DNA of 64,000 nt from Hyphomonas sp. (GTDB lineage: Bacteria > Pseudomonadota > Alphaproteobacteria > Caulobacterales > Hyphomonadaceae). The stretch lies in assembly GCA_013791775.1 (NCBI GenBank), contig VMTE01000044.1:186001-250000 (forward strand), written 5' to 3'. The notes under the pieces were generated by a model. The model had not been told where the DNA came from. It ran no database searches and worked only from the letters and a program-made list of their open reading frames with translations. The position numbers and the translations under genes are program-made. Positions 1 to 64,000 of the stretch are shown here, piece by piece. Every line of letters begins with the position of its first letter. Within the stretch, counting starts at the first letter, position 1.

Positions 1-50
1 TCGCATCCCGTGAGCCCTTGCGCGCCGCGTTGCAGGGATTAGGCAGTCGC

Positions 51-1139
51 ATGGCTTACACCTTGACCCATCTGCGTGATCTTCTGGACGGCCCGTTCGA
101 CGAAATCATCGACGTGCGCTCACCCGCTGAATTTGCGGAAGACCATCTGCCGGGCGCCATCAACCTGCCGGTCCTTGATGACGAGGAACGCGCCCGGGTC
201 GGAACGATCTACAAGCAGGAAAGTGCATTCCGCGCCCGCAAGATCGGCGCATCTCTGGTCGCGCGCCGGGCGGGGCTGAATATCGAGACGCACCTGCTCG
301 AGAAGCCGGGCAGCTACCGGCCGCTGGTCTATTGCTGGCGCGGCGGCATGCGCTCGGGTTCGTTTGCCACGATCCTGAAGCAGATCGGATGGCGCGCCGA
401 AACCCTTGAGGGCGGTTACAAGTCCTTTCGCCGGGCGGTCGTGAAGCTGCTGTATGCGCCAGCTGAAAATGACCCGCCCCTCGCGCCGCGTCTGGTCGTG
501 CTCGATGGCAATACCGGCACCGCCAAGACGGAGTTGCTGCACCTCATGGCGGCGCGCGGCGGGCAGGTGCTGGACCTCGAAGGTCTGGCAGGGCATCGCG
601 GATCGTTGTTCGGCGCGCTGGAGCGCCGGCAACCCACGCAGAAATCGTTCGATTCGGCGATTGCGATGCAGCTCGTGACGTTCGATCCGTCACAGCCGGT
701 GGTGATCGAAGCGGAATCGAGCCGTATCGGACAGCTCAACCTGCCGAGCGTCCTCTGGGCGGAGATGCGCCGCGCCCCCCGGATCCGGATTGAGGCGGGA
801 CTGGCGCAACGGGGCATCTATCTCGCGCAGGCCTACGCCGACATCGCAAACGACCGCGTCCGGCTGGCCCGGGCGATTGATCTCCTGAGGCCCTATCACG
901 CATCAGACCGGGTGGTGGCATGGCACGACCTGGCCGGCGAGGGGCGGATGGAGGATCTGGCCCGCGAGCTGGTGGCGCACCATTACGACCCGAAATATAC
1001 CCGCCAGCGTCTTCGCGATACGCAGCCCGAACTCGGGAGTGTGCGCCTGTCAGGCTTCGATGCCGACGCGCTGGCGAAGGCGGCGGGGGAGGTGCTGGCG
1101 CGGGCGCAAGATTGTCCCGGCGCGCTCAATCCACCGTGA
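51..1139 (+). CDS. mnmH: tRNA 2-selenouridine synthase (MnmH/SelU)
   Basis: This enzyme replaces the sulfur of 2-thiouridine at the wobble position of some tRNAs (Lys, Glu, Gln) with selenium from selenophosphate, via a geranylated intermediate. The 362-aa length matches the family. An N-terminal rhodanese domain carries the catalytic Cys at residue 95 in the loop VYCWRGGMRSGS. A Walker A loop GNTGTAKT follows at about residues 153-160. The ATG at 51 is preferred because family members begin MxxTL-like just before the rhodanese fold; the reading frame stays open upstream to a TTG at 18. The stop overlaps by 14 bp the stop of the convergent selD fusion, which would make its selenium donor. Confidence 0.95.
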   Translation: MAYTLTHLRDLLDGPFDEIIDVRSPAEFAEDHLPGAINLPVLDDEERARVGTIYKQESAFRARKIGASLVARRAGLNIETHLLEKPGSYRPLVYCWRGGMRSGSFATILKQIGWRAETLEGGYKSFRRAVVKLLYAPAENDPPLAPRLVVLDGNTGTAKTELLHLMAARGGQVLDLEGLAGHRGSLFGALERRQPTQKSFDSAIAMQLVTFDPSQPVVIEAESSRIGQLNLPSVLWAEMRRAPRIRIEAGLAQRGIYLAQAYADIANDRVRLARAIDLLRPYHASDRVVAWHDLAGEGRMEDLARELVAHHYDPKYTRQRLRDTQPELGSVRLSGFDADALAKAAGEVLARAQDCPGALNPP

Positions 1140-3312
1140 TGAACGGCGCGCCGTCCACGATCTCGCCGATCAGGAATGCCGGTTCGCCTGCCGCCTCGAA
1201 CGCCGCAAGGATCGCAGGAACCGCGCCGGCCGGGATCGCGGCCAGCAGGCCGCCAGCAGTTTGCGGATCGTAGATCAGGTCGCTGATCGCGGAGGCCGGG
1301 CGCGAGACGCGCGGCTCGAGGCTCGCATTCGACCGCCAGATCGATGACTTTACCCCCTGGCCGGCGAGTTCCTCGGCGCCGGAGAGCAGCGGCACACGCG
1401 AAAGCGAAATCCGGGCTGCGACGTTTGACGCTTCAAGCAGGCTCATCATGTGCCCGGCGAGGCCGAAGCCCGTCACATCGGTCATCGCGTGCGCGGCGGG
1501 GGTAAGGATCCTGGCTGCGGCGCCGAGCGGGCGCTGCATGCTCCTCAGCGCGGATTCAACATCGCTGCCGCGCGCGAGCCCGCGCATCTCGGCGGCCAGT
1601 ATCACGCCGGTCCCGATTGACTTGGTCAGAAGAAGCACGTCACCCGGACGTGCGCCCGAGAGGCCGATCGCGGGGCCGTCCAGCAGTCCCGTGACCGTCA
1701 GCCCCACGGTCAGTTCCCGGCCCATGCTGGTGTGCCCACCGACGAGGTCAGCGCCCGCCTCGTGCAGCACGTCGCTCACCGCCGCGACAACTTCCGAAAT
1801 CGTTCCGGCCTGCATCCGCTCGCTCATGCGCGGAATGACCAGCGACAGGAGCGCCGATTGCGGTGAGGCGCCCATCGACCAGACGTCGCCCAGTGCGTGG
1901 ACGGCCGCGATCCGCGCGAGAAGGTAGGGATCTTCCGTGAAGGCGCGCAGGTGATCCGTGCTGATGACCTGAAGGCGCCCGCCGATCTGCAGCACGGCTG
2001 CATCATCGCCGATGCCGCTGATCGTATCCGGCCGGACGGGAAGGCTGGCGCCGGCCAGCGCGGCGATCAGGCTCGGCCGGCCGACCTTGGACCCGCACCC
2101 GCCGCACAGGATCTCGCTGCGGTCTCCTTCATCGTCATCGAGCGCGCGAAGGGCAGGCGCCGGCGGCGCAGCCATGGGAGGCAATTCGTTCAGACGCGCC
2201 ATGAACGTCGTGTCGATATGATCCTTCAGTTTCCACACCCATGAGCCCGAAAGGCTGATAACGTGTTTCTGTCCGGCAGCGGATTTCCCGCCGGTTGATA
2301 TCAGCTTCAGATAATCTGTTTGCGGATTATAGGGCCGCAGCTTTCGCCCGCTCAGGACGGCCTGCAGGTTGTCGAAAAGGACCGGCGCTTCGCGCACGGC
2401 GTACACCCCGGCCTTCGGGCGCGGCGCGTGGGTGAGGTGTGCGCAGTCCCCCGCGGCGAAGATGTCCGGATGGCTCACCGCGCGCAGATCCGGCCCGACA
2501 TCGACAAACCCGTCGGTACACGCAAGACCGGTCGCAGCGATCCAGGGATAGGGCCGGGCGCCGGCGGCGCTGACGATGAAGTCAGCCGGCAGGGATTGGC
2601 CGTCCGCAAGTTCGACCGTGTGGGCGGTGATGCGGACGGGCTCTGCCTGCGTCACAACCTTGATGCCGTACCCGGACGAGGCGCCGATCAGGATCTTGCG
2701 GACCTGTGCGCCGGTGCCGGTCAGTATTTCCGGCCGGGCCTCCAGCAGCGTTACCGAAGCGCGGGCAAGACCGGCCTGCTGCATCCGGTGGGCCATGGCG
2801 AGGGCGAGTTCGACCCCCGCGACGCCGGCGCCGATGACGATGCAGTCGGCGCCCGCTTCGGGACGCGCAGCCTGTTCGAGAAAAACCTGCCAGGCGCTGG
2901 CGAAGGGCCCCAGCGGCTTGACCGGATGGGCATGCTCCGCAAAGCCGGGGACACTTGGCAGATCCGCTGTTACGCCGATGTCCAGCGAGGCGACGTCATA
3001 GCGCAGCGGCGCGCGGCCCTCGAGGTGGACAAGCCGGGCCTGCGTGTCGATGCCGCAGGCCCTGTCGAAGACGGTCCGGGCGCCCGCAAACCGGGCAAGG
3101 CGTACGAGATCAATGTCGAGTTCGCCGCGCGAATAATGCCCGGCGATATGACCGGGGAGCATGCCGGAATAGGGCGCGCCGGGCCCCGGATTGATCAACG
3201 TGACCCTGACGCCTGGCAGCGGTTTCATGCCCCACTGACGCAGCACGAGGGCATGCGTGTGCCCGCCGCCAATGAGGACGAGGTCTCGGGTAAGCGGCCA
3301 ATCGGTGTTCAT
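1126..3312 (-). CDS. selD: NADH dehydrogenase-like FAD oxidoreductase fused to selenide, water dikinase (SelD)
   Basis: Two enzymes are joined in one 728-aa chain. Residues about 8-370 are a pyridine-nucleotide-disulfide oxidoreductase of the type II NADH dehydrogenase kind, with dinucleotide loops LVLIGGGHTH near the start and VIGAGVAGVELA further on, and the FAD motif DIFAAGDCAH. Residues about 400-728 are SelD, which makes selenophosphate from selenide and ATP. In CGGCGSKV the second Cys (about 406) aligns with the E. coli catalytic Cys17 and the Lys (409) with Lys20, while the Cys19 position is Ser. The oxidoreductase part may reduce a selenium compound for SelD; that is inference. The ATG at 3312 is chosen; a GTG at 3345 would add 11 residues. 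It converges on mnmH. Confidence 0.93.
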   Translation of the reverse strand: MNTDWPLTRDLVLIGGGHTHALVLRQWGMKPLPGVRVTLINPGPGAPYSGMLPGHIAGHYSRGELDIDLVRLARFAGARTVFDRACGIDTQARLVHLEGRAPLRYDVASLDIGVTADLPSVPGFAEHAHPVKPLGPFASAWQVFLEQAARPEAGADCIVIGAGVAGVELALAMAHRMQQAGLARASVTLLEARPEILTGTGAQVRKILIGASSGYGIKVVTQAEPVRITAHTVELADGQSLPADFIVSAAGARPYPWIAATGLACTDGFVDVGPDLRAVSHPDIFAAGDCAHLTHAPRPKAGVYAVREAPVLFDNLQAVLSGRKLRPYNPQTDYLKLISTGGKSAAGQKHVISLSGSWVWKLKDHIDTTFMARLNELPPMAAPPAPALRALDDDEGDRSEILCGGCGSKVGRPSLIAALAGASLPVRPDTISGIGDDAAVLQIGGRLQVISTDHLRAFTEDPYLLARIAAVHALGDVWSMGASPQSALLSLVIPRMSERMQAGTISEVVAAVSDVLHEAGADLVGGHTSMGRELTVGLTVTGLLDGPAIGLSGARPGDVLLLTKSIGTGVILAAEMRGLARGSDVESALRSMQRPLGAAARILTPAAHAMTDVTGFGLAGHMMSLLEASNVAARISLSRVPLLSGAEELAGQGVKSSIWRSNASLEPRVSRPASAISDLIYDPQTAGGLLAAIPAGAVPAILAAFEAAGEPAFLIGEIVDGAPFITVD

Positions 3313-3486
3313 GCTGGGTAAGTTCCCGGGGTCAGACTGTTTCACGGATGTCTAGGAGACTGCACCGGAACACGCCAGCGGCGCCGGCATTCCTTACGGG
3401 GCCATTTCTGCGGCAGACTCGCCAATGCTCATGTGTTCAGGCACGATCAGAATGAACGGCGCCACTGGAACGAACCGGAAGACATC

Positions 3487-4857
3487 ATGGCTCAGCTCAC
3501 ATTCCTTGGGGCAGCAGGAACGGTTACGGGGTCCAGGTTCCTGCTGGAAACACCGGCCGCCCGGCTGCTGGTCGATTGCGGTCTCTTTCAGGGATACAAG
3601 CAGCTGCGCCTGCGCAACCGGAAGCCGTTGCCCTTCAAGATGGCGGACCTTGACGCCGTGATCCTGACGCATGCCCATCTGGACCATAGCGGATACCTGC
3701 CGGTGCTTGCCGCGTCGGGGTATCGGAAGCCGGTCTGGTGCACGGAGCTGACCGCCGACCTCTGCCACATTCTCCTGCCCGACGCGGCGCGTATCCAGGA
3801 GTTTGACGCCGAACATGCCAACAAGGGCGGATACAGCCGCCACAATCCGTCGGAACCTCTGTTCACGGAGAAAGACGCCCGGCGGGCCCTGAAGCTGCTC
3901 GCGCCCTGCCTGATGAATACGGACATGGAGCCGGTTCCGGGGGCCACGCTCAGGTTCCGGCCGGCCGGACATATCCCGGGCGCGTCGACGGTTGACCTCG
4001 AGATCGATGGCAAGCGCATTGTCTTTTCCGGCGACCTCGGCCGGTACAACTCTCCGATGTTCCCGCCGCCGGAACCCGTTGAACGGGCGAACTTTCTCGT
4101 CCTCGAATCCACCTACGGCGACTCCGTGCATTCGCCGGAAGACCCCGAAGCGGTGCTAGAAGCGGTGATCAATCGCACCGTCGCGCGGGGCGGCTCAGTG
4201 ATCATTCCGAGCTTTGCCGTCGGCCGGGCGCAGCTGCTGCTCTATCATGTTTCGCGGCTCTACAAGGCGTCACGGATTCCGCCTGTGCCGCTGTATCTCG
4301 ACAGCCCGATGGCAATCGAAGCCACCGAACTGGTCTGCCACAAGAACACAGGCTCGCAGCTGTCGCTGCAGGAAACGCGGGATATGTGCGATGCCGCCCG
4401 GTTGGTGGCGGACGCCTCGGAGTCCGAGCGCATCGTCGCCGACGCGTCGCCGAAGATCGTGCTCTCCGCCAGCGGCATGGCAACCGGCGGACGAGTGCTG
4501 AGCTATCTGAAACGCTATGCGCCCGATCCGCGCAACACGATCCTGTTCGCCGGGTATCAGGCCGGCGGTACGCGCGGCGCACACATGGTTGCGGGTGCAA
4601 AGGAAGTGAAGATACACGGGGCGTGGCACGCCGTCCGCGCCGAGGTGCTCAACCTCAACATGCTCTCGGCGCACGCAGATTCCGATGAAATCATGCAGTG
4701 GTTGTCCGGCTTCCGGGCGCCGCCGGCGCGTACCTTCATCGTTCACGGCGAGCCGGGCGCCTCCGATACGCTCCGCCAACGGATCGAAGAGAAACTGGGC
4801 TGGAATTGCCACGTACCGGAGCACGAAGAGCGCGTTGATCTCGGCAACACGGGTTAA
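3487..4857 (+). CDS. Metallo-beta-lactamase/beta-CASP family nuclease (YSH1/CPSF73-like)
   Basis: This is a 456-aa zinc-dependent hydrolase of the metallo-beta-lactamase plus beta-CASP class, which are usually RNA-processing nucleases. The zinc motif THAHLDHSG lies at about residues 61-69, followed by the SGDLGRY aspartate motif, the beta-CASP segment SASGMATGGRV, SAHADSDE and the C-terminal FIVHGE motif that closes the fold. The ATG at 3487 follows GGAAG and begins MAQLTFLGAAGTVTGS, the usual family start; the frame stays open upstream to 3433. It is monocistronic, with a hairpin downstream at 4904-4933. RNA as the substrate is inferred from the family. Confidence 0.9.
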   Translation: MAQLTFLGAAGTVTGSRFLLETPAARLLVDCGLFQGYKQLRLRNRKPLPFKMADLDAVILTHAHLDHSGYLPVLAASGYRKPVWCTELTADLCHILLPDAARIQEFDAEHANKGGYSRHNPSEPLFTEKDARRALKLLAPCLMNTDMEPVPGATLRFRPAGHIPGASTVDLEIDGKRIVFSGDLGRYNSPMFPPPEPVERANFLVLESTYGDSVHSPEDPEAVLEAVINRTVARGGSVIIPSFAVGRAQLLLYHVSRLYKASRIPPVPLYLDSPMAIEATELVCHKNTGSQLSLQETRDMCDAARLVADASESERIVADASPKIVLSASGMATGGRVLSYLKRYAPDPRNTILFAGYQAGGTRGAHMVAGAKEVKIHGAWHAVRAEVLNLNMLSAHADSDEIMQWLSGFRAPPARTFIVHGEPGASDTLRQRIEEKLGWNCHVPEHEERVDLGNTG

Positions 4858-4903
4858 CAAAGCCCTCGCTTCTGTTTGTTGGCCGCCCCTGCGGGACCGG
4901 ATT

Positions 4904-4933
4904 GCCCGGCTCTCTTAAGGCAGAGAGCCGGGC
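4904..4933. terminator. Hairpin between convergent genes, possible bidirectional terminator
   Basis: Perfect 11-bp stem: arm at 4904-4914, 8-nt loop, arm at 4923-4933. It sits between the stop of the beta-CASP nuclease and the stop of the peroxiredoxin, which converge on it. There is no run of T on either side, so if it terminates it is not a classical intrinsic terminator. Confidence 0.55.
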
Positions 4934-4971
4934 GTTCGCGAAATACGCCGATGGGGCAGGCCGGTCCCGGC

Positions 4972-5607
4972 CTACACCTTTGCGAGCTCGGTCAGGCGCA
5001 GATAGGGGCGAAGCTCTTTCCAGCCTTGCGGAAACAGGGTCTTGGCTTCGGCGTTGCTGATCGACGGCGGAATGATCACCTTGCCGCCTGGAATCCAGTC
5101 GGCCGGGGTGGCAATGCGGTTTGCATCGCCGGCCTGCAGCGCATCGATGACGCGCAGGATTTCAGTGAAGTTGCGTCCGACATTCATCGGATAGGTCATC
5201 GTGAGGCGGATCTTCAGCGCCGGATCAATGATGAAGACCGAGCGGACAGCAGCCGTCTGGCTTTCCTCGGGATGGATCATGTCATAGGTGCGCGCCACGA
5301 CGAGGTCTTCATCGGCGATGATCGGAAACTGCAGATCCGTGTCCTGAGTATCATTGACGTCGTCGATCCATTTCAAATGCTCTTTGACCGTGTCCGTCGA
5401 GAGCCCCAGCGGCTTCACGTTGCGTGCGGCGAAGTCGGCGGCCAGCTGGGCGGTGCGGCCCATTTCAGTCGTGCAGACAGGGGTGAAGTCGGCCGGATGG
5501 CTGAAAAAGAACACCCAGCTGCCCTTGGCCCAGTCGTGAAGCCGGATCGGGCCTTTGGTCGTGTCGATGGTGAAATCAGGGGCGATGTCGCCGATGCGGA
5601 GTGACAT
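4972..5607 (-). CDS. 1-Cys peroxiredoxin (Prx6-like)
   Basis: This thiol peroxidase reduces hydrogen peroxide, organic peroxides or peroxynitrite in the cytoplasm. The 211-aa protein begins MSLRIGDIAPDFTIDTT. The peroxidatic Cys45 is in FTPVCTTEMGR, as in the AhpC-TSA/Prx6 family, and the long C-terminal domain typical of Prx6-type enzymes is present. No resolving-cysteine motif of 2-Cys peroxiredoxins is evident. The ATG at 5607 follows AAGGAAAA at good spacing; the open frame continues upstream to 5673 without a family match. It has its own promoter with a TATAAT and a direct repeat, so expression looks regulated, probably by oxidative stress. Confidence 0.93.
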   Translation of the reverse strand: MSLRIGDIAPDFTIDTTKGPIRLHDWAKGSWVFFFSHPADFTPVCTTEMGRTAQLAADFAARNVKPLGLSTDTVKEHLKWIDDVNDTQDTDLQFPIIADEDLVVARTYDMIHPEESQTAAVRSVFIIDPALKIRLTMTYPMNVGRNFTEILRVIDALQAGDANRIATPADWIPGGKVIIPPSISNAEAKTLFPQGWKELRPYLRLTELAKV

Positions 5608-5675
5608 GGAAGTTTTCCTTTGTGTTCGCCGCCTGGCGGCGCGGTGTGTGGAGTGCGCCGGTCTGACCAGCAAGA

Positions 5676-5701
5676 ATTATAAGTGGCACACAAAGTGGCA
5701 C
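5676..5701 (-). promoter_or_regulatory. Promoter of the peroxiredoxin gene with direct repeat
   Basis: On the minus strand a consensus -10 TATAAT lies at 5676-5681. Just upstream are two copies of GTGCCACTT, 12 bp apart start to start (5681-5689 and 5693-5701), where the -35 region would be. No good -35 hexamer is visible, so the repeat may be an activator or repressor site. The regulator is unknown. Confidence 0.5.
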
Positions 5702-5758
5702 GTTACGAATTGAAACGTCCCTTCTGTGATATTCAGAACGCTAATGGCCGGGAAAGGT

Positions 5759-6280
5759 TCACTCCGGTGCTGCCAGGATAACGGTATAGGTTCCGTGACA
5801 GGCGACGCATTTCGACATCACCAGGGACAGCCTTTCCTGCAACTCACCCACCGGCGCCGTATCGGCCGCTTCGGCCAGCGCCGCAAAATCGCCGCGCAGC
5901 GACTGGTTGATCTGGCGAAATCCCGCCGGCGCCTTCACCCGCAGGGTTTGCCCGATGCCGTTCGGGTCACGCCGGTTTGCCTGCGCCGTTCCGATTTCCC
6001 GGATCAGGTCCCGGTCTTCGTCGGCGAGGGCCATGTTCAAGGTCTGCAGGTCGGTCAGAAAGGTGAGCATCTGGCCCTGGATGTGAGCGCGCTCGTCTTG
6101 CGTTACGGCAAAGGAAATGCGGGTATCGCCCGGGGCCGCGGGGCGGGCGGCTTCCTTGGGCGCGGCAGCCATGGGGGGCACCTGCGACGCGGCGGTGTGC
6201 GGCAGGGCAAGATAGGTCGCCCCCACGCCGCAGACAGCGCCGGCGATGAAGGTGAGTACGGTTAGTAAGGGTTTGCTCAT
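5759..6280 (-). CDS. Periplasmic monoheme cytochrome c-like protein
   Basis: The 173-aa protein has an N-terminal hydrophobic segment (residues about 4-27) that is either a signal anchor or a signal peptide, an Ala/Pro-rich linker, a helical domain, and a single heme-binding CVACH motif at residues 158-162 near the C-terminus. A C-terminal CxxCH after a helical domain is the layout of the cytochrome c-prime/c-556 type, where the heme may bind small ligands such as NO. It is 27 bp downstream of a small lipoprotein gene and the pair is divergent from an NsrR-like NO-sensing regulator, so a role in nitrosative stress is possible. That is inference from context. Confidence 0.75.
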   Translation of the reverse strand: MSKPLLTVLTFIAGAVCGVGATYLALPHTAASQVPPMAAAPKEAARPAAPGDTRISFAVTQDERAHIQGQMLTFLTDLQTLNMALADEDRDLIREIGTAQANRRDPNGIGQTLRVKAPAGFRQINQSLRGDFAALAEAADTAPVGELQERLSLVMSKCVACHGTYTVILAAPE

Positions 6281-6307
6281 GGGGTGGGTACCGGTTCGGG
6301 TGAAGTT

Positions 6308-6742
6308 TCAGAAGCTGAAAAGGCGAAGGTCCGGCGCCGCGATGAGGCGGCCGACATCTGCAGGATTTGCAACGCTCACACCGTCGATCAGGGCTTCCAG
6401 TCCAAACGGGCGGTTGGGCAGGTAGATGGCGCAGACATCCGACTGGACGCCGTCTGCGATCAGCCGTTTCAGGAGGTCTTGCGGCGCCAGGCCGGAAGGT
6501 TCGAATGCCGCCGTCGCTGCGGCAGGCGGATCGCCCAGCGCAAGGTCGGCGCCCTTGCGGCACAGCAGGATGCGGGGGGAGGCGCCCGCCGCCTTGGCGC
6601 TGAGGGTCAACGTCAGAAGATTGACGGGTGCCGGTTCGGCGACCGCTTCGGCGGGCGCAGCGCTTTCCGCCTGCGAGGACGAGGCGCAGGCCGAAACAAG
6701 CAGGGCAGCAAGCGCTGGAATCAGGGATCTTTGAGTGATCAT
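6308..6742 (-). CDS. Hypothetical lipoprotein, 144 aa
   Basis: Not recognised. The start is a lipoprotein signal with lipobox LLVSAC (Cys19), followed by an Ala/Pro-rich linker and a compact domain with two Cys in ILLCRKG and DVCAIYLP, which could form a disulfide in the periplasm. It is the first gene of a two-gene unit with the downstream cytochrome c-like gene and is transcribed divergently from the NsrR-like gene, with about 145 bp between the two reading frames. Because these two genes flank the regulator, they may be its targets. Confidence 0.7.
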   Translation of the reverse strand: MITQRSLIPALAALLVSACASSSQAESAAPAEAVAEPAPVNLLTLTLSAKAAGASPRILLCRKGADLALGDPPAAATAAFEPSGLAPQDLLKRLIADGVQSDVCAIYLPNRPFGLEALIDGVSVANPADVGRLIAAPDLRLFSF

Positions 6743-6867
6743 TGGGGCAGCTTTCTTTCAAGAGTGCGCTGGGCCGCCAAGGTCCGATCTCATCGTCATG
6801 TGGCGCAGCCGACGTGCAGCGAGTGGTTCACATTGCCCGCAAGCGAGAAGCCGGAACGTCCACCGAA

Positions 6868-6896
6868 TTGACCCATGACTTAAAAAGTGTCATTCA
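6868..6896 (+). promoter_or_regulatory. Putative promoter and operator of the NsrR-like gene
   Basis: A -35-like TTGACC at 6868-6873 is followed, 17 bp on, by a weak -10 CATTCA at 6891-6896. The spacer contains an inverted repeat, ATGAC at 6875-6879 and GTCAT at 6889-6893, around an A/T-rich centre. Rrf2-family regulators bind A/T-rich dyads of about this size and often repress themselves. The site lies between the divergent lipoprotein operon and the regulator and could serve both. Confidence 0.4.
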
Positions 6897-7429
6897 CAAA
6901 CACAGTTAAAACAAACACGCCCAAACGCAAGGCGCATGGCGGCGCCCTTTCGTCGCAGCGTGTCCGAACAGAAGGGGGAATCGTCATCCGACTGACCGCA
7001 TATACGAACTACGCGCTCCGGACACTGATGTATTGCGCCTTGCACCCGGACCAGATCGTCCGGATGGAAGATGTGGCAGATGCCTATGGCATTTCGAAAT
7101 CCCATCTGATGAAAGCGGCGCGCCAGCTTGGCCAGCTCGGCTACCTGGAAAACCACCGGGGCCGCTCCGGCGGTGTGCGCCTCGCGATGCCTCCGGGAAA
7201 GATCGTGATCGGCGAAGTCGTGCGTCACACCGAGGGCGACATGGATCTCGTCGAGTGCTTCAATTCCACCACGAACACGTGCCCGATCATCGGCGCGTGC
7301 AAGCTGACCGCACTCTTCCGGACCGGCCTGCGCGCCTTTCTGGCGGAACTCGACAAGGTGACGCTGGAAGACATGGTGTCCGACCGCCGGAAATTGCTCG
7401 CCCGCCTCGCCGATTTTGCGGAGCGTTGA
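6887..7429 (+). CDS. nsrR: Rrf2-family transcriptional regulator, NsrR-like
   Basis: This is a winged-helix regulator with an iron-sulfur cluster that senses nitric oxide. The core matches NsrR: IRLTAYTNYALRTLMYCA, the recognition region ISKSHLMKAARQL, the RGRSGGVRLA wing and three Cys in VECFNSTTNTCPIIGACKL (positions 124, 132 and 138 counted from 6887). The only canonical in-frame start is the GTG at 6887, which gives 180 aa with a 33-residue N-terminal extension. Family alignment by eye places the natural start at Ile34, codon ATC at 6986, preceded by GAAGGGGG. The real start is uncertain. It is divergent from the lipoprotein/cytochrome c unit. Confidence 0.85.
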   Translation: MSFTNTVKTNTPKRKAHGGALSSQRVRTEGGIVIRLTAYTNYALRTLMYCALHPDQIVRMEDVADAYGISKSHLMKAARQLGQLGYLENHRGRSGGVRLAMPPGKIVIGEVVRHTEGDMDLVECFNSTTNTCPIIGACKLTALFRTGLRAFLAELDKVTLEDMVSDRRKLLARLADFAER

Positions 7430-7604
7430 CAAGCGGCGGGCCAGTTCAGCGGTGACCGGGACCGGAAGGTAAACCGGTGTCAGGAAACAGGCTGCAAAAT
7501 CGCCTAAAGCGCCGTTTCTGGCGTCGCCATTAACGCTAAACAAACCCTCTTTTGAGAGTGATGGCGCAGGTAGCGCCGGACGGCGCGTTGATCAGGTTGG
7601 CTAC

Positions 7605-8678
7605 ATGCGTCCCTCAGCCCGTCAGACGGCAAGCATTGTGCCCGGCATTGCTTCGCAGCGCACTTTCCGCGAAGTCTGTCAGGCCGCAATCCGCGTGTTC
7701 AACCTGATGGGTAAGCATCAAACCGCGCCGTATCCGAACGCCTATGCCGTGCTGTTTGCCTATACGACGGGTTCCAACGAAACCCTGATCGCAGAAGTGA
7801 ACGATCTCCTTCAATTGAAGGATCAGCTGAGCCCCTACGATATTGAAACCCTGTACCATGATCACCTCGTCGATGAGACTGAGAGCTATGTCACACAGGG
7901 GATTGGCCAGGCGATCGGAAACGAGATTGGCGCGGTGCTCGAGATCATCGAGAAGAGCCTGAAGGAGACGGACGAATTTTCCAGCACGCTCGATACATTC
8001 GCCGAGACGGCGCCCCAGGCCGGATCGGGCGAGGGACTCGCGAAAGTCGTGGCGCAGCTGCTTGATGAGAACCGCCGGATGGTGGCCGTGACGCGCGAAC
8101 TCAATCAAGGCCTTGCCAAGTCGCAGGACCTTATCAACGTCCTCAATCATCAACTCGAGGAAGTCCAGGCGCAGAGCCTGCGCGATCCGGTCACGTTCAT
8201 CCCGAACCGGCGCGCCTTCGACAAGCGGATTGGCGAGGCGGTCAGCCGCGCCGAGAAGATCAATGAAGGCTTCTGCGTGGTGCTGGCCGACATCGACAAC
8301 TTCAAGGCGCTGAACGATTCCTACGGGCACCCGGCCGGCGACACGGTCCTTGCCGGATTTGCAGCCCTCGTGTCCGCCAGTCTGGCCGAAGGCGACATGG
8401 TCGGCCGGTATGGCGGCGACGAATTTGCAATGGTGCTGACGGGACGCAACCTGATGTCAACCTACAATCTTCTGGTAAAGTTCAAGCACGACTTCCGCAA
8501 TTCGCAGTACGCCGGCGCCGACGACGATACCGTCATCACCGGCATCACGGCCTCATTCGGCTTGGCATGGTGCGAACCGGGCATGTCGGTCCGCGACGTC
8601 ATCGAGCGGGCTGACGCGTGCCTTCGGGATGCAAAGAACTCGGGCCGCAATCTTGTGAAAGCGCCCGGAATCGCCTGA
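7605..8678 (+). CDS. GGDEF-domain diguanylate cyclase
   Basis: The protein is predicted to make cyclic di-GMP from two GTP. It is 357 aa long. An N-terminal helical region of about 180 residues has no recognised sensor domain and ends in a likely coiled coil. A C-terminal GGDEF domain (about 190-350) has an intact active-site GGDEF at residues 270-274 and the upstream DIDNFKALND segment. The inhibitory I-site RxxD nine residues before GGDEF is changed to AEGD (261-264), so product feedback inhibition is probably lost. No transmembrane segment is evident, so it should be cytoplasmic. It is monocistronic. Confidence 0.9.
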   Translation: MRPSARQTASIVPGIASQRTFREVCQAAIRVFNLMGKHQTAPYPNAYAVLFAYTTGSNETLIAEVNDLLQLKDQLSPYDIETLYHDHLVDETESYVTQGIGQAIGNEIGAVLEIIEKSLKETDEFSSTLDTFAETAPQAGSGEGLAKVVAQLLDENRRMVAVTRELNQGLAKSQDLINVLNHQLEEVQAQSLRDPVTFIPNRRAFDKRIGEAVSRAEKINEGFCVVLADIDNFKALNDSYGHPAGDTVLAGFAALVSASLAEGDMVGRYGGDEFAMVLTGRNLMSTYNLLVKFKHDFRNSQYAGADDDTVITGITASFGLAWCEPGMSVRDVIERADACLRDAKNSGRNLVKAPGIA

Positions 8679-8701
8679 GCGGCTGGCGGCGCAGGTCTGC
8701 G

Positions 8702-9982
8702 TCAGGCTGAGGCTTCGAACACCGGCCAACGCTGCGTGATCTGACCATCTTCAAACACGGCGATATCCCCGAACTGAAGGAACACCGCTTCGCTCTGATG
8801 CGGTCTGAAGAACACAAACTCGTCTGGCTTGATCCCGAGGTTGTGTCCGCCGGTCAGCATTTCCTGGTTGGACGAGCGCCCGAACGTCTTGTTGTAGGAA
8901 AGGCCCGGCGGATCGACCGGATCAGCCAGCCAGTTGCCGCCATAGATGAACACGGTGCGCGAGACATTCGGATCCCAGGCGCGCTGGCCCTCTGCGGCAA
9001 ACTCAAGGCCGGGCAAGCGCGTCCTGTCGATCGCCTTGATGACCGGCGTGGCGATAAAGCTCGCCGGCTGGTGCGGCTCCAGCAACGGCGTGTCGAAGTG
9101 AGTGGGTTTGACGAGGCAGGATCCGGCCGAAATCTCGTTGGCGATTTCCGTGGACTGATAATATCTGTATGTCGGACTACCGGCGGCATTGCGAACCAGC
9201 CCGGCAATCGCCTCTGCGCCGAAGACCTCCGCCGCCTGCGCCAAGGCTTCGCCGTAGCGCCGCCAGGCGCCGGCCTTGGCGCGCTCGCGCCATCCCAGCG
9301 CCTCCGGCAAGGCCGCCAGATGCGGCTCATATCCCATGAACCCGGCGAATTGCAGCTCCTCGGCCTCCCGCAGCGTCCCGAGCATGGCCTTCAGCGTTTC
9401 GCCCGCCTCCAGACCGCCGCGGTGCAGTCCGACATCCAGTTCAAGGTTGATGCGAAGGGTTTGCCCCGTTGCCCTTGCAAGCTCCTGATACTGACGAAGC
9501 CGCTCCGGCGTATCGATCAACCATTGAATCTTGCTCGCGGCTGCCGACTCCTCAGGCGTCAGCCCGCCAAAATAGTTTCGCGCCGCCGCCACCGGCAGGG
9601 GCTTTCCGACCAGCTGGTCCGCCTCCGGCATGGCGCGCGTGAGAGCGCTCAGCATGGGCTGGTTGAATGTCATCAACCGGTCCGACCCGGACCGTTTCCG
9701 GATATGGGCGATCAGGTCCAGCGAAGGCAGGGATTTCGCGACAATCCGGTACGCCATCCCGGCGGGCAGGTGGCTGACCAGCGTGTCGATGTTCGCATTC
9801 AGCCGCGCCTTGTCGATCACCAAGGTCGGCGAGGCGATCCCGGCAGCGGTCAGCGCCGCCTGCAGCGTCTCGAAATATGGGTCGCGCGGACCGCTTTCGT
9901 CACCCGGTTTGCTCATCAGAATTGCCGCTCCCGCAAGGCCTGCGCCGCCGATCATCAGATGCCGGCGTGACAACTTAAACAT
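8702..9982 (-). CDS. Tat-exported PLP-dependent fold-III enzyme (alanine racemase/D-threonine aldolase family)
   Basis: The 426-aa protein starts with a twin-arginine signal (Arg6-Arg7, SRRHLMIGGAG). It then has the N-terminal barrel of the alanine racemase/D-threonine aldolase (DSD1) family, with the probable PLP-binding Lys83 in RIVAKSLPS, and the C-terminal beta domain of D-serine dehydratase-like proteins. Where family members usually carry a His-x-Cys metal dyad this protein reads PHQSEAV, so the Cys ligand seems missing. The substrate is unknown: D-amino acids or beta-hydroxy amino acids are the family precedent. The ATG at 9982 lies inside the end of the upstream FAD oxidase gene (8-bp overlap), so the two are translated together. 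Confidence 0.82.
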   Translation of the reverse strand: MFKLSRRHLMIGGAGLAGAAILMSKPGDESGPRDPYFETLQAALTAAGIASPTLVIDKARLNANIDTLVSHLPAGMAYRIVAKSLPSLDLIAHIRKRSGSDRLMTFNQPMLSALTRAMPEADQLVGKPLPVAAARNYFGGLTPEESAAASKIQWLIDTPERLRQYQELARATGQTLRINLELDVGLHRGGLEAGETLKAMLGTLREAEELQFAGFMGYEPHLAALPEALGWRERAKAGAWRRYGEALAQAAEVFGAEAIAGLVRNAAGSPTYRYYQSTEIANEISAGSCLVKPTHFDTPLLEPHQPASFIATPVIKAIDRTRLPGLEFAAEGQRAWDPNVSRTVFIYGGNWLADPVDPPGLSYNKTFGRSSNQEMLTGGHNLGIKPDEFVFFRPHQSEAVFLQFGDIAVFEDGQITQRWPVFEASA

Positions 9983-11402
9983 CAAAGTCCACTCCGAACA
10001 GCTTCGCCAGGTGCGCATTCAGAAACCGGCCTTCGGGATCGAGTTCGGCGCGCAGGGACAGGAAGCGTTCGAACTCGGGATAGAGCGCCGTCAGCTCGGC
10101 ATGGCCCAGCGAATGCAGCTTGCCCCAGTGCGGACGCCCGCCCGCTTCCCGGTACATCGGCTCGAAGTCGGTGAAGAAGTAATCGTAGCGCTCGCTCGCC
10201 AGGGCGTGGATCGCGATCGACGTGCGCGGCCCCGCATTAAACGGGCTGAGCCAGGCCGTATCCGGGGCAATGTGGCGATACTCCATCGGAAAGAATATCT
10301 CGGCGCGCTGATCCAGCTTGCGCATCACACGTTCGACCATTTCCGCGCCTCGTTCGCGCGGTAGATGGTATTCCATCTCGATGAACCGCGTCGGGCGCGT
10401 GGTGGACAGGAGGACGCGCGACTCGTTCACGCGGTCTTCCACCACGCCGCGCGGAAATTCGGACCGCGCAATCGACCGGCGCAGCCAGGGCGCCCAGCCG
10501 AGCTGGTCGCGCAGCGCCATCAGGCCTTGCAGGAAATCGTCGTCATCCGTTCCGTCGTCTTCGGTCGCCGGCTCGTCGGTCAGATCGTGGACAATGCTCG
10601 CCACCAGTCCGGTGTGCGGGAAATAATAGAACTCGAAATTCCGGTGCGCCTCTGCGGTCTCTTCCAGCCGGCTCAGGAAGGCCTTGGAATCTTCGACCGT
10701 CACGACGCGCTTCAGCCGGTAGGCGGGCACCGTCCGGATCGTGTAGGCGCTGAACACGCCGAGCGCGCCGAGAGACACCTTTCCCGCTTCGAACAAGTCG
10801 GGATCCGAAGCGGCGGTCACCTCCCGGATGCGCCCGTCCGCCGTGACCAGTTCGAACGCGGTGATGTTGTTGTGCAGGGCAGTGAGGTTGTTGCCCGTAC
10901 CATGCGTCGCGGTGGCAAACGCGCCGGCCAGCGTCTGCGAGTCAATGTCGGGCTGGTTGTCGAGGGCGCGTCCGTGCCGGGCCAGAATCTCGCTGACGTC
11001 GAATAAAGGCGTACCGGCGCCAAAGCGCGCCTCGCCGGTTGCAGCGTCATAGCTGATGAGGCCCGACAGACCATTCAGCATCAGCAATGTGTCTTCTGTT
11101 GTGGCTAGACCGGTGAAGGAATGCCCGCTGCCCACCGGCCGGATCCGCCCCTTGGCGCCCGTGATCGTCTCGGCCAGTGCCTGGACCGAGCCGGGAAACG
11201 CAATCTGCCGGGGCGTGGCGCGTTCGATGCCGGACCAGTTCATCCAGCTCGCTTCGCCCGGCGGCGCTTGCGGGGCGGTTTCGACATAGCCCGCCCGCGT
11301 GAAGTTCCTCCGGTTCCAGCCGATCTTCTGCGCCGCGACTGCGCCAGCGGCCAATCCCGCTCCGGCTGCGCCGATCAGCAAGTGACGCCGTGTTATCTTC
11401 AT
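9975..11402 (-). CDS. Tat-exported FAD-linked sugar-lactone oxidase (ALO/gulonolactone oxidase family)
   Basis: The 475-aa protein has a Tat signal at its start (ITRRHLLIGAAGAGLAAG, Arg5-Arg6), a PCMH-type FAD-binding domain with SGHSFTGLA and ATHGTGNNLTALHN, and a C-terminal D-arabinono-1,4-lactone oxidase domain ending with the typical PHWGKLHSL. Relatives oxidise aldonolactones or alditols with oxygen or another acceptor. The ATG at 11402 follows CGGGAGAA; this start places the Tat motif at the N-terminus. It is the first gene of a two-gene operon with the PLP enzyme and is divergent from a TetR regulator, its likely controller. The actual substrate cannot be read from the sequence. Confidence 0.87.
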   Translation of the reverse strand: MKITRRHLLIGAAGAGLAAGAVAAQKIGWNRRNFTRAGYVETAPQAPPGEASWMNWSGIERATPRQIAFPGSVQALAETITGAKGRIRPVGSGHSFTGLATTEDTLLMLNGLSGLISYDAATGEARFGAGTPLFDVSEILARHGRALDNQPDIDSQTLAGAFATATHGTGNNLTALHNNITAFELVTADGRIREVTAASDPDLFEAGKVSLGALGVFSAYTIRTVPAYRLKRVVTVEDSKAFLSRLEETAEAHRNFEFYYFPHTGLVASIVHDLTDEPATEDDGTDDDDFLQGLMALRDQLGWAPWLRRSIARSEFPRGVVEDRVNESRVLLSTTRPTRFIEMEYHLPRERGAEMVERVMRKLDQRAEIFFPMEYRHIAPDTAWLSPFNAGPRTSIAIHALASERYDYFFTDFEPMYREAGGRPHWGKLHSLGHAELTALYPEFERFLSLRAELDPEGRFLNAHLAKLFGVDFDV

Positions 11403-11495
11403 TTGGACGTTCTCCCGAAGCCTAGCATTTACTATTTTATTCATCTGGTCAATGATGCCAGGAACAGATTTGCAATTGCAGGACGGGAGAGGAAT

Positions 11496-12116
11496 GTGCC
11501 AGTCACGGTTTCAACACAGCCCAGACAGGCGCGCGCTCAGGAAACGTACGAGCGCCTTCTGACGGCCGGGCAGGTGGTGCTTGAGCGGGGCGGACTTGAA
11601 GCGTTCAATTCGAACGCAGTTGCGGCCGCGGCCGGCGCAACGCCGCCCTCCTTCTACCGCTATTTCCGAAACAAGCATGAGCTGCTCGCCGAACTCGGCC
11701 GCAGGCTGATGAATGTGCAGAATGCCGTCATCGAACAGCGATCCGTACCCGGAGCCATTGCCGCGCCGTTTGCCGATGACGAGCTGGAACGGGTCCTGTC
11801 CGAGACCCTCGCCGTCACCCGCAAGTTCCGCGGCGGTCGGGCGATCATATCGTCCCTGCGCGCGGTTCCCGAGCTGGCACCGATCCGCCTTGAGTCCCAC
11901 GCCCATGTCGCCGGCCTGATTGCCCTGCAGCTGGAGGGCACAGGTCTGACGAAGCCGGAAGCGTACGAACGCGCCCGCCTTGCCGTGGAACTGGGTTATG
12001 CCGCGATCGAAATGCTGCTTGAGGTCAAGCGGTTGAACGCCGCCCGCACTCTGCGTGCCACCGCACGCGCCGTGGCCGCCTGCCTCGCGCCGGACAGACC
12101 GGGCGCCGCAAATTAG
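11496..12116 (+). CDS. TetR/AcrR-family transcriptional regulator
   Basis: The 206-aa protein has an N-terminal TetR helix-turn-helix at about residues 15-60 (ETYERLLTAGQVVLERGG, then TPPSFYRYFRNKHELLAELG) and a helical ligand-binding C-terminal domain. The GTG at 11496 is chosen: GGGAGAGGA lies just upstream and it puts the DNA-binding domain at the normal distance from the start. It is divergent from the FAD oxidase/PLP enzyme operon with 93 bp between them, the usual setting for a local repressor. The end overlaps the stop of the convergent ABC permease gene by 4 bp. Confidence 0.88.
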   Translation: MPVTVSTQPRQARAQETYERLLTAGQVVLERGGLEAFNSNAVAAAAGATPPSFYRYFRNKHELLAELGRRLMNVQNAVIEQRSVPGAIAAPFADDELERVLSETLAVTRKFRGGRAIISSLRAVPELAPIRLESHAHVAGLIALQLEGTGLTKPEAYERARLAVELGYAAIEMLLEVKRLNAARTLRATARAVAACLAPDRPGAAN

Positions 12117-14644
12117 GGCGTTCGCAGCACATCAGCGGGTGTTCTGGCAAGCGTCGCAATGCCCACCAGTGTTCCGCCTACGGCCGATACGAACACAGCG
12201 GATCCGATGACCAGCAGCGCCGGCTGCCAGGGAAGTGTCCACGTCGCCTCGAACACCAGGGCGACAATCGGATACGCCGCGACGAGCCCGATCAGCGTTC
12301 CGATGGCGGCAGCAACACCGGCCGCGAGCGCGAACTCGCCGGCATAAAGCAGCAGGATCTCGCCGCGTGAGGCGCCGAAGACCTTCAGCAGCGCCGCCTC
12401 GCTCCGCCGCTTGCGGGCAAGCGACGCAAACGTGCCGAGCAGGACGAGCAGGCCGGCCAGCGTCACGATCCCCGCGGCGGCATTCACGGCGACCGCGATC
12501 TGTCCGAACACGCGCGCAGCCGTCTGCAGCGCCGCGCGTGTCTGGAACACGACGACTTCCTGCAAGTCCTTTCCGAGCGCCAACAGGATCGCGTTCTCCT
12601 TCTCCGGCGCAACCCTGGCAATGGCGACGAAAGCCGGGTTCGCGGCTTCCAGCGTGCCGGGCGAGAGGATGAAAGCGGTGTTCGAGCCGATCCCGAATGT
12701 TCCCCAGTCAACCTTGCGCAAGGACGCGACACGCGCCGTCACGTCGCGCCCGAAGATGCGGAATCCGATCGTGTCGCCGACACCCACGCCCAGCCCTTTG
12801 GCTGCGTCCACTTCGACGGACACGAGCAGGGCCCCGGCATAGTCGGCAGGCCACCAGTCACCCGCGACGAGCACGGTTTCCGGCGGCTTCCCGGCAAGAT
12901 AGGTCAGGCTTGTTTCGCCGCGAACCACCCAGCGCTCCGCTTCCGCAACGTCCTCTTCCACCAGAGGCTTGCCCTTCAGCTCGGTCACGCGGGCGAGCAC
13001 GAACGGGGCCTGCCGGAAGGCGTCGGGATCATCGGTTTTGACGCCGTTCGCCTGCATCACCGCGTCAAACGCCGCGACCTTGTCGAACGGGATTTGCGAG
13101 AACACCATGGACGGCGCATTGGCGGGCGCCGTCGAGGTGATCTGCCGGATCAGGTTCGTCTGTACCGAGACGACCAGAACCAGGAGAGCCAGGCCGAGGC
13201 CGAGCGCCGGGACAATTGTGGGCGCCAGTGATCCGGGTCCGCCGAGGTTCGCCAGCGACAATCGCCAGAACCCGCGCGCACGGCCCGCTGACAGCTTTGC
13301 CAGATGTTTCACCGCCGCGGCGGCCAGCATGAAAACTCCGCCGGCTACCACCGCGCCTATGAGGATCATCGCCGTCAGGGACGGGCGATAGCTGCTCGCC
13401 ACCGCAACGCCCGCAAGGCTGAGGGCGGCCGCGAGCGCCCAGAACCGTTCCAGCCAGGCTGGCCGGTTCGGCCCGGCCTCGCCGATCCGGCGGAACAGGG
13501 CGGAGGGCCGCGTCGCCCGGGCCTGCCCGATGGCCGGCAGGGCAAACACCGCTGCGGTCAGCAGGCCGAGCACCAGTGCCCTGGCGAGTGCAACCGGATA
13601 AAGCCCTAGCGCCTGCGGCAACGGAATCGAGCCGCCCGCAAAGAAGGACAGCATGTACGGCGCCGCCGCGCCAAGCGCCGTGCCGGCCAGCGTACCCGCC
13701 AGCGCCAACGCGCCGAGTTGCAGCAAGTAAGCCGCCCGGATGGTCGCCGCATCCGCGCCGAACACTTTCAGTACAGCGATGGATTGGGTCCGCGCTTCAA
13801 GGAAAGACGATGTCGCCTGCGCCACGCCCACCCCGCCCGCCACCAGCGCCGCAATGCCGATCACGGCGAGAAAGCTGTTCAGTGTATTGAGCAGGTTCTG
13901 AAGGCCATCGATGGCGTCTTCCGGCCCGCGCAGCCGCGCGCCGTCGTCCGGAAAGTCCGTACGGAAACGTTTCTCGGCGTCATCGAAGGTTTGTCCCGGC
14001 TTGAACAGCACCCTGACACTGGCGCGGAACAATTGCCCGGTCGTCAGCCGCCCGGCTTCCTCCATCGCTTCGAGGGAGACCATGGCTTCCGGCCCGAACC
14101 CGCCCGGTGTCCCGATCCGGTCCGGCACCTGGTCCAGCCGCGCCGTGATCACGGCATCGACCGGACCCAGCGCCACCTCATCGCCGACCGAAACACCGAA
14201 ACGGTCGAGAAAGGATTGGCTCACCACAGCGCCCCAGCGCTCGCCTTGCCGGGCAAGTGCCGGCTGGAGACCGGGCTCGCCGCCAGTCAGGGTGACCGCG
14301 TCGAGCAGCGGATAGCTTGCATCCACGGCCCGGATATCAACCTGTGCCCGGGCGTCGCGGGCCGAGCCCATCGCGTCGAGCGACACGGTTTCCGAGATGC
14401 TGCCGAGGCTCTCGGCAAAGGCGCGCTCTTCGCCGGTCGGACGGCGCTGCGCCGTGCTGAACTGCGCGTCGGCGCCGAGCAGATTGCGCGCTTCGCCGGC
14501 AATGCCCCGCGAGAAGGTTTCGGTCACCGATCCTGCCGCGGCAATCGCGGCGGTGCCCAGGGCCAGGCAGGCGAGATAAATCCAGAACCCCCGGATACCG
14601 CCTGACAGCTCGCTCCAAGCCAGCTTCAACGAAACGCTGTTCAT
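12113..14644 (-). CDS. ABC transporter permease, FtsX-like (YbbP type)
   Basis: The 843-aa inner-membrane permease has the double FtsX layout: a membrane segment near residue 20, a large periplasmic domain, three helices around residues 255-400 (EARTQSIAVLKVFGA region), a second membrane pair and periplasmic domain, and a final three-helix FtsX unit (RRSEAALLKVFGASRGEIL). The partner ATPase overlaps it by 4 bp (ATGA). With a divergent tesA-like gene this repeats the E. coli tesA-ybbA-ybbP arrangement. Relatives of the MacB/LolCDE superfamily move lipids, lipoproteins or toxins outwards; the substrate of YbbAP is not settled. Confidence 0.92.
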   Translation of the reverse strand: MNSVSLKLAWSELSGGIRGFWIYLACLALGTAAIAAAGSVTETFSRGIAGEARNLLGADAQFSTAQRRPTGEERAFAESLGSISETVSLDAMGSARDARAQVDIRAVDASYPLLDAVTLTGGEPGLQPALARQGERWGAVVSQSFLDRFGVSVGDEVALGPVDAVITARLDQVPDRIGTPGGFGPEAMVSLEAMEEAGRLTTGQLFRASVRVLFKPGQTFDDAEKRFRTDFPDDGARLRGPEDAIDGLQNLLNTLNSFLAVIGIAALVAGGVGVAQATSSFLEARTQSIAVLKVFGADAATIRAAYLLQLGALALAGTLAGTALGAAAPYMLSFFAGGSIPLPQALGLYPVALARALVLGLLTAAVFALPAIGQARATRPSALFRRIGEAGPNRPAWLERFWALAAALSLAGVAVASSYRPSLTAMILIGAVVAGGVFMLAAAAVKHLAKLSAGRARGFWRLSLANLGGPGSLAPTIVPALGLGLALLVLVVSVQTNLIRQITSTAPANAPSMVFSQIPFDKVAAFDAVMQANGVKTDDPDAFRQAPFVLARVTELKGKPLVEEDVAEAERWVVRGETSLTYLAGKPPETVLVAGDWWPADYAGALLVSVEVDAAKGLGVGVGDTIGFRIFGRDVTARVASLRKVDWGTFGIGSNTAFILSPGTLEAANPAFVAIARVAPEKENAILLALGKDLQEVVVFQTRAALQTAARVFGQIAVAVNAAAGIVTLAGLLVLLGTFASLARKRRSEAALLKVFGASRGEILLLYAGEFALAAGVAAAIGTLIGLVAAYPIVALVFEATWTLPWQPALLVIGSAVFVSAVGGTLVGIATLARTPADVLRTP

Positions 14645-15306
14645 ACGATGTGCCCGTCGCGCATGTGCACGATCCGGTCAGCGCGCGCCGCCAGGTCGGC
14701 GTCATGCGTCACGACCACCAGTGTCGAGCCGCGGTCCTTTGCGATGGAGAACAGAAGGTCAGCCACCACGAGGCCACTTTCCGTATCGAGGTTTCCGGTG
14801 GGCTCATCGGCGAACACGAGCGCCGGATCAGAGGCCAGCGCCCGCGCCACGGCCACCCGCTGGCGCTCACCGCCCGAGAGTTGTCCCGGATAGTGCAGCC
14901 GCCTCGGCGTCAGCCCGACCGCCTCCAGCGCATCATTGGCCCGGGCGTCTACTCGGTCCAGCCGCGCAATTTCGAGCGGTGCGCGCACATTGTCGAACGC
15001 CGTCATGGTTTCGAGCAAATGGAACGACTGGAATACCATGCTGACCCGGCCCCGCCGCAGTTTTGCCAGCTGGTCTTCGCCATACGACGCGATCCGCTCG
15101 CCAAGCAGCGTCACCTCGCCCCGGCTCGCCCGCTCCAGACCGGCGGCGACGGCAATCAGCGACGACTTGCCGGAACCGGACGGCCCGACAATCGCCACGC
15201 TTTCGCCTGTTGCTGCCGAGAAATCGAGCCCCTTCAGGATATCCAGATGTCCATCCGCCGCCGGGAAGGTCAGCCAGACACCGGATAGTCGAAGTGCTTC
15301 GGTCAT
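14641..15306 (-). CDS. ABC transporter ATP-binding protein (YbbA/LolD type)
   Basis: The 221-aa ATPase powers the adjacent FtsX-like permease. Walker A is GPSGSGKSSL, the signature is LSGGERQRVAVARAL, Walker B is ALVFADEPTGNLD with the MacB/LolD-type TGNLD, and the switch is VVVTHD. The ATG at 15306 (MTEALRLSG) follows AAGAGAAAG; the open frame continues 25 codons upstream without homology. The stop overlaps the permease start by 4 bp. The gene is divergent from the tesA-like esterase with 65 bp between them, a conserved neighbourhood. Confidence 0.94.
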   Translation of the reverse strand: MTEALRLSGVWLTFPAADGHLDILKGLDFSAATGESVAIVGPSGSGKSSLIAVAAGLERASRGEVTLLGERIASYGEDQLAKLRRGRVSMVFQSFHLLETMTAFDNVRAPLEIARLDRVDARANDALEAVGLTPRRLHYPGQLSGGERQRVAVARALASDPALVFADEPTGNLDTESGLVVADLLFSIAKDRGSTLVVVTHDADLAARADRIVHMRDGHIV

Positions 15307-15371
15307 GCAGTGCGCTTTCTCTTGATACCCGGGCACATTGTCAGTCCCGGCCCTGCTGTCTATCGTTAAGT

Positions 15372-16109
15372 ATGATTGCATTCACATCACAAAACCCCCC
15401 GAGACGTTTGCCGAGCCTTTCGGCTCTGGCCGGTTGTTTCGTGCTGCTGCTTGCCGCTTGCGGAAGCCCAGCCGCTCAGCCGCCTTCGGGCGCGCCGTTT
15501 CCGGCCTCGGAAGTTGCGCCTCCGGCCGAGTCTGAGGCGGCGCGCGCCGAAACCGTCGTGGTGTTTCTGGGCGACAGTCTGACCGCCGGATACGGTCTCG
15601 ATGCCGGCGACGCACTTCCCGCGCAGATCGAAGCGATCTGGAAGGCGCAGGGCCTTGATGTCGGCGTGGTCAATGCCGGGGTGTCGGGCGATACGACGGC
15701 CAACGGTCTCGCCCGGTTTGACTGGAGCGTCACGGCGGCCGAACCGGACCTCGTCGTGATCGCGCTCGGAGCCAACGATTTCCTGATGGGCGTTCCGGCG
15801 GATGCCGCGCGCGCCAATCTCGCCGCCATCCTGGAACGGGCCAGGGCCGCCGGCATTCCCGCCGTCCTCGTCGGCCTCGCGCCGCGCGGCGACATCCAGC
15901 CCGGCAGCCGCGAAGCGGACTATGCAGCCATCTACCCTGATCTCGCTGCGCATTACGGTGTACCCTATTATCCCTCGCTTCTCGGCGACATCGCCCTTGA
16001 TCCTTCGCTGCTCCAACCGGACGGACTTCACCCGACGAAAGAAGGCGTCGTCCGCATCGCCGAACCTCTGGCCGGATTCCTCGAACCGCTCCTCGAGACA
16101 CGAGAGTGA
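15372..16109 (+). CDS. tesA: SGNH/GDSL lysophospholipase-arylesterase, TesA-like lipoprotein
   Basis: The 245-aa protein belongs to the TesA (thioesterase I/protease I/lysophospholipase L1) family and hydrolyses esters or thioesters in the periplasm. The four SGNH blocks are visible: GDSLTAGYGL with nucleophile Ser69, the Gly block in NAGVSGDTT, GANDFL, and DGLHPT with the catalytic Asp and His. The N-terminus carries a signal with lipobox LLAAC (Cys30), so unlike soluble E. coli TesA it is probably a lipoprotein. The ATG at 15372 is chosen because it gives this signal; the open frame is longer upstream. It is divergent from the ybbA/ybbP-type transporter. Confidence 0.9.
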   Translation: MIAFTSQNPPRRLPSLSALAGCFVLLLAACGSPAAQPPSGAPFPASEVAPPAESEAARAETVVVFLGDSLTAGYGLDAGDALPAQIEAIWKAQGLDVGVVNAGVSGDTTANGLARFDWSVTAAEPDLVVIALGANDFLMGVPADAARANLAAILERARAAGIPAVLVGLAPRGDIQPGSREADYAAIYPDLAAHYGVPYYPSLLGDIALDPSLLQPDGLHPTKEGVVRIAEPLAGFLEPLLETRE

Positions 16110-16146
16110 GTCCGGACAGGTCTGGCACAAACTGCGGACCCAATGA

Positions 16147-18454
<2,308 letters not shown>

Positions 18455-18461
18455 AACGCGT

Positions 18462-18483
18462 TGCCGGACCGACAAGTCCGGCA
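18462..18483 (+). terminator. Hairpin just after katG
   Basis: Perfect 8-bp stem, TGCCGGAC at 18462-18469 and its complement at 18476-18483, with a 6-nt loop, 7 bp after the katG stop. No T run follows. It may protect the mRNA 3' end or act together with the terminator at 18513. Confidence 0.45.
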
Positions 18484-18512
18484 GCCGTGTAGAGTGGTGT
18501 AGACTTCAGGAA

Positions 18513-18538
18513 GGGCGGGCCGGTTGGCTCGCCCTTTT
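18513..18538 (+). terminator. Rho-independent terminator of katG
   Basis: GGGCGGGCC at 18513-18521 pairs with GGCTCGCCC at 18526-18534 (one mismatch, 4-nt loop) and is followed directly by TTTT at 18535-18538. This is a classical intrinsic terminator on the plus strand about 60 bp after the katG stop. Confidence 0.75.
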
Positions 18539-18619
18539 CCGTTAGCGGCAGCAACTGCGTCCGGCGCGCAGGAAATGCGGCCGGTGGAGAGGGCTGAGTT
18601 TTCGGAATTCTGTCGGTGG

Positions 18620-19237
18620 CTAGGATGTGTCGGGATGTGCGCCGGCATGCGGCGCGGCGCCGTTCGCACCGAGCATACGCGCGAGCAGCCAGAACTCGGA
18701 TGATGGGATGCGGGTTTTGGGTGCGCGCAGGTGCAGGCCGTGCGCCCGGATGGCGGCGCTGATCCGGGCGGCGTAGCGGGAGGGATCCGCAAGGGCGGCG
18801 CGCAGGGCGTCGAGACGGCGCTTGAGTGCGCCGGCAGGATCGCGCGGCGGCAGGGCCGCGGAGGTGGTAAGTCCGTATACGGATGGAAGTGGTCCGGCGA
18901 CCGGAGCCCAGCTGAACTTACGCAAGGTGAGCGAGAAGCGGACCGGCCCGCCTCCCGGCCGGCGCCGGGCCGGGCGGTTCGGGGCGGTGAACGGCAAAGC
19001 CTTCGGCGGCAGGGTTGGTGCGCGCATCAGCAGCAGAAGGCTTCGGAGAATCTGCTCGAGCTTGCCGAGGTCTTGCGCCGCCGCGCGCAGCCAGTGGCGG
19101 CGCAGGCGCGAGGGGCCGATCAGGGACAGGAAGGCTGCCGCGAGCGACAGGAAGCGGGTCCACCGGCGCAGCAGAATCCAGGCCGAGCGATCCGCGCGGG
19201 TGGTGTGACGGCGTGCGACGGAACGACCTCGTTTCAT
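18620..19237 (-). CDS. Conserved-looking hypothetical protein, 205 aa
   Basis: Not recognised. The protein is very rich in Arg, Leu and Ala, with one hydrophobic stretch near the N-terminus (FLSLAAAFLSLIG, about residues 29-41) flanked by Arg, a middle Pro-rich part, and a C-terminal helical segment (AGALKRRLDALRAALADP) followed by RISAAIRAHGLHLRAPKTR. This C-terminal pattern looks like a real domain rather than a shadow, and a long open frame on the other strand has no sensible protein character. It stands alone, 124 bp from the cytochrome gene on the same strand. Function cannot be assigned. Confidence 0.6.
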   Translation of the reverse strand: MKRGRSVARRHTTRADRSAWILLRRWTRFLSLAAAFLSLIGPSRLRRHWLRAAAQDLGKLEQILRSLLLLMRAPTLPPKALPFTAPNRPARRRPGGGPVRFSLTLRKFSWAPVAGPLPSVYGLTTSAALPPRDPAGALKRRLDALRAALADPSRYAARISAAIRAHGLHLRAPKTRIPSSEFWLLARMLGANGAAPHAGAHPDTS

Positions 19238-19361
19238 CCATGCAAAATACCACCGTCGCGGACGGGTAGGATTCGCGGGCCGGATGGCCTGTATCCGCTG
19301 CGCAAGCGTGCTGCGCAGGGGCGAACTTGTGCACCTGTTTTCGGGCTGGTGCGGCGCGCCG

Positions 19362-19739
19362 TCAGGCCGGGTCCTGGATCGCTTCGATATAGGTCAGCAG
19401 GTCGTCGATATCCTGCGGCTCGAACTGGAAGGGCGGCATGTCGGGGTGGCCGACGAGGATGCCTTCGCCGAGCGCCTCTTCGAGATTGCGGACCGGATAG
19501 TGCATCGAGATCTTCCGGAAGGGCAGGGAATCGGGATGGGTGCTCTGGTCCGAGCGGCCGATGGCGTGGCAGCCCGAGCAGTATTGCTCGGCGATGGCTT
19601 GCCCGCGCAACTTGGGTGTCGATGCGTCGGCAAGCGTGCCGGTCTCGGCCGGGGTGCTGTTGCAGGCGCCGAGAAGGCTGGCTGTCAGCAAGCCCGCAGC
19701 GAGCGCGAAAGGCTTCAGGCGGGCGAAGGGGGGCATCAT
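19362..19739 (-). CDS. Small monoheme cytochrome c lipoprotein
   Basis: The 125-aa class I cytochrome c has a lipobox SLLGAC (Cys26), one heme motif CSGCH at residues 54-58, and a probable axial Met101 in GHPDMPPFQF near the C-terminus, followed by the usual final helix (IDDLLTYIEAIQ). It should be tethered to a membrane facing the periplasm and carry electrons. The ATG at 19739 has GGAG six bases upstream; the frame stays open upstream to 19817. It is divergent from the LOG-family gene. No partner oxidase or reductase is next to it, so its redox partner is unknown. Confidence 0.87.
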   Translation of the reverse strand: MMPPFARLKPFALAAGLLTASLLGACNSTPAETGTLADASTPKLRGQAIAEQYCSGCHAIGRSDQSTHPDSLPFRKISMHYPVRNLEEALGEGILVGHPDMPPFQFEPQDIDDLLTYIEAIQDPA

Positions 19740-19894
19740 GCGGGGCTCCGTGCCGGTATTGTCCGGGCCATTGCTACTTTGGAAGTGTACCAAGTGGCGC
19801 GGGATACGCAAACCCACCTAAAGCGCCGCGTCTGCAGGGTTGACGCGCGGCGCACGGCGGCTGTTATCGCGCACAAGGAACGGAGTGATGGCGG

Positions 19895-20650
19895 ATGACG
19901 GATATCAAGGCTGAGGCCTACAAGCTCGCAGCGTTGGACCAGGATTTCATCCTTGGCGACACGATGCGCGGCGCACGCTTCATGATGGAGTACGCCAAGG
20001 CCGAGGAACACCTGCGCCGGCACAAGATCAGGTCAACGATTGTCGTGTTCGGCAGTGCGCGTGTCCGCGAGAATGGCAATGCCTGGCAGGCCGGCATCTA
20101 TGACGCAGCGCGCCAGTTTGCCCGGATCGCGTCCACGCGGGGCGGGGCGCTGGCGCACGATCATGGCTGGCGTGACAACGTGATAGCCACCGGCGGCGGA
20201 CCGGGCGTGATGGAAGCTGCCAATCGCGGCGCGATGGACGCCGGCGCGGTCAGCATCGGGTTCAACATCTCGATCCCGCACGAGCAGGAGCCGAACCCCT
20301 ACATCACGCCGGACCTCAATTTCCAGTTTCACTATTTCGCCATGCGCAAGATGCATTTCGCCATGCGTGCCCGGGCTCTGGCTGTGTTTCCGGGCGGCTT
20401 CGGTACGCTGGACGAATTGTTCGAACTGCTGACCCTGAGCCAGACGCAGAAGGCACCAATCATTCCGGTGGTGCTGTACGACAGCGCCTACTGGAAACGC
20501 GTGATCAACTTCGATGCGCTGGTGGAGGCCGGCATGATCGGCGCCGAAGACCTGAACGGTTTCGACTTTGCCGATGACGCGGGAGAGGCCTGGGAGAAGC
20601 TGGAGGCGCGCGGCCTGGCGCCGGGCGAGGACTCTGAACCGGTGACCTGA
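19895..20650 (+). CDS. LOG-family protein (nucleotide 5'-monophosphate phosphoribohydrolase)
   Basis: The 251-aa Rossmann-fold protein belongs to the lysine decarboxylase-like LOG family, whose members release the base from nucleoside monophosphates, such as cytokinin-type nucleotides, AMP or other NMPs. The signature PGGFGTLDELFE is intact, with the preceding GGGPGVMEAANRGA and the Arg-containing MRKMHFAMRARA segment. About 50 N-terminal residues precede the fold, as in the longer bacterial type. The ATG at 19895 is used; another ATG at 19888 is out of frame. It converges on the small T2SS-linked lipoprotein gene. Confidence 0.9.
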   Translation: MTDIKAEAYKLAALDQDFILGDTMRGARFMMEYAKAEEHLRRHKIRSTIVVFGSARVRENGNAWQAGIYDAARQFARIASTRGGALAHDHGWRDNVIATGGGPGVMEAANRGAMDAGAVSIGFNISIPHEQEPNPYITPDLNFQFHYFAMRKMHFAMRARALAVFPGGFGTLDELFELLTLSQTQKAPIIPVVLYDSAYWKRVINFDALVEAGMIGAEDLNGFDFADDAGEAWEKLEARGLAPGEDSEPVT

Positions 20651-20684
20651 TCGCTCCGTTTGGGCCAGGAGCCGACGCGCTGCT

Positions 20685-21170
20685 TCAGCCAGGCATGCAG
20701 GCCCGAACGCCCGTCACCGGCAGGATGGTTTCCCAGCCATCGGCGCTGCGCACGAGCAGGTTTCCGGTATCGACGCGCTGGCCGCCTTCGAGGGGCTCGC
20801 CGGGATTTATCAGGATGTGGACAGATCGGCCGGTTGCCGCGTCCTGGAATTCCATGTCGGTGAGGAACTGGCCGAAGACGTCGCCGGCAGCTGAAGTCAT
20901 CCGCAATTTCTGCGGCATGTCATCGAGCAGGGCGAGCGCCGTTCCGGACGTCGCTTCAGAAAAGAACACGAACTTGCGCGGGGCCGACATGCCCCAGAGA
21001 AACAATCCGCATTGGCCGGGTTCGAGGCGCTGGGGCGGCAAACCGCCGGCCGGTACGCTGTCGATGGCCGCCGCCGTGGCCTGCGCGGTCTCGGCGGTTG
21101 TGGTCCTGGGCGTGCCGGCGCAGGCGGTCAGGACGAGTGCGGCGACGAGGATGGACGCATATCGGGTCAT
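20685..21170 (-). CDS. Unknown small lipoprotein at the end of the T2SS operon
   Basis: The 161-aa protein has a clear lipoprotein signal, LVLTACAG with Cys17, and Ala at +2, which favours the outer membrane. A compact domain follows with segments GQCGLFLWGMSAPRKFVFF and AAGDVFGQFLTDMEF, and two further Cys (in GQCG and in RACMPG at the C-terminus) that could form a disulfide. The start overlaps the gspN stop by 4 bp, so it is translated as the last gene of the gsp operon. I do not recognise the family. By position it could be an outer-membrane helper of the secretin (pilotin-like) or a secretion substrate; that is inference. Confidence 0.8.
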   Translation of the reverse strand: MTRYASILVAALVLTACAGTPRTTTAETAQATAAAIDSVPAGGLPPQRLEPGQCGLFLWGMSAPRKFVFFSEATSGTALALLDDMPQKLRMTSAAGDVFGQFLTDMEFQDAATGRSVHILINPGEPLEGGQRVDTGNLLVRSADGWETILPVTGVRACMPG

Positions 21171-21925
21171 GGCAGGGTGTTCCGGATGGAGGAAGCGTAG
21201 GCGTAGACGAAATCGCCGCCGTCCGGTTTGAAACCGGCGATCGGCAGGGCGAACTGGAGCTGGCGCGGGATCATGCCCGAGACGCGGGCCTCGAAGCGGC
21301 CCGGCCGGCCGGGCGCCACGCGAAGCTGGGCCAGGAAGCGGGTGCCGGACCCGTTTTCCGATTGCAGCGGGATGATGAGGTCGCCCGCGTCGCAGTGCAG
21401 GTCTCCGGTCATGTCCGTCCAGCCGTCACCGAGAATTTCGCGGTTGCGGTCGAGTACGTCGCTGGTGGCGGTGCCGGTCGCCTCGGCGCATTGCGAACCG
21501 TTGAAGCGGATCACGCCGCCTGTCAGCTGGACGCGGCCGCCGGACTGCTGGATCCAGCGCGCGGCCTGCTCGAGACGCAACAGGTCGAGATCGATGTTGA
21601 AGTCGTCCAGCTGGAACTTCTGGCCGGAGCCGAAGGAGATGTTGCCGGCCCCCTGGCCGTGCTCGCCGATCCAGTCGACGGCGTACTGGATGCGGCCCGA
21701 CAGCAGCGCGCCGGGCGCGAGCTTGAGCCCGGCATCGCCGTAAGGCTTGCCCTGGAAGGACATGCCCCGGAGGCGCCCGTCCATCACCGAGCCTTCGGCG
21801 CCGGTCCATCGGAAGCCGTGTTGTTCGGCGCCGGACAGCTGCAACACCTTGCCGATCGGCGCGAAGGCGAAGACGCCGACCAGAAAGCCGGTGGCCAGAA
21901 GCAGAACGAGGAACAGTCGCGTCAT
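21167..21925 (-). CDS. gspN: Type II secretion system protein N (GspN)
   Basis: The 252-aa bitopic inner-membrane protein has one N-terminal membrane segment (LFLVLLLATGFLVGVFAFAP) and a periplasmic beta-rich domain with the FRWTGAEGSVMDGRLRGM and GALLSGRIQYAVDW repeats typical of GspN. GspN is an accessory, not universal, part of the T2SS inner-membrane platform. The gene overlaps gspM upstream and the small lipoprotein gene downstream by 4 bp each. Confidence 0.87.
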   Translation of the reverse strand: MTRLFLVLLLATGFLVGVFAFAPIGKVLQLSGAEQHGFRWTGAEGSVMDGRLRGMSFQGKPYGDAGLKLAPGALLSGRIQYAVDWIGEHGQGAGNISFGSGQKFQLDDFNIDLDLLRLEQAARWIQQSGGRVQLTGGVIRFNGSQCAEATGTATSDVLDRNREILGDGWTDMTGDLHCDAGDLIIPLQSENGSGTRFLAQLRVAPGRPGRFEARVSGMIPRQLQFALPIAGFKPDGGDFVYAYASSIRNTLP

Positions 21926-22392
21926 GGCGGTGGATCTCCCGAAAACACCAGCGTCGCCGCGACCTGGCCTGAACCTGCAGACTCCATTTCGGCGGAGAGG
22001 AGCGTCAGGTGAAGCCCGGTTTCGACCCGGTCAATCCACGAGAAGACAACAGTCGGCTCGGCCGGGTCAAACGCAAAGCGCAGGTGATCTGCCGGATTGA
22101 GGGTCGGGCGCTGGACGAGGCCGGTCCCGGCGGCCCATTGCGCGGCCTGTCTGCCCGCCTCTTCGGGGGGAATGGCGGCAGCCGGAGGGGTGTAGGACGC
22201 GCCGGATTGTTGCAGCCGGTTGAGGCGAACAAAGGTGCGTTCGGCTTCGTCGAGGCGGCGTGCGGCGGCTTCCCGGCCGTGCAGGGACGGCATCAGGACG
22301 CCTTGAAAGAGAACGGCTGCGAGCCCCACGAGGGCGGCGAGGCTGAGGAGCAACCGCTCACGGGGAGCGCGGTCTGACCACCAGGTTTTCAT
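21922..22392 (-). CDS. gspM: Type II secretion system protein M (GspM)
   Basis: The 156-aa bitopic protein begins MKTWWSDRAPRERLLLSLAA with a single membrane helix, a coiled-coil stretch (REAAARRLDEAERTFVRLNRL) and a small ferredoxin-like periplasmic domain. It pairs with GspL in the inner-membrane platform. The true start is the ATG at 22392, which overlaps the gspL stop by 4 bp; a longer open frame upstream runs through gspL and is a shadow. Confidence 0.87.
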   Translation of the reverse strand: MKTWWSDRAPRERLLLSLAALVGLAAVLFQGVLMPSLHGREAAARRLDEAERTFVRLNRLQQSGASYTPPAAAIPPEEAGRQAAQWAAGTGLVQRPTLNPADHLRFAFDPAEPTVVFSWIDRVETGLHLTLLSAEMESAGSGQVAATLVFSGDPPP

Positions 22393-23507
22393 GGCTGGAC
22401 CCTCACCGTGATCGAGGCATCGACGCCCGACAGGGTGTCGCTGGCCTCCACCGTTTCGGAGACCAGCCCGGCGGTCTGGAGACGCGTGTGGAAGGACGAT
22501 TCGTCGGCCCGGTTGGCGAAGTGGAGTTTGGCATTCAGGGCCTGATCCGACGACGACCAGGACAGGCGCGCGAGCTGGATCGTGTCGCTGCCCGAAATGG
22601 CGGCATAGACGGCGGAGGCGAGCGGCAGGAAACCGCCGGCCGGCGCGGCTTCGGCTCGTTGGGAGAGACGGCGCACTTCGGCGCCGAGGTCTGCAGGCTC
22701 CGGCGCGCCGGCAAAGAGTATGGTGAAAACCCGGCGCGCGTTGTCTTCCTGCGCGGTGGCCGCCGCCTGAAGGTTCCGGGTTTCGAGCCATACACCCGCG
22801 ATCCACAGGGCGGCGACGGCGAAAGCGAGGGCGGCGGCGGTGAACCAGGCGCGGTAGCCGCGCGATGAAGCGCTGCGGGCCGGCTCGCCGCCGGGACCAT
22901 CGAGGCTGACGCCGGGCCGGTCTTCGTGCAGGCGGGCGAGGGTCGTGAGAGCGTCGCCTCGCGTCGTGGGAACGTTTTCGAGCCCGGCCGAGCTGATCAG
23001 GGCACGGAAGACGTCTTCCGGCAGATCGGCATCGGCGCCGATCGTGCGGTCCGGTCCCGAGAGAACCAGCCGGGCGCCGAAATCATGGATCCGGGTGTCA
23101 GGTGTTATCAGGCTGGATTCCGGAATGATCTGGACCTGGTCGAGCCCCAGCGACTGGATCAGGGCGAGCCAGGATTTGAGCAGGGCGCGGTCAACGACGT
23201 ACACATCCCGGGGCATTCCGGCGGGGGTGCGCGGGCCGAGGGTCAGGGCGACATCCTCGACCGGTTGGGCGAGGTCATCTTCAATCGCGAAGAGGGCTGC
23301 CTTGCGAGCTTCGGACTCGCTGCGCGCCGGAAGGGACACGCTGAAGCGCGGCGCGGCCAGGGCAGGCGCGAAGGCGACGGTCTTGAGCCGGGCGCCGGGC
23401 TTCAGTTCGGGCGGTGTGATGGTTTCCAGCTGGTGGTTGCGGACACGGGCGAGGCGCACCGGAAGATCCGGATTGGCAGGAAGTTCCAGATAGAGGTCAG
23501 CTTTCAT
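22389..23507 (-). CDS. gspL: Type II secretion system protein L (GspL)
   Basis: The 372-aa protein has a cytoplasmic actin-like half (residues about 1-225, MKADLYLELPANPDLPVRLARV), one membrane helix at about 230-248 (FTAAALAFAVAALWIAGVWL) and a periplasmic ferredoxin-like half. It recruits the ATPase GspE to the inner membrane and pairs with GspM. It overlaps gspK upstream and gspM downstream by 4 bp each. Confidence 0.9.
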   Translation of the reverse strand: MKADLYLELPANPDLPVRLARVRNHQLETITPPELKPGARLKTVAFAPALAAPRFSVSLPARSESEARKAALFAIEDDLAQPVEDVALTLGPRTPAGMPRDVYVVDRALLKSWLALIQSLGLDQVQIIPESSLITPDTRIHDFGARLVLSGPDRTIGADADLPEDVFRALISSAGLENVPTTRGDALTTLARLHEDRPGVSLDGPGGEPARSASSRGYRAWFTAAALAFAVAALWIAGVWLETRNLQAAATAQEDNARRVFTILFAGAPEPADLGAEVRRLSQRAEAAPAGGFLPLASAVYAAISGSDTIQLARLSWSSSDQALNAKLHFANRADESSFHTRLQTAGLVSETVEASDTLSGVDASITVRVQP

Positions 23508-24472
23508 TCCGCGTCTCCGAAGGTTCGCCAGACGACGCGGGCCGCTGAGGAATGATCTGCGCGGAGCAGGAAGCGGAACTGCCAGTTTCCGGCGTCGAGC
23601 TGAACGTCGCCTTCGCCGGTGAAGTAGGTGCCCTGGACGGTCAGGGGCAGTCCGGCCAGGGCTTGTTCGAGGGCGGGACGGCCGGCAGCGTGGTCGCGCA
23701 CGGCCTGCAAGGTGGACCAGCCGGTTGCCGGGCGCGCCTCGATGAAGCGCCGGGCTTCGGCCATCGACAAGGCGCCCTGCGTGACGGCGTGCAGCAGGGG
23801 CGCCGCGCCGGGGTCTAGCGCATTGAGATTCAGCGGCGCGGGTTCATATCCGGGCAGGACGCAGGTGTGCACGGCAAGCGCAGAACGAAGATCAGCCGCG
23901 AAGCCCGGCAGCGCGGCGAGTTCCTGACGGCTGCGAAGCGGTTGGCTGGCTGCCCGGAAACTATCCTGCAGGGAGAGATAGTAGGGGTCTTCGGCGCCTG
24001 AAGGGCTCTCCACCCTATCGGCATCAACCCAGTCGGCAAGGGTTGCGATCAGAGCCTCGGCGTCGTTGCCGCGCACGCCGAGTTCCTCCAGCAACAGCGT
24101 GAGGACGGCGGCGCTACGCTGACGCAGGACGGGATCGGGATCGGCGAGCGTGTTGAGATTGAAGCAGGGCGCCTGTTCCTGGAGAGTGAGGATGACCTGT
24201 CCGCCATCAACCGGAAGCGCGACGGTCTGCGTGCGGCCGTCGCCGGACGGTGGCAGGCGGCTCGCCTGAACCAGATCGTGTACGGACGACAGGGCCGCCG
24301 CCTCAGCCGAGCGCGCGGCCCAGCTGGCGATCATGCGGCGCGCGCCGAGCTTCTGGATGGAAGTTTGCCGCGCGATGGCGCCCGTGGCGATCATTGCGGC
24401 GACCGACAGCGTGGCGACGATCAGCAGGATCGACAGGAGCGCCGCGCCGGCTTGCTTGCTTGCGGGGATCAT
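23504..24472 (-). CDS. gspK: Type II secretion system minor pseudopilin GspK
   Basis: GspK sits at the tip of the pseudopilus with GspI and GspJ. The 322-aa protein has a short leader with prepilin cleavage after Gly9 (KQAG/AALLSILLIV), lacks Glu at +5 as is normal for GspK, and has the large alpha domain and Cys-containing loops of the family (APCFNLNTLADPDPVLRQ; PAPLNLNALDPGAAPLL). The start is the ATG at 24472, overlapping gspJ by 4 bp; the frame is open further upstream only as a shadow. Confidence 0.92.
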   Translation of the reverse strand: MIPASKQAGAALLSILLIVATLSVAAMIATGAIARQTSIQKLGARRMIASWAARSAEAAALSSVHDLVQASRLPPSGDGRTQTVALPVDGGQVILTLQEQAPCFNLNTLADPDPVLRQRSAAVLTLLLEELGVRGNDAEALIATLADWVDADRVESPSGAEDPYYLSLQDSFRAASQPLRSRQELAALPGFAADLRSALAVHTCVLPGYEPAPLNLNALDPGAAPLLHAVTQGALSMAEARRFIEARPATGWSTLQAVRDHAAGRPALEQALAGLPLTVQGTYFTGEGDVQLDAGNWQFRFLLRADHSSAARVVWRTFGDAE

Positions 24473-25095
24473 GCGCCGCCTCCGATCAGGTAGCGCGTGG
24501 TCAGCGTGTCGCCGTCGCCGAAGACGAACCTGACTTCGGCCTTCTGCGGCGCCGGCTCGGTACCCGAAGCCGATACGAGCCATTCCGGTCGCCACGTGTC
24601 GCCGCGGCCAAAGCGGACATCTACCCGCTGGATACCGGTGAGCAGCGCCTGGTCGACGGACGGGGTCGCCGGACCGGGATCCGGCGCCAGCCAGGAGCGG
24701 CGGGTCAGTGTGCCGTCGGCGAAAATGTACTCGACGCGCTGAAGATCGCTGCGAACGTCTCCGGCCGGGTTCTGCCAGCCGTTCCGGACGAACACCATCA
24801 CCCGGCCATCGGCGCGCGGCGGGTAGCCTTCGAAGGCGAAAGCCGGATCCGACAGCGACGCGTCCTGACTTGGCCGGCCGGAATAGGCCGCGAGATCTGC
24901 CGAAATCATCGCGAGCGCGGAGGACAGCGCCGTCGCCGAAGCGCCGCGCGTCTCGACGGCCCGAGCGCCCCGGAGCGACTGGCTGGTCATTATCGCGCCG
25001 GCAGCTGCCATCAGGGCGATGACGAAAAGCGCGACCAGCGTTTCCACCAGCGTCACGCCGGCGTCGGCGCGCAGTTGGGAGGGCGAGCGGGTCAT
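24469..25095 (-). CDS. gspJ: Type II secretion system minor pseudopilin GspJ
   Basis: The 208-aa prepilin-like protein has its cleavage site after Gly13 (RADAG/VTLVETLVALFVIALM), with Thr then Leu-Val-Glu in the conserved start and Glu at +5. The globular part has the GspJ segments RVEYIFADGTLTRRSW and VDVRFGRGDTW. It forms part of the pseudopilus tip. It overlaps gspI and gspK by 4 bp. Confidence 0.92.
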   Translation of the reverse strand: MTRSPSQLRADAGVTLVETLVALFVIALMAAAGAIMTSQSLRGARAVETRGASATALSSALAMISADLAAYSGRPSQDASLSDPAFAFEGYPPRADGRVMVFVRNGWQNPAGDVRSDLQRVEYIFADGTLTRRSWLAPDPGPATPSVDQALLTGIQRVDVRFGRGDTWRPEWLVSASGTEPAPQKAEVRFVFGDGDTLTTRYLIGGGA

Positions 25096-25460
25096 GGCGC
25101 GGCGCTCCCGGTCGTCAGGAGCGAGAGACGGGCCAGCACGGAGTCGCTTCCCGCTTCGGTGACTTCGATGCGTACACTGTAGAGACCGGCGCGGGGCGCT
25201 GGCTCCAGCGTCCGCGTCCAGGCAAAGCTCCGGGTGCGTTGGACCTGCTCGCCCGCTTCTGTCTTGCCGGCAGACTCCAGCGTCCGGGTCACGGTATCCA
25301 CCGCGACGTTTTCGGCCACCGTGCGCGCGAGGAGGCGCGTGTCGAGTTCGCCGCTGATGCGGACCGACTGGGTGTTGAGCGACAGCAGACCCATGGCCGA
25401 TATCGAGAAGACCGAGAGGGCCACCATCGTTTCGAGAAGGGAGAAGCCGCGCGCGTTCAT
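25092..25460 (-). CDS. gspI: Type II secretion system minor pseudopilin GspI
   Basis: The 122-aa pseudopilin has the very short leader typical of GspI, with cleavage after Gly5 (MNARG/FSLLETMVALSVFSIS) and Glu at +5. The RLLARTVAENVAVD segment after the N-terminal helix is characteristic. It nucleates the tip complex with GspJ and GspK. It overlaps both neighbours by 4 bp. Confidence 0.93.
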   Translation of the reverse strand: MNARGFSLLETMVALSVFSISAMGLLSLNTQSVRISGELDTRLLARTVAENVAVDTVTRTLESAGKTEAGEQVQRTRSFAWTRTLEPAPRAGLYSVRIEVTEAGSDSVLARLSLLTTGSAAP

Positions 25461-25957
25461 TGGGGCGCCTGACCGGGAGCTGTCAGCGGCACGACGTCAA
25501 TCTGGCGGGTGCCGGCTTGCAGGCGAACGGGTGACCGGGCCGAGTGGCCGAGCGGATCGAATATCAGTGCCGGGACGATGGCGGCCTTGTCCTTGCGGGC
25601 GGCGCGCGCGTCCGGCCGCCGGGCGGAGACGCCGCGCGCAAATGTGTGGCGTGACGCCTCGGCGACGATCCAGTCGCCGCCTTGCCAGTCGGCGCCGGCA
25701 TAACCGGCTTCATCGAGCATCAGGGCGGTCGGGCGGCCCGACACGCGGGCGCGGGCTTCCAGCTGGGCCAGGGTATGGCCGAGCTGTTCGCTTTCGGTCT
25801 TGAGGGGATCGGCAGGGCGCGTCGTGGCAACGATCAGCACGGAGGCGAGCGCGACGATGGACAGTGTGACCAGCACCTCGACCAGAGACATGCCCGCCTG
25901 CTGCGCCAGCGCGGCGCGGGAGCGGGTGGTCTGCAGGGACGAGGGCGGCCGGCGCAT
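25457..25957 (-). CDS. gspH: Type II secretion system minor pseudopilin GspH
   Basis: The 166-aa pseudopilin has a leader ending at Gly22 (AQQAG/MSLVEVLVTLSIVALAS) with Glu at +5. A globular domain follows with GRPTALMLDEAGYAGADWQ and a late LIFDPLGHSARSPVRLQ typical of GspH/FimT-like folds. It links the GspG filament to the tip. The gene starts 6 bp after gspG and overlaps gspI by 4 bp. Confidence 0.9.
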   Translation of the reverse strand: MRRPPSSLQTTRSRAALAQQAGMSLVEVLVTLSIVALASVLIVATTRPADPLKTESEQLGHTLAQLEARARVSGRPTALMLDEAGYAGADWQGGDWIVAEASRHTFARGVSARRPDARAARKDKAAIVPALIFDPLGHSARSPVRLQAGTRQIDVVPLTAPGQAPQ

Positions 25958-25963
25958 CAGGGT

Positions 25964-26425
25964 TCAGTCCCAGTTGCCGATATCGGCGCCGGGACCTTCG
26001 CCGCCGGGCTGGCCATCGGCGCCGAGGGAGAAGAGGTCAAAGCGTCCGCCGGAGTGGGCGCCGGGGACCGCGTACTGATAGGGATTGCCCCACGGATCCT
26101 TATGTATACGGCGGACATAGCCACCGGGACGGTAGAGCGCTGCATCGACTCCCGGGGGTGGGGCGGAGAGCGCGGCGAGGCCGTCGGCGGCGCTGGGATA
26201 GGTGTAGAGATCCAGGCTGTACTGTTCGAGCGCGCTTTCGAGGCTGGCGATGTCGGAGCGCGCTTTCGAGATGCGCGAGCGGTCGCCGACAGGGGCGACG
26301 TTGACGATGATCAGCGTTGCGAGCAAGCCCATGATGAAGACGACGACCATGAGCTCGACGAGCGAGAAGCCGTGCTGCAGTGCGCGGCGCGCAGCATTGC
26401 GGCGGGGTGGGGTTGTGGGTGCCAT
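25964..26425 (-). CDS. gspG: Type II secretion system major pseudopilin GspG
   Basis: GspG is the main subunit of the periplasmic pseudopilus. The 153-aa precursor is cleaved in HG/FSLVELMVVVFIMGLLA (Glu at +5). The body is canonical: SALEQYSLDLYTYPSAADGL, KDPWGNPYQYAVPG and the calcium-binding C-terminus FDLFSLGADGQPGGEG ending in NWD. The ATG at 26425 is preceded by a strong GGAGG; a TTG 15 bp further up is less likely. The strong ribosome site fits its need for high output. Confidence 0.95.
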   Translation of the reverse strand: MAPTTPPRRNAARRALQHGFSLVELMVVVFIMGLLATLIIVNVAPVGDRSRISKARSDIASLESALEQYSLDLYTYPSAADGLAALSAPPPGVDAALYRPGGYVRRIHKDPWGNPYQYAVPGAHSGGRFDLFSLGADGQPGGEGPGADIGNWD

Positions 26426-26436
26426 GAATTCCTCCG

Positions 26437-27648
26437 TCAACCGAGGGCAAGGGTGTTGAGTTGCATGATGGGCAACATGATCGAGAGCACGATGGTGCCG
26501 ACGATGCCGCCGAGAACGACAATGATCAGCGGCTCAAGCAGGCTGAGCATCGTGCGGGTGGTGGCTTCGAATTCGCTTTCGAGAAAGTCCGCTGCGCGGT
26601 TCATCATGGCGGGCACGTCGCGGGCTGCTTCGCCGCTCTGCACCATATGGGTGAGCAAGGGCGGGAAGACGCGGGTGGTCTTCATCGCAGCAGACAGGGC
26701 GCCGCCTTGCTGGACCTTTTCGATGATGGATGTGGCCGCGTCGCGGAACACCGTGTTGCCCATGGCGCCGCGTGCGGCAGAGAGCGCTTCGATGACGGTT
26801 GCGCCGGAGCCGGCCAGCGTGGCGTGAACCCGGGCGAATTGGGAAGCCGACAGGGTACGGATCAACGGGCCGATCAGGGGCAGTTCCAGAAGGAACCTGT
26901 CGAGCGACTTCCGGAAGGCAGGGTTGCGCAGGGCTTGCGTGAACAGGAAGACGGCGCCGGCGACCGACAGGGCGATCAGCCATCCCGAGTTTCGAACGAG
27001 ATCCGACGCGCCGATCACGAGACGGGTGAGCAGGGGCAATTCGGTGGTGCCGAGCATGGCGAACTGTTCGACCAGCTTGGGCACGACGAACACCATCAGG
27101 GCGGAAACCATCAAAAGGGCCATGACACCGAGCACGGCGGGGTAGACCAGCGCGGCGCGGGCGGTGGCAGTCATGCGGTAGGTGCGTTCGAGATTGGTCG
27201 CGAGCTGTTCGAGCACGGCGGGTAAACGACCGGCGGCTTCGCCTGCCGCGACGACCGAACGGTAGAGCGGCGGGAAGGCCGCAGGCGCCGAGCGCAGGGC
27301 ATCGGCCAGCGAGACGCCTTCGAGGACCTGCGCGCGAACGCCGAGCACGAGCGACTTAACCGATTTCGGGTTGCCGTCTGCGGCGGCGGCCGTGAGGGCT
27401 TCCTCGACGGTCATGCCCGATTGAAGCAGCACGGCGAGTTGCCGCGTGAACAGGGTGCGTTCCTTGTGGGACAGGCGGGCACGCAGGCGGCGAACGCCGG
27501 GCTTGGCCTGGCCCGCTTCCTGGACTTCCACGGGTGTGAGCTGACGGGCGCGCAGCTCGCGGCGGGCCGCGCGGGGGGTGTCCGCCGAGATGACGCCGCT
27601 GGTGCGCTGGCCGTCTGCCGTCAGGGCCTTGTAATCATACGCCGCCAT
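26437..27648 (-). CDS. gspF: Type II secretion system inner-membrane platform protein GspF
   Basis: The 403-aa polytopic protein has two repeats of the T2SSF domain with three membrane helices (RAALVYPAVLGVMALLMVSA, LIALSVAGAVFLFTQAL, and the C-terminal LEPLIIVVLGGIVGTIVLSI). It begins MAAYDYKALTADGQRTSGVI, the standard family start, which fixes the ATG at 27648; this start overlaps the end of gspE by 14 bp. It is the rotary adaptor of the pseudopilus assembly machine. Confidence 0.94.
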   Translation of the reverse strand: MAAYDYKALTADGQRTSGVISADTPRAARRELRARQLTPVEVQEAGQAKPGVRRLRARLSHKERTLFTRQLAVLLQSGMTVEEALTAAAADGNPKSVKSLVLGVRAQVLEGVSLADALRSAPAAFPPLYRSVVAAGEAAGRLPAVLEQLATNLERTYRMTATARAALVYPAVLGVMALLMVSALMVFVVPKLVEQFAMLGTTELPLLTRLVIGASDLVRNSGWLIALSVAGAVFLFTQALRNPAFRKSLDRFLLELPLIGPLIRTLSASQFARVHATLAGSGATVIEALSAARGAMGNTVFRDAATSIIEKVQQGGALSAAMKTTRVFPPLLTHMVQSGEAARDVPAMMNRAADFLESEFEATTRTMLSLLEPLIIVVLGGIVGTIVLSIMLPIMQLNTLALG

Positions 27649-29119
27649 TCGACCAGGACTCCCTGCGGCAGACATGGAGCAGTTCTTCCGGGCTCGTCTC
27701 GCCGCTGAGGACGTGGCGCAGGCCATTCGAGAAGAGCATCTCGGCATTGGCGAAGGCGGCGCGCTCGATGGCCTCTTCGCTCGCTTGCTCGTGGATCAGG
27801 CGTTTGATATCGGCATTGATGACGAGGAGCTCGTAGACGCCGAGGCGGCCGGAATGACCGGTGCGGGCGCAGGCGTCGCAGCTGCCGGGATGGTAGAACG
27901 TGCCGTTGAAGTTTGCCGGCAGGCCGAGGCGGCCGAGCAGCGCCGCGTCCGGTTGGAACGGCGTCTTGCAGTGCGGGCAAAGGCGGCGCACGAGGCGCTG
28001 GGCCAGCACCGCGCGGAGCGTGGAGGCGAGCAGGAAGCTCTCGATCCCCATGTCGCGCAAGCGCGTGATGGCGCCGGCGGAGCTGTTGGTGTGGACGGTG
28101 GAGAGGGCGAGGCGTCCAGTCAGCGCAAACTCCAGCGCGACCTCGGCGGTTTCAGCGTCGCGGATCTCGCCCACCATCACGATGTTGGGGTCGTTGCGCA
28201 GGATCGACCGCAGGGTCGCTGCAAAGGTGAGGCCCACCTTGTGGTCCATCGGGGTCTGGCTGATGCCGTCGAGGCCGTATTCGACGGGGTCTTCCAGCGT
28301 CATGATGTTGACGCGGCCGGTGTTCAGCAGGGCGAGGGAGGAATACAGCGTCGTGGTCTTGCCTGAGCCGGTCGGGCCGGTGACGAGGATCACGCCGTTG
28401 GGCTCGGCGAGGACCGCCTTGAAGCGGTCATGGGTGAGCGGGTCCATGCCGAGGCCGTCAAGGCCGATGAGGGCCTGGCGGGTGTCGAGGATGCGCAGGG
28501 CGACGCGTTCGCCGTAGCGGGTGGGCAGTGTGGCGACCCGCACGTCCAGCGCGCGTCCGCCAAGGGACAGCGACACGCGGCCGTCCTGCGGCATCCGCTT
28601 TTCGGAAATGTCGAGCCGGCTCATAACCTTGATGCGGGACACGAGCGGCGCGGCGATGCGGCGGGAGGCGACGAGCACTTCCTGCAGTTCGCCGTCGATA
28701 CGGTAGCGGATCGACAGTTTTTCCTCGAACGGGTCGATGTGGATGTCCGAGGCGCGGCGCTTGACGGCGTCGTGCAGCAGGCCGTTGATCAGGCTGACGA
28801 TGGGGGCATCGCCCTCGCCGGCGAGCAGGTCTTCCGTCTGCGGAATACCGTCGAACAGGGTTTCCAGGCTTTCCTGCTTTTCAGCGGCGGCTGCGGCCGT
28901 GCCGTCCAGTGCCCCGCCGCCGAAACCTTCCGACAGCAGACGTTCGAATTCGACCGGTGAATGGGCTTCCAGCAGGAAGGTGCGGCCCAGCACCCGGCGC
29001 ACTTCGGTCAGCGCCAGAGGGCTGGCGCCTTCACGAACAGCGACCGTCAGCGGCTGGCGGCCAGGAATAACGGCAAAGCCCTTGTCCTTGGCAAATGCGT
29101 AGTGGACCTGCGCTCGCAT
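27635..29119 (-). CDS. gspE: Type II secretion system ATPase GspE
   Basis: This 494-aa cytoplasmic hexameric ATPase drives pseudopilus assembly. Walker A GPTGSGKT is at residues 248-255, with Asp box LEDPVEYG, Walker B NIVMVGEIRDAETAE and His box STVHTNSS. A zinc-binding tetra-Cys module (RRLCPHCKTPF and GSCDACARTGHSGR) follows. The N1E domain that binds GspL precedes. It begins 6 bp after gspD and overlaps gspF by 14 bp. Confidence 0.95.
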   Translation of the reverse strand: MRAQVHYAFAKDKGFAVIPGRQPLTVAVREGASPLALTEVRRVLGRTFLLEAHSPVEFERLLSEGFGGGALDGTAAAAAEKQESLETLFDGIPQTEDLLAGEGDAPIVSLINGLLHDAVKRRASDIHIDPFEEKLSIRYRIDGELQEVLVASRRIAAPLVSRIKVMSRLDISEKRMPQDGRVSLSLGGRALDVRVATLPTRYGERVALRILDTRQALIGLDGLGMDPLTHDRFKAVLAEPNGVILVTGPTGSGKTTTLYSSLALLNTGRVNIMTLEDPVEYGLDGISQTPMDHKVGLTFAATLRSILRNDPNIVMVGEIRDAETAEVALEFALTGRLALSTVHTNSSAGAITRLRDMGIESFLLASTLRAVLAQRLVRRLCPHCKTPFQPDAALLGRLGLPANFNGTFYHPGSCDACARTGHSGRLGVYELLVINADIKRLIHEQASEEAIERAAFANAEMLFSNGLRHVLSGETSPEELLHVCRRESWSNGGV

Positions 29120-29125
29120 GCGCGC

Positions 29126-31099
29126 TCACCTCGCCGGAACGATCGCCGACCCCATGGGCCCCGCTCCGCCCAGGACTTCGGCCACGTAACTGTCGATCGA
29201 GTTTTCCGGAGCGACGCCGCGCATCAATTCCTGGCCGCGAACATACAGGTATTTCTGCTCGGTCAGGTCGCGGGCATCTTCCTTGTTGCGCACGATCGTG
29301 GGCCGGATGAAGACCATCAGGTTTGTGCGCGTGGTGGCCTTTCCGTCGGAGCGGAACAGACGTCCCGCGAACGGCAGATCGCCGAGAACCGGTACCTTGG
29401 ACTGACGAACGGTATCGGTCTGCTCGACCAGGCCGCCGAGCACGATGATTTCGCCGTCGTCCGCCAGAACGCTGGCGTTGATTTCGCGCTTGTCGAGGAT
29501 CAGGTCCGGCGTCAGCGTGCCGACGCTGCCGAACACGCTGGAAACTTCCTGCCGGATGTCGAGGCGGACTGTGTCGTTCTCACCGATGCGCGGCGTGACT
29601 TCCAGCTTGATACCCACGTCTTCGCGCTCAACCGTGCGGAAGGGGTTGGAGTTGGCGTCTCCCAGAACCTGACCGGTCGTGACCGGAATTTCCTGACCGA
29701 CGATGAGCGAGGAGGTCGCGTTGTTGAGAGTCATGCCGAACGGGGTCGACAGAATGCGCGAGTTTGTGTCGTTTTCGACGGCGTTGAGGATGACGCCGAA
29801 CAGGCTGTCACCGGACTGGCCGCCGAAGCCAAGCGTCAGGCCGCTGGACCCGGTGAGCGAGCTGATGGCCGCGTCGCGGAAGGGGTTAGCCTTCGACAGA
29901 TCTTCGAAACCATCGGTGATCAAGGCGCCGGTCAGCGCGAGCAGGCTCGGCGCGGACCGCGAGAAGTTGGTGGAGGCGAAGGGAACGTCGCTGCCGCCGG
30001 TACCCGACAAGAGGAATTGCAGGCCCAGTTCCTTGGCCGTGTCGTCCGACATCTCGACGATGATCGCCTCGACCATGACTTGGGGACGGCGCACATCCAG
30101 GGCGGCGATCACCTTTTCCATTGCCACCAGCGTTTCGGCATTTCCGCTAATGATCAGGGAGTTGGTGGCGGGGTGGTGCGAAATGGATTGTGACGGCGGC
30201 GCTGTATCCGACGGGGAGCGCTGCGCGGCGATGCCCTGGCCGAGCCGTTCGAGGATCGGGACGATCTCGCCGGCGTCTGTGTAGTTCAGCGGAATGATGC
30301 GGATATTGTCGCGTTGTGGTTCGGTGTCGTCCAGCTGTAGCGCTACGCGGCGCGCGCGCTCCACCGATACAGAATCGCCCCGGAGAAGGATGGCATTGCT
30401 GGTCTGCGAGGCCACTGCGACGAAGCGCTTCGAGCCTTGCGACTGACCCGCTGCTGCCGAGGCCGCGTCGCCTTGCAGGCGGTTCAGCACCGCCTCCATC
30501 TCGAGGGCGGGCACGTTGCGAAGGGCGACGGTTTCGGTGACGCTCTGGTCCCGGTCGATCGTCTCGATCATCCGGCGAACACGCTGGAGGTTCGACGCGT
30601 AGTCGACGATCACCAGTGTGTTGGTGTTGGCATTCGCCGCCACCTGGCCCTGGCTGTCGAGCACGGGCTTGATCTGCTGGGCGACGTCCATCGCGTTGGC
30701 GTTGTCGAGCTTGATGATCTCGGTGACGAACGCGTTGGCACCCTGTCCCGAGGTCGGCGCTTCGGTGGCGGCGATGGCTTCGGGAACAATCCGGTAGGTG
30801 TCCTTGCCAGCGGGAATGGCCGCAAAGCCCTGAACACGAAGCGTGGTCAGGAAAACCTGGAACACTTCAGCTTTGCTCATCGGCGTCTGGGAGACCACCG
30901 ACACGCGCGCCTTGCGCACATCCGGGTGGGTGATGAAGGTGTAGCCGGTGAGCATGGACACGTCGGCAATCAACGTGTTGAGCTCAACATCCTCAAGCTT
31001 CAGGACGTGCTTTTCCTCGACCGGTGCCGGCGCTTGGGCGGCCGCAACCTGCGACACGGTGAGCGCGGCCGCAGCCGCCAACAAGATGCGATGGGTCAT
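29126..31099 (-). CDS. gspD: Type II secretion system secretin GspD
   Basis: The 657-aa outer-membrane channel protein has a cleavable signal (AAALTVSQVAAAQA), domains N0 (VLKLEDVELNTLIADVSMLT), N1-N3 (repeated FVTEIIKLDNANAMDVAQQI and TVALRNVPALEMEAVLNRLQ type units) and the secretin core with VPVLGDLPFAGRLFRSD. The C-terminus after the core is short, with no obvious long S-domain for a pilotin. It overlaps gspC by 4 bp. A Gln/Ser-rich loop in N3 (SAAAGQSQGSKRF) is normal for the family. Confidence 0.95.
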   Translation of the reverse strand: MTHRILLAAAAALTVSQVAAAQAPAPVEEKHVLKLEDVELNTLIADVSMLTGYTFITHPDVRKARVSVVSQTPMSKAEVFQVFLTTLRVQGFAAIPAGKDTYRIVPEAIAATEAPTSGQGANAFVTEIIKLDNANAMDVAQQIKPVLDSQGQVAANANTNTLVIVDYASNLQRVRRMIETIDRDQSVTETVALRNVPALEMEAVLNRLQGDAASAAAGQSQGSKRFVAVASQTSNAILLRGDSVSVERARRVALQLDDTEPQRDNIRIIPLNYTDAGEIVPILERLGQGIAAQRSPSDTAPPSQSISHHPATNSLIISGNAETLVAMEKVIAALDVRRPQVMVEAIIVEMSDDTAKELGLQFLLSGTGGSDVPFASTNFSRSAPSLLALTGALITDGFEDLSKANPFRDAAISSLTGSSGLTLGFGGQSGDSLFGVILNAVENDTNSRILSTPFGMTLNNATSSLIVGQEIPVTTGQVLGDANSNPFRTVEREDVGIKLEVTPRIGENDTVRLDIRQEVSSVFGSVGTLTPDLILDKREINASVLADDGEIIVLGGLVEQTDTVRQSKVPVLGDLPFAGRLFRSDGKATTRTNLMVFIRPTIVRNKEDARDLTEQKYLYVRGQELMRGVAPENSIDSYVAEVLGGAGPMGSAIVPAR

Positions 31100-31962
31100 T
31101 GGGAAAGGCTTGCGTTGGGAGCGACGCGAAGGCGGACGATGGCGCCCTGACGGACAACGTCCAGCGCCACATCTGCGCCGGTCGCGACCGTCCGGTGGAT
31201 CTGGTCAGGGCGCATGCCTTCGATGGCCTGTCCGTTGACGCGCAGGATCAGATCGCCCGATTGAAGCCCGGCTTCCTCGAAGGCGCCATTGCCGCGCGGC
31301 GCGAGCCGGTAGCCCGAAATCTCTCCGCCGCGAAATTCAGGCGTCAGGATCGTGTCAGCGGCGAGGCTGGCGGGTGTGATGTCATAGGACGGCGCGGTGT
31401 CCGCGCTGGCCATCAGGGTTATCGCGCCGGTGCCGGGCGATGGCTGCGGCGGCGCAAAAAGCGTGCGGCCGGCCGGGTAGAGGCTGAGAACTTCGAGTGT
31501 TCCATTCCGGCTGAGATGCACGGCGTCGGAGGTGACATTGACCAGAAGGACACCCGGGACGACTTCGTCGCCGGGCACAACACGGGTCTGATGGCCGTCC
31601 GGATGACTGATCACGGCGCTGCTGGCCATGGTGTCGCCCGAGACGGCGCGCACGCCGGCAAGCTTCAGATCGAGGGTGGTTTCCTGGGCGCTGGACTCGA
31701 GGCCTGTGGCCGATCCCGATTGCCCTTCGAACGGGTTCATCCGGGTCAGCAATGTGCGCTCGGATGCAGTATCGCCGGGCAGCGACGTGGTCACCAGATC
31801 AAGCGGGGCAACGCCAACTGTTCCGGGCGCCAGGATCACCCAGGCCAGGCGGCCCAGCAGGACGCCCACGGTTACTGTCAGGAGCGATTCGACGGCGACC
31901 CGGCCGACTTGTTCCACGCGCGCGTAGGAAACACTTCTTTCCATTCTGAAAAGTCCTGCCAT
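31096..31962 (-). CDS. gspC: Type II secretion system protein C (GspC)
   Basis: GspC links the inner-membrane platform to the secretin and helps select substrates. The 288-aa protein has a membrane helix at about residues 24-48 (LLTVTVGVLLGRLAWVIL), the homology region (LDLKLAGVRAVSGDTMASSA) and a C-terminal PDZ-like domain (GNGAFEEAGLQSGDLILRVN). The ATG at 31962 has AAGGGA upstream; a second ATG lies six codons on. It is the first gene of the gsp chain, with 151 bp to the TonB receptor stop upstream, where a Pho-box-like repeat lies. Confidence 0.92.
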   Translation of the reverse strand: MAGLFRMERSVSYARVEQVGRVAVESLLTVTVGVLLGRLAWVILAPGTVGVAPLDLVTTSLPGDTASERTLLTRMNPFEGQSGSATGLESSAQETTLDLKLAGVRAVSGDTMASSAVISHPDGHQTRVVPGDEVVPGVLLVNVTSDAVHLSRNGTLEVLSLYPAGRTLFAPPQPSPGTGAITLMASADTAPSYDITPASLAADTILTPEFRGGEISGYRLAPRGNGAFEEAGLQSGDLILRVNGQAIEGMRPDQIHRTVATGADVALDVVRQGAIVRLRVAPNASLSQ

Positions 31963-31994
31963 CCGAAATCCCTTGGCTCAGCCCCTGCACGGTA

Positions 31995-32012
31995 ATCACA
32001 CTTATGCGACAG
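31995..32012 (-). promoter_or_regulatory. Pho-box-like direct repeat upstream of gspC
   Basis: On the minus strand the sequence reads CTGTCGC-ATAA-GTGTGAT, two 7-bp units 11 bp apart, matching the PhoB consensus (CTGTCAT, 4 bp, CTGTCAT/C) at 11 of 14 unit positions, with an A/T-rich spacer. It ends 33 bp before the gspC ATG. No good -10 is visible downstream, so activity is uncertain. Confidence 0.35.
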
Positions 32013-32113
32013 TTCCGCGACGAAACGGGTCCATTTTTGCTTCAGTCTGTAGACCGTAGCGTCCCGGCAACGGTCTTCAGGTGAAACGCGGTACAGGTCT
32101 GCCTGAGCCCGGA

Positions 32114-34768
32114 TCAAAACTCCGTGCTCAGACCAAGCGAGACCGTCGTTCCGACGTCATATTGGTTGACCTGGACGAAGCCACCATTGCCCGACTGGTA
32201 TTCATCGAAGTCCTGGCCGAGCAAGTTCTGGGCCTTGAAATCAACGGTGAATTCGCGGCCGCGGATCTCCAGGCCTTTCTTGTAGACGAGGTCCAGATTG
32301 ATTCCGGGGTCCTGCACGAAATCAGGCTGGCCGCTGGGGCCACGGGCCGTGATACGTTCGCTGGCGTAGGTGGCGAGCAAGGTGAGCTGCGACTTGGCAG
32401 CTTCATCTTCCCAGCCGAGCTGCAAGTTGGCGAGGTGTTCGGATAGACCCTGCAACTGAGAACCGTCGACGATGAAGTTGGTGGCCGGCCGCGGCTGGCC
32501 GGCGGCCTGAAGCGGAAAGACAACGTCGCCTGCGCCGGCCTGCACGTCCGAAGTCGTGTAGGTGTAGTTGGCCTGAACGAGGAAGTCCTTTGATCCGAGG
32601 AACGGCCCGCTGAACGGCGACTCGAAGGTGCGTTTGAACTCCGCCTCGGCACCGGTGAGGGTCGCCTTCGGCGCGTTGAGGTAGGTCTGGAACACCGAGG
32701 CGCTCTGGGTAACCACAACGGCTTCAACTGGCTTGTCGAGGTCCTTGTAGAATACGCCGAAGGTCAGCGACTGACCGCGATCGAAATAATATTCGTAGCG
32801 CGCGTCGATGTTGGTGATCTCGGTATCGGTCAGGTAGGGGTTGCCGATGAAGATGCGGCTGCTATCCGGATCGTAGTATTGTTGCGGCGCCAGCTCGCGG
32901 AATTGCGGACGTCCAATGGTCTGGGAATAGCCGAGGCGGAATTGCTGGTCTTCCGCGAAGTTCCAGGTCAGCGTTCCGGCGGGAAGGATGTAGTTGTTCT
33001 TCACGCTCGGTGCGCTGGTGGGCGCGGCTTCAGAGGCAATCAAAGACAGAGGCGTCGTCGATTGGACGGCGTTTTCGTAACGCAGACCGAAAGCAACGCG
33101 CACTAGCGGAAGGACTTCCGCATCGATCTTGCCATAGAGGCCTACGACTTCGAGATCAGCATCATATGCTGCCGAACCGGAAGCACCGGTGATTTCGCGA
33201 AGTTCGAACCCGTTGACCGGGTTGATGTTGTAGTTCGCGAAAAGGTAGTCGGCGCGCTCCTGGGTCATCAGGAAGTCGAGCGGCGGATTGGCCGGGATGA
33301 ACTGGAAGATGCGTTGCTGGGCGCTGCGCTCGTCCTTGTAGGCTTCGAATCCGGCGGAGTATTCGATGTCCCGCGCCGAGGAGACCGGTTGTGTATAGGT
33401 GACATCAGCGCCTGTGCTGATCACCTTGTCATCCAGATAGCTGAAGGACAGGTTGTTGGCCGAACCGTTGCCGGTAGGGTTGTACACGAATCCGGAAAGC
33501 ACGGGCGAATCGACGTAGCGGATATCACGCTCGTACGGAGCATCGCGCTTGGTTTGCGACAGGGCGGTGCGCCAGTCGAACGTCCACGGACCGCGGAAGT
33601 GTTTGCCGTTGATCTGTGTGCTGTAGAGTTCACGCTCGTACCATGCTGTGCGGTCGGTGCGCGTGAAGCGCGAGGCCAGGTCGTCGAAGCCTTCTGTCGT
33701 GCGGGCTTCCTTCGATGTGCGGCGGATGTAGAGGTTGGTCCAGTCGATCTTGTCGTCGCCGAAATCGAGGCCGACGCCCAGCATGCCGTCCAGACCGATG
33801 TCCTGCGACGTGCGGGTGTAGTCGAAGAAGGTTGGTGCCAGCAGTACGCCGCCGCTGATTTCGCCCACTTCCTGACGACCATTGCGTGTGCGCCACTCAT
33901 TGCTGTAGCCGAGTACGCCGACGACGCCGAGTTCAAATGAGCCCATGTCGAACGACGTGCCGCCGGAGGCAGAGTAGCTGCCGTCGAGCGGAATCTGGTC
34001 GTTATCCTGCAGCAGGTTGATTTCGGCATTGGTGAAGCTGGTGCCGAGCGCCTGCAATTCAGTGGGAGTGAAGTTGCCGTTCACGATGCGCTGGCCCGTA
34101 GCCATGGCGCGCCGGACGGGTCCGGGCAGTTTGCGCGTGCCGTCATCGAAGCCGAGCGCGTCGGTGCTGCCGCCGGAGTAGACGAGACCCGACTGGCCGG
34201 TCGTCTCGCTGTTCCAGCCGCCACTGATCTTGAGGTCGAGGAAGCTTTCGGAAGGAATGCTCAGCGTGCGCAGATCGATGATGCCGCCGCCGAATTCCGC
34301 AGGATATTCCGCGGAATAGGTTTTCTGGACGAGGACGTTCTCGAGAATCTTGGTGGGGAAGAGGTCCAGCGGAACAACGCGCTGGAGCGGTTCCGGGCTG
34401 GGCAGTGGCGAGCCGTTGAGTCGGGCGGACGAGTAGCGCTCGCCGAGGCCGCGGACGTAGACGAACTTGCCTTCAGCGATGCTGAGGCCGGTGACGCGCG
34501 CAAGCGCTGCGGCAGCGTCCGAATCGCCCTGACGGGCGAGGTCTTCCGGGGCGAGGAAGGCCGCAACTTCCGATGTGCTCCGCAGCACTTCCGGAATGTA
34601 ACGGCCGAGCACCACGACTTCCTGAAGCTTGAGGTCGGACGTTTCAGCCGTATTGGCTTCCGGTTCCGCTTCGACGTCCGTTTCGGTCTGTGCGTAGACG
34701 AGTTCCGGCACCAGCATCGCGGTAGAAGCGACCAGCAGCGCCCGGAAAGTGAGCGAGTTGAATTTCAT
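32114..34768 (-). CDS. TonB-dependent outer-membrane receptor
   Basis: The 884-aa active transporter has a signal peptide (residues 1-26, ending in VYAQ), a probable TonB box near LQEVVVLGRYIP, a plug domain (VRGLGERYSSARLNGSPLP, then EFGGGIIDLRT) and a 22-strand barrel ending in the aromatic C-terminal signature TTVSLGLSTEF. The substrate is unknown. It lies directly between the ElpS-like lipoprotein and gspC on the same strand. A terminator hairpin sits upstream at 34808-34830, so it is read either by run-through or from a promoter in the 77-bp gap. Given the Pho-box-like sites around, a phosphate-containing ligand is possible but unproven. Confidence 0.92.
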   Translation of the reverse strand: MKFNSLTFRALLVASTAMLVPELVYAQTETDVEAEPEANTAETSDLKLQEVVVLGRYIPEVLRSTSEVAAFLAPEDLARQGDSDAAAALARVTGLSIAEGKFVYVRGLGERYSSARLNGSPLPSPEPLQRVVPLDLFPTKILENVLVQKTYSAEYPAEFGGGIIDLRTLSIPSESFLDLKISGGWNSETTGQSGLVYSGGSTDALGFDDGTRKLPGPVRRAMATGQRIVNGNFTPTELQALGTSFTNAEINLLQDNDQIPLDGSYSASGGTSFDMGSFELGVVGVLGYSNEWRTRNGRQEVGEISGGVLLAPTFFDYTRTSQDIGLDGMLGVGLDFGDDKIDWTNLYIRRTSKEARTTEGFDDLASRFTRTDRTAWYERELYSTQINGKHFRGPWTFDWRTALSQTKRDAPYERDIRYVDSPVLSGFVYNPTGNGSANNLSFSYLDDKVISTGADVTYTQPVSSARDIEYSAGFEAYKDERSAQQRIFQFIPANPPLDFLMTQERADYLFANYNINPVNGFELREITGASGSAAYDADLEVVGLYGKIDAEVLPLVRVAFGLRYENAVQSTTPLSLIASEAAPTSAPSVKNNYILPAGTLTWNFAEDQQFRLGYSQTIGRPQFRELAPQQYYDPDSSRIFIGNPYLTDTEITNIDARYEYYFDRGQSLTFGVFYKDLDKPVEAVVVTQSASVFQTYLNAPKATLTGAEAEFKRTFESPFSGPFLGSKDFLVQANYTYTTSDVQAGAGDVVFPLQAAGQPRPATNFIVDGSQLQGLSEHLANLQLGWEDEAAKSQLTLLATYASERITARGPSGQPDFVQDPGINLDLVYKKGLEIRGREFTVDFKAQNLLGQDFDEYQSGNGGFVQVNQYDVGTTVSLGLSTEF

Positions 34769-34807
34769 CGGATTGGGCCCTGATAAAAATATTGGGGAGT
34801 TGGAAAA

Positions 34808-34830
34808 CCGGGGACCCGCTGGGTCCCCGG
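34808..34830 (-). terminator. Rho-independent terminator after the ElpS-like lipoprotein gene
   Basis: Perfect 10-bp stem (arms 34808-34817 and 34821-34830) with a 3-nt loop. On the minus strand it is followed by TTTT. It lies 16 bp after the lipoprotein stop and about 40 bp before the TonB receptor start, so it should cut or attenuate transcription between the two, giving more lipoprotein than receptor. Confidence 0.8.
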
Positions 34831-34845
34831 TCGCCGCAAGTCAGA

Positions 34846-36411
34846 TCAGCAGGCCGGTTGGCCCGGGATGCCGCAGGTCCAGCCCTGGTACCATGTGTCG
34901 GAGGCGTTCTGCACGGCGCCGATATAGGTCACAGGGGTCAGGAAGTTCGTGGTGGCCGAGCCCGACAGCCCTACGCCGGTGTTCAGGAAAGTCGGGAACG
35001 TGGACGCTGGCACAGCGGTCTCGTTCGCGCCGTTGATGAAGCCGCCGGTGAGCGTTGATGTGCCAACAAGAATGTTGGCGCCGGCTTCGACCTGAGCTTG
35101 AACCTGGGTATCCGTGAGGGTGCCCGATCCATGATAGCTGCCACCCGGGCAGGACAGGAAGACCGAGTTGAACAGGGGGCCAGTCGGCGTCGTCGCACCC
35201 GCAGCGCCGTAGCTGACGTTGGTGAGGGTCACGGCGCCGTCAAGGTTGACGCACTGCTTGGTGGAGCCGTCAGCCGCCGCGATGACCGAGTTGTAAACCC
35301 GGCCCGTGTGTCCGCTGTTGAAGGTCAGGGCGCGGCCGGTGGTCGCCGACGAACGGGCCACGATGGTCCAATTCGAATAGGTCGGGCGGGAGAAGAAGTC
35401 GGTGGTGTTGGTGCCGCGCGAGCTGGCTTCGAAGCCACGGTCACCGCCACCGGTACGCTGGTAGACAATGCCGAACTGGGCCGCGCCGCGCCAACCGGAG
35501 TCAAGGTCGAAGCCATCATCGTCTTCACCTGAAAGCACGAGGTATTTCAGGTTGACGTTGCCGCCGAAGATCTCGATGCCGTCGTCCGAACTGTTGTGCA
35601 CCTGGACGTGGTCGATGGTGGTGCCCGAGCCGACGCCGGCCAGGGTGATGCCGTTCAGTTCGTTGCCCGGAGCCAGTTCGAAGCCGGAGAAGGAGAGACG
35701 GAGAAAGCGGATGCGGCCGCTGTTGTCAGCGGTCGAGTTGCCGCCGTAGAAGCCGTTGGTGCCTTCGACCTGGGCTTCGCAGGCGATGTTTGGCGGCGTG
35801 ACTGCGGCCGTGGTGCAACCATCCGTGGTCGGGCCGCGGCCGGCGATCACGAGACCGCCCCATTGGCCGATCGACGTGTCAGTTGCGGTGCCTTCGACGT
35901 TCTGGCGGCTGGTCATGATGACAGGGTTGGTCTGCGTGCCTTCCGCGAAGATCTGCGAACCGCGGTTCACGAGAAGGTAGTCGAGACCCGAGTTGCCGAA
36001 GATCGTGACGCCGGCTTCGACAGTCAGGATGCCGGCAGCGCTGCCGACGAGCGGGCTGAGCGGGTTCGGGCCCTGATCGGTGCCGACCTGCGTGCGGCCG
36101 CTGATTGAGTAGATTGTGCCGTCACGGGCAGGCACCACGAGGTTGCCGGTAATGGTGGAGGGCAATTGGCAGATGCGCTGGTTGGAAACCGTACCGACGT
36201 TCGAGAATCCGGCCGGGCAATCTGCAGCCGGCGTTCCGGGCGGTGTGGTCGGCGTCGTCGGCGTCGGGGTGGTGGGGGTAGGCGTCGAAGGGGCAGGCAC
36301 GAATGCGCCAACGCCCGGGGAGGCAACTCCATCAGCACCGCTGCAGGCGCCGAGGATGGCTACGGCAGCGCAAGCAAGCAGCGCCGAGCGGGTGGTATTG
36401 ATTTTCAGCAT
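34846..36411 (-). CDS. Large Cys-rich surface lipoprotein, ElpS-like
   Basis: The 521-aa precursor has lipobox AILGAC (Cys23) with Ser at +2, which favours the outer membrane. A Pro/Thr-rich linker at about residues 41-61 follows, then a large domain with many short beta strands (GTIYSISGRTQV, GILTVEAGVTIFGN, IRFLRLSFSGFEL, IDHVQVHNSSDDGIEIFGG) that looks like a right-handed beta-helix. Eight further Cys suggest disulfides outside the cell. In Caulobacter crescentus a phosphate-starvation lipoprotein, ElpS, is encoded beside a 12-gene T2SS and released in a T2SS-dependent way; the same setting here makes this a probable counterpart, though I cannot align them. The ATG at 36411 follows CGGAGA. 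A Pho-box-like site lies at 36541-36558. Confidence 0.8.
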   Translation of the reverse strand: MLKINTTRSALLACAAVAILGACSGADGVASPGVGAFVPAPSTPTPTTPTPTTPTTPPGTPAADCPAGFSNVGTVSNQRICQLPSTITGNLVVPARDGTIYSISGRTQVGTDQGPNPLSPLVGSAAGILTVEAGVTIFGNSGLDYLLVNRGSQIFAEGTQTNPVIMTSRQNVEGTATDTSIGQWGGLVIAGRGPTTDGCTTAAVTPPNIACEAQVEGTNGFYGGNSTADNSGRIRFLRLSFSGFELAPGNELNGITLAGVGSGTTIDHVQVHNSSDDGIEIFGGNVNLKYLVLSGEDDDGFDLDSGWRGAAQFGIVYQRTGGGDRGFEASSRGTNTTDFFSRPTYSNWTIVARSSATTGRALTFNSGHTGRVYNSVIAAADGSTKQCVNLDGAVTLTNVSYGAAGATTPTGPLFNSVFLSCPGGSYHGSGTLTDTQVQAQVEAGANILVGTSTLTGGFINGANETAVPASTFPTFLNTGVGLSGSATTNFLTPVTYIGAVQNASDTWYQGWTCGIPGQPAC

Positions 36412-36540
36412 GAGAGTCTCCGTCGTGATCCCTTTGCGGGCGCATCGGCGGAGACGTCCGCCGCGCATTTCAGACGATGACACCCGCCTACCCGCGAGCA
36501 GACCCTTAAGAAAGGTTTGCAACAGTTGCCGCAAGTTTAG

Positions 36541-36558
36541 ATGACGGTTCGGTGACAC
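36541..36558 (-). promoter_or_regulatory. Pho-box-like direct repeat upstream of the ElpS-like lipoprotein
   Basis: On the minus strand it reads GTGTCAC-CGAA-CCGTCAT: two 7-bp units 11 bp apart, 11 of 14 unit positions fitting the PhoB consensus. It lies 130 bp upstream of the lipoprotein ATG in the 184-bp gap between that gene and the dioxygenase, so it could drive the lipoprotein separately. Confidence 0.4.
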
Positions 36559-36595
36559 AGATGTTTGGGCGCTGTTTGTGTCGGCACGGCAACAA

Positions 36596-37441
36596 TTACA
36601 GGTTTGTGTAGTATTCCGGCGGGAACATTTCGCCCCAGCCACGTTCCCTGAACCACTTGGTGATGACGTACTTGGAGCCCTTTCGAACCTTCATCCCGTG
36701 ATGGATCGTGTACGGATTGACGGTGCCGTCGGGATTGAGATTGTTCCAGATCACGGCCTTGCCCTTTTCAGGCATGATCGTCTTTTCCAGCCGGCGGAAC
36801 CGCGTGCCGCCGCCTTCCTCGACATCATTGAGGTAGATCATGAAGGTCCAGGTGCGCTGGCCGAGGAACTGGCAAAAGACCTGATACTCGTGGGAGCCCG
36901 GAGTAAAATAATCGTAGTGGGCCTTGTATTCCTGGTCGAGGTCGTAGCGCTGGCCCTGCGTGATGTCGGCATAGGACCAGTGGATTCCGATTGCCTCCGC
37001 CATCAGCTCGTCAAGCTGCATGATCAGGTCATGTCCGAGCATGCCGATATCCGAAGTCCGCGAGGTCCGGATTTTCGGGTTGGCAAAGGCATCGGCCGTG
37101 GTGGAGGCGCGCAATTGGTGGTCGATGACATCGACCACCGCATCACAGACATCCGGCACCAGAAACTTGTTCCACACGTACACCTGAGCCTTGCCGGCGG
37201 GAACTTTCTGGATATCCGGATGGCTCAAGGCGCGGCGGGTGATCGCCGTCTGCGCGAGGGCAGGGTGGTTCACGCCGGCGATCGGGCGCCGGCCGTCATA
37301 GGCTTCCTGCATCAAGGCGCGAATCGCCGGCTCGTCCAAGCCCTTCAACCGGAGCAGCCGTCGAACCTCGAATGGTTCGATCCCGGCCCGGAGGCGGACC
37401 CAAGTGAAGGTCATCAGTTCTTCGTCGAGGGCTGTGGTCAT
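36596..37441 (-). CDS. 2-oxoglutarate/Fe(II) dioxygenase, prolyl 4-hydroxylase type
   Basis: The 281-aa protein has a C-terminal P4Hc domain of the 2OG-Fe(II) oxygenase superfamily. The iron triad is His175-x-Asp177 (KAHYDYFTPG) and His247 (YTIHHGMKV), and Lys257, ten residues later, should bind 2-oxoglutarate (KGSKYVITKWFRER). The N-terminal 85 residues are a small helical domain with TPR/Sel1-like or DUF character that I do not recognise. No signal peptide is evident, so it acts in the cytoplasm. It lies upstream of the Pro/Thr-rich lipoprotein on the same strand; proline or another side chain in that protein is a conceivable target, which is speculation. Confidence 0.88.
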   Translation of the reverse strand: MTTALDEELMTFTWVRLRAGIEPFEVRRLLRLKGLDEPAIRALMQEAYDGRRPIAGVNHPALAQTAITRRALSHPDIQKVPAGKAQVYVWNKFLVPDVCDAVVDVIDHQLRASTTADAFANPKIRTSRTSDIGMLGHDLIMQLDELMAEAIGIHWSYADITQGQRYDLDQEYKAHYDYFTPGSHEYQVFCQFLGQRTWTFMIYLNDVEEGGGTRFRRLEKTIMPEKGKAVIWNNLNPDGTVNPYTIHHGMKVRKGSKYVITKWFRERGWGEMFPPEYYTNL

Positions 37442-37481
37442 GGGAGGCTGCCTGCTGCAGTCCGGACGCTACGACGGTTCC

Positions 37482-37499
37482 ATGACGACGAAATGACAG
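37482..37499 (-). promoter_or_regulatory. Pho-box-like direct repeat upstream of the dioxygenase gene
   Basis: On the minus strand it reads CTGTCAT-TTCG-TCGTCAT: the first unit is the perfect PhoB consensus and 12 of 14 unit positions fit in all. Ten bases downstream lies TAGCGT, a passable -10 at the distance usual for PhoB promoters. The box ends 41 bp before the dioxygenase ATG. This is the best of three such sites in the block. Confidence 0.5.
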
Positions 37500-37555
37500 A
37501 AGCGCGTAGGTCATCGACCAATGGGCCGCAGGCATTCGTGGGCGTACAAAGAATA

Positions 37556-37580
37556 TACAGTATACTGTACGTCCTTGACA
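37556..37580 (+). promoter_or_regulatory. Perfect palindrome and -35 of the CAP-domain gene
   Basis: A perfect 14-bp palindrome, TACAGTATACTGTA (37556-37569), lies six bases before a consensus -35 TTGACA (37575-37580) pointing to the CAP-domain gene. The -10 is poor (CACTGT at 37598-37603). An operator of a dimeric regulator is likely; it is not the alphaproteobacterial LexA type. It could also act on the divergent dioxygenase gene. Confidence 0.5.
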
Positions 37581-37610
37581 CAAAAGGGTCACAAGCGCAC
37601 TGTGACACTT

Positions 37611-38387
37611 ATGTTACATCGCACTTCCATTTCCATGTCACTCTTGGTGCTGGCGCTTGCGGCGCCCGGGTTGGCGACTGCCGAAACCAAACTCATCCCG
37701 GTTAGTTTTGCCGGTCCTGCCGAGGTCTCGGACAGCGCGTCATTGCCGCGCGAGCTTGACGCGGCGCTGCTGGATATTGCCAACACCACGCGGGCCCAGT
37801 CGGGCCTTGCGCCTCTGAATTTCGACACCGGGCTGGCGGCGGTGGCAGAGGCACATGCCCGGGACATGGCGACAAGCGGATATGTCGGATATGCCGATCC
37901 ATCAGGCGCATCTTTGTTCGACAAGGTGCGCATTTCGGATCGCTCGGCCCTGATCGGATCGTTCGGGAGCAGCCTGGCCGTGCTGGATGCCGGCGCAACA
38001 GCCGCAGAAATCCACGGCGCCATCCAGTCGGATGCCGGAAATGCTGAAAACCTGCGACGGGGGTTTACCCACGCCGGCATGGGGACTTACGAATCAGGCG
38101 GCAAGGTTTTCGTGGTCCAGCTTTACGCGCGGATCGACGGCGAACTAGCTCAGCCGCTTCCCACCCGCCTGACGGATGCCACCCTGATCCAGCCGGCCTT
38201 GTTCAATGACGACATGACCACAATCGGGTGGTCCTTGAGCGATGAACAGGGCGCACTGCTGGCCAGAGGCTCGGGACGGCGCATTCACGGCGCTCAGGGC
38301 AGGACGCTCGAGGGCTTTCTCGATCTCGATGTCGCCGTGGGGCCTGACGTCTACACGTTGCGAGGGCCGTACGTTCAACTGAACTAG
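37611..38387 (+). CDS. Secreted CAP-domain (SCP/PR-1-like) protein
   Basis: The 258-aa protein has a signal peptide (MLHRTSISMSLLVLALAAPG, cleaved near LATAE). The first mature domain, about residues 45-160, is a CAP/SCP fold: LLDIANTTRAQSGLAPLNFD, AEAHARDMATSGYVGYADPSG and THAGMGTYESGGKVFVVQLY. The Tyr in YVGYADPSG stands where many CAP proteins carry His, so the usual His pair seems altered. A beta-rich C-terminal part of about 90 residues follows. Function of bacterial CAP proteins is mostly unknown. The ATG at 37611 gives the signal peptide. Terminator-like hairpin at 38421-38452. Confidence 0.82.
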   Translation: MLHRTSISMSLLVLALAAPGLATAETKLIPVSFAGPAEVSDSASLPRELDAALLDIANTTRAQSGLAPLNFDTGLAAVAEAHARDMATSGYVGYADPSGASLFDKVRISDRSALIGSFGSSLAVLDAGATAAEIHGAIQSDAGNAENLRRGFTHAGMGTYESGGKVFVVQLYARIDGELAQPLPTRLTDATLIQPALFNDDMTTIGWSLSDEQGALLARGSGRRIHGAQGRTLEGFLDLDVAVGPDVYTLRGPYVQLN

Positions 38388-38420
38388 CGGGGATCCAGGC
38401 CATCTCTTGCCAGAAGGTTA

Positions 38421-38452
38421 TCAGGCGCGGGCGAGTTTTCGTCCGCGCCTGA
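38421..38452 (+). terminator. Hairpin after the CAP-domain gene
   Basis: Perfect 10-bp stem, arms 38421-38430 and 38443-38452, with a 12-nt loop, about 34 bp after the stop. It is followed by an A/T-rich stretch but no clean T run. Confidence 0.55.
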
Positions 38453-38511
38453 AATCTATTCAAACCATAGTGTGAAAAGGTGGACGCTGTCACAAGAGGC
38501 AGGGGCGTTCC

Positions 38512-40245
38512 ATGCACGCACGCGAACCCATTTCCAATCCGCAGCGGCATGAGCCCGCGCCGCCGCCAGCGTACAATGCCGAGGCGCTCGAATTCCATCA
38601 CGGACTGGCGGACTACCGGCCCGAGCGACTCGAGGCGATCCTGCGCGGGGCTGTTGCGGCCGGTCCGGATCAGCCCTTCCTGACGACGGCGCTGCCGAAC
38701 GGACTATCGGCGACCCTGACATTCGCGCAGGCCGAGCAGCAGTCGGCCCATCTGGCCCGCTATTTCCGCGAAGTGCTGGGCCTGAAGGCGGGCAGTGTGG
38801 TGGCGGTGCAGTCACCGAACTGCATCAGCTATGTCGTCTGCCTGCTGGGCATCCTGCGCGCCGGACTTGTGCTGTCGAACGTGAACCCGCTCTACACGGA
38901 AACCGAGACGCGCCGTCAGTTGCGCGATTGCCAGGCGGACGTGCTGATAGGCTCGACCTTGTTTGCGGACACGATAGATGCGGCCGTCAGCGGCACCCGC
39001 GTCCGGCATGTCATGTCCATATCGTTGACGGACTTCTTCCCCGCGATGAAGCGGGCGGGCCTGGATTTCCTGCTCGGCCGGGTGAAGGGCATGGCGCGGC
39101 CTCTCGCCGTCCGCCACGTGATGCTTCGCGAAGCGCTCGAAGCGGGCGCGCAGTTTGCCGGCGACGTCGCGCTGTACACGGACGAACTTCCTCAGGACCG
39201 GGACGCGATCTACCAGTATTCGGGCGGCACGACCGGAACGTCCAAAGGCGTGCGCCTGACCGAAGCGGGGCTGATCACCAATATCGATCAGTTTGTAAGC
39301 CTCGCCCCAAGCCTTTCCGGGCTGCGGGGGCAGACGATGCTTCTGGCCTTGCCGGTGTACCATGTCTTCGGCTTGTTCGCGTCGGTGATTGCGCTTCGGC
39401 ACGGTGTGCATGTCGTTCTGGCGCCAAGCCCGCGTCCGCTTTCGAACCTGAAGAAGAGCTTCGAGAAGTTCCGTCCGGATATCTTCCCGGGCGTGAACTC
39501 GCTGTTTGCGAAGCTCATGGAAGAGCCGTGGTTCAAGGCGGCGCCGCCGCAGCTGTCGCTGACGATTTCCGGCGCGGCCGCGCTCGATCCCGTGATCGCC
39601 CAGCGCTGGCAGGAGATGACCCGGACTGAGGTGATCGAGGGGTACGGCATGACTGAGGCGACCACGCTTCTCGCGATCAATCCTCCGGATGCGCGCAAAC
39701 GCCCCGGGACCGCCGGCTTGCCGCTGCCGGGAACGCAAATCGCGATCATCAACGAGAAGGGCCAGTTCTGCGCGCCGGGTGAGACGGGTGAAATCGTTGC
39801 CAAGGGACCGCAGCTGATGACCGGCTACCTCTTCCGCCCCGATGAAACCAGCGCGGCCTTTGTGGACGGCTGGATGCGGACCGGTGATATCGGCATGCTG
39901 AGCGAAGACGGATACCTGCGCATCGTGGACCGCGCCAAGGACATGGTCCTCGTGGGTGGTTTCAACGTGTTCCCAAATGAGGTGGACGAAGTGCTGAACG
40001 CTTGTCCCGGCGTGCTGGAAGCGGCGAGCGCGGGCATCCAGGTCAAGAATTCTGAAGAAGAGCTGCACGCCTTCGTCGTGCGCCGCGATCCCTCGCTGTC
40101 CGCGGAAGACGTGCAGGCACATTGCGCCGTTCAACTCACGGGTTACAAGCGCCCCCGGAAAATTCATTTTGTGAATGAGTTGCCGAAATCCCCAATCGGC
40201 AAGATCCTGCGCCGCGAGCTGCGCACCATGCTGGCGGCGGTCTGA
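38512..40245 (+). CDS. fadD: Long-chain fatty-acid-CoA ligase (FadD-type)
   Basis: The 577-aa adenylate-forming enzyme activates fatty acids to acyl-CoA with ATP for beta-oxidation or lipid synthesis. ATP motif YSGGTTGTSKGVRLTE starts at about residue 236; next come the A5 motif EGYGMTEATT, the A7-A8 motifs GWMRTGDIGMLSEDGYLRI and VDRAKDMVLVGGFNVFPNE, and the A10 Lys in KSPIGKILRRELR. The Asn-Val-Phe-Pro pattern is typical of FadD. The N-terminus is about 20 residues longer than E. coli FadD. It is single; a short hairpin (40246-40266) overlaps the end. Confidence 0.92.
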   Translation: MHAREPISNPQRHEPAPPPAYNAEALEFHHGLADYRPERLEAILRGAVAAGPDQPFLTTALPNGLSATLTFAQAEQQSAHLARYFREVLGLKAGSVVAVQSPNCISYVVCLLGILRAGLVLSNVNPLYTETETRRQLRDCQADVLIGSTLFADTIDAAVSGTRVRHVMSISLTDFFPAMKRAGLDFLLGRVKGMARPLAVRHVMLREALEAGAQFAGDVALYTDELPQDRDAIYQYSGGTTGTSKGVRLTEAGLITNIDQFVSLAPSLSGLRGQTMLLALPVYHVFGLFASVIALRHGVHVVLAPSPRPLSNLKKSFEKFRPDIFPGVNSLFAKLMEEPWFKAAPPQLSLTISGAAALDPVIAQRWQEMTRTEVIEGYGMTEATTLLAINPPDARKRPGTAGLPLPGTQIAIINEKGQFCAPGETGEIVAKGPQLMTGYLFRPDETSAAFVDGWMRTGDIGMLSEDGYLRIVDRAKDMVLVGGFNVFPNEVDEVLNACPGVLEAASAGIQVKNSEEELHAFVVRRDPSLSAEDVQAHCAVQLTGYKRPRKIHFVNELPKSPIGKILRRELRTMLAAV

Positions 40246-40266
40246 GGGCGCCTCTGGGAAGCGCCC
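40246..40266 (+). terminator. Weak hairpin right after fadD
   Basis: GGGCGC at 40246-40251 pairs with GCGCCC at 40261-40266 around a 9-nt loop that can add two more pairs. There is no T run. It is a possible terminator or mRNA 3'-end structure. Confidence 0.35.
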
Positions 40267-40368
40267 GTAACGCATTGATCGTGCACACGAAATTCGGTGC
40301 TAACCAATGCTAAATGGCTATCACGGTAGGTAGGGAATCAGAAACCACAATTTCTGAAGTCCCGCGCC

Positions 40369-41442
40369 ATGAACTATACGCTCCCTCAGTTCGAGCAGCA
40401 AAAAAGTGAAGTGCTTCAGCGATACCGCATCCTGAATGGTGCGGAGGTCCACTTTGCAGGTCAGATTGCCCAGACGGCCGCTCTGGCCCTTGGCGTGCCC
40501 ATCGTGCTCGCGTCGCTCAACGAGCGTTACCGGAACTGGTATCGTTCAGAGTACGGCGTAAACCCGCGCGACGCAGAACGCCTCGACGCATTCTGTACGC
40601 ACGCGAACCTTTCCCAAACGGCCTTCGAGATACCGGATGTCCGGCAGGACGAGCACTTCGCCGGCGACCCCGCCGTGTCCGGTTCGCCCGGCATTGTCTT
40701 CTTTGCGGGGGCCCCGCTTCGGGATCCGGAAGGCAAGCGGTTCGGAACCCTGTGCCTGATCAGCGACAGGCCGCACGAGTTTGGTGAGGCGCGCCTGCAG
40801 ATGCTGCAGAGCTTTGCCGGTATCATGAGCCAGGACATCTGTGTGCGCAGCGCCGCGCGGTATGCGGTTCGCGACCTGATCGAAGCCGAGCATGACAAAT
40901 GCGACCTGTTCGACCTGGCAATGACCGATCCCTTGACCAAGGCGCTGAACCGGCGGGCCTTCTACCGGCTTTCAGAACGCGAGGTCCTGCGGTCCAGCCG
41001 GCATGGGAAACCCCTGACGGCCATCATGTTCGACATTGATCACTTCAAGCAGGTGAATGACGTGCATGGTCACGCGATTGGCGACGAGGTGCTGACACAG
41101 CTGGTGTCCTGCGTGACCCGGAACATCCGGGACGAAGACCTGCTCGGCCGCCTCGGCGGCGAGGAGTTTGCGCTGGTGCTGCCCGAGACCGATTTGTCGA
41201 ACGCGGTAGTGCTCGCCAACCGGTTGCGTGAGGCGGTCAGGGACCTCAGCTTCCCGGGCAAGGACGGCCGCTTCCGGATCTCGATCAGCGCGGGCATCAG
41301 CGAACCCACGTTCCGGGACCTCGACATAATGGGGGCGTTGGAGCGCGCCGATGCGGCCCTGTACCGGGCCAAGCAGAATGGACGCAACCGGGTGGAAATC
41401 ACGCCGTTGCTGTCTGAAGTGCCGACGCGGGCCGTTGCCTGA
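40369..41442 (+). CDS. GAF-GGDEF diguanylate cyclase
   Basis: The 357-aa cytoplasmic protein is predicted to make cyclic di-GMP. The N-terminal GAF domain (about residues 25-160) has the FEIPDVRQDEHFAGDP and FFAGAPLRDPEGKRFGTLCL segments of the type found with phytochrome-like and redox or ligand sensors. The GGDEF domain (about 185-345) has active-site GGEEF at 263-267 and an intact inhibitory I-site RDED at 254-257, in contrast to the cyclase at 7605. The stop touches the stop of the convergent ccoS gene. Confidence 0.92.
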   Translation: MNYTLPQFEQQKSEVLQRYRILNGAEVHFAGQIAQTAALALGVPIVLASLNERYRNWYRSEYGVNPRDAERLDAFCTHANLSQTAFEIPDVRQDEHFAGDPAVSGSPGIVFFAGAPLRDPEGKRFGTLCLISDRPHEFGEARLQMLQSFAGIMSQDICVRSAARYAVRDLIEAEHDKCDLFDLAMTDPLTKALNRRAFYRLSEREVLRSSRHGKPLTAIMFDIDHFKQVNDVHGHAIGDEVLTQLVSCVTRNIRDEDLLGRLGGEEFALVLPETDLSNAVVLANRLREAVRDLSFPGKDGRFRISISAGISEPTFRDLDIMGALERADAALYRAKQNGRNRVEITPLLSEVPTRAVA

Positions 41443-41640
41443 TCAATCCGGGAAAGACGCGCGTCCGGCCTTTGTGGCGGGTTGTGTGTCGAGCAAGGGC
41501 TCGTCGGACGAAATCAGGATTCTGACGGCAGCGCCTTCCGGATCATCGAACTGACCGGAGCGGACTGCCCAGATGAAGGCCAACAGGCCTGTGAGGCCCA
41601 TCAGAAGCGCAATCGGGATCAGGAAAACCAGACCGCTCAT
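41443..41640 (-). CDS. ccoS: cbb3 oxidase maturation protein CcoS
   Basis: The 65-aa protein has one membrane helix (LVFLIPIALLMGLTGLLAFI) followed by WAVRSGQFDDPEGAAVRIL, the CcoS signature, and a C-terminal tail. CcoS is needed for cofactor insertion (heme, Cu) into cbb3 oxidase. It is the last gene of the operon and overlaps ccoI by 4 bp. The C-terminal tail after the signature is of normal length. Confidence 0.93.
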   Translation of the reverse strand: MSGLVFLIPIALLMGLTGLLAFIWAVRSGQFDDPEGAAVRILISSDEPLLDTQPATKAGRASFPD

Positions 41641-43853
41641 GGCATCGCCTTTTCATTGAAGTTAAGCCGCAGGGCATTCAGGCAGACTATCGTTGATGAG
41701 GCCGACATGGCAATCGCGGCTACCAGCGGCGTGGCGTGGCCCATCACCGCAATCGGAACTGCCACGAGGTTGTAAGCGGCCGCGAAACCGAAATTCTGCA
41801 GCATAGCCGACCGTGCGCCCCGGGCGGTACGCACCAGCATGGGCAGCGACGCGAGGCCCTTGGAATACACCGCGTCCGATGCCGACTGGCTGATGTCCAG
41901 CGCGCCGCCGGGAGCCGCCGACGCGTGAGATAAGGCGAGGGCGCCGGCGTCGTTGAGGCCGTCCCCGATCATCAGAACGCACCGGCCTTCGGATTCCAGT
42001 TGGCGGAGCCTGGCCACCTTCTCCTGCGGGGAGGCGGCGGCGGTCCAGTGATCCATGCCCAGCCTGCGGGCAGTTTCCTGTACCGCGCTGGCATGGTCGC
42101 CCGAGACGATCTCAAAACTCAGGCCGAGGCGGCGCAGGTGATCAAGGGCCTTGAGTGCATCCGGCTGGATGTCGTCTTCGAACCGGAACTCGATGGGTGC
42201 CTCGGTTCCGCGCGCAAAGAACAGTGAGGCGCCTGTGTGGCCGGTCGTCCTTGCGCCGGTCCACTCTGCTGAGCCGAGCCGGCAGGCGATGCCGTCCAAT
42301 TGGGCTTCGAGCCCCAGGCCAGGATGTTCCTTCACATCGGCCGCCACCGGGCCGGGACCGGCAACGGCCGTCAACGCCCGCGAAAGGGGATGCCGGCTTG
42401 CCCGGGCGAGACACGCCGCATCCGCGATGGTCGACTCCGCGAGGTCCGTAGAGGACAGGCGCGGCGTGCCGAGTGTCAGGGTGCCGGTCTTGTCGAAGAC
42501 AACATGGTCGCAGGCGGCGATGCGCTCGAGCGCGTCGCCGGATCTCAGGAATATGCCGCTGCGGAACAGGCGCCCGGCGGCCACAACCTGCACCACCGGC
42601 GCGGCCAGGGCGAGCGCGCAGGGGCAGGTGATGATGAGCGTGGAAACCGCGATGAGAATGGCTTCGCGCACGCCCGTGCCGGTCAGCCACCAGCCGAGGA
42701 AGGTCAGCAGCGCCGCCGAATGGACGAAGGGCACGTAGAGTGTGACGGCCCGATCCGCGATACGCCGATAGGTCGAGCGTTTCTGCTCGCCGGCTTCCAG
42801 CATTCGTCCGATATCGGACAATAGTGAATCTGCAGCGGCGGCAGTCGCGCGGCCAGTCAGCGGGTGGGAAAGGTTGATGGCGCCGGCCAACATGCTGGAG
42901 CCGGGCGCAGCGCAGCGCGGCAGGCTTTCGCCCGACACGAGGCTCTCATCGACCTCGGACACTCCTACTTCGATCACCATGTCGACCACAGCGCGCTCGC
43001 CCGGGGCCAGAAGGATCCGGTCGCCCGGACGCACATCTTCCGCCCGCGCGGGTTCCGGGTTTCCCCGGGCGTTGAGACGGGTGACCGTGCGGTTTGAAAG
43101 TGCAGCAAGGTCCCGGGCGGCCGAATAGGCGCGCCGGCGTACGCGCGCGTCCAGAAACCGTCCGATCAGGAGGAAGAACAGCAGCATGCAGGCTGCATCG
43201 AAATAGGCATGCTCGCCGCCGGAGATCGTTTCCGCCACGCTGACGCTGAAGGCGAGAATGAGGGCCAGCGATATCGGCACGTCCATGTTGGTGCGGCCGC
43301 GCTTCAGGACGTTCCAGGCCGAGCGGAAGAAGGGGCGGCCTGAATAGAGCAACGTCGGCAAGGCGATCAGGCCGGACAGGGCATGCAGGCCCTTGCGGGT
43401 GGCCTCGCCCATCTCGCCATGGCCGCCCCAAACGGAGACGGACAGCAGCATGATGTTGGCCGTCGCGAAGCCGGCGACACCCATCGCCAGCAGCAGGGAC
43501 CGCTCATCCTTGCGGTTTGCATCGTCGCCCGTGTTGGCATCCAGCGGCGCGACGCCGTAACCAAGCCCGCTCACGGCCTGGGAAATTCTGAGGGCCGCAA
43601 GATCGCCCGTCCAGCGCACATCCAGCTGGCCGTTGGAAAGATTGAGCCGGGCGGTTTCGACCCCGGGCAGCTTGTTCAGCGCGCCTTCAATCCTTGAAAT
43701 ACATCCGCCGCACTTGGCGCCCCGCACGGACAGCGACAGGCGGCTTTGACCCCCGACGCGGCGAACGAACGGAGTGGGGTCCGTTACGTCCGATCCGCTC
43801 GGCGGGGCCAGACCGCTGGGGCAACCCTCAGCGCTGAACGGCACTTCTGTCAT
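41637..43853 (-). CDS. ccoI: Copper-exporting P1B-type ATPase CcoI (FixI)
   Basis: The 738-aa inner-membrane copper pump supplies copper for the CuB site of cbb3 oxidase. An N-terminal heavy-metal-associated domain has Cys48-x-x-Cys51 (GAKCGGCISRIE). The membrane metal motif is CPC at 410-412, the phosphorylated Asp454 is in DKTGTLT, the TGES loop is SGES, and the hinge is GDGLNDAGAL. A Cys near the N-terminus (AEGCPSG) is also typical of FixI. The ATG at 43853 overlaps the ccoH stop by 4 bp; the open frame further upstream is not used. Confidence 0.94.
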   Translation of the reverse strand: MTEVPFSAEGCPSGLAPPSGSDVTDPTPFVRRVGGQSRLSLSVRGAKCGGCISRIEGALNKLPGVETARLNLSNGQLDVRWTGDLAALRISQAVSGLGYGVAPLDANTGDDANRKDERSLLLAMGVAGFATANIMLLSVSVWGGHGEMGEATRKGLHALSGLIALPTLLYSGRPFFRSAWNVLKRGRTNMDVPISLALILAFSVSVAETISGGEHAYFDAACMLLFFLLIGRFLDARVRRRAYSAARDLAALSNRTVTRLNARGNPEPARAEDVRPGDRILLAPGERAVVDMVIEVGVSEVDESLVSGESLPRCAAPGSSMLAGAINLSHPLTGRATAAAADSLLSDIGRMLEAGEQKRSTYRRIADRAVTLYVPFVHSAALLTFLGWWLTGTGVREAILIAVSTLIITCPCALALAAPVVQVVAAGRLFRSGIFLRSGDALERIAACDHVVFDKTGTLTLGTPRLSSTDLAESTIADAACLARASRHPLSRALTAVAGPGPVAADVKEHPGLGLEAQLDGIACRLGSAEWTGARTTGHTGASLFFARGTEAPIEFRFEDDIQPDALKALDHLRRLGLSFEIVSGDHASAVQETARRLGMDHWTAAASPQEKVARLRQLESEGRCVLMIGDGLNDAGALALSHASAAPGGALDISQSASDAVYSKGLASLPMLVRTARGARSAMLQNFGFAAAYNLVAVPIAVMGHATPLVAAIAMSASSTIVCLNALRLNFNEKAMP

Positions 43854-44371
43854 GGAATGTCGAGCTTCTTCTGAGCCTCGAACTCGAAACCGTCCTTGCC
43901 CGGATCGATGTCGGCCGTGAGACGCGCTGTCCATGTGCCCGCTTCAAGTCCGTCCAGTAGGGCGGTGAATTCGCCGCCGCCGACGGGTGTGAGTTCGACC
44001 ACGCGGTCCAGATGCCGGTCCGCCGGATGGCGGAGTGTTACCGAAACGGTTTCGGCGGCGAGGGGTGTGTCGGTGCGGGTCAGCAGCCGCACGCGGAGCG
44101 CAGAACCAGCCCCGGCGCCGGAAATACCAATCTGGGCCTGCCAGCCATGTTCCGACTGGACGGCCCGCCGGGCCAGCTCGTCGTTGTAGTCGATGCCGGC
44201 AAGATAGGATTTATCGACATCTTCACCCGGAAAGGTCGTGATGGCGGTCCACAGGAAGATGCCGTTCACGACGAACATGAAGCCGAAGAAGCCAACGAAC
44301 CACATCAGGGCATGCCATCCCTTCAGGCTGCCTTTGGGGGCGGGCGCGGCGGCTGGAACAAGGGCTGGCAT
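43850..44371 (-). CDS. ccoH: cbb3 oxidase assembly protein CcoH (FixH)
   Basis: The 173-aa protein has one membrane helix (LMWFVGFFGFMFVVNGIFLW) after a short Pro/Ala-rich N-terminus and a periplasmic FixH domain with YLAGIDYNDEL and the final DIDPGKDGFEFEAQKKL. FixH is required for cbb3 assembly and stability. It starts 2 bp after ccoG ends and overlaps ccoI by 4 bp. Confidence 0.92.
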   Translation of the reverse strand: MPALVPAAAPAPKGSLKGWHALMWFVGFFGFMFVVNGIFLWTAITTFPGEDVDKSYLAGIDYNDELARRAVQSEHGWQAQIGISGAGAGSALRVRLLTRTDTPLAAETVSVTLRHPADRHLDRVVELTPVGGGEFTALLDGLEAGTWTARLTADIDPGKDGFEFEAQKKLDIP

Positions 44372-44373
44372 GG

Positions 44374-45840
44374 TCAGCGGTCTCCCATCACAAACGGTGT
44401 ATTTTCGCTCGCCACTTCGCCGGATTTCAGGTCGGTGATCCGGACGGTCAGCGTGGTGCGGCGCTCGGTTTCGTTTTCGGGAAGCGTCACGAGCATTCGG
44501 TAACGCCCGACTCCGTGGGCTTCAGATTTGAGTTCCAGGGTGCCGTCTGCGGCGGCCGAGCCGACGCCGACGATTTCGAACTCGGCATCCTTCAGGCCTT
44601 CGAGCGACACGGCAACGGAGGTCTGTTCCGATGCCTTGTTGACGATCTTCAGCGTATAGCCATTGCGCACACGGCCATCCGAAAGACGGATATAGGGCGG
44701 CGAGCGGTCCTTGAGGACGTTGAACTCATAGTTGGATTTCGCCGTATAGCCCCAAAGAATGAGCCCGCTGATCAACGCAATCAGGATGGTGTAGAGAACG
44801 GTGCGTGTTCGGATGAGTTTGTAGACAACCTTGCCGCCGCTCGCGCGGGTGCTGACCGCCTTGTCGGTATCGTAGGCAATCAGGCCGGTGGGCCGTCCGA
44901 CTTTCCGCATGATGTCGTCACACGCATCAATGCACAGCGCGCAATGGATGCACTCAAGCTGCGAGCCGTCCCGGATGTCGATGCCCATGGGGCAGACCTG
45001 GACGCATTGATTGCAGTCGATGCAGTCCCCGCGCCCTTCCCAGGATTCGTCCTTGCGATGAGGGCCGCGCGGCTCGCCCCGGTCAAACCGGTAGGTGACG
45101 TTGAGGGCGTGCTCGTCGGTCAGGGCCCCCTGGATGCGCGGCCATGGGCAAAGGTAGGTGCAGACCTGCTCGCGCATCGTGCCGGCGAGCATGTAGGTCG
45201 TGAATGTCAGTACGCCGGCAAAGAAATAGGCCGTGAGCGGAGCTTCGCCCTTGAAGAAGGTGCGCGCGATCGTCGGCGCGTCGTGCCAGTAGAGAATGAA
45301 CGCGCCGCCGGTCACGAACGCGATCAGGAGCCAGACGGCATGCTTGCCGAGCTTGCGCCAGGCTTTGTTGAGGCTCCACGGCGCCTTGTCGAGACGCATG
45401 CGGGCGGCGCGGTCGCCTTCAAAGGCGCGCTCCACCCAGATGTAGAGGTCCGTCCAGACGGTCTGCGGGCAGGTGTATCCGCACCACACCCGGCCAAAGA
45501 GGGAGGTGACGAGAAACAGCGCCAGCGCGGCAAGAATGATCAATGCGCCGAGGAAATAGATCTCCTGCGGCCAGATCTCGAGGAAAAAGAAGTAGAACTT
45601 TTCACCTTCGAAGTCCGCCAAGACAGCCTGGTCCGGAATGCCCGATCCCCGCGGCCAGCGAATCCACGGAATCAGGTAATAGGCCGCCAGCGTCACGGCC
45701 ATGACGAGCCATTTCACGGTGCGGAACTTTCCGTGCGCCAGCTTGGGATAGATCTGATGGCGACGTTCATAAAGCGATGGCTGGCGCTCCGGTTTCGGAG
45801 CGCCGCCTTCGTTCGATGATATCAGCGTGACTTTCGTCAC
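44374..45840 (-). CDS. ccoG: cbb3 oxidase accessory iron-sulfur protein CcoG (FixG)
   Basis: The 488-aa polytopic protein has about five membrane helices, a membrane Cys pair in VWCGYTCPQTVW, two 4Fe-4S ferredoxin clusters (CIDCNQCVQVCP and CIHCALCIDACD) and a C-terminal periplasmic immunoglobulin-like domain. CcoG is a cupric reductase thought to supply Cu(I) to CcoI/CcoN. The start is a GTG at 45840 with AGGTG upstream and overlaps the ccoP stop. It continues straight into ccoH. Confidence 0.94.
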   Translation of the reverse strand: MTKVTLISSNEGGAPKPERQPSLYERRHQIYPKLAHGKFRTVKWLVMAVTLAAYYLIPWIRWPRGSGIPDQAVLADFEGEKFYFFFLEIWPQEIYFLGALIILAALALFLVTSLFGRVWCGYTCPQTVWTDLYIWVERAFEGDRAARMRLDKAPWSLNKAWRKLGKHAVWLLIAFVTGGAFILYWHDAPTIARTFFKGEAPLTAYFFAGVLTFTTYMLAGTMREQVCTYLCPWPRIQGALTDEHALNVTYRFDRGEPRGPHRKDESWEGRGDCIDCNQCVQVCPMGIDIRDGSQLECIHCALCIDACDDIMRKVGRPTGLIAYDTDKAVSTRASGGKVVYKLIRTRTVLYTILIALISGLILWGYTAKSNYEFNVLKDRSPPYIRLSDGRVRNGYTLKIVNKASEQTSVAVSLEGLKDAEFEIVGVGSAAADGTLELKSEAHGVGRYRMLVTLPENETERRTTLTVRITDLKSGEVASENTPFVMGDR

Positions 45841-46727
45841 TTTTCACCTCCGCCAAGGGAGTGAACATACACCGCCAGGGACTTGATCGTGGCGTCGTCG
45901 AGACGACCCTGCCAGGCGGGCATGTGCGCGTTCCGGGCATTGAAGATTGTCTGCTGGATGTCACGCGGCTCGCCGCCGAACAGCCAGTCACGATCTGTCA
46001 GGTTCGGTGCACCCAGAGCGCGGTTTCCCTTACCATCGGCGCCGTGGCACACGACGCATTGCTGCGCAAAGACCGGTGCAGCGCGGTTAACCGCATCCGC
46101 TGCGGCCTCACGTCCCGAGATATTCAGGACGTACTGGACCAGGTCGTCAATTTCCGACGTTGCCAGCAGACCATCCCGGCCGAAGGCGGGCATGGCGTTC
46201 AGGCGGGTTGCCGGATCTTCCATGTGGCGGATGCCGTGCCGGATGGTGGTTTCGATACCGGTAAGCGTGCCGTCCCAGAGCCAGACGTCGTCTGCCAGCA
46301 TCGGGTAACCCTTGGCGCCCCGGCCGCCTGCACCGTGGCAGGTTGCGCAGTTGTCGCCGAACGCGCTCTCACCCATGGCGAGGGCGAACTGCTGGAGATC
46401 CAGATCCGTTTCGATCTGGCTCAAGGAGGCACCGAGCAACTTGGCCGAAGCGGCATTGCGCTCGGTGTGGAGCTTTGCGATGTCCTGGGCCACCAGCGCA
46501 CGGTCCGAATGGCCTCTCAGTCCCAGCGTGTTGGTGTAGCCCATTCCGGGCAGGGCCGGGATGGCGGGCATGAAGATCATGTAGATCACGGCCCACACGA
46601 TCGTGCTGTAGAGTATGAACAGCCACCAGCGCGGCAGGGGCGTGTTCAGTTCCTTGATTCCATCCCAGCTATGGCCGGTGGTTTCGACGCCAGAGACTTC
46701 ATCGATGTCCGGTTTATGGTCAGTCAT
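45837..46727 (-). CDS. ccoP: cbb3 cytochrome oxidase diheme subunit CcoP (FixP)
   Basis: The 296-aa subunit III has an N-terminal cytoplasmic stretch, a membrane helix at about residues 35-55 (WWLFILYSTIVWAVIYMIF) and two cytochrome c domains with heme motifs CATCH at 127-131 and CVVCH at 224-228, each with a later Met ligand (LNAMPAFG and AHMPAWQG). It passes electrons to CcoO and CcoN. The ATG at 46727 lies within the end of ccoQ (8-bp overlap). Confidence 0.96.
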   Translation of the reverse strand: MTDHKPDIDEVSGVETTGHSWDGIKELNTPLPRWWLFILYSTIVWAVIYMIFMPAIPALPGMGYTNTLGLRGHSDRALVAQDIAKLHTERNAASAKLLGASLSQIETDLDLQQFALAMGESAFGDNCATCHGAGGRGAKGYPMLADDVWLWDGTLTGIETTIRHGIRHMEDPATRLNAMPAFGRDGLLATSEIDDLVQYVLNISGREAAADAVNRAAPVFAQQCVVCHGADGKGNRALGAPNLTDRDWLFGGEPRDIQQTIFNARNAHMPAWQGRLDDATIKSLAVYVHSLGGGEK

Positions 46728-46881
46728 CGGACGGTGCCTTCTCAATAAGGGGTTGGTGGGCGGCTTCCCGGAACGTATCCCGGTTGCCGGGCCAGAGTGC
46801 ATAGGCAACTGCGACCAGGAACATCAGGACAAAGAACCCAAGGCCCCAGGTCTGTGCAAAGCTAGCGAGCATCTCGTACAT
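46720..46881 (-). CDS. ccoQ: cbb3 oxidase small subunit CcoQ (FixQ)
   Basis: This 53-aa gene was found by translating the gap between ccoO and ccoP. The product starts MYEMLASFAQTWGLGFFVLM and has a single membrane helix ending in AVAYALWPGN, then a short charged tail. This is the FixQ pattern (a helix closed by Ala-Leu-x-Pro). CcoQ stabilises CcoP in the complex. AGGGAGA lies before the ATG, and the end overlaps the ccoP start by 8 bp, giving the usual N-O-Q-P order. Confidence 0.92.
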   Translation of the reverse strand: MYEMLASFAQTWGLGFFVLMFLVAVAYALWPGNRDTFREAAHQPLIEKAPSDD

Positions 46882-46891
46882 GGCTGTCTCC

Positions 46892-47659
46892 CTAGCGCCG
46901 GTTGTTCAGGTCATCGGCTTCATAGGTCGAGAAATCGACCAGTGTGCCGGTCATCTGAAGATAGGCAATGAGCGCATCCATTTCGGTGATCGTCGCCGGG
47001 TTGCGGTCAAAGTCGGATATCTTCACCGTGCCTTTGCGTCCCGAAGCCGCTTCGTAGCGGGCAACGAGGGCGTCTTCGGTGTCGTAGTCGGCACCAGGAG
47101 AGGCCTGGGCGATAAGATCGGCCTTTGCATTGGCGATCATGTCGTCCGTGTAAGGCACACCGGCAAGACGAAGCGTCTTGAGATGGTCTTCGATCCCGTC
47201 GAGACGAAGTTTCTTCGTCAGCAGGAAGGCGTAGGGCGGCATCACCGACTCCGGCACGACCGATTTCGGTTCGGTCAGGTGGTCCAGGTGCCATTCGTCG
47301 GAGTATTTTCCGCCCACACGGGCCAGATCCGGACCCGTCCGTTTGGAACCCCATTGGAACGGGTGGTCATACATGCTTTCGGCCGCCAGCGAGTAGTGGC
47401 CGTAGCGTTCAACTTCGTCCCGAAGGGGGCGCACCATCTGCGAGTGGCAGACATAGCAGCCCTCGCGGATGTAGATGTTGCGCCCCTTGAGTTCGAGAGG
47501 CGTGTAAGGGCGCATGCCCTGCACCTTCTCGATCGTGTTATCGAGATAGAAGAGCGGTGCGATTTCAACCAAGCCGCCGATCGCCACAACGATCAGGATG
47601 CCGACGGTGAGGAGCAGCGAGTGACGCTCGAGCGTCTCGTGCCGTTTCATGAAAGCCAT
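46892..47659 (-). CDS. ccoO: cbb3 cytochrome oxidase monoheme subunit CcoO (FixO)
   Basis: The 255-aa subunit II has an N-terminal membrane helix ([19 protein letters not shown]) and one cytochrome c domain with CYVCH at residues 68-72, followed by [15 protein letters not shown] and the Met-containing [11 protein letters not shown]. All are diagnostic of CcoO. It begins 11 bp after ccoN ends. Confidence 0.96.
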
Positions 47660-47670
47660 GTCAGTGCTCC

Positions 47671-49347
47671 TTATTCAGCAGGCTGAAGGGCGGGGTTGTG
47701 AGCGATAGGCGTAGTCTCCACATCGCCGCGTGCTTCGCCGTGACCCAGCGCAGTGCGCACCAGGTTGTAGGCCATCAGCAAGGCGCCGAGGAGGAACAGG
47801 GTGCCGCCTCCGGCCCGGACGGCGTACATGATGTGCTTGGCCTTGACCGTCTCGATGAAGGCGTACTCAAGGAAACCAAACTCATTGTAGGCACGCCACA
47901 TGAAGCCTTCCATGATCCCGGCGACGTACATCGCCACGATGTAGAAGAGGATCCCGAGCGTCGCGAGCCAGAAGTGCCACTCCACAAGGGCCTTCGAATA
48001 CAGGGCTGGACGTTTCCAGAGCCACGGCACGAGGCAGTAGATTGCGCCGAAGCTGATGAAACCAACCCATCCCATCGAACCCGAGTGGACGTGGGCGATG
48101 CCCCATTCCGTGTAGTGGGAGAGAGAGTTGACGGCGCGAACGCTCATCAACGGTCCTTCGAAGGTCGACATGCCGTAGAAGGCGAGGGCGACGATCATCA
48201 TCCGCACGACCGGGTCGGTGCGCAGCTTGTCCCAGGCACCCGACAGGGTCATGACGCCGTTGATCATGCCGCCCCAGCTGGGCATCCAGAGCATCACCGA
48301 GAACACCATGCCGAGCGTCTGCGCCCATTGCGGAAGCGCGGTATAGTGAAGGTGGTGCGGACCGGCCCAGATGTAGATGAAGATCAGCGACCAGAAGTGC
48401 ACGATCGACAGCCGGTAGGAGTAAACCGGACGGTTCACCCGTTTCGGAATGAAGTAGTACATGATGGCGAGGAAGCCGGTGGTGAGAAAGAAGCCCACGG
48501 CGTTGTGGCCGTACCACCATTGGGTCAACGCGTCCTGCACCCCTGCGAACAGCTGGTAGCTCTTGGAGCCGGTCAGCGAGACAGGAATTGCGAGGTTGTT
48601 GACGATGTGCAGCATCGCGATCGTGACGATGAAGGACAGGTAGAACCAGTTGGCCACATAGATGTGGGGTTCCTTGCGCTTCCAGAGGGTTCCGAGGAAC
48701 ACCAGCAGGTAAGCCACCCAGACAATCGTGAGCCAGAGGTCGGCATACCATTCAGGCTCGGCATATTCCTTCGACTGGGTCACGCCCAGAAGATAGCCGG
48801 TGCCTGCGATGCAGATGAACAGGTTGTAGCCCCAGAACACGAACCAGGGCCACAGGCCGCCCGCCAGCCGTGTGCGGCAGGTGCGTTGGACGACGTAGAA
48901 GCTGGTTGCAATCAGGACGTTGCCGCCGAAAGCGAAGATCACCGCAGACGTATGCAGCGGACGCAGTCGGCCGAAGTTCGTCCACCCGAAGTCGGGGAAG
49001 TAGAACAGGTTCGGGAACGTGAGCTGAAGCGCAATGATCAGGCCGACGAGGAAGCCCGCGATGCCCCAGAACATGGCCGCGACGACACCGAACTTGACGA
49101 TCGTGTCCTCGTAGAATGCCGGATCAAACGGATTGCGTTTCTGCAGTGTCCCGGCCCACAGGCCGGTGACGAGTAGACCGGTCACAGCCAGGAAAAAGAA
49201 TATCCAGGCATGTGCGGCCATCATTGGGTCAGCCGCATTAGCGGCTATCATGAGGACACCAAAGGCCACCGCGCCTACAAGGAGGCTAACGGTGCCGATG
49301 CTGAAACCCCAGCCCGGTCGTTCGTTGAGAGTAGTGTTTGCGCTCAT
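47671..49347 (-). CDS. ccoN: cbb3 cytochrome oxidase catalytic subunit CcoN (FixN)
   Basis: The 558-aa heme-copper oxidase subunit I of the high-affinity, proton-pumping C family has about 14 membrane helices. Visible landmarks include the low-spin heme His in [16 protein letters not shown], the CuB/heme b3 region [35 protein letters not shown] with CuB His residues, and the late [16 protein letters not shown] with heme His ligands. The N-terminal 25 residues are a short extension. It is the first gene of the eight-gene operon, divergent from the fixLJ side. Confidence 0.96.
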
Positions 49348-49411
49348 GGATCAGCCCTTCGCGAGTCGTGTTGCGACACTAACGGCTAATTGCCGAAGGG
49401 ACCATGCTGCA

Positions 49412-49477
49412 AGTATAAGGTGATGTACCTATGGGCTCGCCTGTCGCACCCGGACTACCACCATTGGGCAACTTCAA
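49412..49477 (-). promoter_or_regulatory. Candidate ccoN promoter region with a degenerate FNR/FixK-like box
   Basis: On the minus strand a good -10, TATACT, lies at 49412-49417 without a matching -35. A 14-bp sequence with the outer TTG...CAA of an FNR/FixK box, but not the inner bases, lies at 49464-49477, roughly 65 bp upstream of the expected start point. A promoter that needs an activator fits the missing -35; the box itself is weak. Confidence 0.3.
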
Positions 49478-49489
49478 GGGAGTTCAGCA

Positions 49490-49777
49490 ATGTTGAAGTG
49501 GATGTTTTCGGGCGGCGCGCTGCTGGTCGTCGGTGCCATCAAGTTTGCGCTTTATCTCGGTCGGACCCCGACCTTGGAAGATTATCTCGCCTTCCGGTGT
49601 GGGGCTTCGACGAACGCGGCTTCGGGCGCATTGCATCTGGACGGCTTGTTGCCGTTCGCCCATTGCTGGGGATGCTACGCGATGGCGGCCGGCGCGGCGA
49701 TACTCCTCGTTGGCGCGGTTCAGGCGATCCGCCAGGCCGCAACCGGTGAGCGACTGGGTGCTGGCTTGCAGGGCTGA
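49490..49777 (+). CDS. Small hypothetical membrane protein, 95 aa
   Basis: Not recognised. It has two predicted membrane helices (FSGGALLVVGAIKFALYL and CYAMAAGAAILLVGAVQAI) joined by a loop with Cys37, Leu-rich ALHLDGLLPFAHCWGCYA and therefore a His-Cys-x-x-Cys group near the second helix. The Cys-x-x-Cys could bind metal or form a disulfide. AAGGGAG precedes the ATG. It lies between the cbb3 operon (divergent) and fixL (44 bp downstream, same strand), so it may belong to the oxygen-response module. Function unknown. Confidence 0.7.
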   Translation: MLKWMFSGGALLVVGAIKFALYLGRTPTLEDYLAFRCGASTNAASGALHLDGLLPFAHCWGCYAMAAGAAILLVGAVQAIRQAATGERLGAGLQG

Positions 49778-49821
49778 GCCCGCGCGGGCACTTGCGGGTG
49801 TCGTGTGAAGGATCGCGCGAA

Positions 49822-50967
49822 ATGGACAAGACACCCTTTGAAACACTCGATGCGCCGGCGTTGCAGCTGCACTTCGAGTCGATTCTCGATTCCGTCCCTG
49901 ATGCGATGGTGGTGACCGACGAAGCGGGAATCATCCTCGCATTCAGCCGGGCTGCCGAGAAACTCTTCGGTTATCTGGCGGCGGACATGACCGGGCAGCC
50001 GGTGGCCCGGTTGATGTCCGGCCGCGACCGCGCCAACCATGACAGCTATATCGGCGCCTACCTTCGCACGGGCGAACGCCAGATCATCGGCAGGGGCCGG
50101 GTCGTGTTGGCGGCCCGCGCCGACGGCACGGTGTTTCCGATCGATCTGAAGGTCGGTGAGGCCCGTATCGGTGAGCGATACCTCTTCACTGCGTTCATGC
50201 GGGACCTCACCGAGCAGCAAAGTGCCGAACTCCGCATGCAGGAGATGCAGGCCGAACTGGTCCACTTTTCACGCCTCAGCGCCGTCGGGACCATGGCGTC
50301 TGCCCTGGCTCACGAGCTCAACCAGCCTCTGACGGCCGTTGCAAACTATCTTGAGGCCAGCCGCGACCTGATTGATTCGCCGGACCCGGACGTGAAGGAA
50401 ATCCTGCGAGAAGCCCTGTCAGAAGCAGCCGTTCAGGCCGTCCGGGCCGGCGACATCGTCCGGAAACTGCGCTCGTATGTGTCTCGCGGCGAAGTGGATG
50501 CGCATGCTGTGCCGCTTGCGCCCCTGCTGGCAGACGCAATTGCCCTGTCGAAGATTTCCCGCGACCGCGCCGATATCCCGGTCAAGGTCGAGATGGCAAA
50601 GGGCGTGGACCGCGTCCTCGCCGATGCGATTCAGATCCAGCAGGTCGTCATCAATCTCATCCGCAATGCCATGGATGCGCTGGCTGACCGGCAGGACGGG
50701 GCCATCGTACTGAGAGCTTTTCAGGCAGACGAGCCGGGATTCGTCACGATTGAGGTCTGCGACAATGGGCCCGGTCTCCCCGCAGAGATGCAGCAAATCC
50801 TGTTCAAGCCGTTTGCCACCACCAAATCGCATGGAATGGGTCTCGGATTGTCGATCTGCCAGACGATTGTGGAAGCCCATGGCGGCACCATCCGCGCCAT
50901 GCCCCGTCCAACCGGGGGTTCGTGTTTCCGGTTCACACTCCGTCAGGAATTGGCTAGAGCGGTGTGA
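49822..50967 (+). CDS. fixL: Oxygen-sensing histidine kinase FixL
   Basis: The 381-aa cytoplasmic kinase has one PAS domain (about residues 15-135) with the heme-binding pattern of FixL: His73 in NHDSYIGAYLRTGERQIIG aligns with the Bradyrhizobium heme ligand His200, and Arg93, exactly 20 residues later, with the distal Arg220. The kinase part has the phospho-acceptor His164 in ALAHELNQPLTAVANYL and ATP-binding N, G1 and G2 boxes (NLIRNAMDAL, CDNGPGLP, GMGLGLSIC). There is no membrane segment. It should sense oxygen and pass phosphate to FixJ; the two genes overlap. Confidence 0.92.
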   Translation: MDKTPFETLDAPALQLHFESILDSVPDAMVVTDEAGIILAFSRAAEKLFGYLAADMTGQPVARLMSGRDRANHDSYIGAYLRTGERQIIGRGRVVLAARADGTVFPIDLKVGEARIGERYLFTAFMRDLTEQQSAELRMQEMQAELVHFSRLSAVGTMASALAHELNQPLTAVANYLEASRDLIDSPDPDVKEILREALSEAAVQAVRAGDIVRKLRSYVSRGEVDAHAVPLAPLLADAIALSKISRDRADIPVKVEMAKGVDRVLADAIQIQQVVINLIRNAMDALADRQDGAIVLRAFQADEPGFVTIEVCDNGPGLPAEMQQILFKPFATTKSHGMGLGLSICQTIVEAHGGTIRAMPRPTGGSCFRFTLRQELARAV

Positions 50968-51593
50968 TGAACGACACGCGACTGGTCCACCTTGTTGATG
51001 ACGACGAAGCGATTCGGCATTCGGCGAGCTTCATGCTTCGCCATGCCGGTTTTCGCGTGAAAACCTATATCGACGGAGTGGCGTTCCTCGAAACCGTGGC
51101 CGACGCCGAGCGGGGCTGCATCCTGCTGGATGTCCAGATGCCCGGCATGGACGGCCTTGAGGTGCAGGAAGCGCTCAATGAAAGGGGCGTCGCGATGCCG
51201 GTCATCGTCCTGACCGGACACGGCGACGTCGCCGTAGCGGTGCGCGCCATGAAGGCCGGCGCGACCGATTTCGTCGAAAAACCCTATGCCAAGCAAACGC
51301 TTGTCGAAGCCCTGACCCGCGCTTTCGAGCGGATGGAGGCGCGGCGCCAGGAAGACGTGCTGTCAGAAGAGGCGCGCGGCCTGATCGAACGCCTGACCGC
51401 CCGGGAGCGCGATGTGCTGATTGGTCTGGTCGAAGGCCACACCAACAAGGTGATCGCCGAGATGCTGGATATCTCGCCGCGGACCGTCGAAATCCACCGG
51501 GCGAACCTGATGGAAAAAATGGACGCCGCCAACTTGTCCACCGTGCTTCGGATCGCTTTCGCCGCCGGCTTCGGACGATCTGCACAAGCCTAG
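50967..51593 (+). CDS. fixJ: Response regulator FixJ
   Basis: The 208-aa regulator has an N-terminal receiver domain with acidic pocket VDDDEA, phospho-acceptor Asp55 (CILLDVQMPGMDG) and Lys in VEKPYAK, and a C-terminal LuxR-type helix-turn-helix (LTARERDVLIGLVEGHTNKV then ISPRTVEIHRANLMEKM). The ATG at 50967 overlaps the fixL stop by one base (TGATG); a GTG at 50964 is possible. Its usual target is fixK, but no fixK gene lies in the window, so control of the adjacent cbb3 operon may be direct or through a distant fixK. Confidence 0.93.
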   Translation: MNDTRLVHLVDDDEAIRHSASFMLRHAGFRVKTYIDGVAFLETVADAERGCILLDVQMPGMDGLEVQEALNERGVAMPVIVLTGHGDVAVAVRAMKAGATDFVEKPYAKQTLVEALTRAFERMEARRQEDVLSEEARGLIERLTARERDVLIGLVEGHTNKVIAEMLDISPRTVEIHRANLMEKMDAANLSTVLRIAFAAGFGRSAQA

Positions 51594-51612
51594 GAAATGT
51601 ACTTAAAGATCA

Positions 51613-51628
51613 GACGATCCAAATCGTC
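51613..51628. terminator. Short hairpin between fixJ and the receiver gene
   Basis: GACGAT at 51613-51618 and ATCGTC at 51623-51628 form a 6-bp perfect stem with a CCAA loop, 20 bp after the fixJ stop and 39 bp before the receiver gene. It may be a weak terminator or an operator dyad. Confidence 0.3.
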
Positions 51629-51666
51629 CTAGTGTGTCGCCTCGATTGTGAGTCCGGCGCATTCAA

Positions 51667-52050
51667 ATGGCTTTACCCGTTCCTGTAGAACCCAGTCGGC
51701 GCGTCGCAGTTGTCGATGACAGCGATGCGGTACGTCTGTCGCTTCGCCTGTTGCTCGGGCGGCGCGGCTTTCAGGTCCACACCTTTGCAACGGCTGCAGA
51801 TCTGTTGGCCGGCTTGGCCGAGGCCGAGTACGATTGCTTCGTGATCGACTTCAAACTTGAAGACGGGGACGGATTCGAGGTGCTGGCAAAGATTCGCCAG
51901 GGCGGGTTCGAAGCGCCCGCGATCATGATTTCCGGCTGGGATTCAGGCACCCTTGAAGGGCGATCCCAAAAGGCCGGATTCGCGGCATTCGTGCGCAAGC
52001 CCATGCTGGAAACCTCGCTTGCGGACGTGCTGGACCAGGTCTTGGGATAA
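51667..52050 (+). CDS. Stand-alone receiver-domain protein
   Basis: The 127-aa protein is a CheY-like receiver without output domain: acidic pair VVDDSD, phospho-acceptor Asp61 in FVIDFKLEDGDGF, Ser in IMISGWDS and Lys in FVRKPM. It resembles the FixJ receiver and lies 73 bp behind fixJ on the same strand. Single receivers near fixLJ can act as phosphate sinks or inhibitors of the kinase. Whether this one takes phosphate from FixL is inference. Confidence 0.88.
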   Translation: MALPVPVEPSRRVAVVDDSDAVRLSLRLLLGRRGFQVHTFATAADLLAGLAEAEYDCFVIDFKLEDGDGFEVLAKIRQGGFEAPAIMISGWDSGTLEGRSQKAGFAAFVRKPMLETSLADVLDQVLG

Positions 52051-52075
52051 GTTTCGGCGACAGGCGCTTGCGCGG

Positions 52076-55000
52076 TCAGTGAAAATCCCGGCTCTTCGGA
52101 ATGGTGCGTACATTGCGGGGATGCTGGGCGCCGTCTCGCCGGGCGCCGGGCACCTTGCGCTCCGCAACCGGACGGGCGACTTCGTCTGCGTTCGCCAGCA
52201 CGCCCTTCATCGCATCCCGCAGCACGTCTTCCGACAGCAAGTTCAGGTCATCCGTGCGGTCGAACAGCCTTTCGGCAACGATATGGGTCACATTGTCCGC
52301 CGTCTGGACGCGTCCTTCGACATGCAGGATGCGCGCGCCCATGACGACGGGACGGAAGCGTTCCATGACGCGTTGCCAGACAACGAGGTTCGCGATGCCG
52401 GTCTCGTCCTCGAGGGTGATGAAGACGACGCCATTGGCCGAACCCGGCCGCTGGCGCACGAGCACGAGCCCGGCCGTCTGCACCCTTCGCCCGTTCGCGG
52501 CGGCCACCGCTTCAGCCGTCGGCAGGATTTTCCGCGCCCGGTATCCTTCCCTTAGGAAACTCATGGGATGGCCCTTCAGGGAAAGCCGTGCGGTCTGGTA
52601 ATCCTGGATCACCTGTTCCGAGGGCGGCATCAGGGGCAGGGCCGTCCCGGCCTCGTCGCCCTGCTCGGACACGCCGGTCGATGAAAACAGGGGCAAGGAC
52701 TGGTCAACGACCTCGCCGCGCACATGCCACAGCGCCTCGCGGCGCGTCAGCCGCATCGACCCGAATGCGTCGGCGGTGGCGAGCCGTTCCAGCGGCGCCC
52801 GGTGCAGGCCGGTGCGCTGGCGCAGGTCTTCCGGTGTCGTGTAGCCCGGCCCTCTGGCCGCCATCAGAGTCTCCATCTCGCTCTCGCGCAATCCGTCGAT
52901 CTGACGAAAGCCGAGCCGGACGGCGCAGAGCCCGTCCCCCTTGTCCATCGGCTCCAGCGTGTTGTCCCAGTCCGAGTAATTGACATCGACGGGGCGCACC
53001 TCGACCCCATGCTCGCGGGCGTCGCGCACGATCTGGGCCGGCGCATAGAACCCCATCGGCTGGCTGTTCAGAAGGGCTGCGCAGAACACATCCGGATGGT
53101 GGCATTTCAGCCAGGACGACACATACACCAGCAGCGCAAACGACGCGGCATGGCTTTCCGGGAAGCCATACTCGCCGAAGCCCTTGATCTGGTCGAAGCA
53201 GCGTTTGGCAAATAGCGGATCGTAGCCGCGCGCCACCATGCGCGAGACCATCATCTCCTCGTAATTCTGGATCGTGCCGACCCTCCGGAACGTCGCCATC
53301 GCCCGGCGAAGCCCGTTGGCTTCTTCCGGCGTGAACTTGGCGGCATCGATCGAGATCTGCATGGCCTGCTCCTGGAACAGCGGTACGCCGAGCGTGCGCC
53401 GGAGGATCCGGGAAAGCTCGTCGGCGGGGCCATGCGCCGGGGAGGGGCTGGGAAAGTTGACCGGCTCCAGCTTCTTCCGCCTACGGAGATAGGGGTGCAC
53501 CATGTCACCCTGGATCGGACCGGGCCGCACAATCGCCACCTCGATCACGAGATCGTAGAAGGTGCGCGGCCTGAGGCGGGGCAGCATGTTCATCTGCGCG
53601 CGGCTTTCCACCTGGAACACGCCCAGGCTGTCACCCTCGCACAGCATGTCATAGGTCGCGGCATCGTCTGCCGGGAGGGTGGCGAGATTGAATCGCAGGC
53701 CCTTGTGCAGTTCGAGAAAGTCGAACGCCTTGCGGATACAGGTCAACATGCCCAGCGCGAGGACATCGACCTTCAGGATGCCCAGCGCGTTGATGTCGTC
53801 CTTGTCCCACTCGATGAAGGTGCGCGCGTCCATCGCGGCGTTGCCGATCGGCACGGTCTCGATCAGCGGCCCGCGCGTCAGCACGAAGCCGCCGACATGC
53901 TGCGACAGGTGGCGCGGAAAGCCGATCAGCTGCTGCGTCAGTTGGATGGCGCGCCGGATCAGCATGTTCGCCGGATCCAGCCCTGCGCCCGCTATCTGCT
54001 TTGCCGATATGCCGCTCCCCCAGCTGCCCCAGACCGAGCCCGCCAGCGCGCCGGAAATATCCTCACTGAGCCCCAGCGCCTTGCACACTTCGCGCACGGC
54101 CGAACGCGGGCGATAGCAGATCACCGTTGCGGTCAGCGCCGCGCGGTGCCGGCCATAGCGTCCGTACACGTACTGGATAACCTCCTCGCGCCGCTCATGC
54201 TCGAAATCGACATCAATGTCCGGCGGCTCCTTGCGTTCACGCGACAGGAAACGTTCGAACAGAAGACTCGTCTCCGCCGGATCGACGCTGGTGACGCCGA
54301 GGCAGAAGCAGACCGCCGAGTTTGCCGCCGAGCCGCGCCCCTGACAGAGGATGCCCTGCGCGCGTGCCCAGGCGACGATGTCGTGCACGGTGAGGAAATA
54401 CGGCGCGTAGGACAGCTCTTCGATCAGGCCGAGCTCCTTGCGCACCTGCCGGGCGACGGTGTCCGGGATGCCTTGAGGATAGCGCCATCGCGCGCCTTTC
54501 CAGGTGAGAAACTCAAGATGCCCCTGCGGTGTGGCGCCGGGCGGCACGGGCTCGTCCGGATATTCATAGGCCAGTTCATCGAGGCTGAAGGTGCAGCGTT
54601 CGGCAATCTCCAGCGTCCGCGACAGCGCCGGCTCAAAGCCCCTGAACAGCCGCGCCATTTCCGCCGCATCCTTCAGGTGGCGCTCGGCATTCGCCTCCAG
54701 CCGGAAGCCGGCGGCATCGATGGTGCAGTGTTCGCGGATACAGGTCAGCACGTCCTGCAGCGGGCGGCGCTCGGGCTGATGGTAGAGCACGTCATTGACG
54801 GCGATGAGCGGGACGCCGTTGCGGGCGCCGAGTTCGGCAAGGCGCGCGAGCCGCTCCCGGTTGCGCCCGGCATGGGCATACCGCGCGGCAAGGTAGGTCC
54901 GCCCGGGCGCGGCCTCCGCAATCTGCGCCAGCGCCGCCTCGAATCCGGTAGCCGGTTTGTCCGGCGGCAGCACGATCAGGATCTGACCTTCGCCCGCGCG

Positions 55001-55339
55001 GAGAATGTCCTGCAGATCCAGATGGCACGCGCCTTTCTCCGCCTTCAGCTTGCCTTCGGAGAGCAGCCGCGACAGGCGGCCATAGGCAGCCCGGTCCACC
55101 GGATAGGCGAGGATCTCCGGCCCATCGACCGGCACGAGCCGGGCGCCGACGAGCAGCTTCAGGCCGATCTCCTTGGCCGCCAGGTGTGCGCGCACGACGC
55201 CGGCCAGCGTGTTGCGGTCCGCCACCCCGATCGCCTGAAGGCCAAGCTCCGCGGCGCGCCGCACCAGCTCCTCGGGATGGCTGGCCCCCCGCAGGAAAGA
55301 GAAGTTCGTGGTGATGGCGAGTTCAGCATAGCGGCTCAT
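52076..55339 (-). CDS. dnaE2: Error-prone DNA polymerase DnaE2 (ImuC)
   Basis: The 1087-aa C-family polymerase is used for translesion synthesis in the SOS response. An N-terminal PHP domain ([20 protein letters not shown]) is followed by the palm with catalytic Asp residues in [20 protein letters not shown] and the third in the [10 protein letters not shown] region, then a helix-hairpin-helix and a C-terminal OB domain ([13 protein letters not shown]). The ATG at 55339 overlaps the imuB stop by 4 bp. It is the last gene of the imuA-imuB-dnaE2 cassette and should be LexA controlled. Confidence 0.95.
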
Positions 55340-56937
55340 GCAAACAGTCCCTGCACGAACCATTCAGGCAATTGTCCCCGCCCGTCATCATAAAGGCCAT
55401 CGCGGTAGACCCAGTAGCGCCGCCCCTCTGCATCCTCGATCCGGTAATAGTCCCGCGTGCGCGGCAGCGGGGTCGCGCCCGCGTCCTTGCCGGGCAGGAA
55501 CAGCCACCATTCCGGCGAAATCCGCTCCGGCCCGTCAGAGCGCACCACCCGGCGCACCACTCGCCGCCAGACAAAACTCAGGGGCGGCCCGTCCGGCACC
55601 TGCGCAATCACGTCCACCCGTTCGGGCCAGGCGAGCATCCGCGCCGGTCGCGGCGCCTCGCGGGCGGGCAGGGCCGGCCCGGTGCGGGGAAGCTCGCCGG
55701 TGAAGACCACGCACCGCTCGGCCTTGTCGGGGGCATGCCGGGCCTCGGAGAGCGTCAGGCTGACCGTACCCTCGCCAAGCCTTGCATTGATCCGGTCCGC
55801 CAGCGCCGACAGGGCCGTCTCGTCAACAGCCGTCCCGGCGAGGTCTCCCGAGAGGGGCCGGCTGCCCATCTCCATCGGGCCGGTGCGCTGGGCTTCCAGC
55901 AAGAGCAGGTCGATGCCGAAACCCGGATCCACCGTCTCGATCTTCTCGCGGAAAAGCCTCAGGATGTGCTCCGGTGTGCGCACCGGCCGCGCAGCCTGGG
56001 CCGTGGCTGCGGAGACCTGGCCGTCGGAATGGAAGGCGCTGAACACGAACCGCCGGGCGCCGGCCCCCTTGTCTGAAAGCGCCGCGCACAGCGTCTCCAC
56101 CAGCTGCTGCAAGCCGGCTTCAAGGCCGGCCGCCTGGGTAAGCGGCTCGGGGCAGGCCAGACGGGAAAAATATTCCGGCGGCGGACGAAGCGGCGTCATC
56201 GGCTCAATCCGTAACCCGAGCGCCTGGTCGAGACGCAGGCAGACAGCGTCTGCGGCGTGACGCGACTGGAACCGCCGTGCAAGCGCCTTCCGGTCGATCC
56301 CGTAAAGCTGCCCGATCCGTGTCAGGCCAAACCGGCGCAGCAGGGTGATCGCCTCGGGTGACAGGCGCAGCGCCTGCACGGGCAGGCCGGCAAGCCCCTC
56401 GCGTTCGGCGCCCTGCGGTAAGATCTGCGGCGCGCCCTCCTGCGCCGCATGGCGGGCCAGCGCCTGCGCGGCGCCGGGTGTGCTCGCCAGCGCGATCCGG
56501 TGGCCATACCCCGTCCGCGTCAGCCTCTCGGACAGCCGGGCGGCCATGGCGCTCTCGCCGCCGAACAGGTGATCGCATCCGGTCGTCTCAAGCCGCAGCC
56601 CGTCGAGGTCATCAAGTGCGACAAGCGGCGAAAAGCCGGTCATCCACCTGGCAAGCAGGTTGAGGGCGCGCGCATCGGCCTCCCGGTCGATTTCCTCGGC
56701 GATGAGGTCCGGCAGGCAGGCCCGGGCATCGCTGAACCGCTGGCCCGGATGGACACCGCCTGCCCGCGCCGTTGCATTCGCGGCCGCGACGGTCAGCCCG
56801 TGCGCGGACTTCTCATGCAGCACGAAAGCGGGCGGCTTAGCCGGCCTTGCGGCGGGAAGGGGCTTCCCGTGCCACCGGACGCGGCGCAGCCGGTCCAGCG
56901 GCCAGTCCGGAAACCACACCGAGAGATAGCGTTTCAT
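55336..56937 (-). CDS. imuB: ImuB, Y-family polymerase-like mutagenesis protein
   Basis: The 533-aa protein has the fold of Y-family DNA polymerases but lacks the catalytic acidic residues: the start [19 protein letters not shown] carries no DxD where active enzymes have one. ImuB is the hub that joins ImuA, DnaE2 and the beta clamp. Two adjacent ATGs, 56940 and 56937, are possible; both lie inside imuA, giving an overlap of about 100 bp in another frame. It overlaps dnaE2 by 4 bp. Confidence 0.93.
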
Positions 56938-57568
56938 CATTCCACTCGAGATCAAAGACAGTCCCGGCGGCGTTCGGCGCGGTCCGGCAACGCTCGAGCA
57001 CGGCCCGCCAGCGGGGGTGTCCGGGGGCCTGCGGATCGTACCGGTTCGGGGCGGAGGGGCGGGGATGGATACGCCACCGCGTGGCGGCCGCTGTCGCGCC
57101 TTCGCGGGTCTGCGGCATCAGCAGGATCACCGGAACGCCGTGGCGTCCGGAGGCCAGCGTCAGGCGCCGGGTCGCCGTGAAATCCGCCGCCTCGACCTCG
57201 GCAATGACAAGGCTCACCGCGCCGGAGACCACGGCTTCCTCGATCACCCACAAGGCATCCGGCAGCGTGCGGACCTTTACGCTGAGGCGCGGGGGCGGCT
57301 GGCCCTGCATGTGCCGGAGGGCAGCTTCCGGAACCTGTCCCAGATCGTCGGCGAACCGTGTCTGGCTGACCCACAGCCAGGCACCCGCCTGCGCCGGCCG
57401 TGTCGCGGCCAGGACAAAGCCGGTAGCCGCAGCCCGGTCGCCATAGGCCGTTTCGGCGACTTCGTGCAGGCCCACGGCGCCGAGGCCGAACGGAAAGCCC
57501 GCCGGCGCCTCCGGCGCCGCTGTGAGCGGGCCCAGCAGGCCTTTCATCTTGAGCGTGGCAATATCCAT
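56837..57568 (-). CDS. imuA: ImuA, RecA-like mutagenesis accessory protein
   Basis: The 243-aa protein belongs to the ImuA/SulA-RecA-related family that works with ImuB and DnaE2 in SOS mutagenesis. Family marks are GLGAVGLHEVAETAYGDRAA, the segment LWVIEEAVVSGAVSLVIAE and VPVILLMPQ. The ATG at 57568 lies only 2 bp from a LexA box, leaving little room for a ribosome site; Met8 at 57547 is the next option. The 3' end overlaps imuB by about 100 bp. Confidence 0.9.
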   Translation of the reverse strand: MDIATLKMKGLLGPLTAAPEAPAGFPFGLGAVGLHEVAETAYGDRAAATGFVLAATRPAQAGAWLWVSQTRFADDLGQVPEAALRHMQGQPPPRLSVKVRTLPDALWVIEEAVVSGAVSLVIAEVEAADFTATRRLTLASGRHGVPVILLMPQTREGATAAATRWRIHPRPSAPNRYDPQAPGHPRWRAVLERCRTAPNAAGTVFDLEWNDETLSLGVVSGLAAGPAAPRPVAREAPSRRKAG

Positions 57569-57570
57569 AT

Positions 57571-57585
57571 GTTCTTATTTTGTTC
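57571..57585 (-). promoter_or_regulatory. LexA (SOS) box of the imuA-imuB-dnaE2 operon
   Basis: The plus strand shows GTTC, seven bases (all A or T), GTTC at 57571-57585, the exact alphaproteobacterial LexA direct repeat GTTC-N7-GTTC. It lies immediately upstream of imuA. Repression by LexA and induction by DNA damage follow from established alphaproteobacterial SOS biology. Confidence 0.9.
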
Positions 57586-57731
57586 TTTTGGGTCGGAGTC
57601 AATCCCTTACCCCGCCCGGCTGCGGCGTGACGTCTCGCCATGGCGCCATGTTCACGCTAGAGGCTCGCCCTAGATCCATCGCAGGGGATCAACCCGGCCC
57701 CGCCACAAGGGATCGCGATACCGAGGGCACC

Positions 57732-58955
57732 ATGGCACAATCACAATTCAAGGGGTTCGCCGGCATTGCCATTCGCGGCGAGATGCGCGGCGACCCGGAC
57801 GATCCGCTGGTGATCCTTGTCCACGGCGGCGGTCAGACCCGGGACATCTGGAACGAAACAGCGTCAGCGCTGGCACGCGCGGGACGCCAAGTGATCGCCA
57901 TCGACCTGCGCGGGCACGGCGAGAGCGAATGGCCCGCCGACGGGCGCTATGATTTCGGGGCCTATGTCGAAGACCTGCGCGCGGTCCTGGCGCAGCTGCC
58001 GTCCCGCCCCGTCATCGTCGGTGCATCGCTCGGCGGCTGGGTCGCGGCGGCGGCCATCGGCGAAGACGGCGCGCACCTGGCGTCCGGCCTGATCCTGGCT
58101 GACGCGCCGCCCGACCTCGACCTCACCAACATCCGCAAGGCAGCGGGCACCTTGCGCGCCGCATCCGAGACGGCAAAAGGCGCATGGGACCCGCGCATGC
58201 TGGAACGGTTTCAGCTTGAGGAGGCCCTGAACCGGTTCAAGGCGGCGGCGCCCAATATCCAGATGCCGGTCCTGTTCGTCCGCGGCGCGCTCAGCGATGT
58301 CACGGATGCCGCTTCGGCCAGCCGGATCGTCGAACAGATCCCGGGCGCCGAATACGCAGAGATCGGCGACGCCGGCCATGTGCTGGCCGCCGACCGGTCA
58401 GACCTGTTCAGCGCCACCTTGCTGGATTTCCTGGAGCGCCGGGTTCCGCGCTTCGTGCCGGAATACCGCTCGGGGTCCGATGCCCGTACCCTGCGCGAAG
58501 CGCTCGGGTGTTTTGCCACGGGTGTCACGGTGGTCACCGCCTTCGAGCGGCCCAGCGGCGAGCCGGTCGGCCTGACGGCCAACTCGTTCACCTCGGTATC
58601 GCTTGATCCGCCCCTCCTGCTCGTCTGCATCGCCAAGACATCCAACAGCCTGAAAGCTCTCGAAGAGGCGGAGCATTTTGCAGTCAACGTGCTGCACATC
58701 GGCCAACAACCCGCCTCGCGCATCTTCTCGCGGCCGGGCGAGGAGCGCTTCCAGCAGACGCCCTGGAAACGCGGCCGGCATGATGCGCCGCTCCTGTCGA
58801 ACGCCCTCGCGAATTTCGAATGCCGCCGGCACCAGATCCATGATGGCGGCGACCACGTCATTCTGGTCGGCGAGGTGCTTCGCGCCAACTTCGACCCGCG
58901 CCGGGATCCGCTGCTGTACTTCCGCGGGAAATACCGCCGGCTGCATTTCTCCTGA
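57732..58955 (+). CDS. Alpha/beta hydrolase fused to a flavin-reductase-like FMN-binding domain
   Basis: This is a 407-aa two-domain protein. Residues about 1-245 are an alpha/beta hydrolase with oxyanion HGGGQTRD, nucleophile Ser99 in GASLGG, acid Asp189 and His216 in GDAGHV. Residues about 250-407 are a flavin-reductase domain of the HpaC/RutF type (LREALGCFATGVTVVTA; GLTANSFTSVSLDPP; LVCIAKTSNS). The frame runs through without a break, so it is a true fusion. It might feed reduced flavin to a monooxygenase and hydrolyse the product, but no monooxygenase is adjacent. The ATG at 57732 follows GAGGG. It converges on another alpha/beta hydrolase. Confidence 0.88.
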   Translation: MAQSQFKGFAGIAIRGEMRGDPDDPLVILVHGGGQTRDIWNETASALARAGRQVIAIDLRGHGESEWPADGRYDFGAYVEDLRAVLAQLPSRPVIVGASLGGWVAAAAIGEDGAHLASGLILADAPPDLDLTNIRKAAGTLRAASETAKGAWDPRMLERFQLEEALNRFKAAAPNIQMPVLFVRGALSDVTDAASASRIVEQIPGAEYAEIGDAGHVLAADRSDLFSATLLDFLERRVPRFVPEYRSGSDARTLREALGCFATGVTVVTAFERPSGEPVGLTANSFTSVSLDPPLLLVCIAKTSNSLKALEEAEHFAVNVLHIGQQPASRIFSRPGEERFQQTPWKRGRHDAPLLSNALANFECRRHQIHDGGDHVILVGEVLRANFDPRRDPLLYFRGKYRRLHFS

Positions 58956-58969
58956 CCGCGGGAGGCGGT

Positions 58970-59842
58970 TCAGAGAAACGCCTTCAGATCAGACACGAAG
59001 CGGTCGAACTGATCGTGGTGCAGCCAGTGCGCGGCGTTTTCATAAGTGCGCACTTCCGCATTCCGGAAATGCGCGATGCGCCCGTCTTTTTCCGGGTTCG
59101 AGGCCCAGCTGTTCTGGCCGTAGAGCAGCAAGGTGGGGCAGGTAATTTCCCGCCACAGGGCTTCAACATCTTCGTTGGCCATGTCGTAGGGCACCATCAC
59201 CCGGAAGTGGTTGTCGAACTTCCAGGAATAGGTCCCGTCCTCGTTCTGGCTGATGCCGTGAACGGTCAGGTGGCGCGCCTGCGCATCGCTGAGATAGGCG
59301 TTCTCTTCCTTCATGCGCTGATAGGCTTCATCCAGCGTCGCATAGCGTCTCGGACTGCGCCCCGCCGCCGCCCGCTTGGCATCAATCCAGTCGCGCATCC
59401 GCTTGCCGATGGGTGCGCCGAGACGCTCCTTCAGCATCTTGGGTGACGGCCCGAGCCCTTCGATGGCCACGAGCTTGCGCACGTTCTCCGGATAGATGCC
59501 GGCATAGCGCAGGCAGATGTTGCCCCCATAGGAGTGCGCCACGAGAGTCACCGGAGACAGCTGCTTCTGGTGGATCAGTTGTGCCAGATCATACACGCAG
59601 GAGCGCACCGAATAGTCGCCGTCGGCCGACCAGCTGCTGTCGCCATGCCCGCGAAGGTCCGGCGCAATCACATGCCAGTCGCTGCGCAGTTCATCGGCGA
59701 CCCAATCCCAGCTCCGGCAATGGTCCCGGCCGCCATGCAGCAGGATCAGGGGCGGGGCGTCCGCATTGCCCCAATCGACATAGTGAAGCCGGAGGCGCTG
59801 CGAGAAATAGCTGTGTGAGGTAGGGCCGGTAATCATGTCCAT
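58970..59842 (-). CDS. Alpha/beta hydrolase
   Basis: The 290-aa hydrolase has oxyanion HGGRDHCRSWD, the RGHGDSSWSADGDYSV strand, nucleophile Ser104 in VAHSYGGN and catalytic His in AAHWLHHDQF. It resembles haloalkane-dehalogenase/epoxide-hydrolase-like esterases. The two hydrolase domains of this neighbourhood share general motifs (RGHGxS, WxADGxY) and might be related by an old duplication. A second ATG lies two codons in. Substrate unknown. Confidence 0.87.
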   Translation of the reverse strand: MDMITGPTSHSYFSQRLRLHYVDWGNADAPPLILLHGGRDHCRSWDWVADELRSDWHVIAPDLRGHGDSSWSADGDYSVRSCVYDLAQLIHQKQLSPVTLVAHSYGGNICLRYAGIYPENVRKLVAIEGLGPSPKMLKERLGAPIGKRMRDWIDAKRAAAGRSPRRYATLDEAYQRMKEENAYLSDAQARHLTVHGISQNEDGTYSWKFDNHFRVMVPYDMANEDVEALWREITCPTLLLYGQNSWASNPEKDGRIAHFRNAEVRTYENAAHWLHHDQFDRFVSDLKAFL

Positions 59843-60003
59843 GAATTAGCCCCAGCCGGCCGCCAGCGTCCAGAGCCCGGACCGGCAACTGCCGCAACGA
59901 CAAGCCTTCGCCCCCCGTTGCGTCGGTCCGCAAGCACGCTAGGCTGGCTCCACAACGCACCGCTCGAAACAGGGCGGCGCACACGGTCTCCGGGGAGGAA
60001 CCA

Positions 60004-61971
60004 ATGCAAAAGATCCTGGCTGCACTCTGTGCCGCAGCAATCGGCACGTCCTGCACCCTGTCCAGCGAACCTGTGGAACGAGCGACGGGCGAAGCGACAC
60101 CGGCAACCGTCGCGGCAAACCAGGCGTTTTCCGCAGGCTTGCCCTGGAGCGACGAGACTGAAGCCGCGCTCGCCAGCCGGGGCTTCATCGCGGCGCTGGA
60201 CGATCCGAAGATCCTGTCCGCCGATGGCCGGACCGTGTTTGACGCCAGCGCCTACGACTTCGCGGACGGCGAGGTCCAGGCGACGATGAACCCGAGCCTT
60301 TGGCGCCACCTCAGCCTGATGAACAATCACGGTCTGTTCGAAGTGGTACCGGGGCTCTGGCAGGTTCGTGGTCTCGATCTCTCGGTGATGAGCGTGATCG
60401 CAACCGAAACCGGCTACATCCTCGTCGATCCGCTGACGTCCACCGAAACCGCCGCCGCCGCGCTGGGCCTTGTGCGCAAGCATGTCGGCGACAGGCCGGT
60501 GGTCGCTGTGATCTACACGCACAGCCACGGCGATCATTTCGGCGGCGTCAAAGGGGTTGTCAGCCAGGCGGACGTTGACGCCGGCAAGGTCCGGATCATC
60601 GCGCCGGACGGGTTCATGGATCATGCCGTGAGCGAGAACCTGATCGCCGGCCCCGCGATGACCCGGCGGGCCACCTACCAGTTCGGCACGCGCCTCACAC
60701 CCGGCCCCGCCGGGCAGGGCGGCGCCGGCATCGGGACCGGTCTGCCGAGCGGCACCTTCAGCCTCATCGCGCCCACCTACTCCGTCAAGGAGACGGGCGA
60801 GAAGCTCGTCATCGACGGCATCGAGATTGAATTCCAGGTAACGCCGGGCACCGAGGCGCCCGCGGAGATGAACTTCTACCTGCCGCACCTGCGCGCGCTG
60901 TGTCTCGCAGAAAATGCCAATGCCACAATGCACAACGTGCTTCCGCCTCGCGGCGCGCTGGTGCGCGATTCCAAGGCGTGGGCGGACTATCTGACCGAGT
61001 CGATCCGCCTTTTCGGCGACCGCACGGATGTGATGTTCGTCTCGCACGGCTGGCCACGCTGGGGCCAGTCCGATGTCGTCACCTTCATGGGGCTCCACCG
61101 TGACGCCTACAAATATCTCCACGATCAGTCGGTGCGTCTGATGAACAAGGGGTACACGGCCGAAGAAATCGCCGAAGTGATCGCCCTGCCGGACGCCCTC
61201 GCCTCGAAATGGTACAACCGGGGCTATTACGGCACGATGGCCCACAATTCGAAGGCCGTGTATCAGCGCTATCTCGGCTGGTATGACGGCAACCCTGCCA
61301 ACCTCAATCCCTGGCCGCCCGAAGAGGCCGCCGTGCGCTACGTCGAAGCGATGGGCGGCGCGCGCAAGGCGCTTCGCATCGCGCAGAAGGCGTACAAGGC
61401 GGGCGACTATCGCTGGGCCGCCGAAGTTGCCAGCCGGATCGTGTTTGCCGATCCGGCAAACCTCGATGCGCGCGAGATTCTCGCGCAGTCCTTCGAGCAG
61501 ATGGGCTACCAGGCTGAAGGCTCGCTCTGGCGGAACATGTACCTGACCGGCGCCGCCGAATCGCGGGCCGCGCCGCAAGCGGCCACCGTCTCGGCGCTGT
61601 CTCCGGACGTGATTTCGGCGATCTCGGTCGAACAGGTCTTCGACATGCTGGCCGTGCGGATTGATCCCGCTCTGGCAGAAGGCAAGTCGGTGTCCATCCT
61701 GTTCGAGTTCCCGGATGCCGGCGAAGCCCGCCTTGTCACGATCCGGAACTCCGTGCTGGTGCACGAGGCCGGGGCCGGCGCCCAGGCTGACGCCACCTTG
61801 CGCCTGCCGAAGGCGGCATTCCTCGGCATGATCTTCGCCGGTCAGAAGCCGGCGGACCTCGTGGCCAAGGGCGCGCTGACGATGCAGGGCGATCCGCTGG
61901 CGGCCGCAACATTGCTCGGCGTGCTGGATCCTCCGGCGCCGCCGGAACCCTTCCCGATCGTCACACCCTGA
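60004..61971 (+). CDS. SdsA1/BDS1-type alkylsulfatase (metallo-beta-lactamase fold)
   Basis: The 655-aa exported enzyme is predicted to cleave primary alkyl sulfates such as dodecyl sulfate to alcohol and sulfate. The dizinc motif THSHGDHFGG is at residues 172-181, with APAEMNFYLPHLRALCLAEN and the acidic ligands typical of SdsA1, a helical dimerisation domain (GWYDGNPANLNPWPPEE) and a C-terminal SCP2-like domain for alkyl chains (ISVEQVFDMLAVRIDPALAE). The N-terminus has a signal; Cys17 (IGTSC) is only a poor lipobox. AGGAACC precedes the ATG. Confidence 0.92.
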   Translation: MQKILAALCAAAIGTSCTLSSEPVERATGEATPATVAANQAFSAGLPWSDETEAALASRGFIAALDDPKILSADGRTVFDASAYDFADGEVQATMNPSLWRHLSLMNNHGLFEVVPGLWQVRGLDLSVMSVIATETGYILVDPLTSTETAAAALGLVRKHVGDRPVVAVIYTHSHGDHFGGVKGVVSQADVDAGKVRIIAPDGFMDHAVSENLIAGPAMTRRATYQFGTRLTPGPAGQGGAGIGTGLPSGTFSLIAPTYSVKETGEKLVIDGIEIEFQVTPGTEAPAEMNFYLPHLRALCLAENANATMHNVLPPRGALVRDSKAWADYLTESIRLFGDRTDVMFVSHGWPRWGQSDVVTFMGLHRDAYKYLHDQSVRLMNKGYTAEEIAEVIALPDALASKWYNRGYYGTMAHNSKAVYQRYLGWYDGNPANLNPWPPEEAAVRYVEAMGGARKALRIAQKAYKAGDYRWAAEVASRIVFADPANLDAREILAQSFEQMGYQAEGSLWRNMYLTGAAESRAAPQAATVSALSPDVISAISVEQVFDMLAVRIDPALAEGKSVSILFEFPDAGEARLVTIRNSVLVHEAGAGAQADATLRLPKAAFLGMIFAGQKPADLVAKGALTMQGDPLAAATLLGVLDPPAPPEPFPIVTP

Positions 61972-61978
61972 GCGGGCT

Positions 61979-62356
61979 CTAGCCTTTGGTGCTGCAGCGC
62001 GCGTTGAACACGGAAACGTCGGTGTTGAACTGTTTCACGGTGGCCTGCAAAGCCAGCTCGTCGCGCGCCAGTTGCTGGCGGGCGGACGTGTAGGCGGCCT
62101 TGGCGCTGTCGGCGGCAGCGGCGTGCGCGTCCGAGATCAGCCGGTGGATTTCAACATCCTCCCAGGCCTCGCCCGCCGCCTCGACGGCGATGGCGGACGC
62201 ATCGCGCCGCTCGGTCAGACCTGTTATCTCGGTCTGCCGGGGGACCAGCGTGGCCTGCATGGCCTTGCAGGCCGCCACATCGGTTTTGCCATTCGCCTGC
62301 GCCGGCGCGGCGAGGACAAGGGCGAAGACGCCAAGGGTGAACAACGTACGAAGCAT
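61979..62356 (-). CDS. Small exported hypothetical protein, 125 aa
   Basis: Not recognised. A signal peptide (MLRTLFTLGVFALVLAAPAQ, cleaved near QANG) is followed by a helical, Ala-rich body with probable coiled coil (residues about 40-110) and a Cys near each end of the mature part (VAACKAM and NARCSTKG), which could form a disulfide. An ATG and a GTG further up would extend it by 7 residues. It converges on the alkylsulfatase with only 7 bp between stops. Function unknown. Confidence 0.72.
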   Translation of the reverse strand: MLRTLFTLGVFALVLAAPAQANGKTDVAACKAMQATLVPRQTEITGLTERRDASAIAVEAAGEAWEDVEIHRLISDAHAAAADSAKAAYTSARQQLARDELALQATVKQFNTDVSVFNARCSTKG

Positions 62357-62442
62357 GAAGATCACTTTCACGAACACTGCGGCAATTATTCGGCGGGTTG
62401 ATGAAGCCAGCGTGAACAGTCTCAGACGCAGGCTGCTGCTCG

Positions 62443-63447
62443 TCAGCTTGGCGGCGGCAGGCGGCTGCGGCCCGCCGTCACCGCGTCGATCAAATGGAAC
62501 ACCGCCGCAAAATCCTTCAGCAGCTCATGCACCCGGTCTGCGCTGTCGAGCGGCTTGAACATCGAGCCCGGCTCGAACAGGTTCCCGCCCTGCACCGTGA
62601 TGAACATCTCGCCGCCATCAAACGCGGCCTTGAGTTTCCCGCCCCGGAAAACGCCTTCGAGATCGACCAGCTTCTGCATGAGATCCGGCGTCAGCAGGTA
62701 ACGGCTCTCGACCTGGTCGGTTGTGTAAACCTCGAAGATCTTCTCGAAGGTCGGGTCTTCCAGCGCGGCGCGCTGCATGCCCTTGCCGCCGCCGAAGCGG
62801 TTGAAGAAACCGGCGTCCCGCGTGATCAGTGTGCGGCCATAGAAGTTCTTGTGAAAATCGAAGCGCAGGCACTGACCCTTGAAGACGGTCACCCAGGTCG
62901 TCTGTGTGCGTCCTTTGGAATCGGTCGTGGTGCGGCGCTCTTCGAGATGCGCCTCGAACAGTTCGAAATCGACCATGCCCCGGCGGCCCGTGAGAAGGTC
63001 CTCGTACTTCGATCGGTCCCAGCCCGGCACCACGCCGACTTCCTTGTGCCGGAAGATCGACTCGCAGTCGCCAGGAACAGCCGTGAAATACAGGTTCAGC
63101 TTGCTCGCTATCGGCTCGACGATCAGTGACTTCGCTTCACCGGCCAGGCGCATGATGCCCATGTTGCCCCAACCGATGACGCCAAACCCGATGATCGCCA
63201 CGATGATGGCCACCGCAGGCATTTTCAGCAGCGCCAGTCCGACCCCCGCGCCCACCAGAATGATCGCCCCGCCGGCCCACCGTGTCTGGATGGCGCGCTC
63301 GGCGGCCGCGATGCGTTCCAATTCCCGCGCCACGAGGCTCGGGCGGATTTCCTCGTCATAGAGGCGGCCGAAATCCGCAAATTCCGGCGGCAGGTCGCCG
63401 AGCGACGGCGAGGTGCCCGGCGCGGAAGCCTTGTCGCGTTCACTCAT
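62443..63447 (-). CDS. DUF3137-family membrane protein
   Basis: The 334-aa protein has two adjacent membrane helices at about residues 58-92 (AGGAIILVGAGVGLALLKMP and AIIVAIIGFGVIGWGNMG), a helical N-terminus rich in Glu and Arg, and a C-terminal cytoplasmic domain with LEERRTTTDSKGRTQTTWVT and VFKGQCLRFDF, matching DUF3137 (galanin-like) proteins. The family has no established function. Upstream on the same strand is ilvD, about 80 bp away; no operon link is evident. Confidence 0.82.
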   Translation of the reverse strand: MSERDKASAPGTSPSLGDLPPEFADFGRLYDEEIRPSLVARELERIAAAERAIQTRWAGGAIILVGAGVGLALLKMPAVAIIVAIIGFGVIGWGNMGIMRLAGEAKSLIVEPIASKLNLYFTAVPGDCESIFRHKEVGVVPGWDRSKYEDLLTGRRGMVDFELFEAHLEERRTTTDSKGRTQTTWVTVFKGQCLRFDFHKNFYGRTLITRDAGFFNRFGGGKGMQRAALEDPTFEKIFEVYTTDQVESRYLLTPDLMQKLVDLEGVFRGGKLKAAFDGGEMFITVQGGNLFEPGSMFKPLDSADRVHELLKDFAAVFHLIDAVTAGRSRLPPPS

Positions 63448-63526
63448 GCCCGGCTCCCCCGTCTGCGGTCCGCACCGAGCTTAAGGGGCGCCGGCGCAGA
63501 CGGAAAGGGCCTGTGCTGCGGCGCCC

Positions 63527-64000
63527 TCAGATATCGGCGTAAACGTGGCGCTCGCCTTCGAAGCCGGGGTGGGTGACCGCCCCTTCGTGCGCCGGGCCCA
63601 CCAGCCTGGCAAACTTCTGCAACGCGCCGGACCCGTAGCGGGTGGCGCGCGGTTTCCATTCGCGCTTCCGGTCGGCCAGGTCCGCCGGCGTGAGGCGCAC
63701 GTCGATGGTGCCCTTGATGGCGTCAAGCGTGATGATGTCACCGTCCCTGACGAGACCGATCGGGCCGCCCTCTGCGGCCTCGGGTCCGACATGCCCGACG
63801 CAGAATCCGCGCGTTGCGCCGGAGAACCGGCCGTCGGTGATCAGCGCCACCTTGTCGCCCATGCCCTGGCCATACAGCGCCGCCGTCGTCGACAGCATCT
63901 CGCGCATGCCAGGGCCGCCCTTCGGCCCTTCGTAGCGGATGACCAGTACGTCGCCTTCCTTGTACTGGCGGTCACGCACGGCCGCAAAGCAGGCTTCCTC
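63527..64000 (-). CDS. ilvD: Dihydroxy-acid dehydratase IlvD, C-terminal part (runs off the window)
   Basis: Only the last 157 residues are inside the window; the frame is open at the end. IlvD dehydrates 2,3-dihydroxy acids to 2-keto acids in valine, leucine and isoleucine synthesis and carries an iron-sulfur cluster. Diagnostic C-terminal segments are [39 protein letters not shown] and [16 protein letters not shown]. It is intact as far as it can be seen and ends normally in HVYADI. Confidence 0.94.

Follow-up and report, generated by a model that had tools for sequence, protein, structure and literature searches.

A prolyl-4-hydroxylase gene at an ElpS-type lipoprotein and type II secretion locus of Hyphomonas, with a possible action on the lipoprotein tether

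Known ElpS systems and bacterial prolyl hydroxylases

Le Blastier et al. described in Caulobacter crescentus a locus in which the gene of the lipoprotein ElpS (cc0170) is followed by a TonB receptor gene (cc0171) and by gspC-N, and they listed a similar organisation for Xanthomonas campestris, Sphingomonas alaskensis and Hyphomonas neptunium (Le Blastier et al., 2010; PMC2996285). For Caulobacter ElpS a phosphate link was measured and a proteolytic release from the surface, dependent on the type II secretion system (T2SS), was reported; the release cut precedes residue 38, 18 residues past the lipidated cysteine (PMC2996285). The T2SS genes are expressed in rich medium too, and 1.7-fold more in poor medium (PMC2996285). 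Part of another report places the Caulobacter T2SS in the PhoB regulon (PMC11208175), and a Xanthomonas ElpS homologue has been named, with no link to a prolyl hydroxylase in the passages concerned (PMC8508651).

In the open-access literature, judged by titles and the beginnings of abstracts, no prolyl hydroxylase joined to ElpS or to such a locus was found. To our knowledge, the natural target of most bacterial prolyl-4-hydroxylases (P4Hs) is obscure. PPHD of Pseudomonas hydroxylates EF-Tu, according to the part of the report concerned (PMC4543633). For the Hyphomonas locus described here, we give a probability of about 0.5 to the reading that an ElpS-type phosphate-starvation system has here a P4H added to it, and that this enzyme would hydroxylate the ElpS tether before export and so tune its release.

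Organization of the Hyphomonas locus

The window, that is the whole 64-kb stretch of DNA that was analysed, carries on its minus strand a block encoding a 2OG-Fe(II) oxygenase, a 521-aa lipoprotein, a TonB receptor, gspC-N and a small lipoprotein. The oxygenase, of P4H type, has 281 aa (36596..37441; 2OG-FeII_Oxy_3, PF13640, E 9e-16) and is followed by the ElpS-type surface lipoprotein (34846..36411; translation, alignments A1 and A2, AlphaFold2 and Foldseek) and by a TonB-dependent receptor of 884 aa (32114..34768), recognised by its Pfam plug and barrel and, by synteny, the positional equivalent of Caulobacter cc0171. Next are gspC (31096..31962; T2SSC, PF11356), the secretin gene gspD (29126..31099; TIGR02517 above cut-off), the ATPase gene gspE (27635..29119; Pfam T2SSE) and gspF (26437..27747; TIGR02120 above cut-off), whose start is uncertain and whose ORF overlaps gspE. 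The genes gspG, H, I, J, K, L, M and N (21167..26440) were assigned with Pfam, except that gspH, with an N_methyl score just below cut-off, was assigned from position alone. The small lipoprotein of 161 aa (20685..21170), read from its translation, has the lipobox LTAC and no match in a Pfam search, and its gene overlaps the end of gspN by 4 bases. On the plus strand, divergent from the P4H gene, lies the gene of an exported CAP-domain protein (37635..38387; PF00188 and translation; start uncertain, picked by eye), which adjoins the P4H in six mapped relatives. The order CAP (divergent)-P4H-lipoprotein-TonB receptor-gspC is kept in 6/6 Hyphomonas relatives mapped, which makes the block more than a chance arrangement. 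Hyphomonas polymorpha PS728 (L135) is an isolate with this locus.

A sequence-only reading of this DNA had proposed five component kinds on one strand in this order, and Pfam and the translations confirm all five; its interval, 31096-37499, fits the oxygenase to gspC but not the small lipoprotein or the rest of the T2SS, which extends to 21167. Its view of the system as one of the Caulobacter type stands as to lipoprotein type, gene order, predicted PhoB-type sites and co-occurrence, the last from the survey of homologous neighbourhoods that it had suggested, in which the genes do occur together in relatives. The receptor, which it took for a new part, is ruled out as an addition because the order already published for Caulobacter, elpS, cc0171, gspC-N (PMC2996285), is the one in which lipoprotein, receptor and T2SS stand in Hyphomonas. 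The hydroxylase, as it also proposed, is extra relative to that order. The P4H type of the enzyme, the association with proline-rich linkers and the recurrence of the pairing elsewhere had escaped it.

What is already known is the arrangement of lipoprotein, receptor and T2SS; what is extra is the P4H and the action it may have on a proline-rich tether. Hyphomonas shares with Caulobacter the order of these parts, with the receptor between lipoprotein and gspC and a full gspC-N set (gspH by position only), a homologous lipoprotein, and a phosphate link, measured in Caulobacter and predicted in Hyphomonas. It differs in the P4H gene upstream and the divergent CAP gene, in conserved Pho-like blocks before P4H and gspC, and in a Pro/Thr linker where that of Caulobacter vibrioides T5M6 has 7 Pro and 11 Gly of 37 residues. 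No P4H adjoins the lipoprotein in the T5M6 locus, though Caulobacter ElpS works.

The lipoprotein and its proline-rich linker

The lipoprotein ORF as listed begins at GTG 36642, while homologues favour ATG 36411, which gives the 521-aa protein. It has the lipobox LGAC and nine cysteines including the lipidated one, all nine invariant in the 30 rows of alignment A2. Its counterpart at the syntenic T5M6 locus, in the same position beside the T2SS, is 51% identical by BLAST and 56% in alignment A2 (figures for the T5M6 protein, taken in place of that of CB15), and this bears out the earlier assignment to the ElpS type, for which the case is strong. No Pfam family matched the protein up to E 0.01, and those that came in when the limit was raised to E 10 are at chance level; no solved structure matched its sequence up to E 1. 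The AlphaFold2 model has a pLDDT of 83.5 and a pTM of 0.84, the first 60 residues standing at pLDDT 32-51. Foldseek gave 0 matches at E <= 0.001, and the best matches short of that threshold are beta-helix enzymes and tailspikes. The protein is thus predicted to consist of a disordered linker and, after it, a beta-rich core that these best matches would make a beta-helix.

Residues 24-64 (36220..36342, minus strand), judged by pLDDT and proline count, form the Pro/Thr-rich linker that is the proposed P4H substrate. Its Pro/Thr stretch holds 11 Pro in 30 aa, and in a comparison of 19 proteins of the locus and its flanks it is the most proline-dense. In the T5M6 relative the linker is 37 residues long, and the release cut of Caulobacter ElpS falls within the linker. 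The Brevundimonas linker is Gly-rich and has few Pro.

Linkers of lipoproteins adjacent to a P4H have 11-17 Pro in 28/28 parsed; these come from two clades only, 9 of Hyphomonas type and 19 from Xanthomonadaceae, so independent points are few. Where no P4H is adjacent, the median is 6 Pro per linker (n=45), and eight of these linkers have at least 11 (L132, L140, L160, L174, L189, L198, L202 and L209), L132 being counted on an incomplete locus with no upstream sequence. A P4H is present elsewhere in the genome in 5/8 of these proline-rich cases vs 2/8 proline-poor ones, numbers too small to carry weight, and a genome search found none anywhere in the genomes of L132, L140 and L202. Of 20 two-domain lipoproteins without an adjacent P4H that were fetched, 16 gave a protein; by eye, the linker is proline-rich in two (L317, L318) and not in the other 14.

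Recurrence of the pairing

Among 21 genomes of the genus Hyphomonas, a close lipoprotein match (66-100% identical) was found in seven and a strong P4H match in the same seven; the other 14 gave no P4H match. The 80 named loci include 20 from Xanthomonadaceae, each of which has a P4H on the opposite strand, in one case in two pieces. Across 200 genomes of the Xanthomonas order (G249 being the genome of locus L171), 93 have a lipoprotein match. The match is strong (E < 1e-130) in four, and all four have a P4H adjacent; the 89 more distant matches have none within 10 kb among the positions listed. In one genome of another alphaproteobacterial family the order is lipoprotein-TonB receptor-P4H. The P4H therefore adjoins the lipoprotein locus in three lineages and three layouts. 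For each of the three locus P4H groups, the trees show nearer P4H relatives away from such loci, which suggests that the enzyme was recruited repeatedly; the Xanthomonadaceae locus P4Hs form a single group with weak support (58/20 and 86/58 in two trees).

Relatives of the Hyphomonas P4H are also found in other gene contexts, and these bear on a different account, in which an ordinary ElpS-T2SS phosphate locus has beside it a P4H that serves the phosphate response by acting on another protein, exported or cytoplasmic, as PPHD acts on EF-Tu (PMC4543633, in part). Genome G335, which is not one of the 93 lipoprotein-matching genomes in the set of 200, has a related P4H whose neighbour is a phosphate-selective porin gene; pstS and a gene for a permease adjoin. 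Further relatives have genes of a prolyl oligopeptidase and of an inorganic pyrophosphatase next to them (confirmed with Pfam in L290 only), and some lie between other metabolic genes. Another target would, however, leave unexplained both the proline-rich linkers of the parsed P4H-adjacent lipoproteins as against most others and the return of the P4H to this lipoprotein in three lineages, and we consider it rather unlikely.

Catalytic type of the oxygenase

In phmmer searches the oxygenase matched Bacillus anthracis P4H (5iax/3itq, E about 1e-23), human C-P4H alpha2 and Chlamydomonas P4H. Its Fe(II)/2OG ligands, HxD...H and a Lys in a P4H-type domain, are H175, D177, H247 and K257, identical in 37/37 alignment rows. 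The enzyme is, from its sequence, of prolyl-4-hydroxylase type with its catalytic residues intact. As no export signal was seen by eye, it is presumably cytoplasmic.

It shares with B. anthracis P4H (PDB 3itq/5hv0/5iax) the catalytic domain with HxD...H and Lys; it differs in that the match begins at residue 88, the preceding part lying outside it, in its genetic link to a surface lipoprotein and in the predicted control by PhoB. Chlamydomonas P4H (2jig, 3gze), an enzyme with proline-rich wall proteins as substrates, is homologous, and the proposed Hyphomonas substrate would also be a proline-rich extended stretch, although the algal enzyme is eukaryotic and the Hyphomonas one bacterial and presumably cytoplasmic. 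Pseudomonas PPHD is likewise a bacterial protein prolyl hydroxylase, with the different target EF-Tu, and is set beside the Hyphomonas P4H by description only, from part of its report (PMC4543633).

The oxygenase stands in one block with a TonB receptor, and some 2OG enzymes do occur beside such receptors. It might act on a small molecule imported via the receptor, such as a phosphorus compound or a siderophore, and not on a protein; all nine solved-structure matches are nevertheless named prolyl hydroxylases or P4H-type, except 3gze, titled 'Predicted protein', and we find such a substrate improbable. A PiuC-like iron hydroxylase had been considered because of the receptor, and was dropped after these matches.

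Predicted phosphate control

PhoB-box-like sites were found in three promoter regions of the locus. Upstream of elpS (36541..36558, minus strand, 3 mismatches to consensus), the core TCAC-N2-AA-N2-GTCATCTAAACTT is present in 7/7 Hyphomonas genomes, though within 4 consensus mismatches in only 3/7. Upstream of P4H (37482..37499, minus strand, 2 mismatches), the core GTCAT-N5-CGTCA occurs in 7/7. A further site between the divergent P4H and CAP genes, TGTAACATAANTGTCACA (37600..37619), which could serve either gene, and a run of 11-bp repeats upstream of gspC (31995..32023, minus strand), CTGTCGCANNAGTGTGAT, are each conserved in 7/7.

A plain consensus scan of the window gave 3 matches vs 2.8 expected by chance, and one of the whole genome 122 vs 85 for the pattern read backwards; the locus sites deviate from the consensus at 2-5 positions. 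With no significant excess in the plain scan, the Pho case rests on conservation and on a pst-trained matrix. Fifteen genome sites, originally found with the same consensus pattern, were inspected, and only four were chosen, for the genes behind them. Three, which lie at pstS and pstC in other parts of the genome, make up the matrix, and a 4-site version adds one at another receptor gene. With four sites, the three locus promoter regions occupy ranks 1-5 of 127966 window positions: elpS rank 1, gspC ranks 2 and 5, and the P4H/CAP intergenic site ranks 3-4 (one place on both strands), the P4H-proximal site reaching only rank 20. With the pst sites only, gspC takes rank 1 and the intergenic site ranks 2-3, and elpS falls at rank 9. 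Control matrices (backward, half-swapped) put no locus site first. Predicted Pho boxes of 11-bp repeats, as at the genome's own pst genes, are thus present, weakly so at the P4H-proximal site, and the locus is predicted to be under phosphate control.

In relatives, no site within 4 consensus mismatches was found in the T5M6 stretches scanned. The P4H/lipoprotein intergenic region has only weak matches (3-4 mismatches) in four Xanthomonas loci and none in Luteimonas; near gspC, on the opposite strand, there is one site with 1-2 mismatches in the four close relatives scanned.

That the P4H is a passenger, a neighbour by descent with no functional tie, would suit a Hyphomonas linkage stemming from one inherited event, but the three lineages with three layouts and separate P4H ancestry, and the conserved Pho-like blocks in front of the gene, make it as improbable as any account considered here, if not slightly more so.

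Proposed mechanism and implications

In the preferred reading, that of an ElpS-type locus whose added P4H modifies the tether, we infer hydroxylation of the lipoprotein linker by the P4H. At low phosphate, PhoB would bind upstream of the hydroxylase, of the lipoprotein (with the receptor after it) and of gspC, switching the block on. With Fe(II), 2-oxoglutarate and O2, the cytoplasmic P4H would hydroxylate linker prolines before Sec export. The lipoprotein would then be lipidated and reach the outer surface, where a long disordered tether would carry its beta-helix head next to the TonB receptor. A T2SS-secreted protease would cut in the tether and free the head, as proposed for Caulobacter ElpS. 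Hydroxyprolines may stiffen the tether or alter its protease sensitivity or glycosylation, and would in this way set the anchored and released shares.

More tentatively, at a little under even odds, several bacterial lineages may have separately recruited a P4H of the collagen and plant type for a surface lipoprotein of phosphate starvation, made under PhoB control. Hydroxylation of its proline-rich tether, dependent on O2 and 2-oxoglutarate, would then decide whether the protein stays anchored or is shed by the T2SS route.

For the little-studied ElpS system, this analysis provides a fold prediction and, in Hyphomonas, a signature of PhoB sites; it also reveals the lipoprotein-P4H pairing in Xanthomonadaceae and in a single genome from another alphaproteobacterial family. 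Similar pairings in other bacterial groups make the idea of a P4H acting on the tether worth testing, and the locus offers a candidate P4H substrate, low phosphate as the condition to apply, and the anchored or released state of the lipoprotein as a readout. If the reading is true, bacteria would make hydroxyproline-rich cell-surface proteins under PhoB control, and proline hydroxylation would be tied to nutrient starvation and surface-protein shedding in bacteria.

The ElpS-type locus of Hyphomonas

In the account of Le Blastier et al. (2010; PMC2996285), the Caulobacter crescentus lipoprotein ElpS is encoded by cc0170, a TonB receptor by cc0171 and the type II secretion system (T2SS) genes gspC-N by cc0172-cc0184, and a similar organisation is named for Xanthomonas campestris, Sphingomonas alaskensis and Hyphomonas neptunium. 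The same paper reports that ElpS is produced on phosphate starvation, has no phosphatase activity itself and is surface-exposed independently of the T2SS. Its release requires the T2SS, is blocked by protease inhibitors and involves cleavage N-terminal to residue 38, 18 residues past the lipidated Cys20. The T2SS genes are on in both rich and poor media, 1.7-fold higher in poor (PMC2996285), and a 2024 study assigns the T2SS to the PhoB regulon (PMC11208175); the main text of that study makes no mention of oxygenase, prolyl or hydroxylase.

The sequence-only reading had proposed a system of this type, and all five of its components were located on the minus strand of the window: a 2OG-Fe(II) oxygenase of prolyl-4-hydroxylase (P4H) type (36596-37441), the 521-aa lipoprotein (34846-36411), a TonB-dependent receptor (32114-34768), gspC to gspN (21167-31962, with gspH placed by its position alone) and a small lipoprotein (20685-21170). 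On the opposite strand, the gene of an exported CAP-domain protein begins at about 37635 (region 37521-38387) and adjoins the P4H gene in 6/6 mapped Hyphomonas relatives. The nearest named relative is a Hyphomonas sp. assembly, with 93% lipoprotein identity. Elsewhere in the window, Pfam places heavy-metal P-type ATPase and FixH genes at 41637-44371, as in cytochrome cbb3 clusters.

The suggested likeness of the lipoprotein to ElpS was borne out in Caulobacter vibrioides, the species name that C. crescentus now carries. Strain T5M6 (locus L077) has the gene order of the window, and BLAST gives 51% identity to the window proteins for both its lipoprotein and its receptor; ElpS itself was studied in strain CB15. 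Of 249 genomes from the order, 178 carry the lipoprotein family, which takes two forms, single-domain (~520 aa) and tandem (~940 aa); the tandem form is common there, and most of those linkers of it that were read lack proline richness (loci L300-L319). The predicted structure of the window lipoprotein (pLDDT 83.5, pTM 0.84) is poorly ordered over the first 60 residues (pLDDT 32-51) and beta-rich in the remainder. The folds that it resembles best are those of beta-helix enzymes and tailspikes, with no match reaching E <= 0.001.

Linkage of the oxygenase to the lipoprotein

Among 21 genomes of the genus, including the window's own, the same seven carry a close lipoprotein match (66-100% identical) and a strong P4H match, while the other 14 gave no P4H match. 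The P4H gene lies immediately upstream of the lipoprotein gene in the window and six mapped relatives, in agreement with the co-occurrence that the earlier reading had anticipated. Among 80 named loci, which partly repeat the surveyed genomes, P4H adjoins the lipoprotein in 10/11 Hyphomonas-type loci (the eleventh, L132, is without upstream sequence) and, on the opposite strand, in 20/20 from Xanthomonadaceae; in the remaining 49, some with short upstream sequence, no P4H was found. At L179 (Xanthomonas nasturtii), the P4H is present in two pieces.

Wider surveys gave a patchier distribution. Across 200 genomes from the Xanthomonas order, 93 gave a lipoprotein match; P4H is adjacent in 4/4 strong ones (E < 1e-130), and among the positions listed for the other 89 no P4H lies within 10 kb. 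In family f2, taken as Caulobacteraceae because some of its contigs also occur in named records, any P4H match occurred in 4/30 genomes with a lipoprotein match, three on other contigs than the lipoprotein and one about 43 kb distant. Only five of 385 alphaproteobacterial genomes had a P4H match at E 1e-30 or better, namely the window's own and four from a single other family. In G479, which belongs to those four, the receptor follows the lipoprotein, and next comes a P4H gene that converges on the receptor gene; apart from one weak fragment, the 20 kb fetched for the remaining three contained no lipoprotein match. One contig of a Steroidobacteraceae assembly ends with the lipoprotein and an adjoining PstS-like gene, and a different contig starts with a P4H adjoining a receptor; that these contigs adjoin each other is a guess. 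No description of a P4H-ElpS link was found in listings of the open-access literature.

In two P4H trees (57 and 38 proteins), the Hyphomonas-locus enzymes form one group (100/99) and cluster, at 99/94 and 98/92, with P4Hs whose genes have leuC/purK-like surroundings in a different genus of the Hyphomonas family. The enzyme of G479 clusters with non-locus P4Hs from its own family (99/97). Xanthomonadaceae P4Hs lie across a 100/99 branch, with P4Hs beside pst, prolyl oligopeptidase and pyrophosphatase genes, and their locus enzymes form a separate group with weak support. Three separate associations of P4H and lipoprotein are the simplest reading of these trees; an older association followed by losses may also account for them.

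P4H genes were also seen in other surroundings. G335, a genome outside those with a lipoprotein match, has a P4H 56% identical to a Xanthomonadaceae locus P4H; its gene adjoins that of a phosphate-selective porin, and pstS and a permease gene lie alongside (L280:1438-6044). Several P4H genes of the Xanthomonas order adjoin prolyl oligopeptidase (S9) and inorganic pyrophosphatase genes (L290:2730-6494, the one checked by Pfam; similar loci occur among L282-L297). Another genus of the Hyphomonas family has two tandem P4H genes beside purK/purE-like and leuC-like genes, named by eye (L071:9504-11362), and the 19 kb fetched there gave no match to the lipoprotein.

Predicted phosphate control

Alignment of seven Hyphomonas genomes revealed sharply conserved blocks of 11-bp-repeat character upstream of the oxygenase, lipoprotein and gspC genes, and likewise in the oxygenase/CAP intergenic region. 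The window blocks are 2-5 positions off the Pho consensus, and the lipoprotein site has <=4 mismatches to it in only 3/7 genomes. A plain consensus scan by itself gave matches not above chance. A matrix was built from three sites at pstS and pstC of the same genome, themselves obtained by consensus search. Among 127966 positions it placed the gspC site at rank 1, followed by the intergenic site at 2-3 (on both strands) and, at rank 9, the lipoprotein site. When a fourth site, from the upstream region of another receptor gene, was added, ranks 1-5 all went to the three locus promoter regions (0.8% of the window); the site closest to the oxygenase was weaker (rank 20). Neither of two control matrices had a locus site at rank 1. 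With approximate gene starts, consensus matches were scattered in the Caulobacterales loci scanned, and in T5M6 no site within 4 mismatches was seen. We infer from the conserved sites that PhoB would bind at the locus in this Hyphomonas.

The intergenic region is shared by the CAP and P4H genes and contains conserved Pho-like half-sites. Another TonB receptor gene, whose product has a CarboxypepD_reg domain, is directly preceded by a zero-mismatch Pho pattern match (L115, G000:C20:117718) and is likely a further Pho gene.

The oxygenase and the proline-rich linker

Compared with solved structures, the oxygenase matches proteins of prolyl 4-hydroxylase type, among them the P4H of Bacillus anthracis (1e-23), human collagen P4H alpha-2 and Chlamydomonas P4H. 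H175, D177, H247 and K257 are identical in 37/37 locus and near-locus rows; aligned with the B. anthracis P4H, they correspond to the Fe and 2OG ligands. No export signal was seen by eye, and the oxygenase should therefore act in the cytoplasm.

Linkers, represented in the window by the Pro/Thr-rich disordered stretch behind the lipidated Cys, were parsed at 74/80 loci. All 28 P4H-adjacent linkers, from two clades (9 Hyphomonas-type, 19 Xanthomonadaceae), contain 11-17 Pro (median 14), and the L179 linker has 14. Those without adjacent P4H (n=45) have medians of 6 Pro and 11 Gly, versus 6 Gly with P4H, although eight, counting L174, have >=11 Pro. The correlation has few independent points because few lineages carry the pairing. 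The G479 linker is also proline-rich, and the window linker is the most proline-dense stretch among 19 proteins checked. No P4H was found in the genomes of L140, L202 and L132 despite proline-rich linkers; the L132 contig begins at the lipoprotein.

To judge by its residue position and by the length of the T5M6 linker (37 residues), the Caulobacter ElpS cut site falls in the linker. Induction, surface exposure and cleavage past the lipidated Cys are reported for Caulobacter. We infer that the P4H hydroxylates the linker, and that this hydroxylation would affect release of the lipoprotein.
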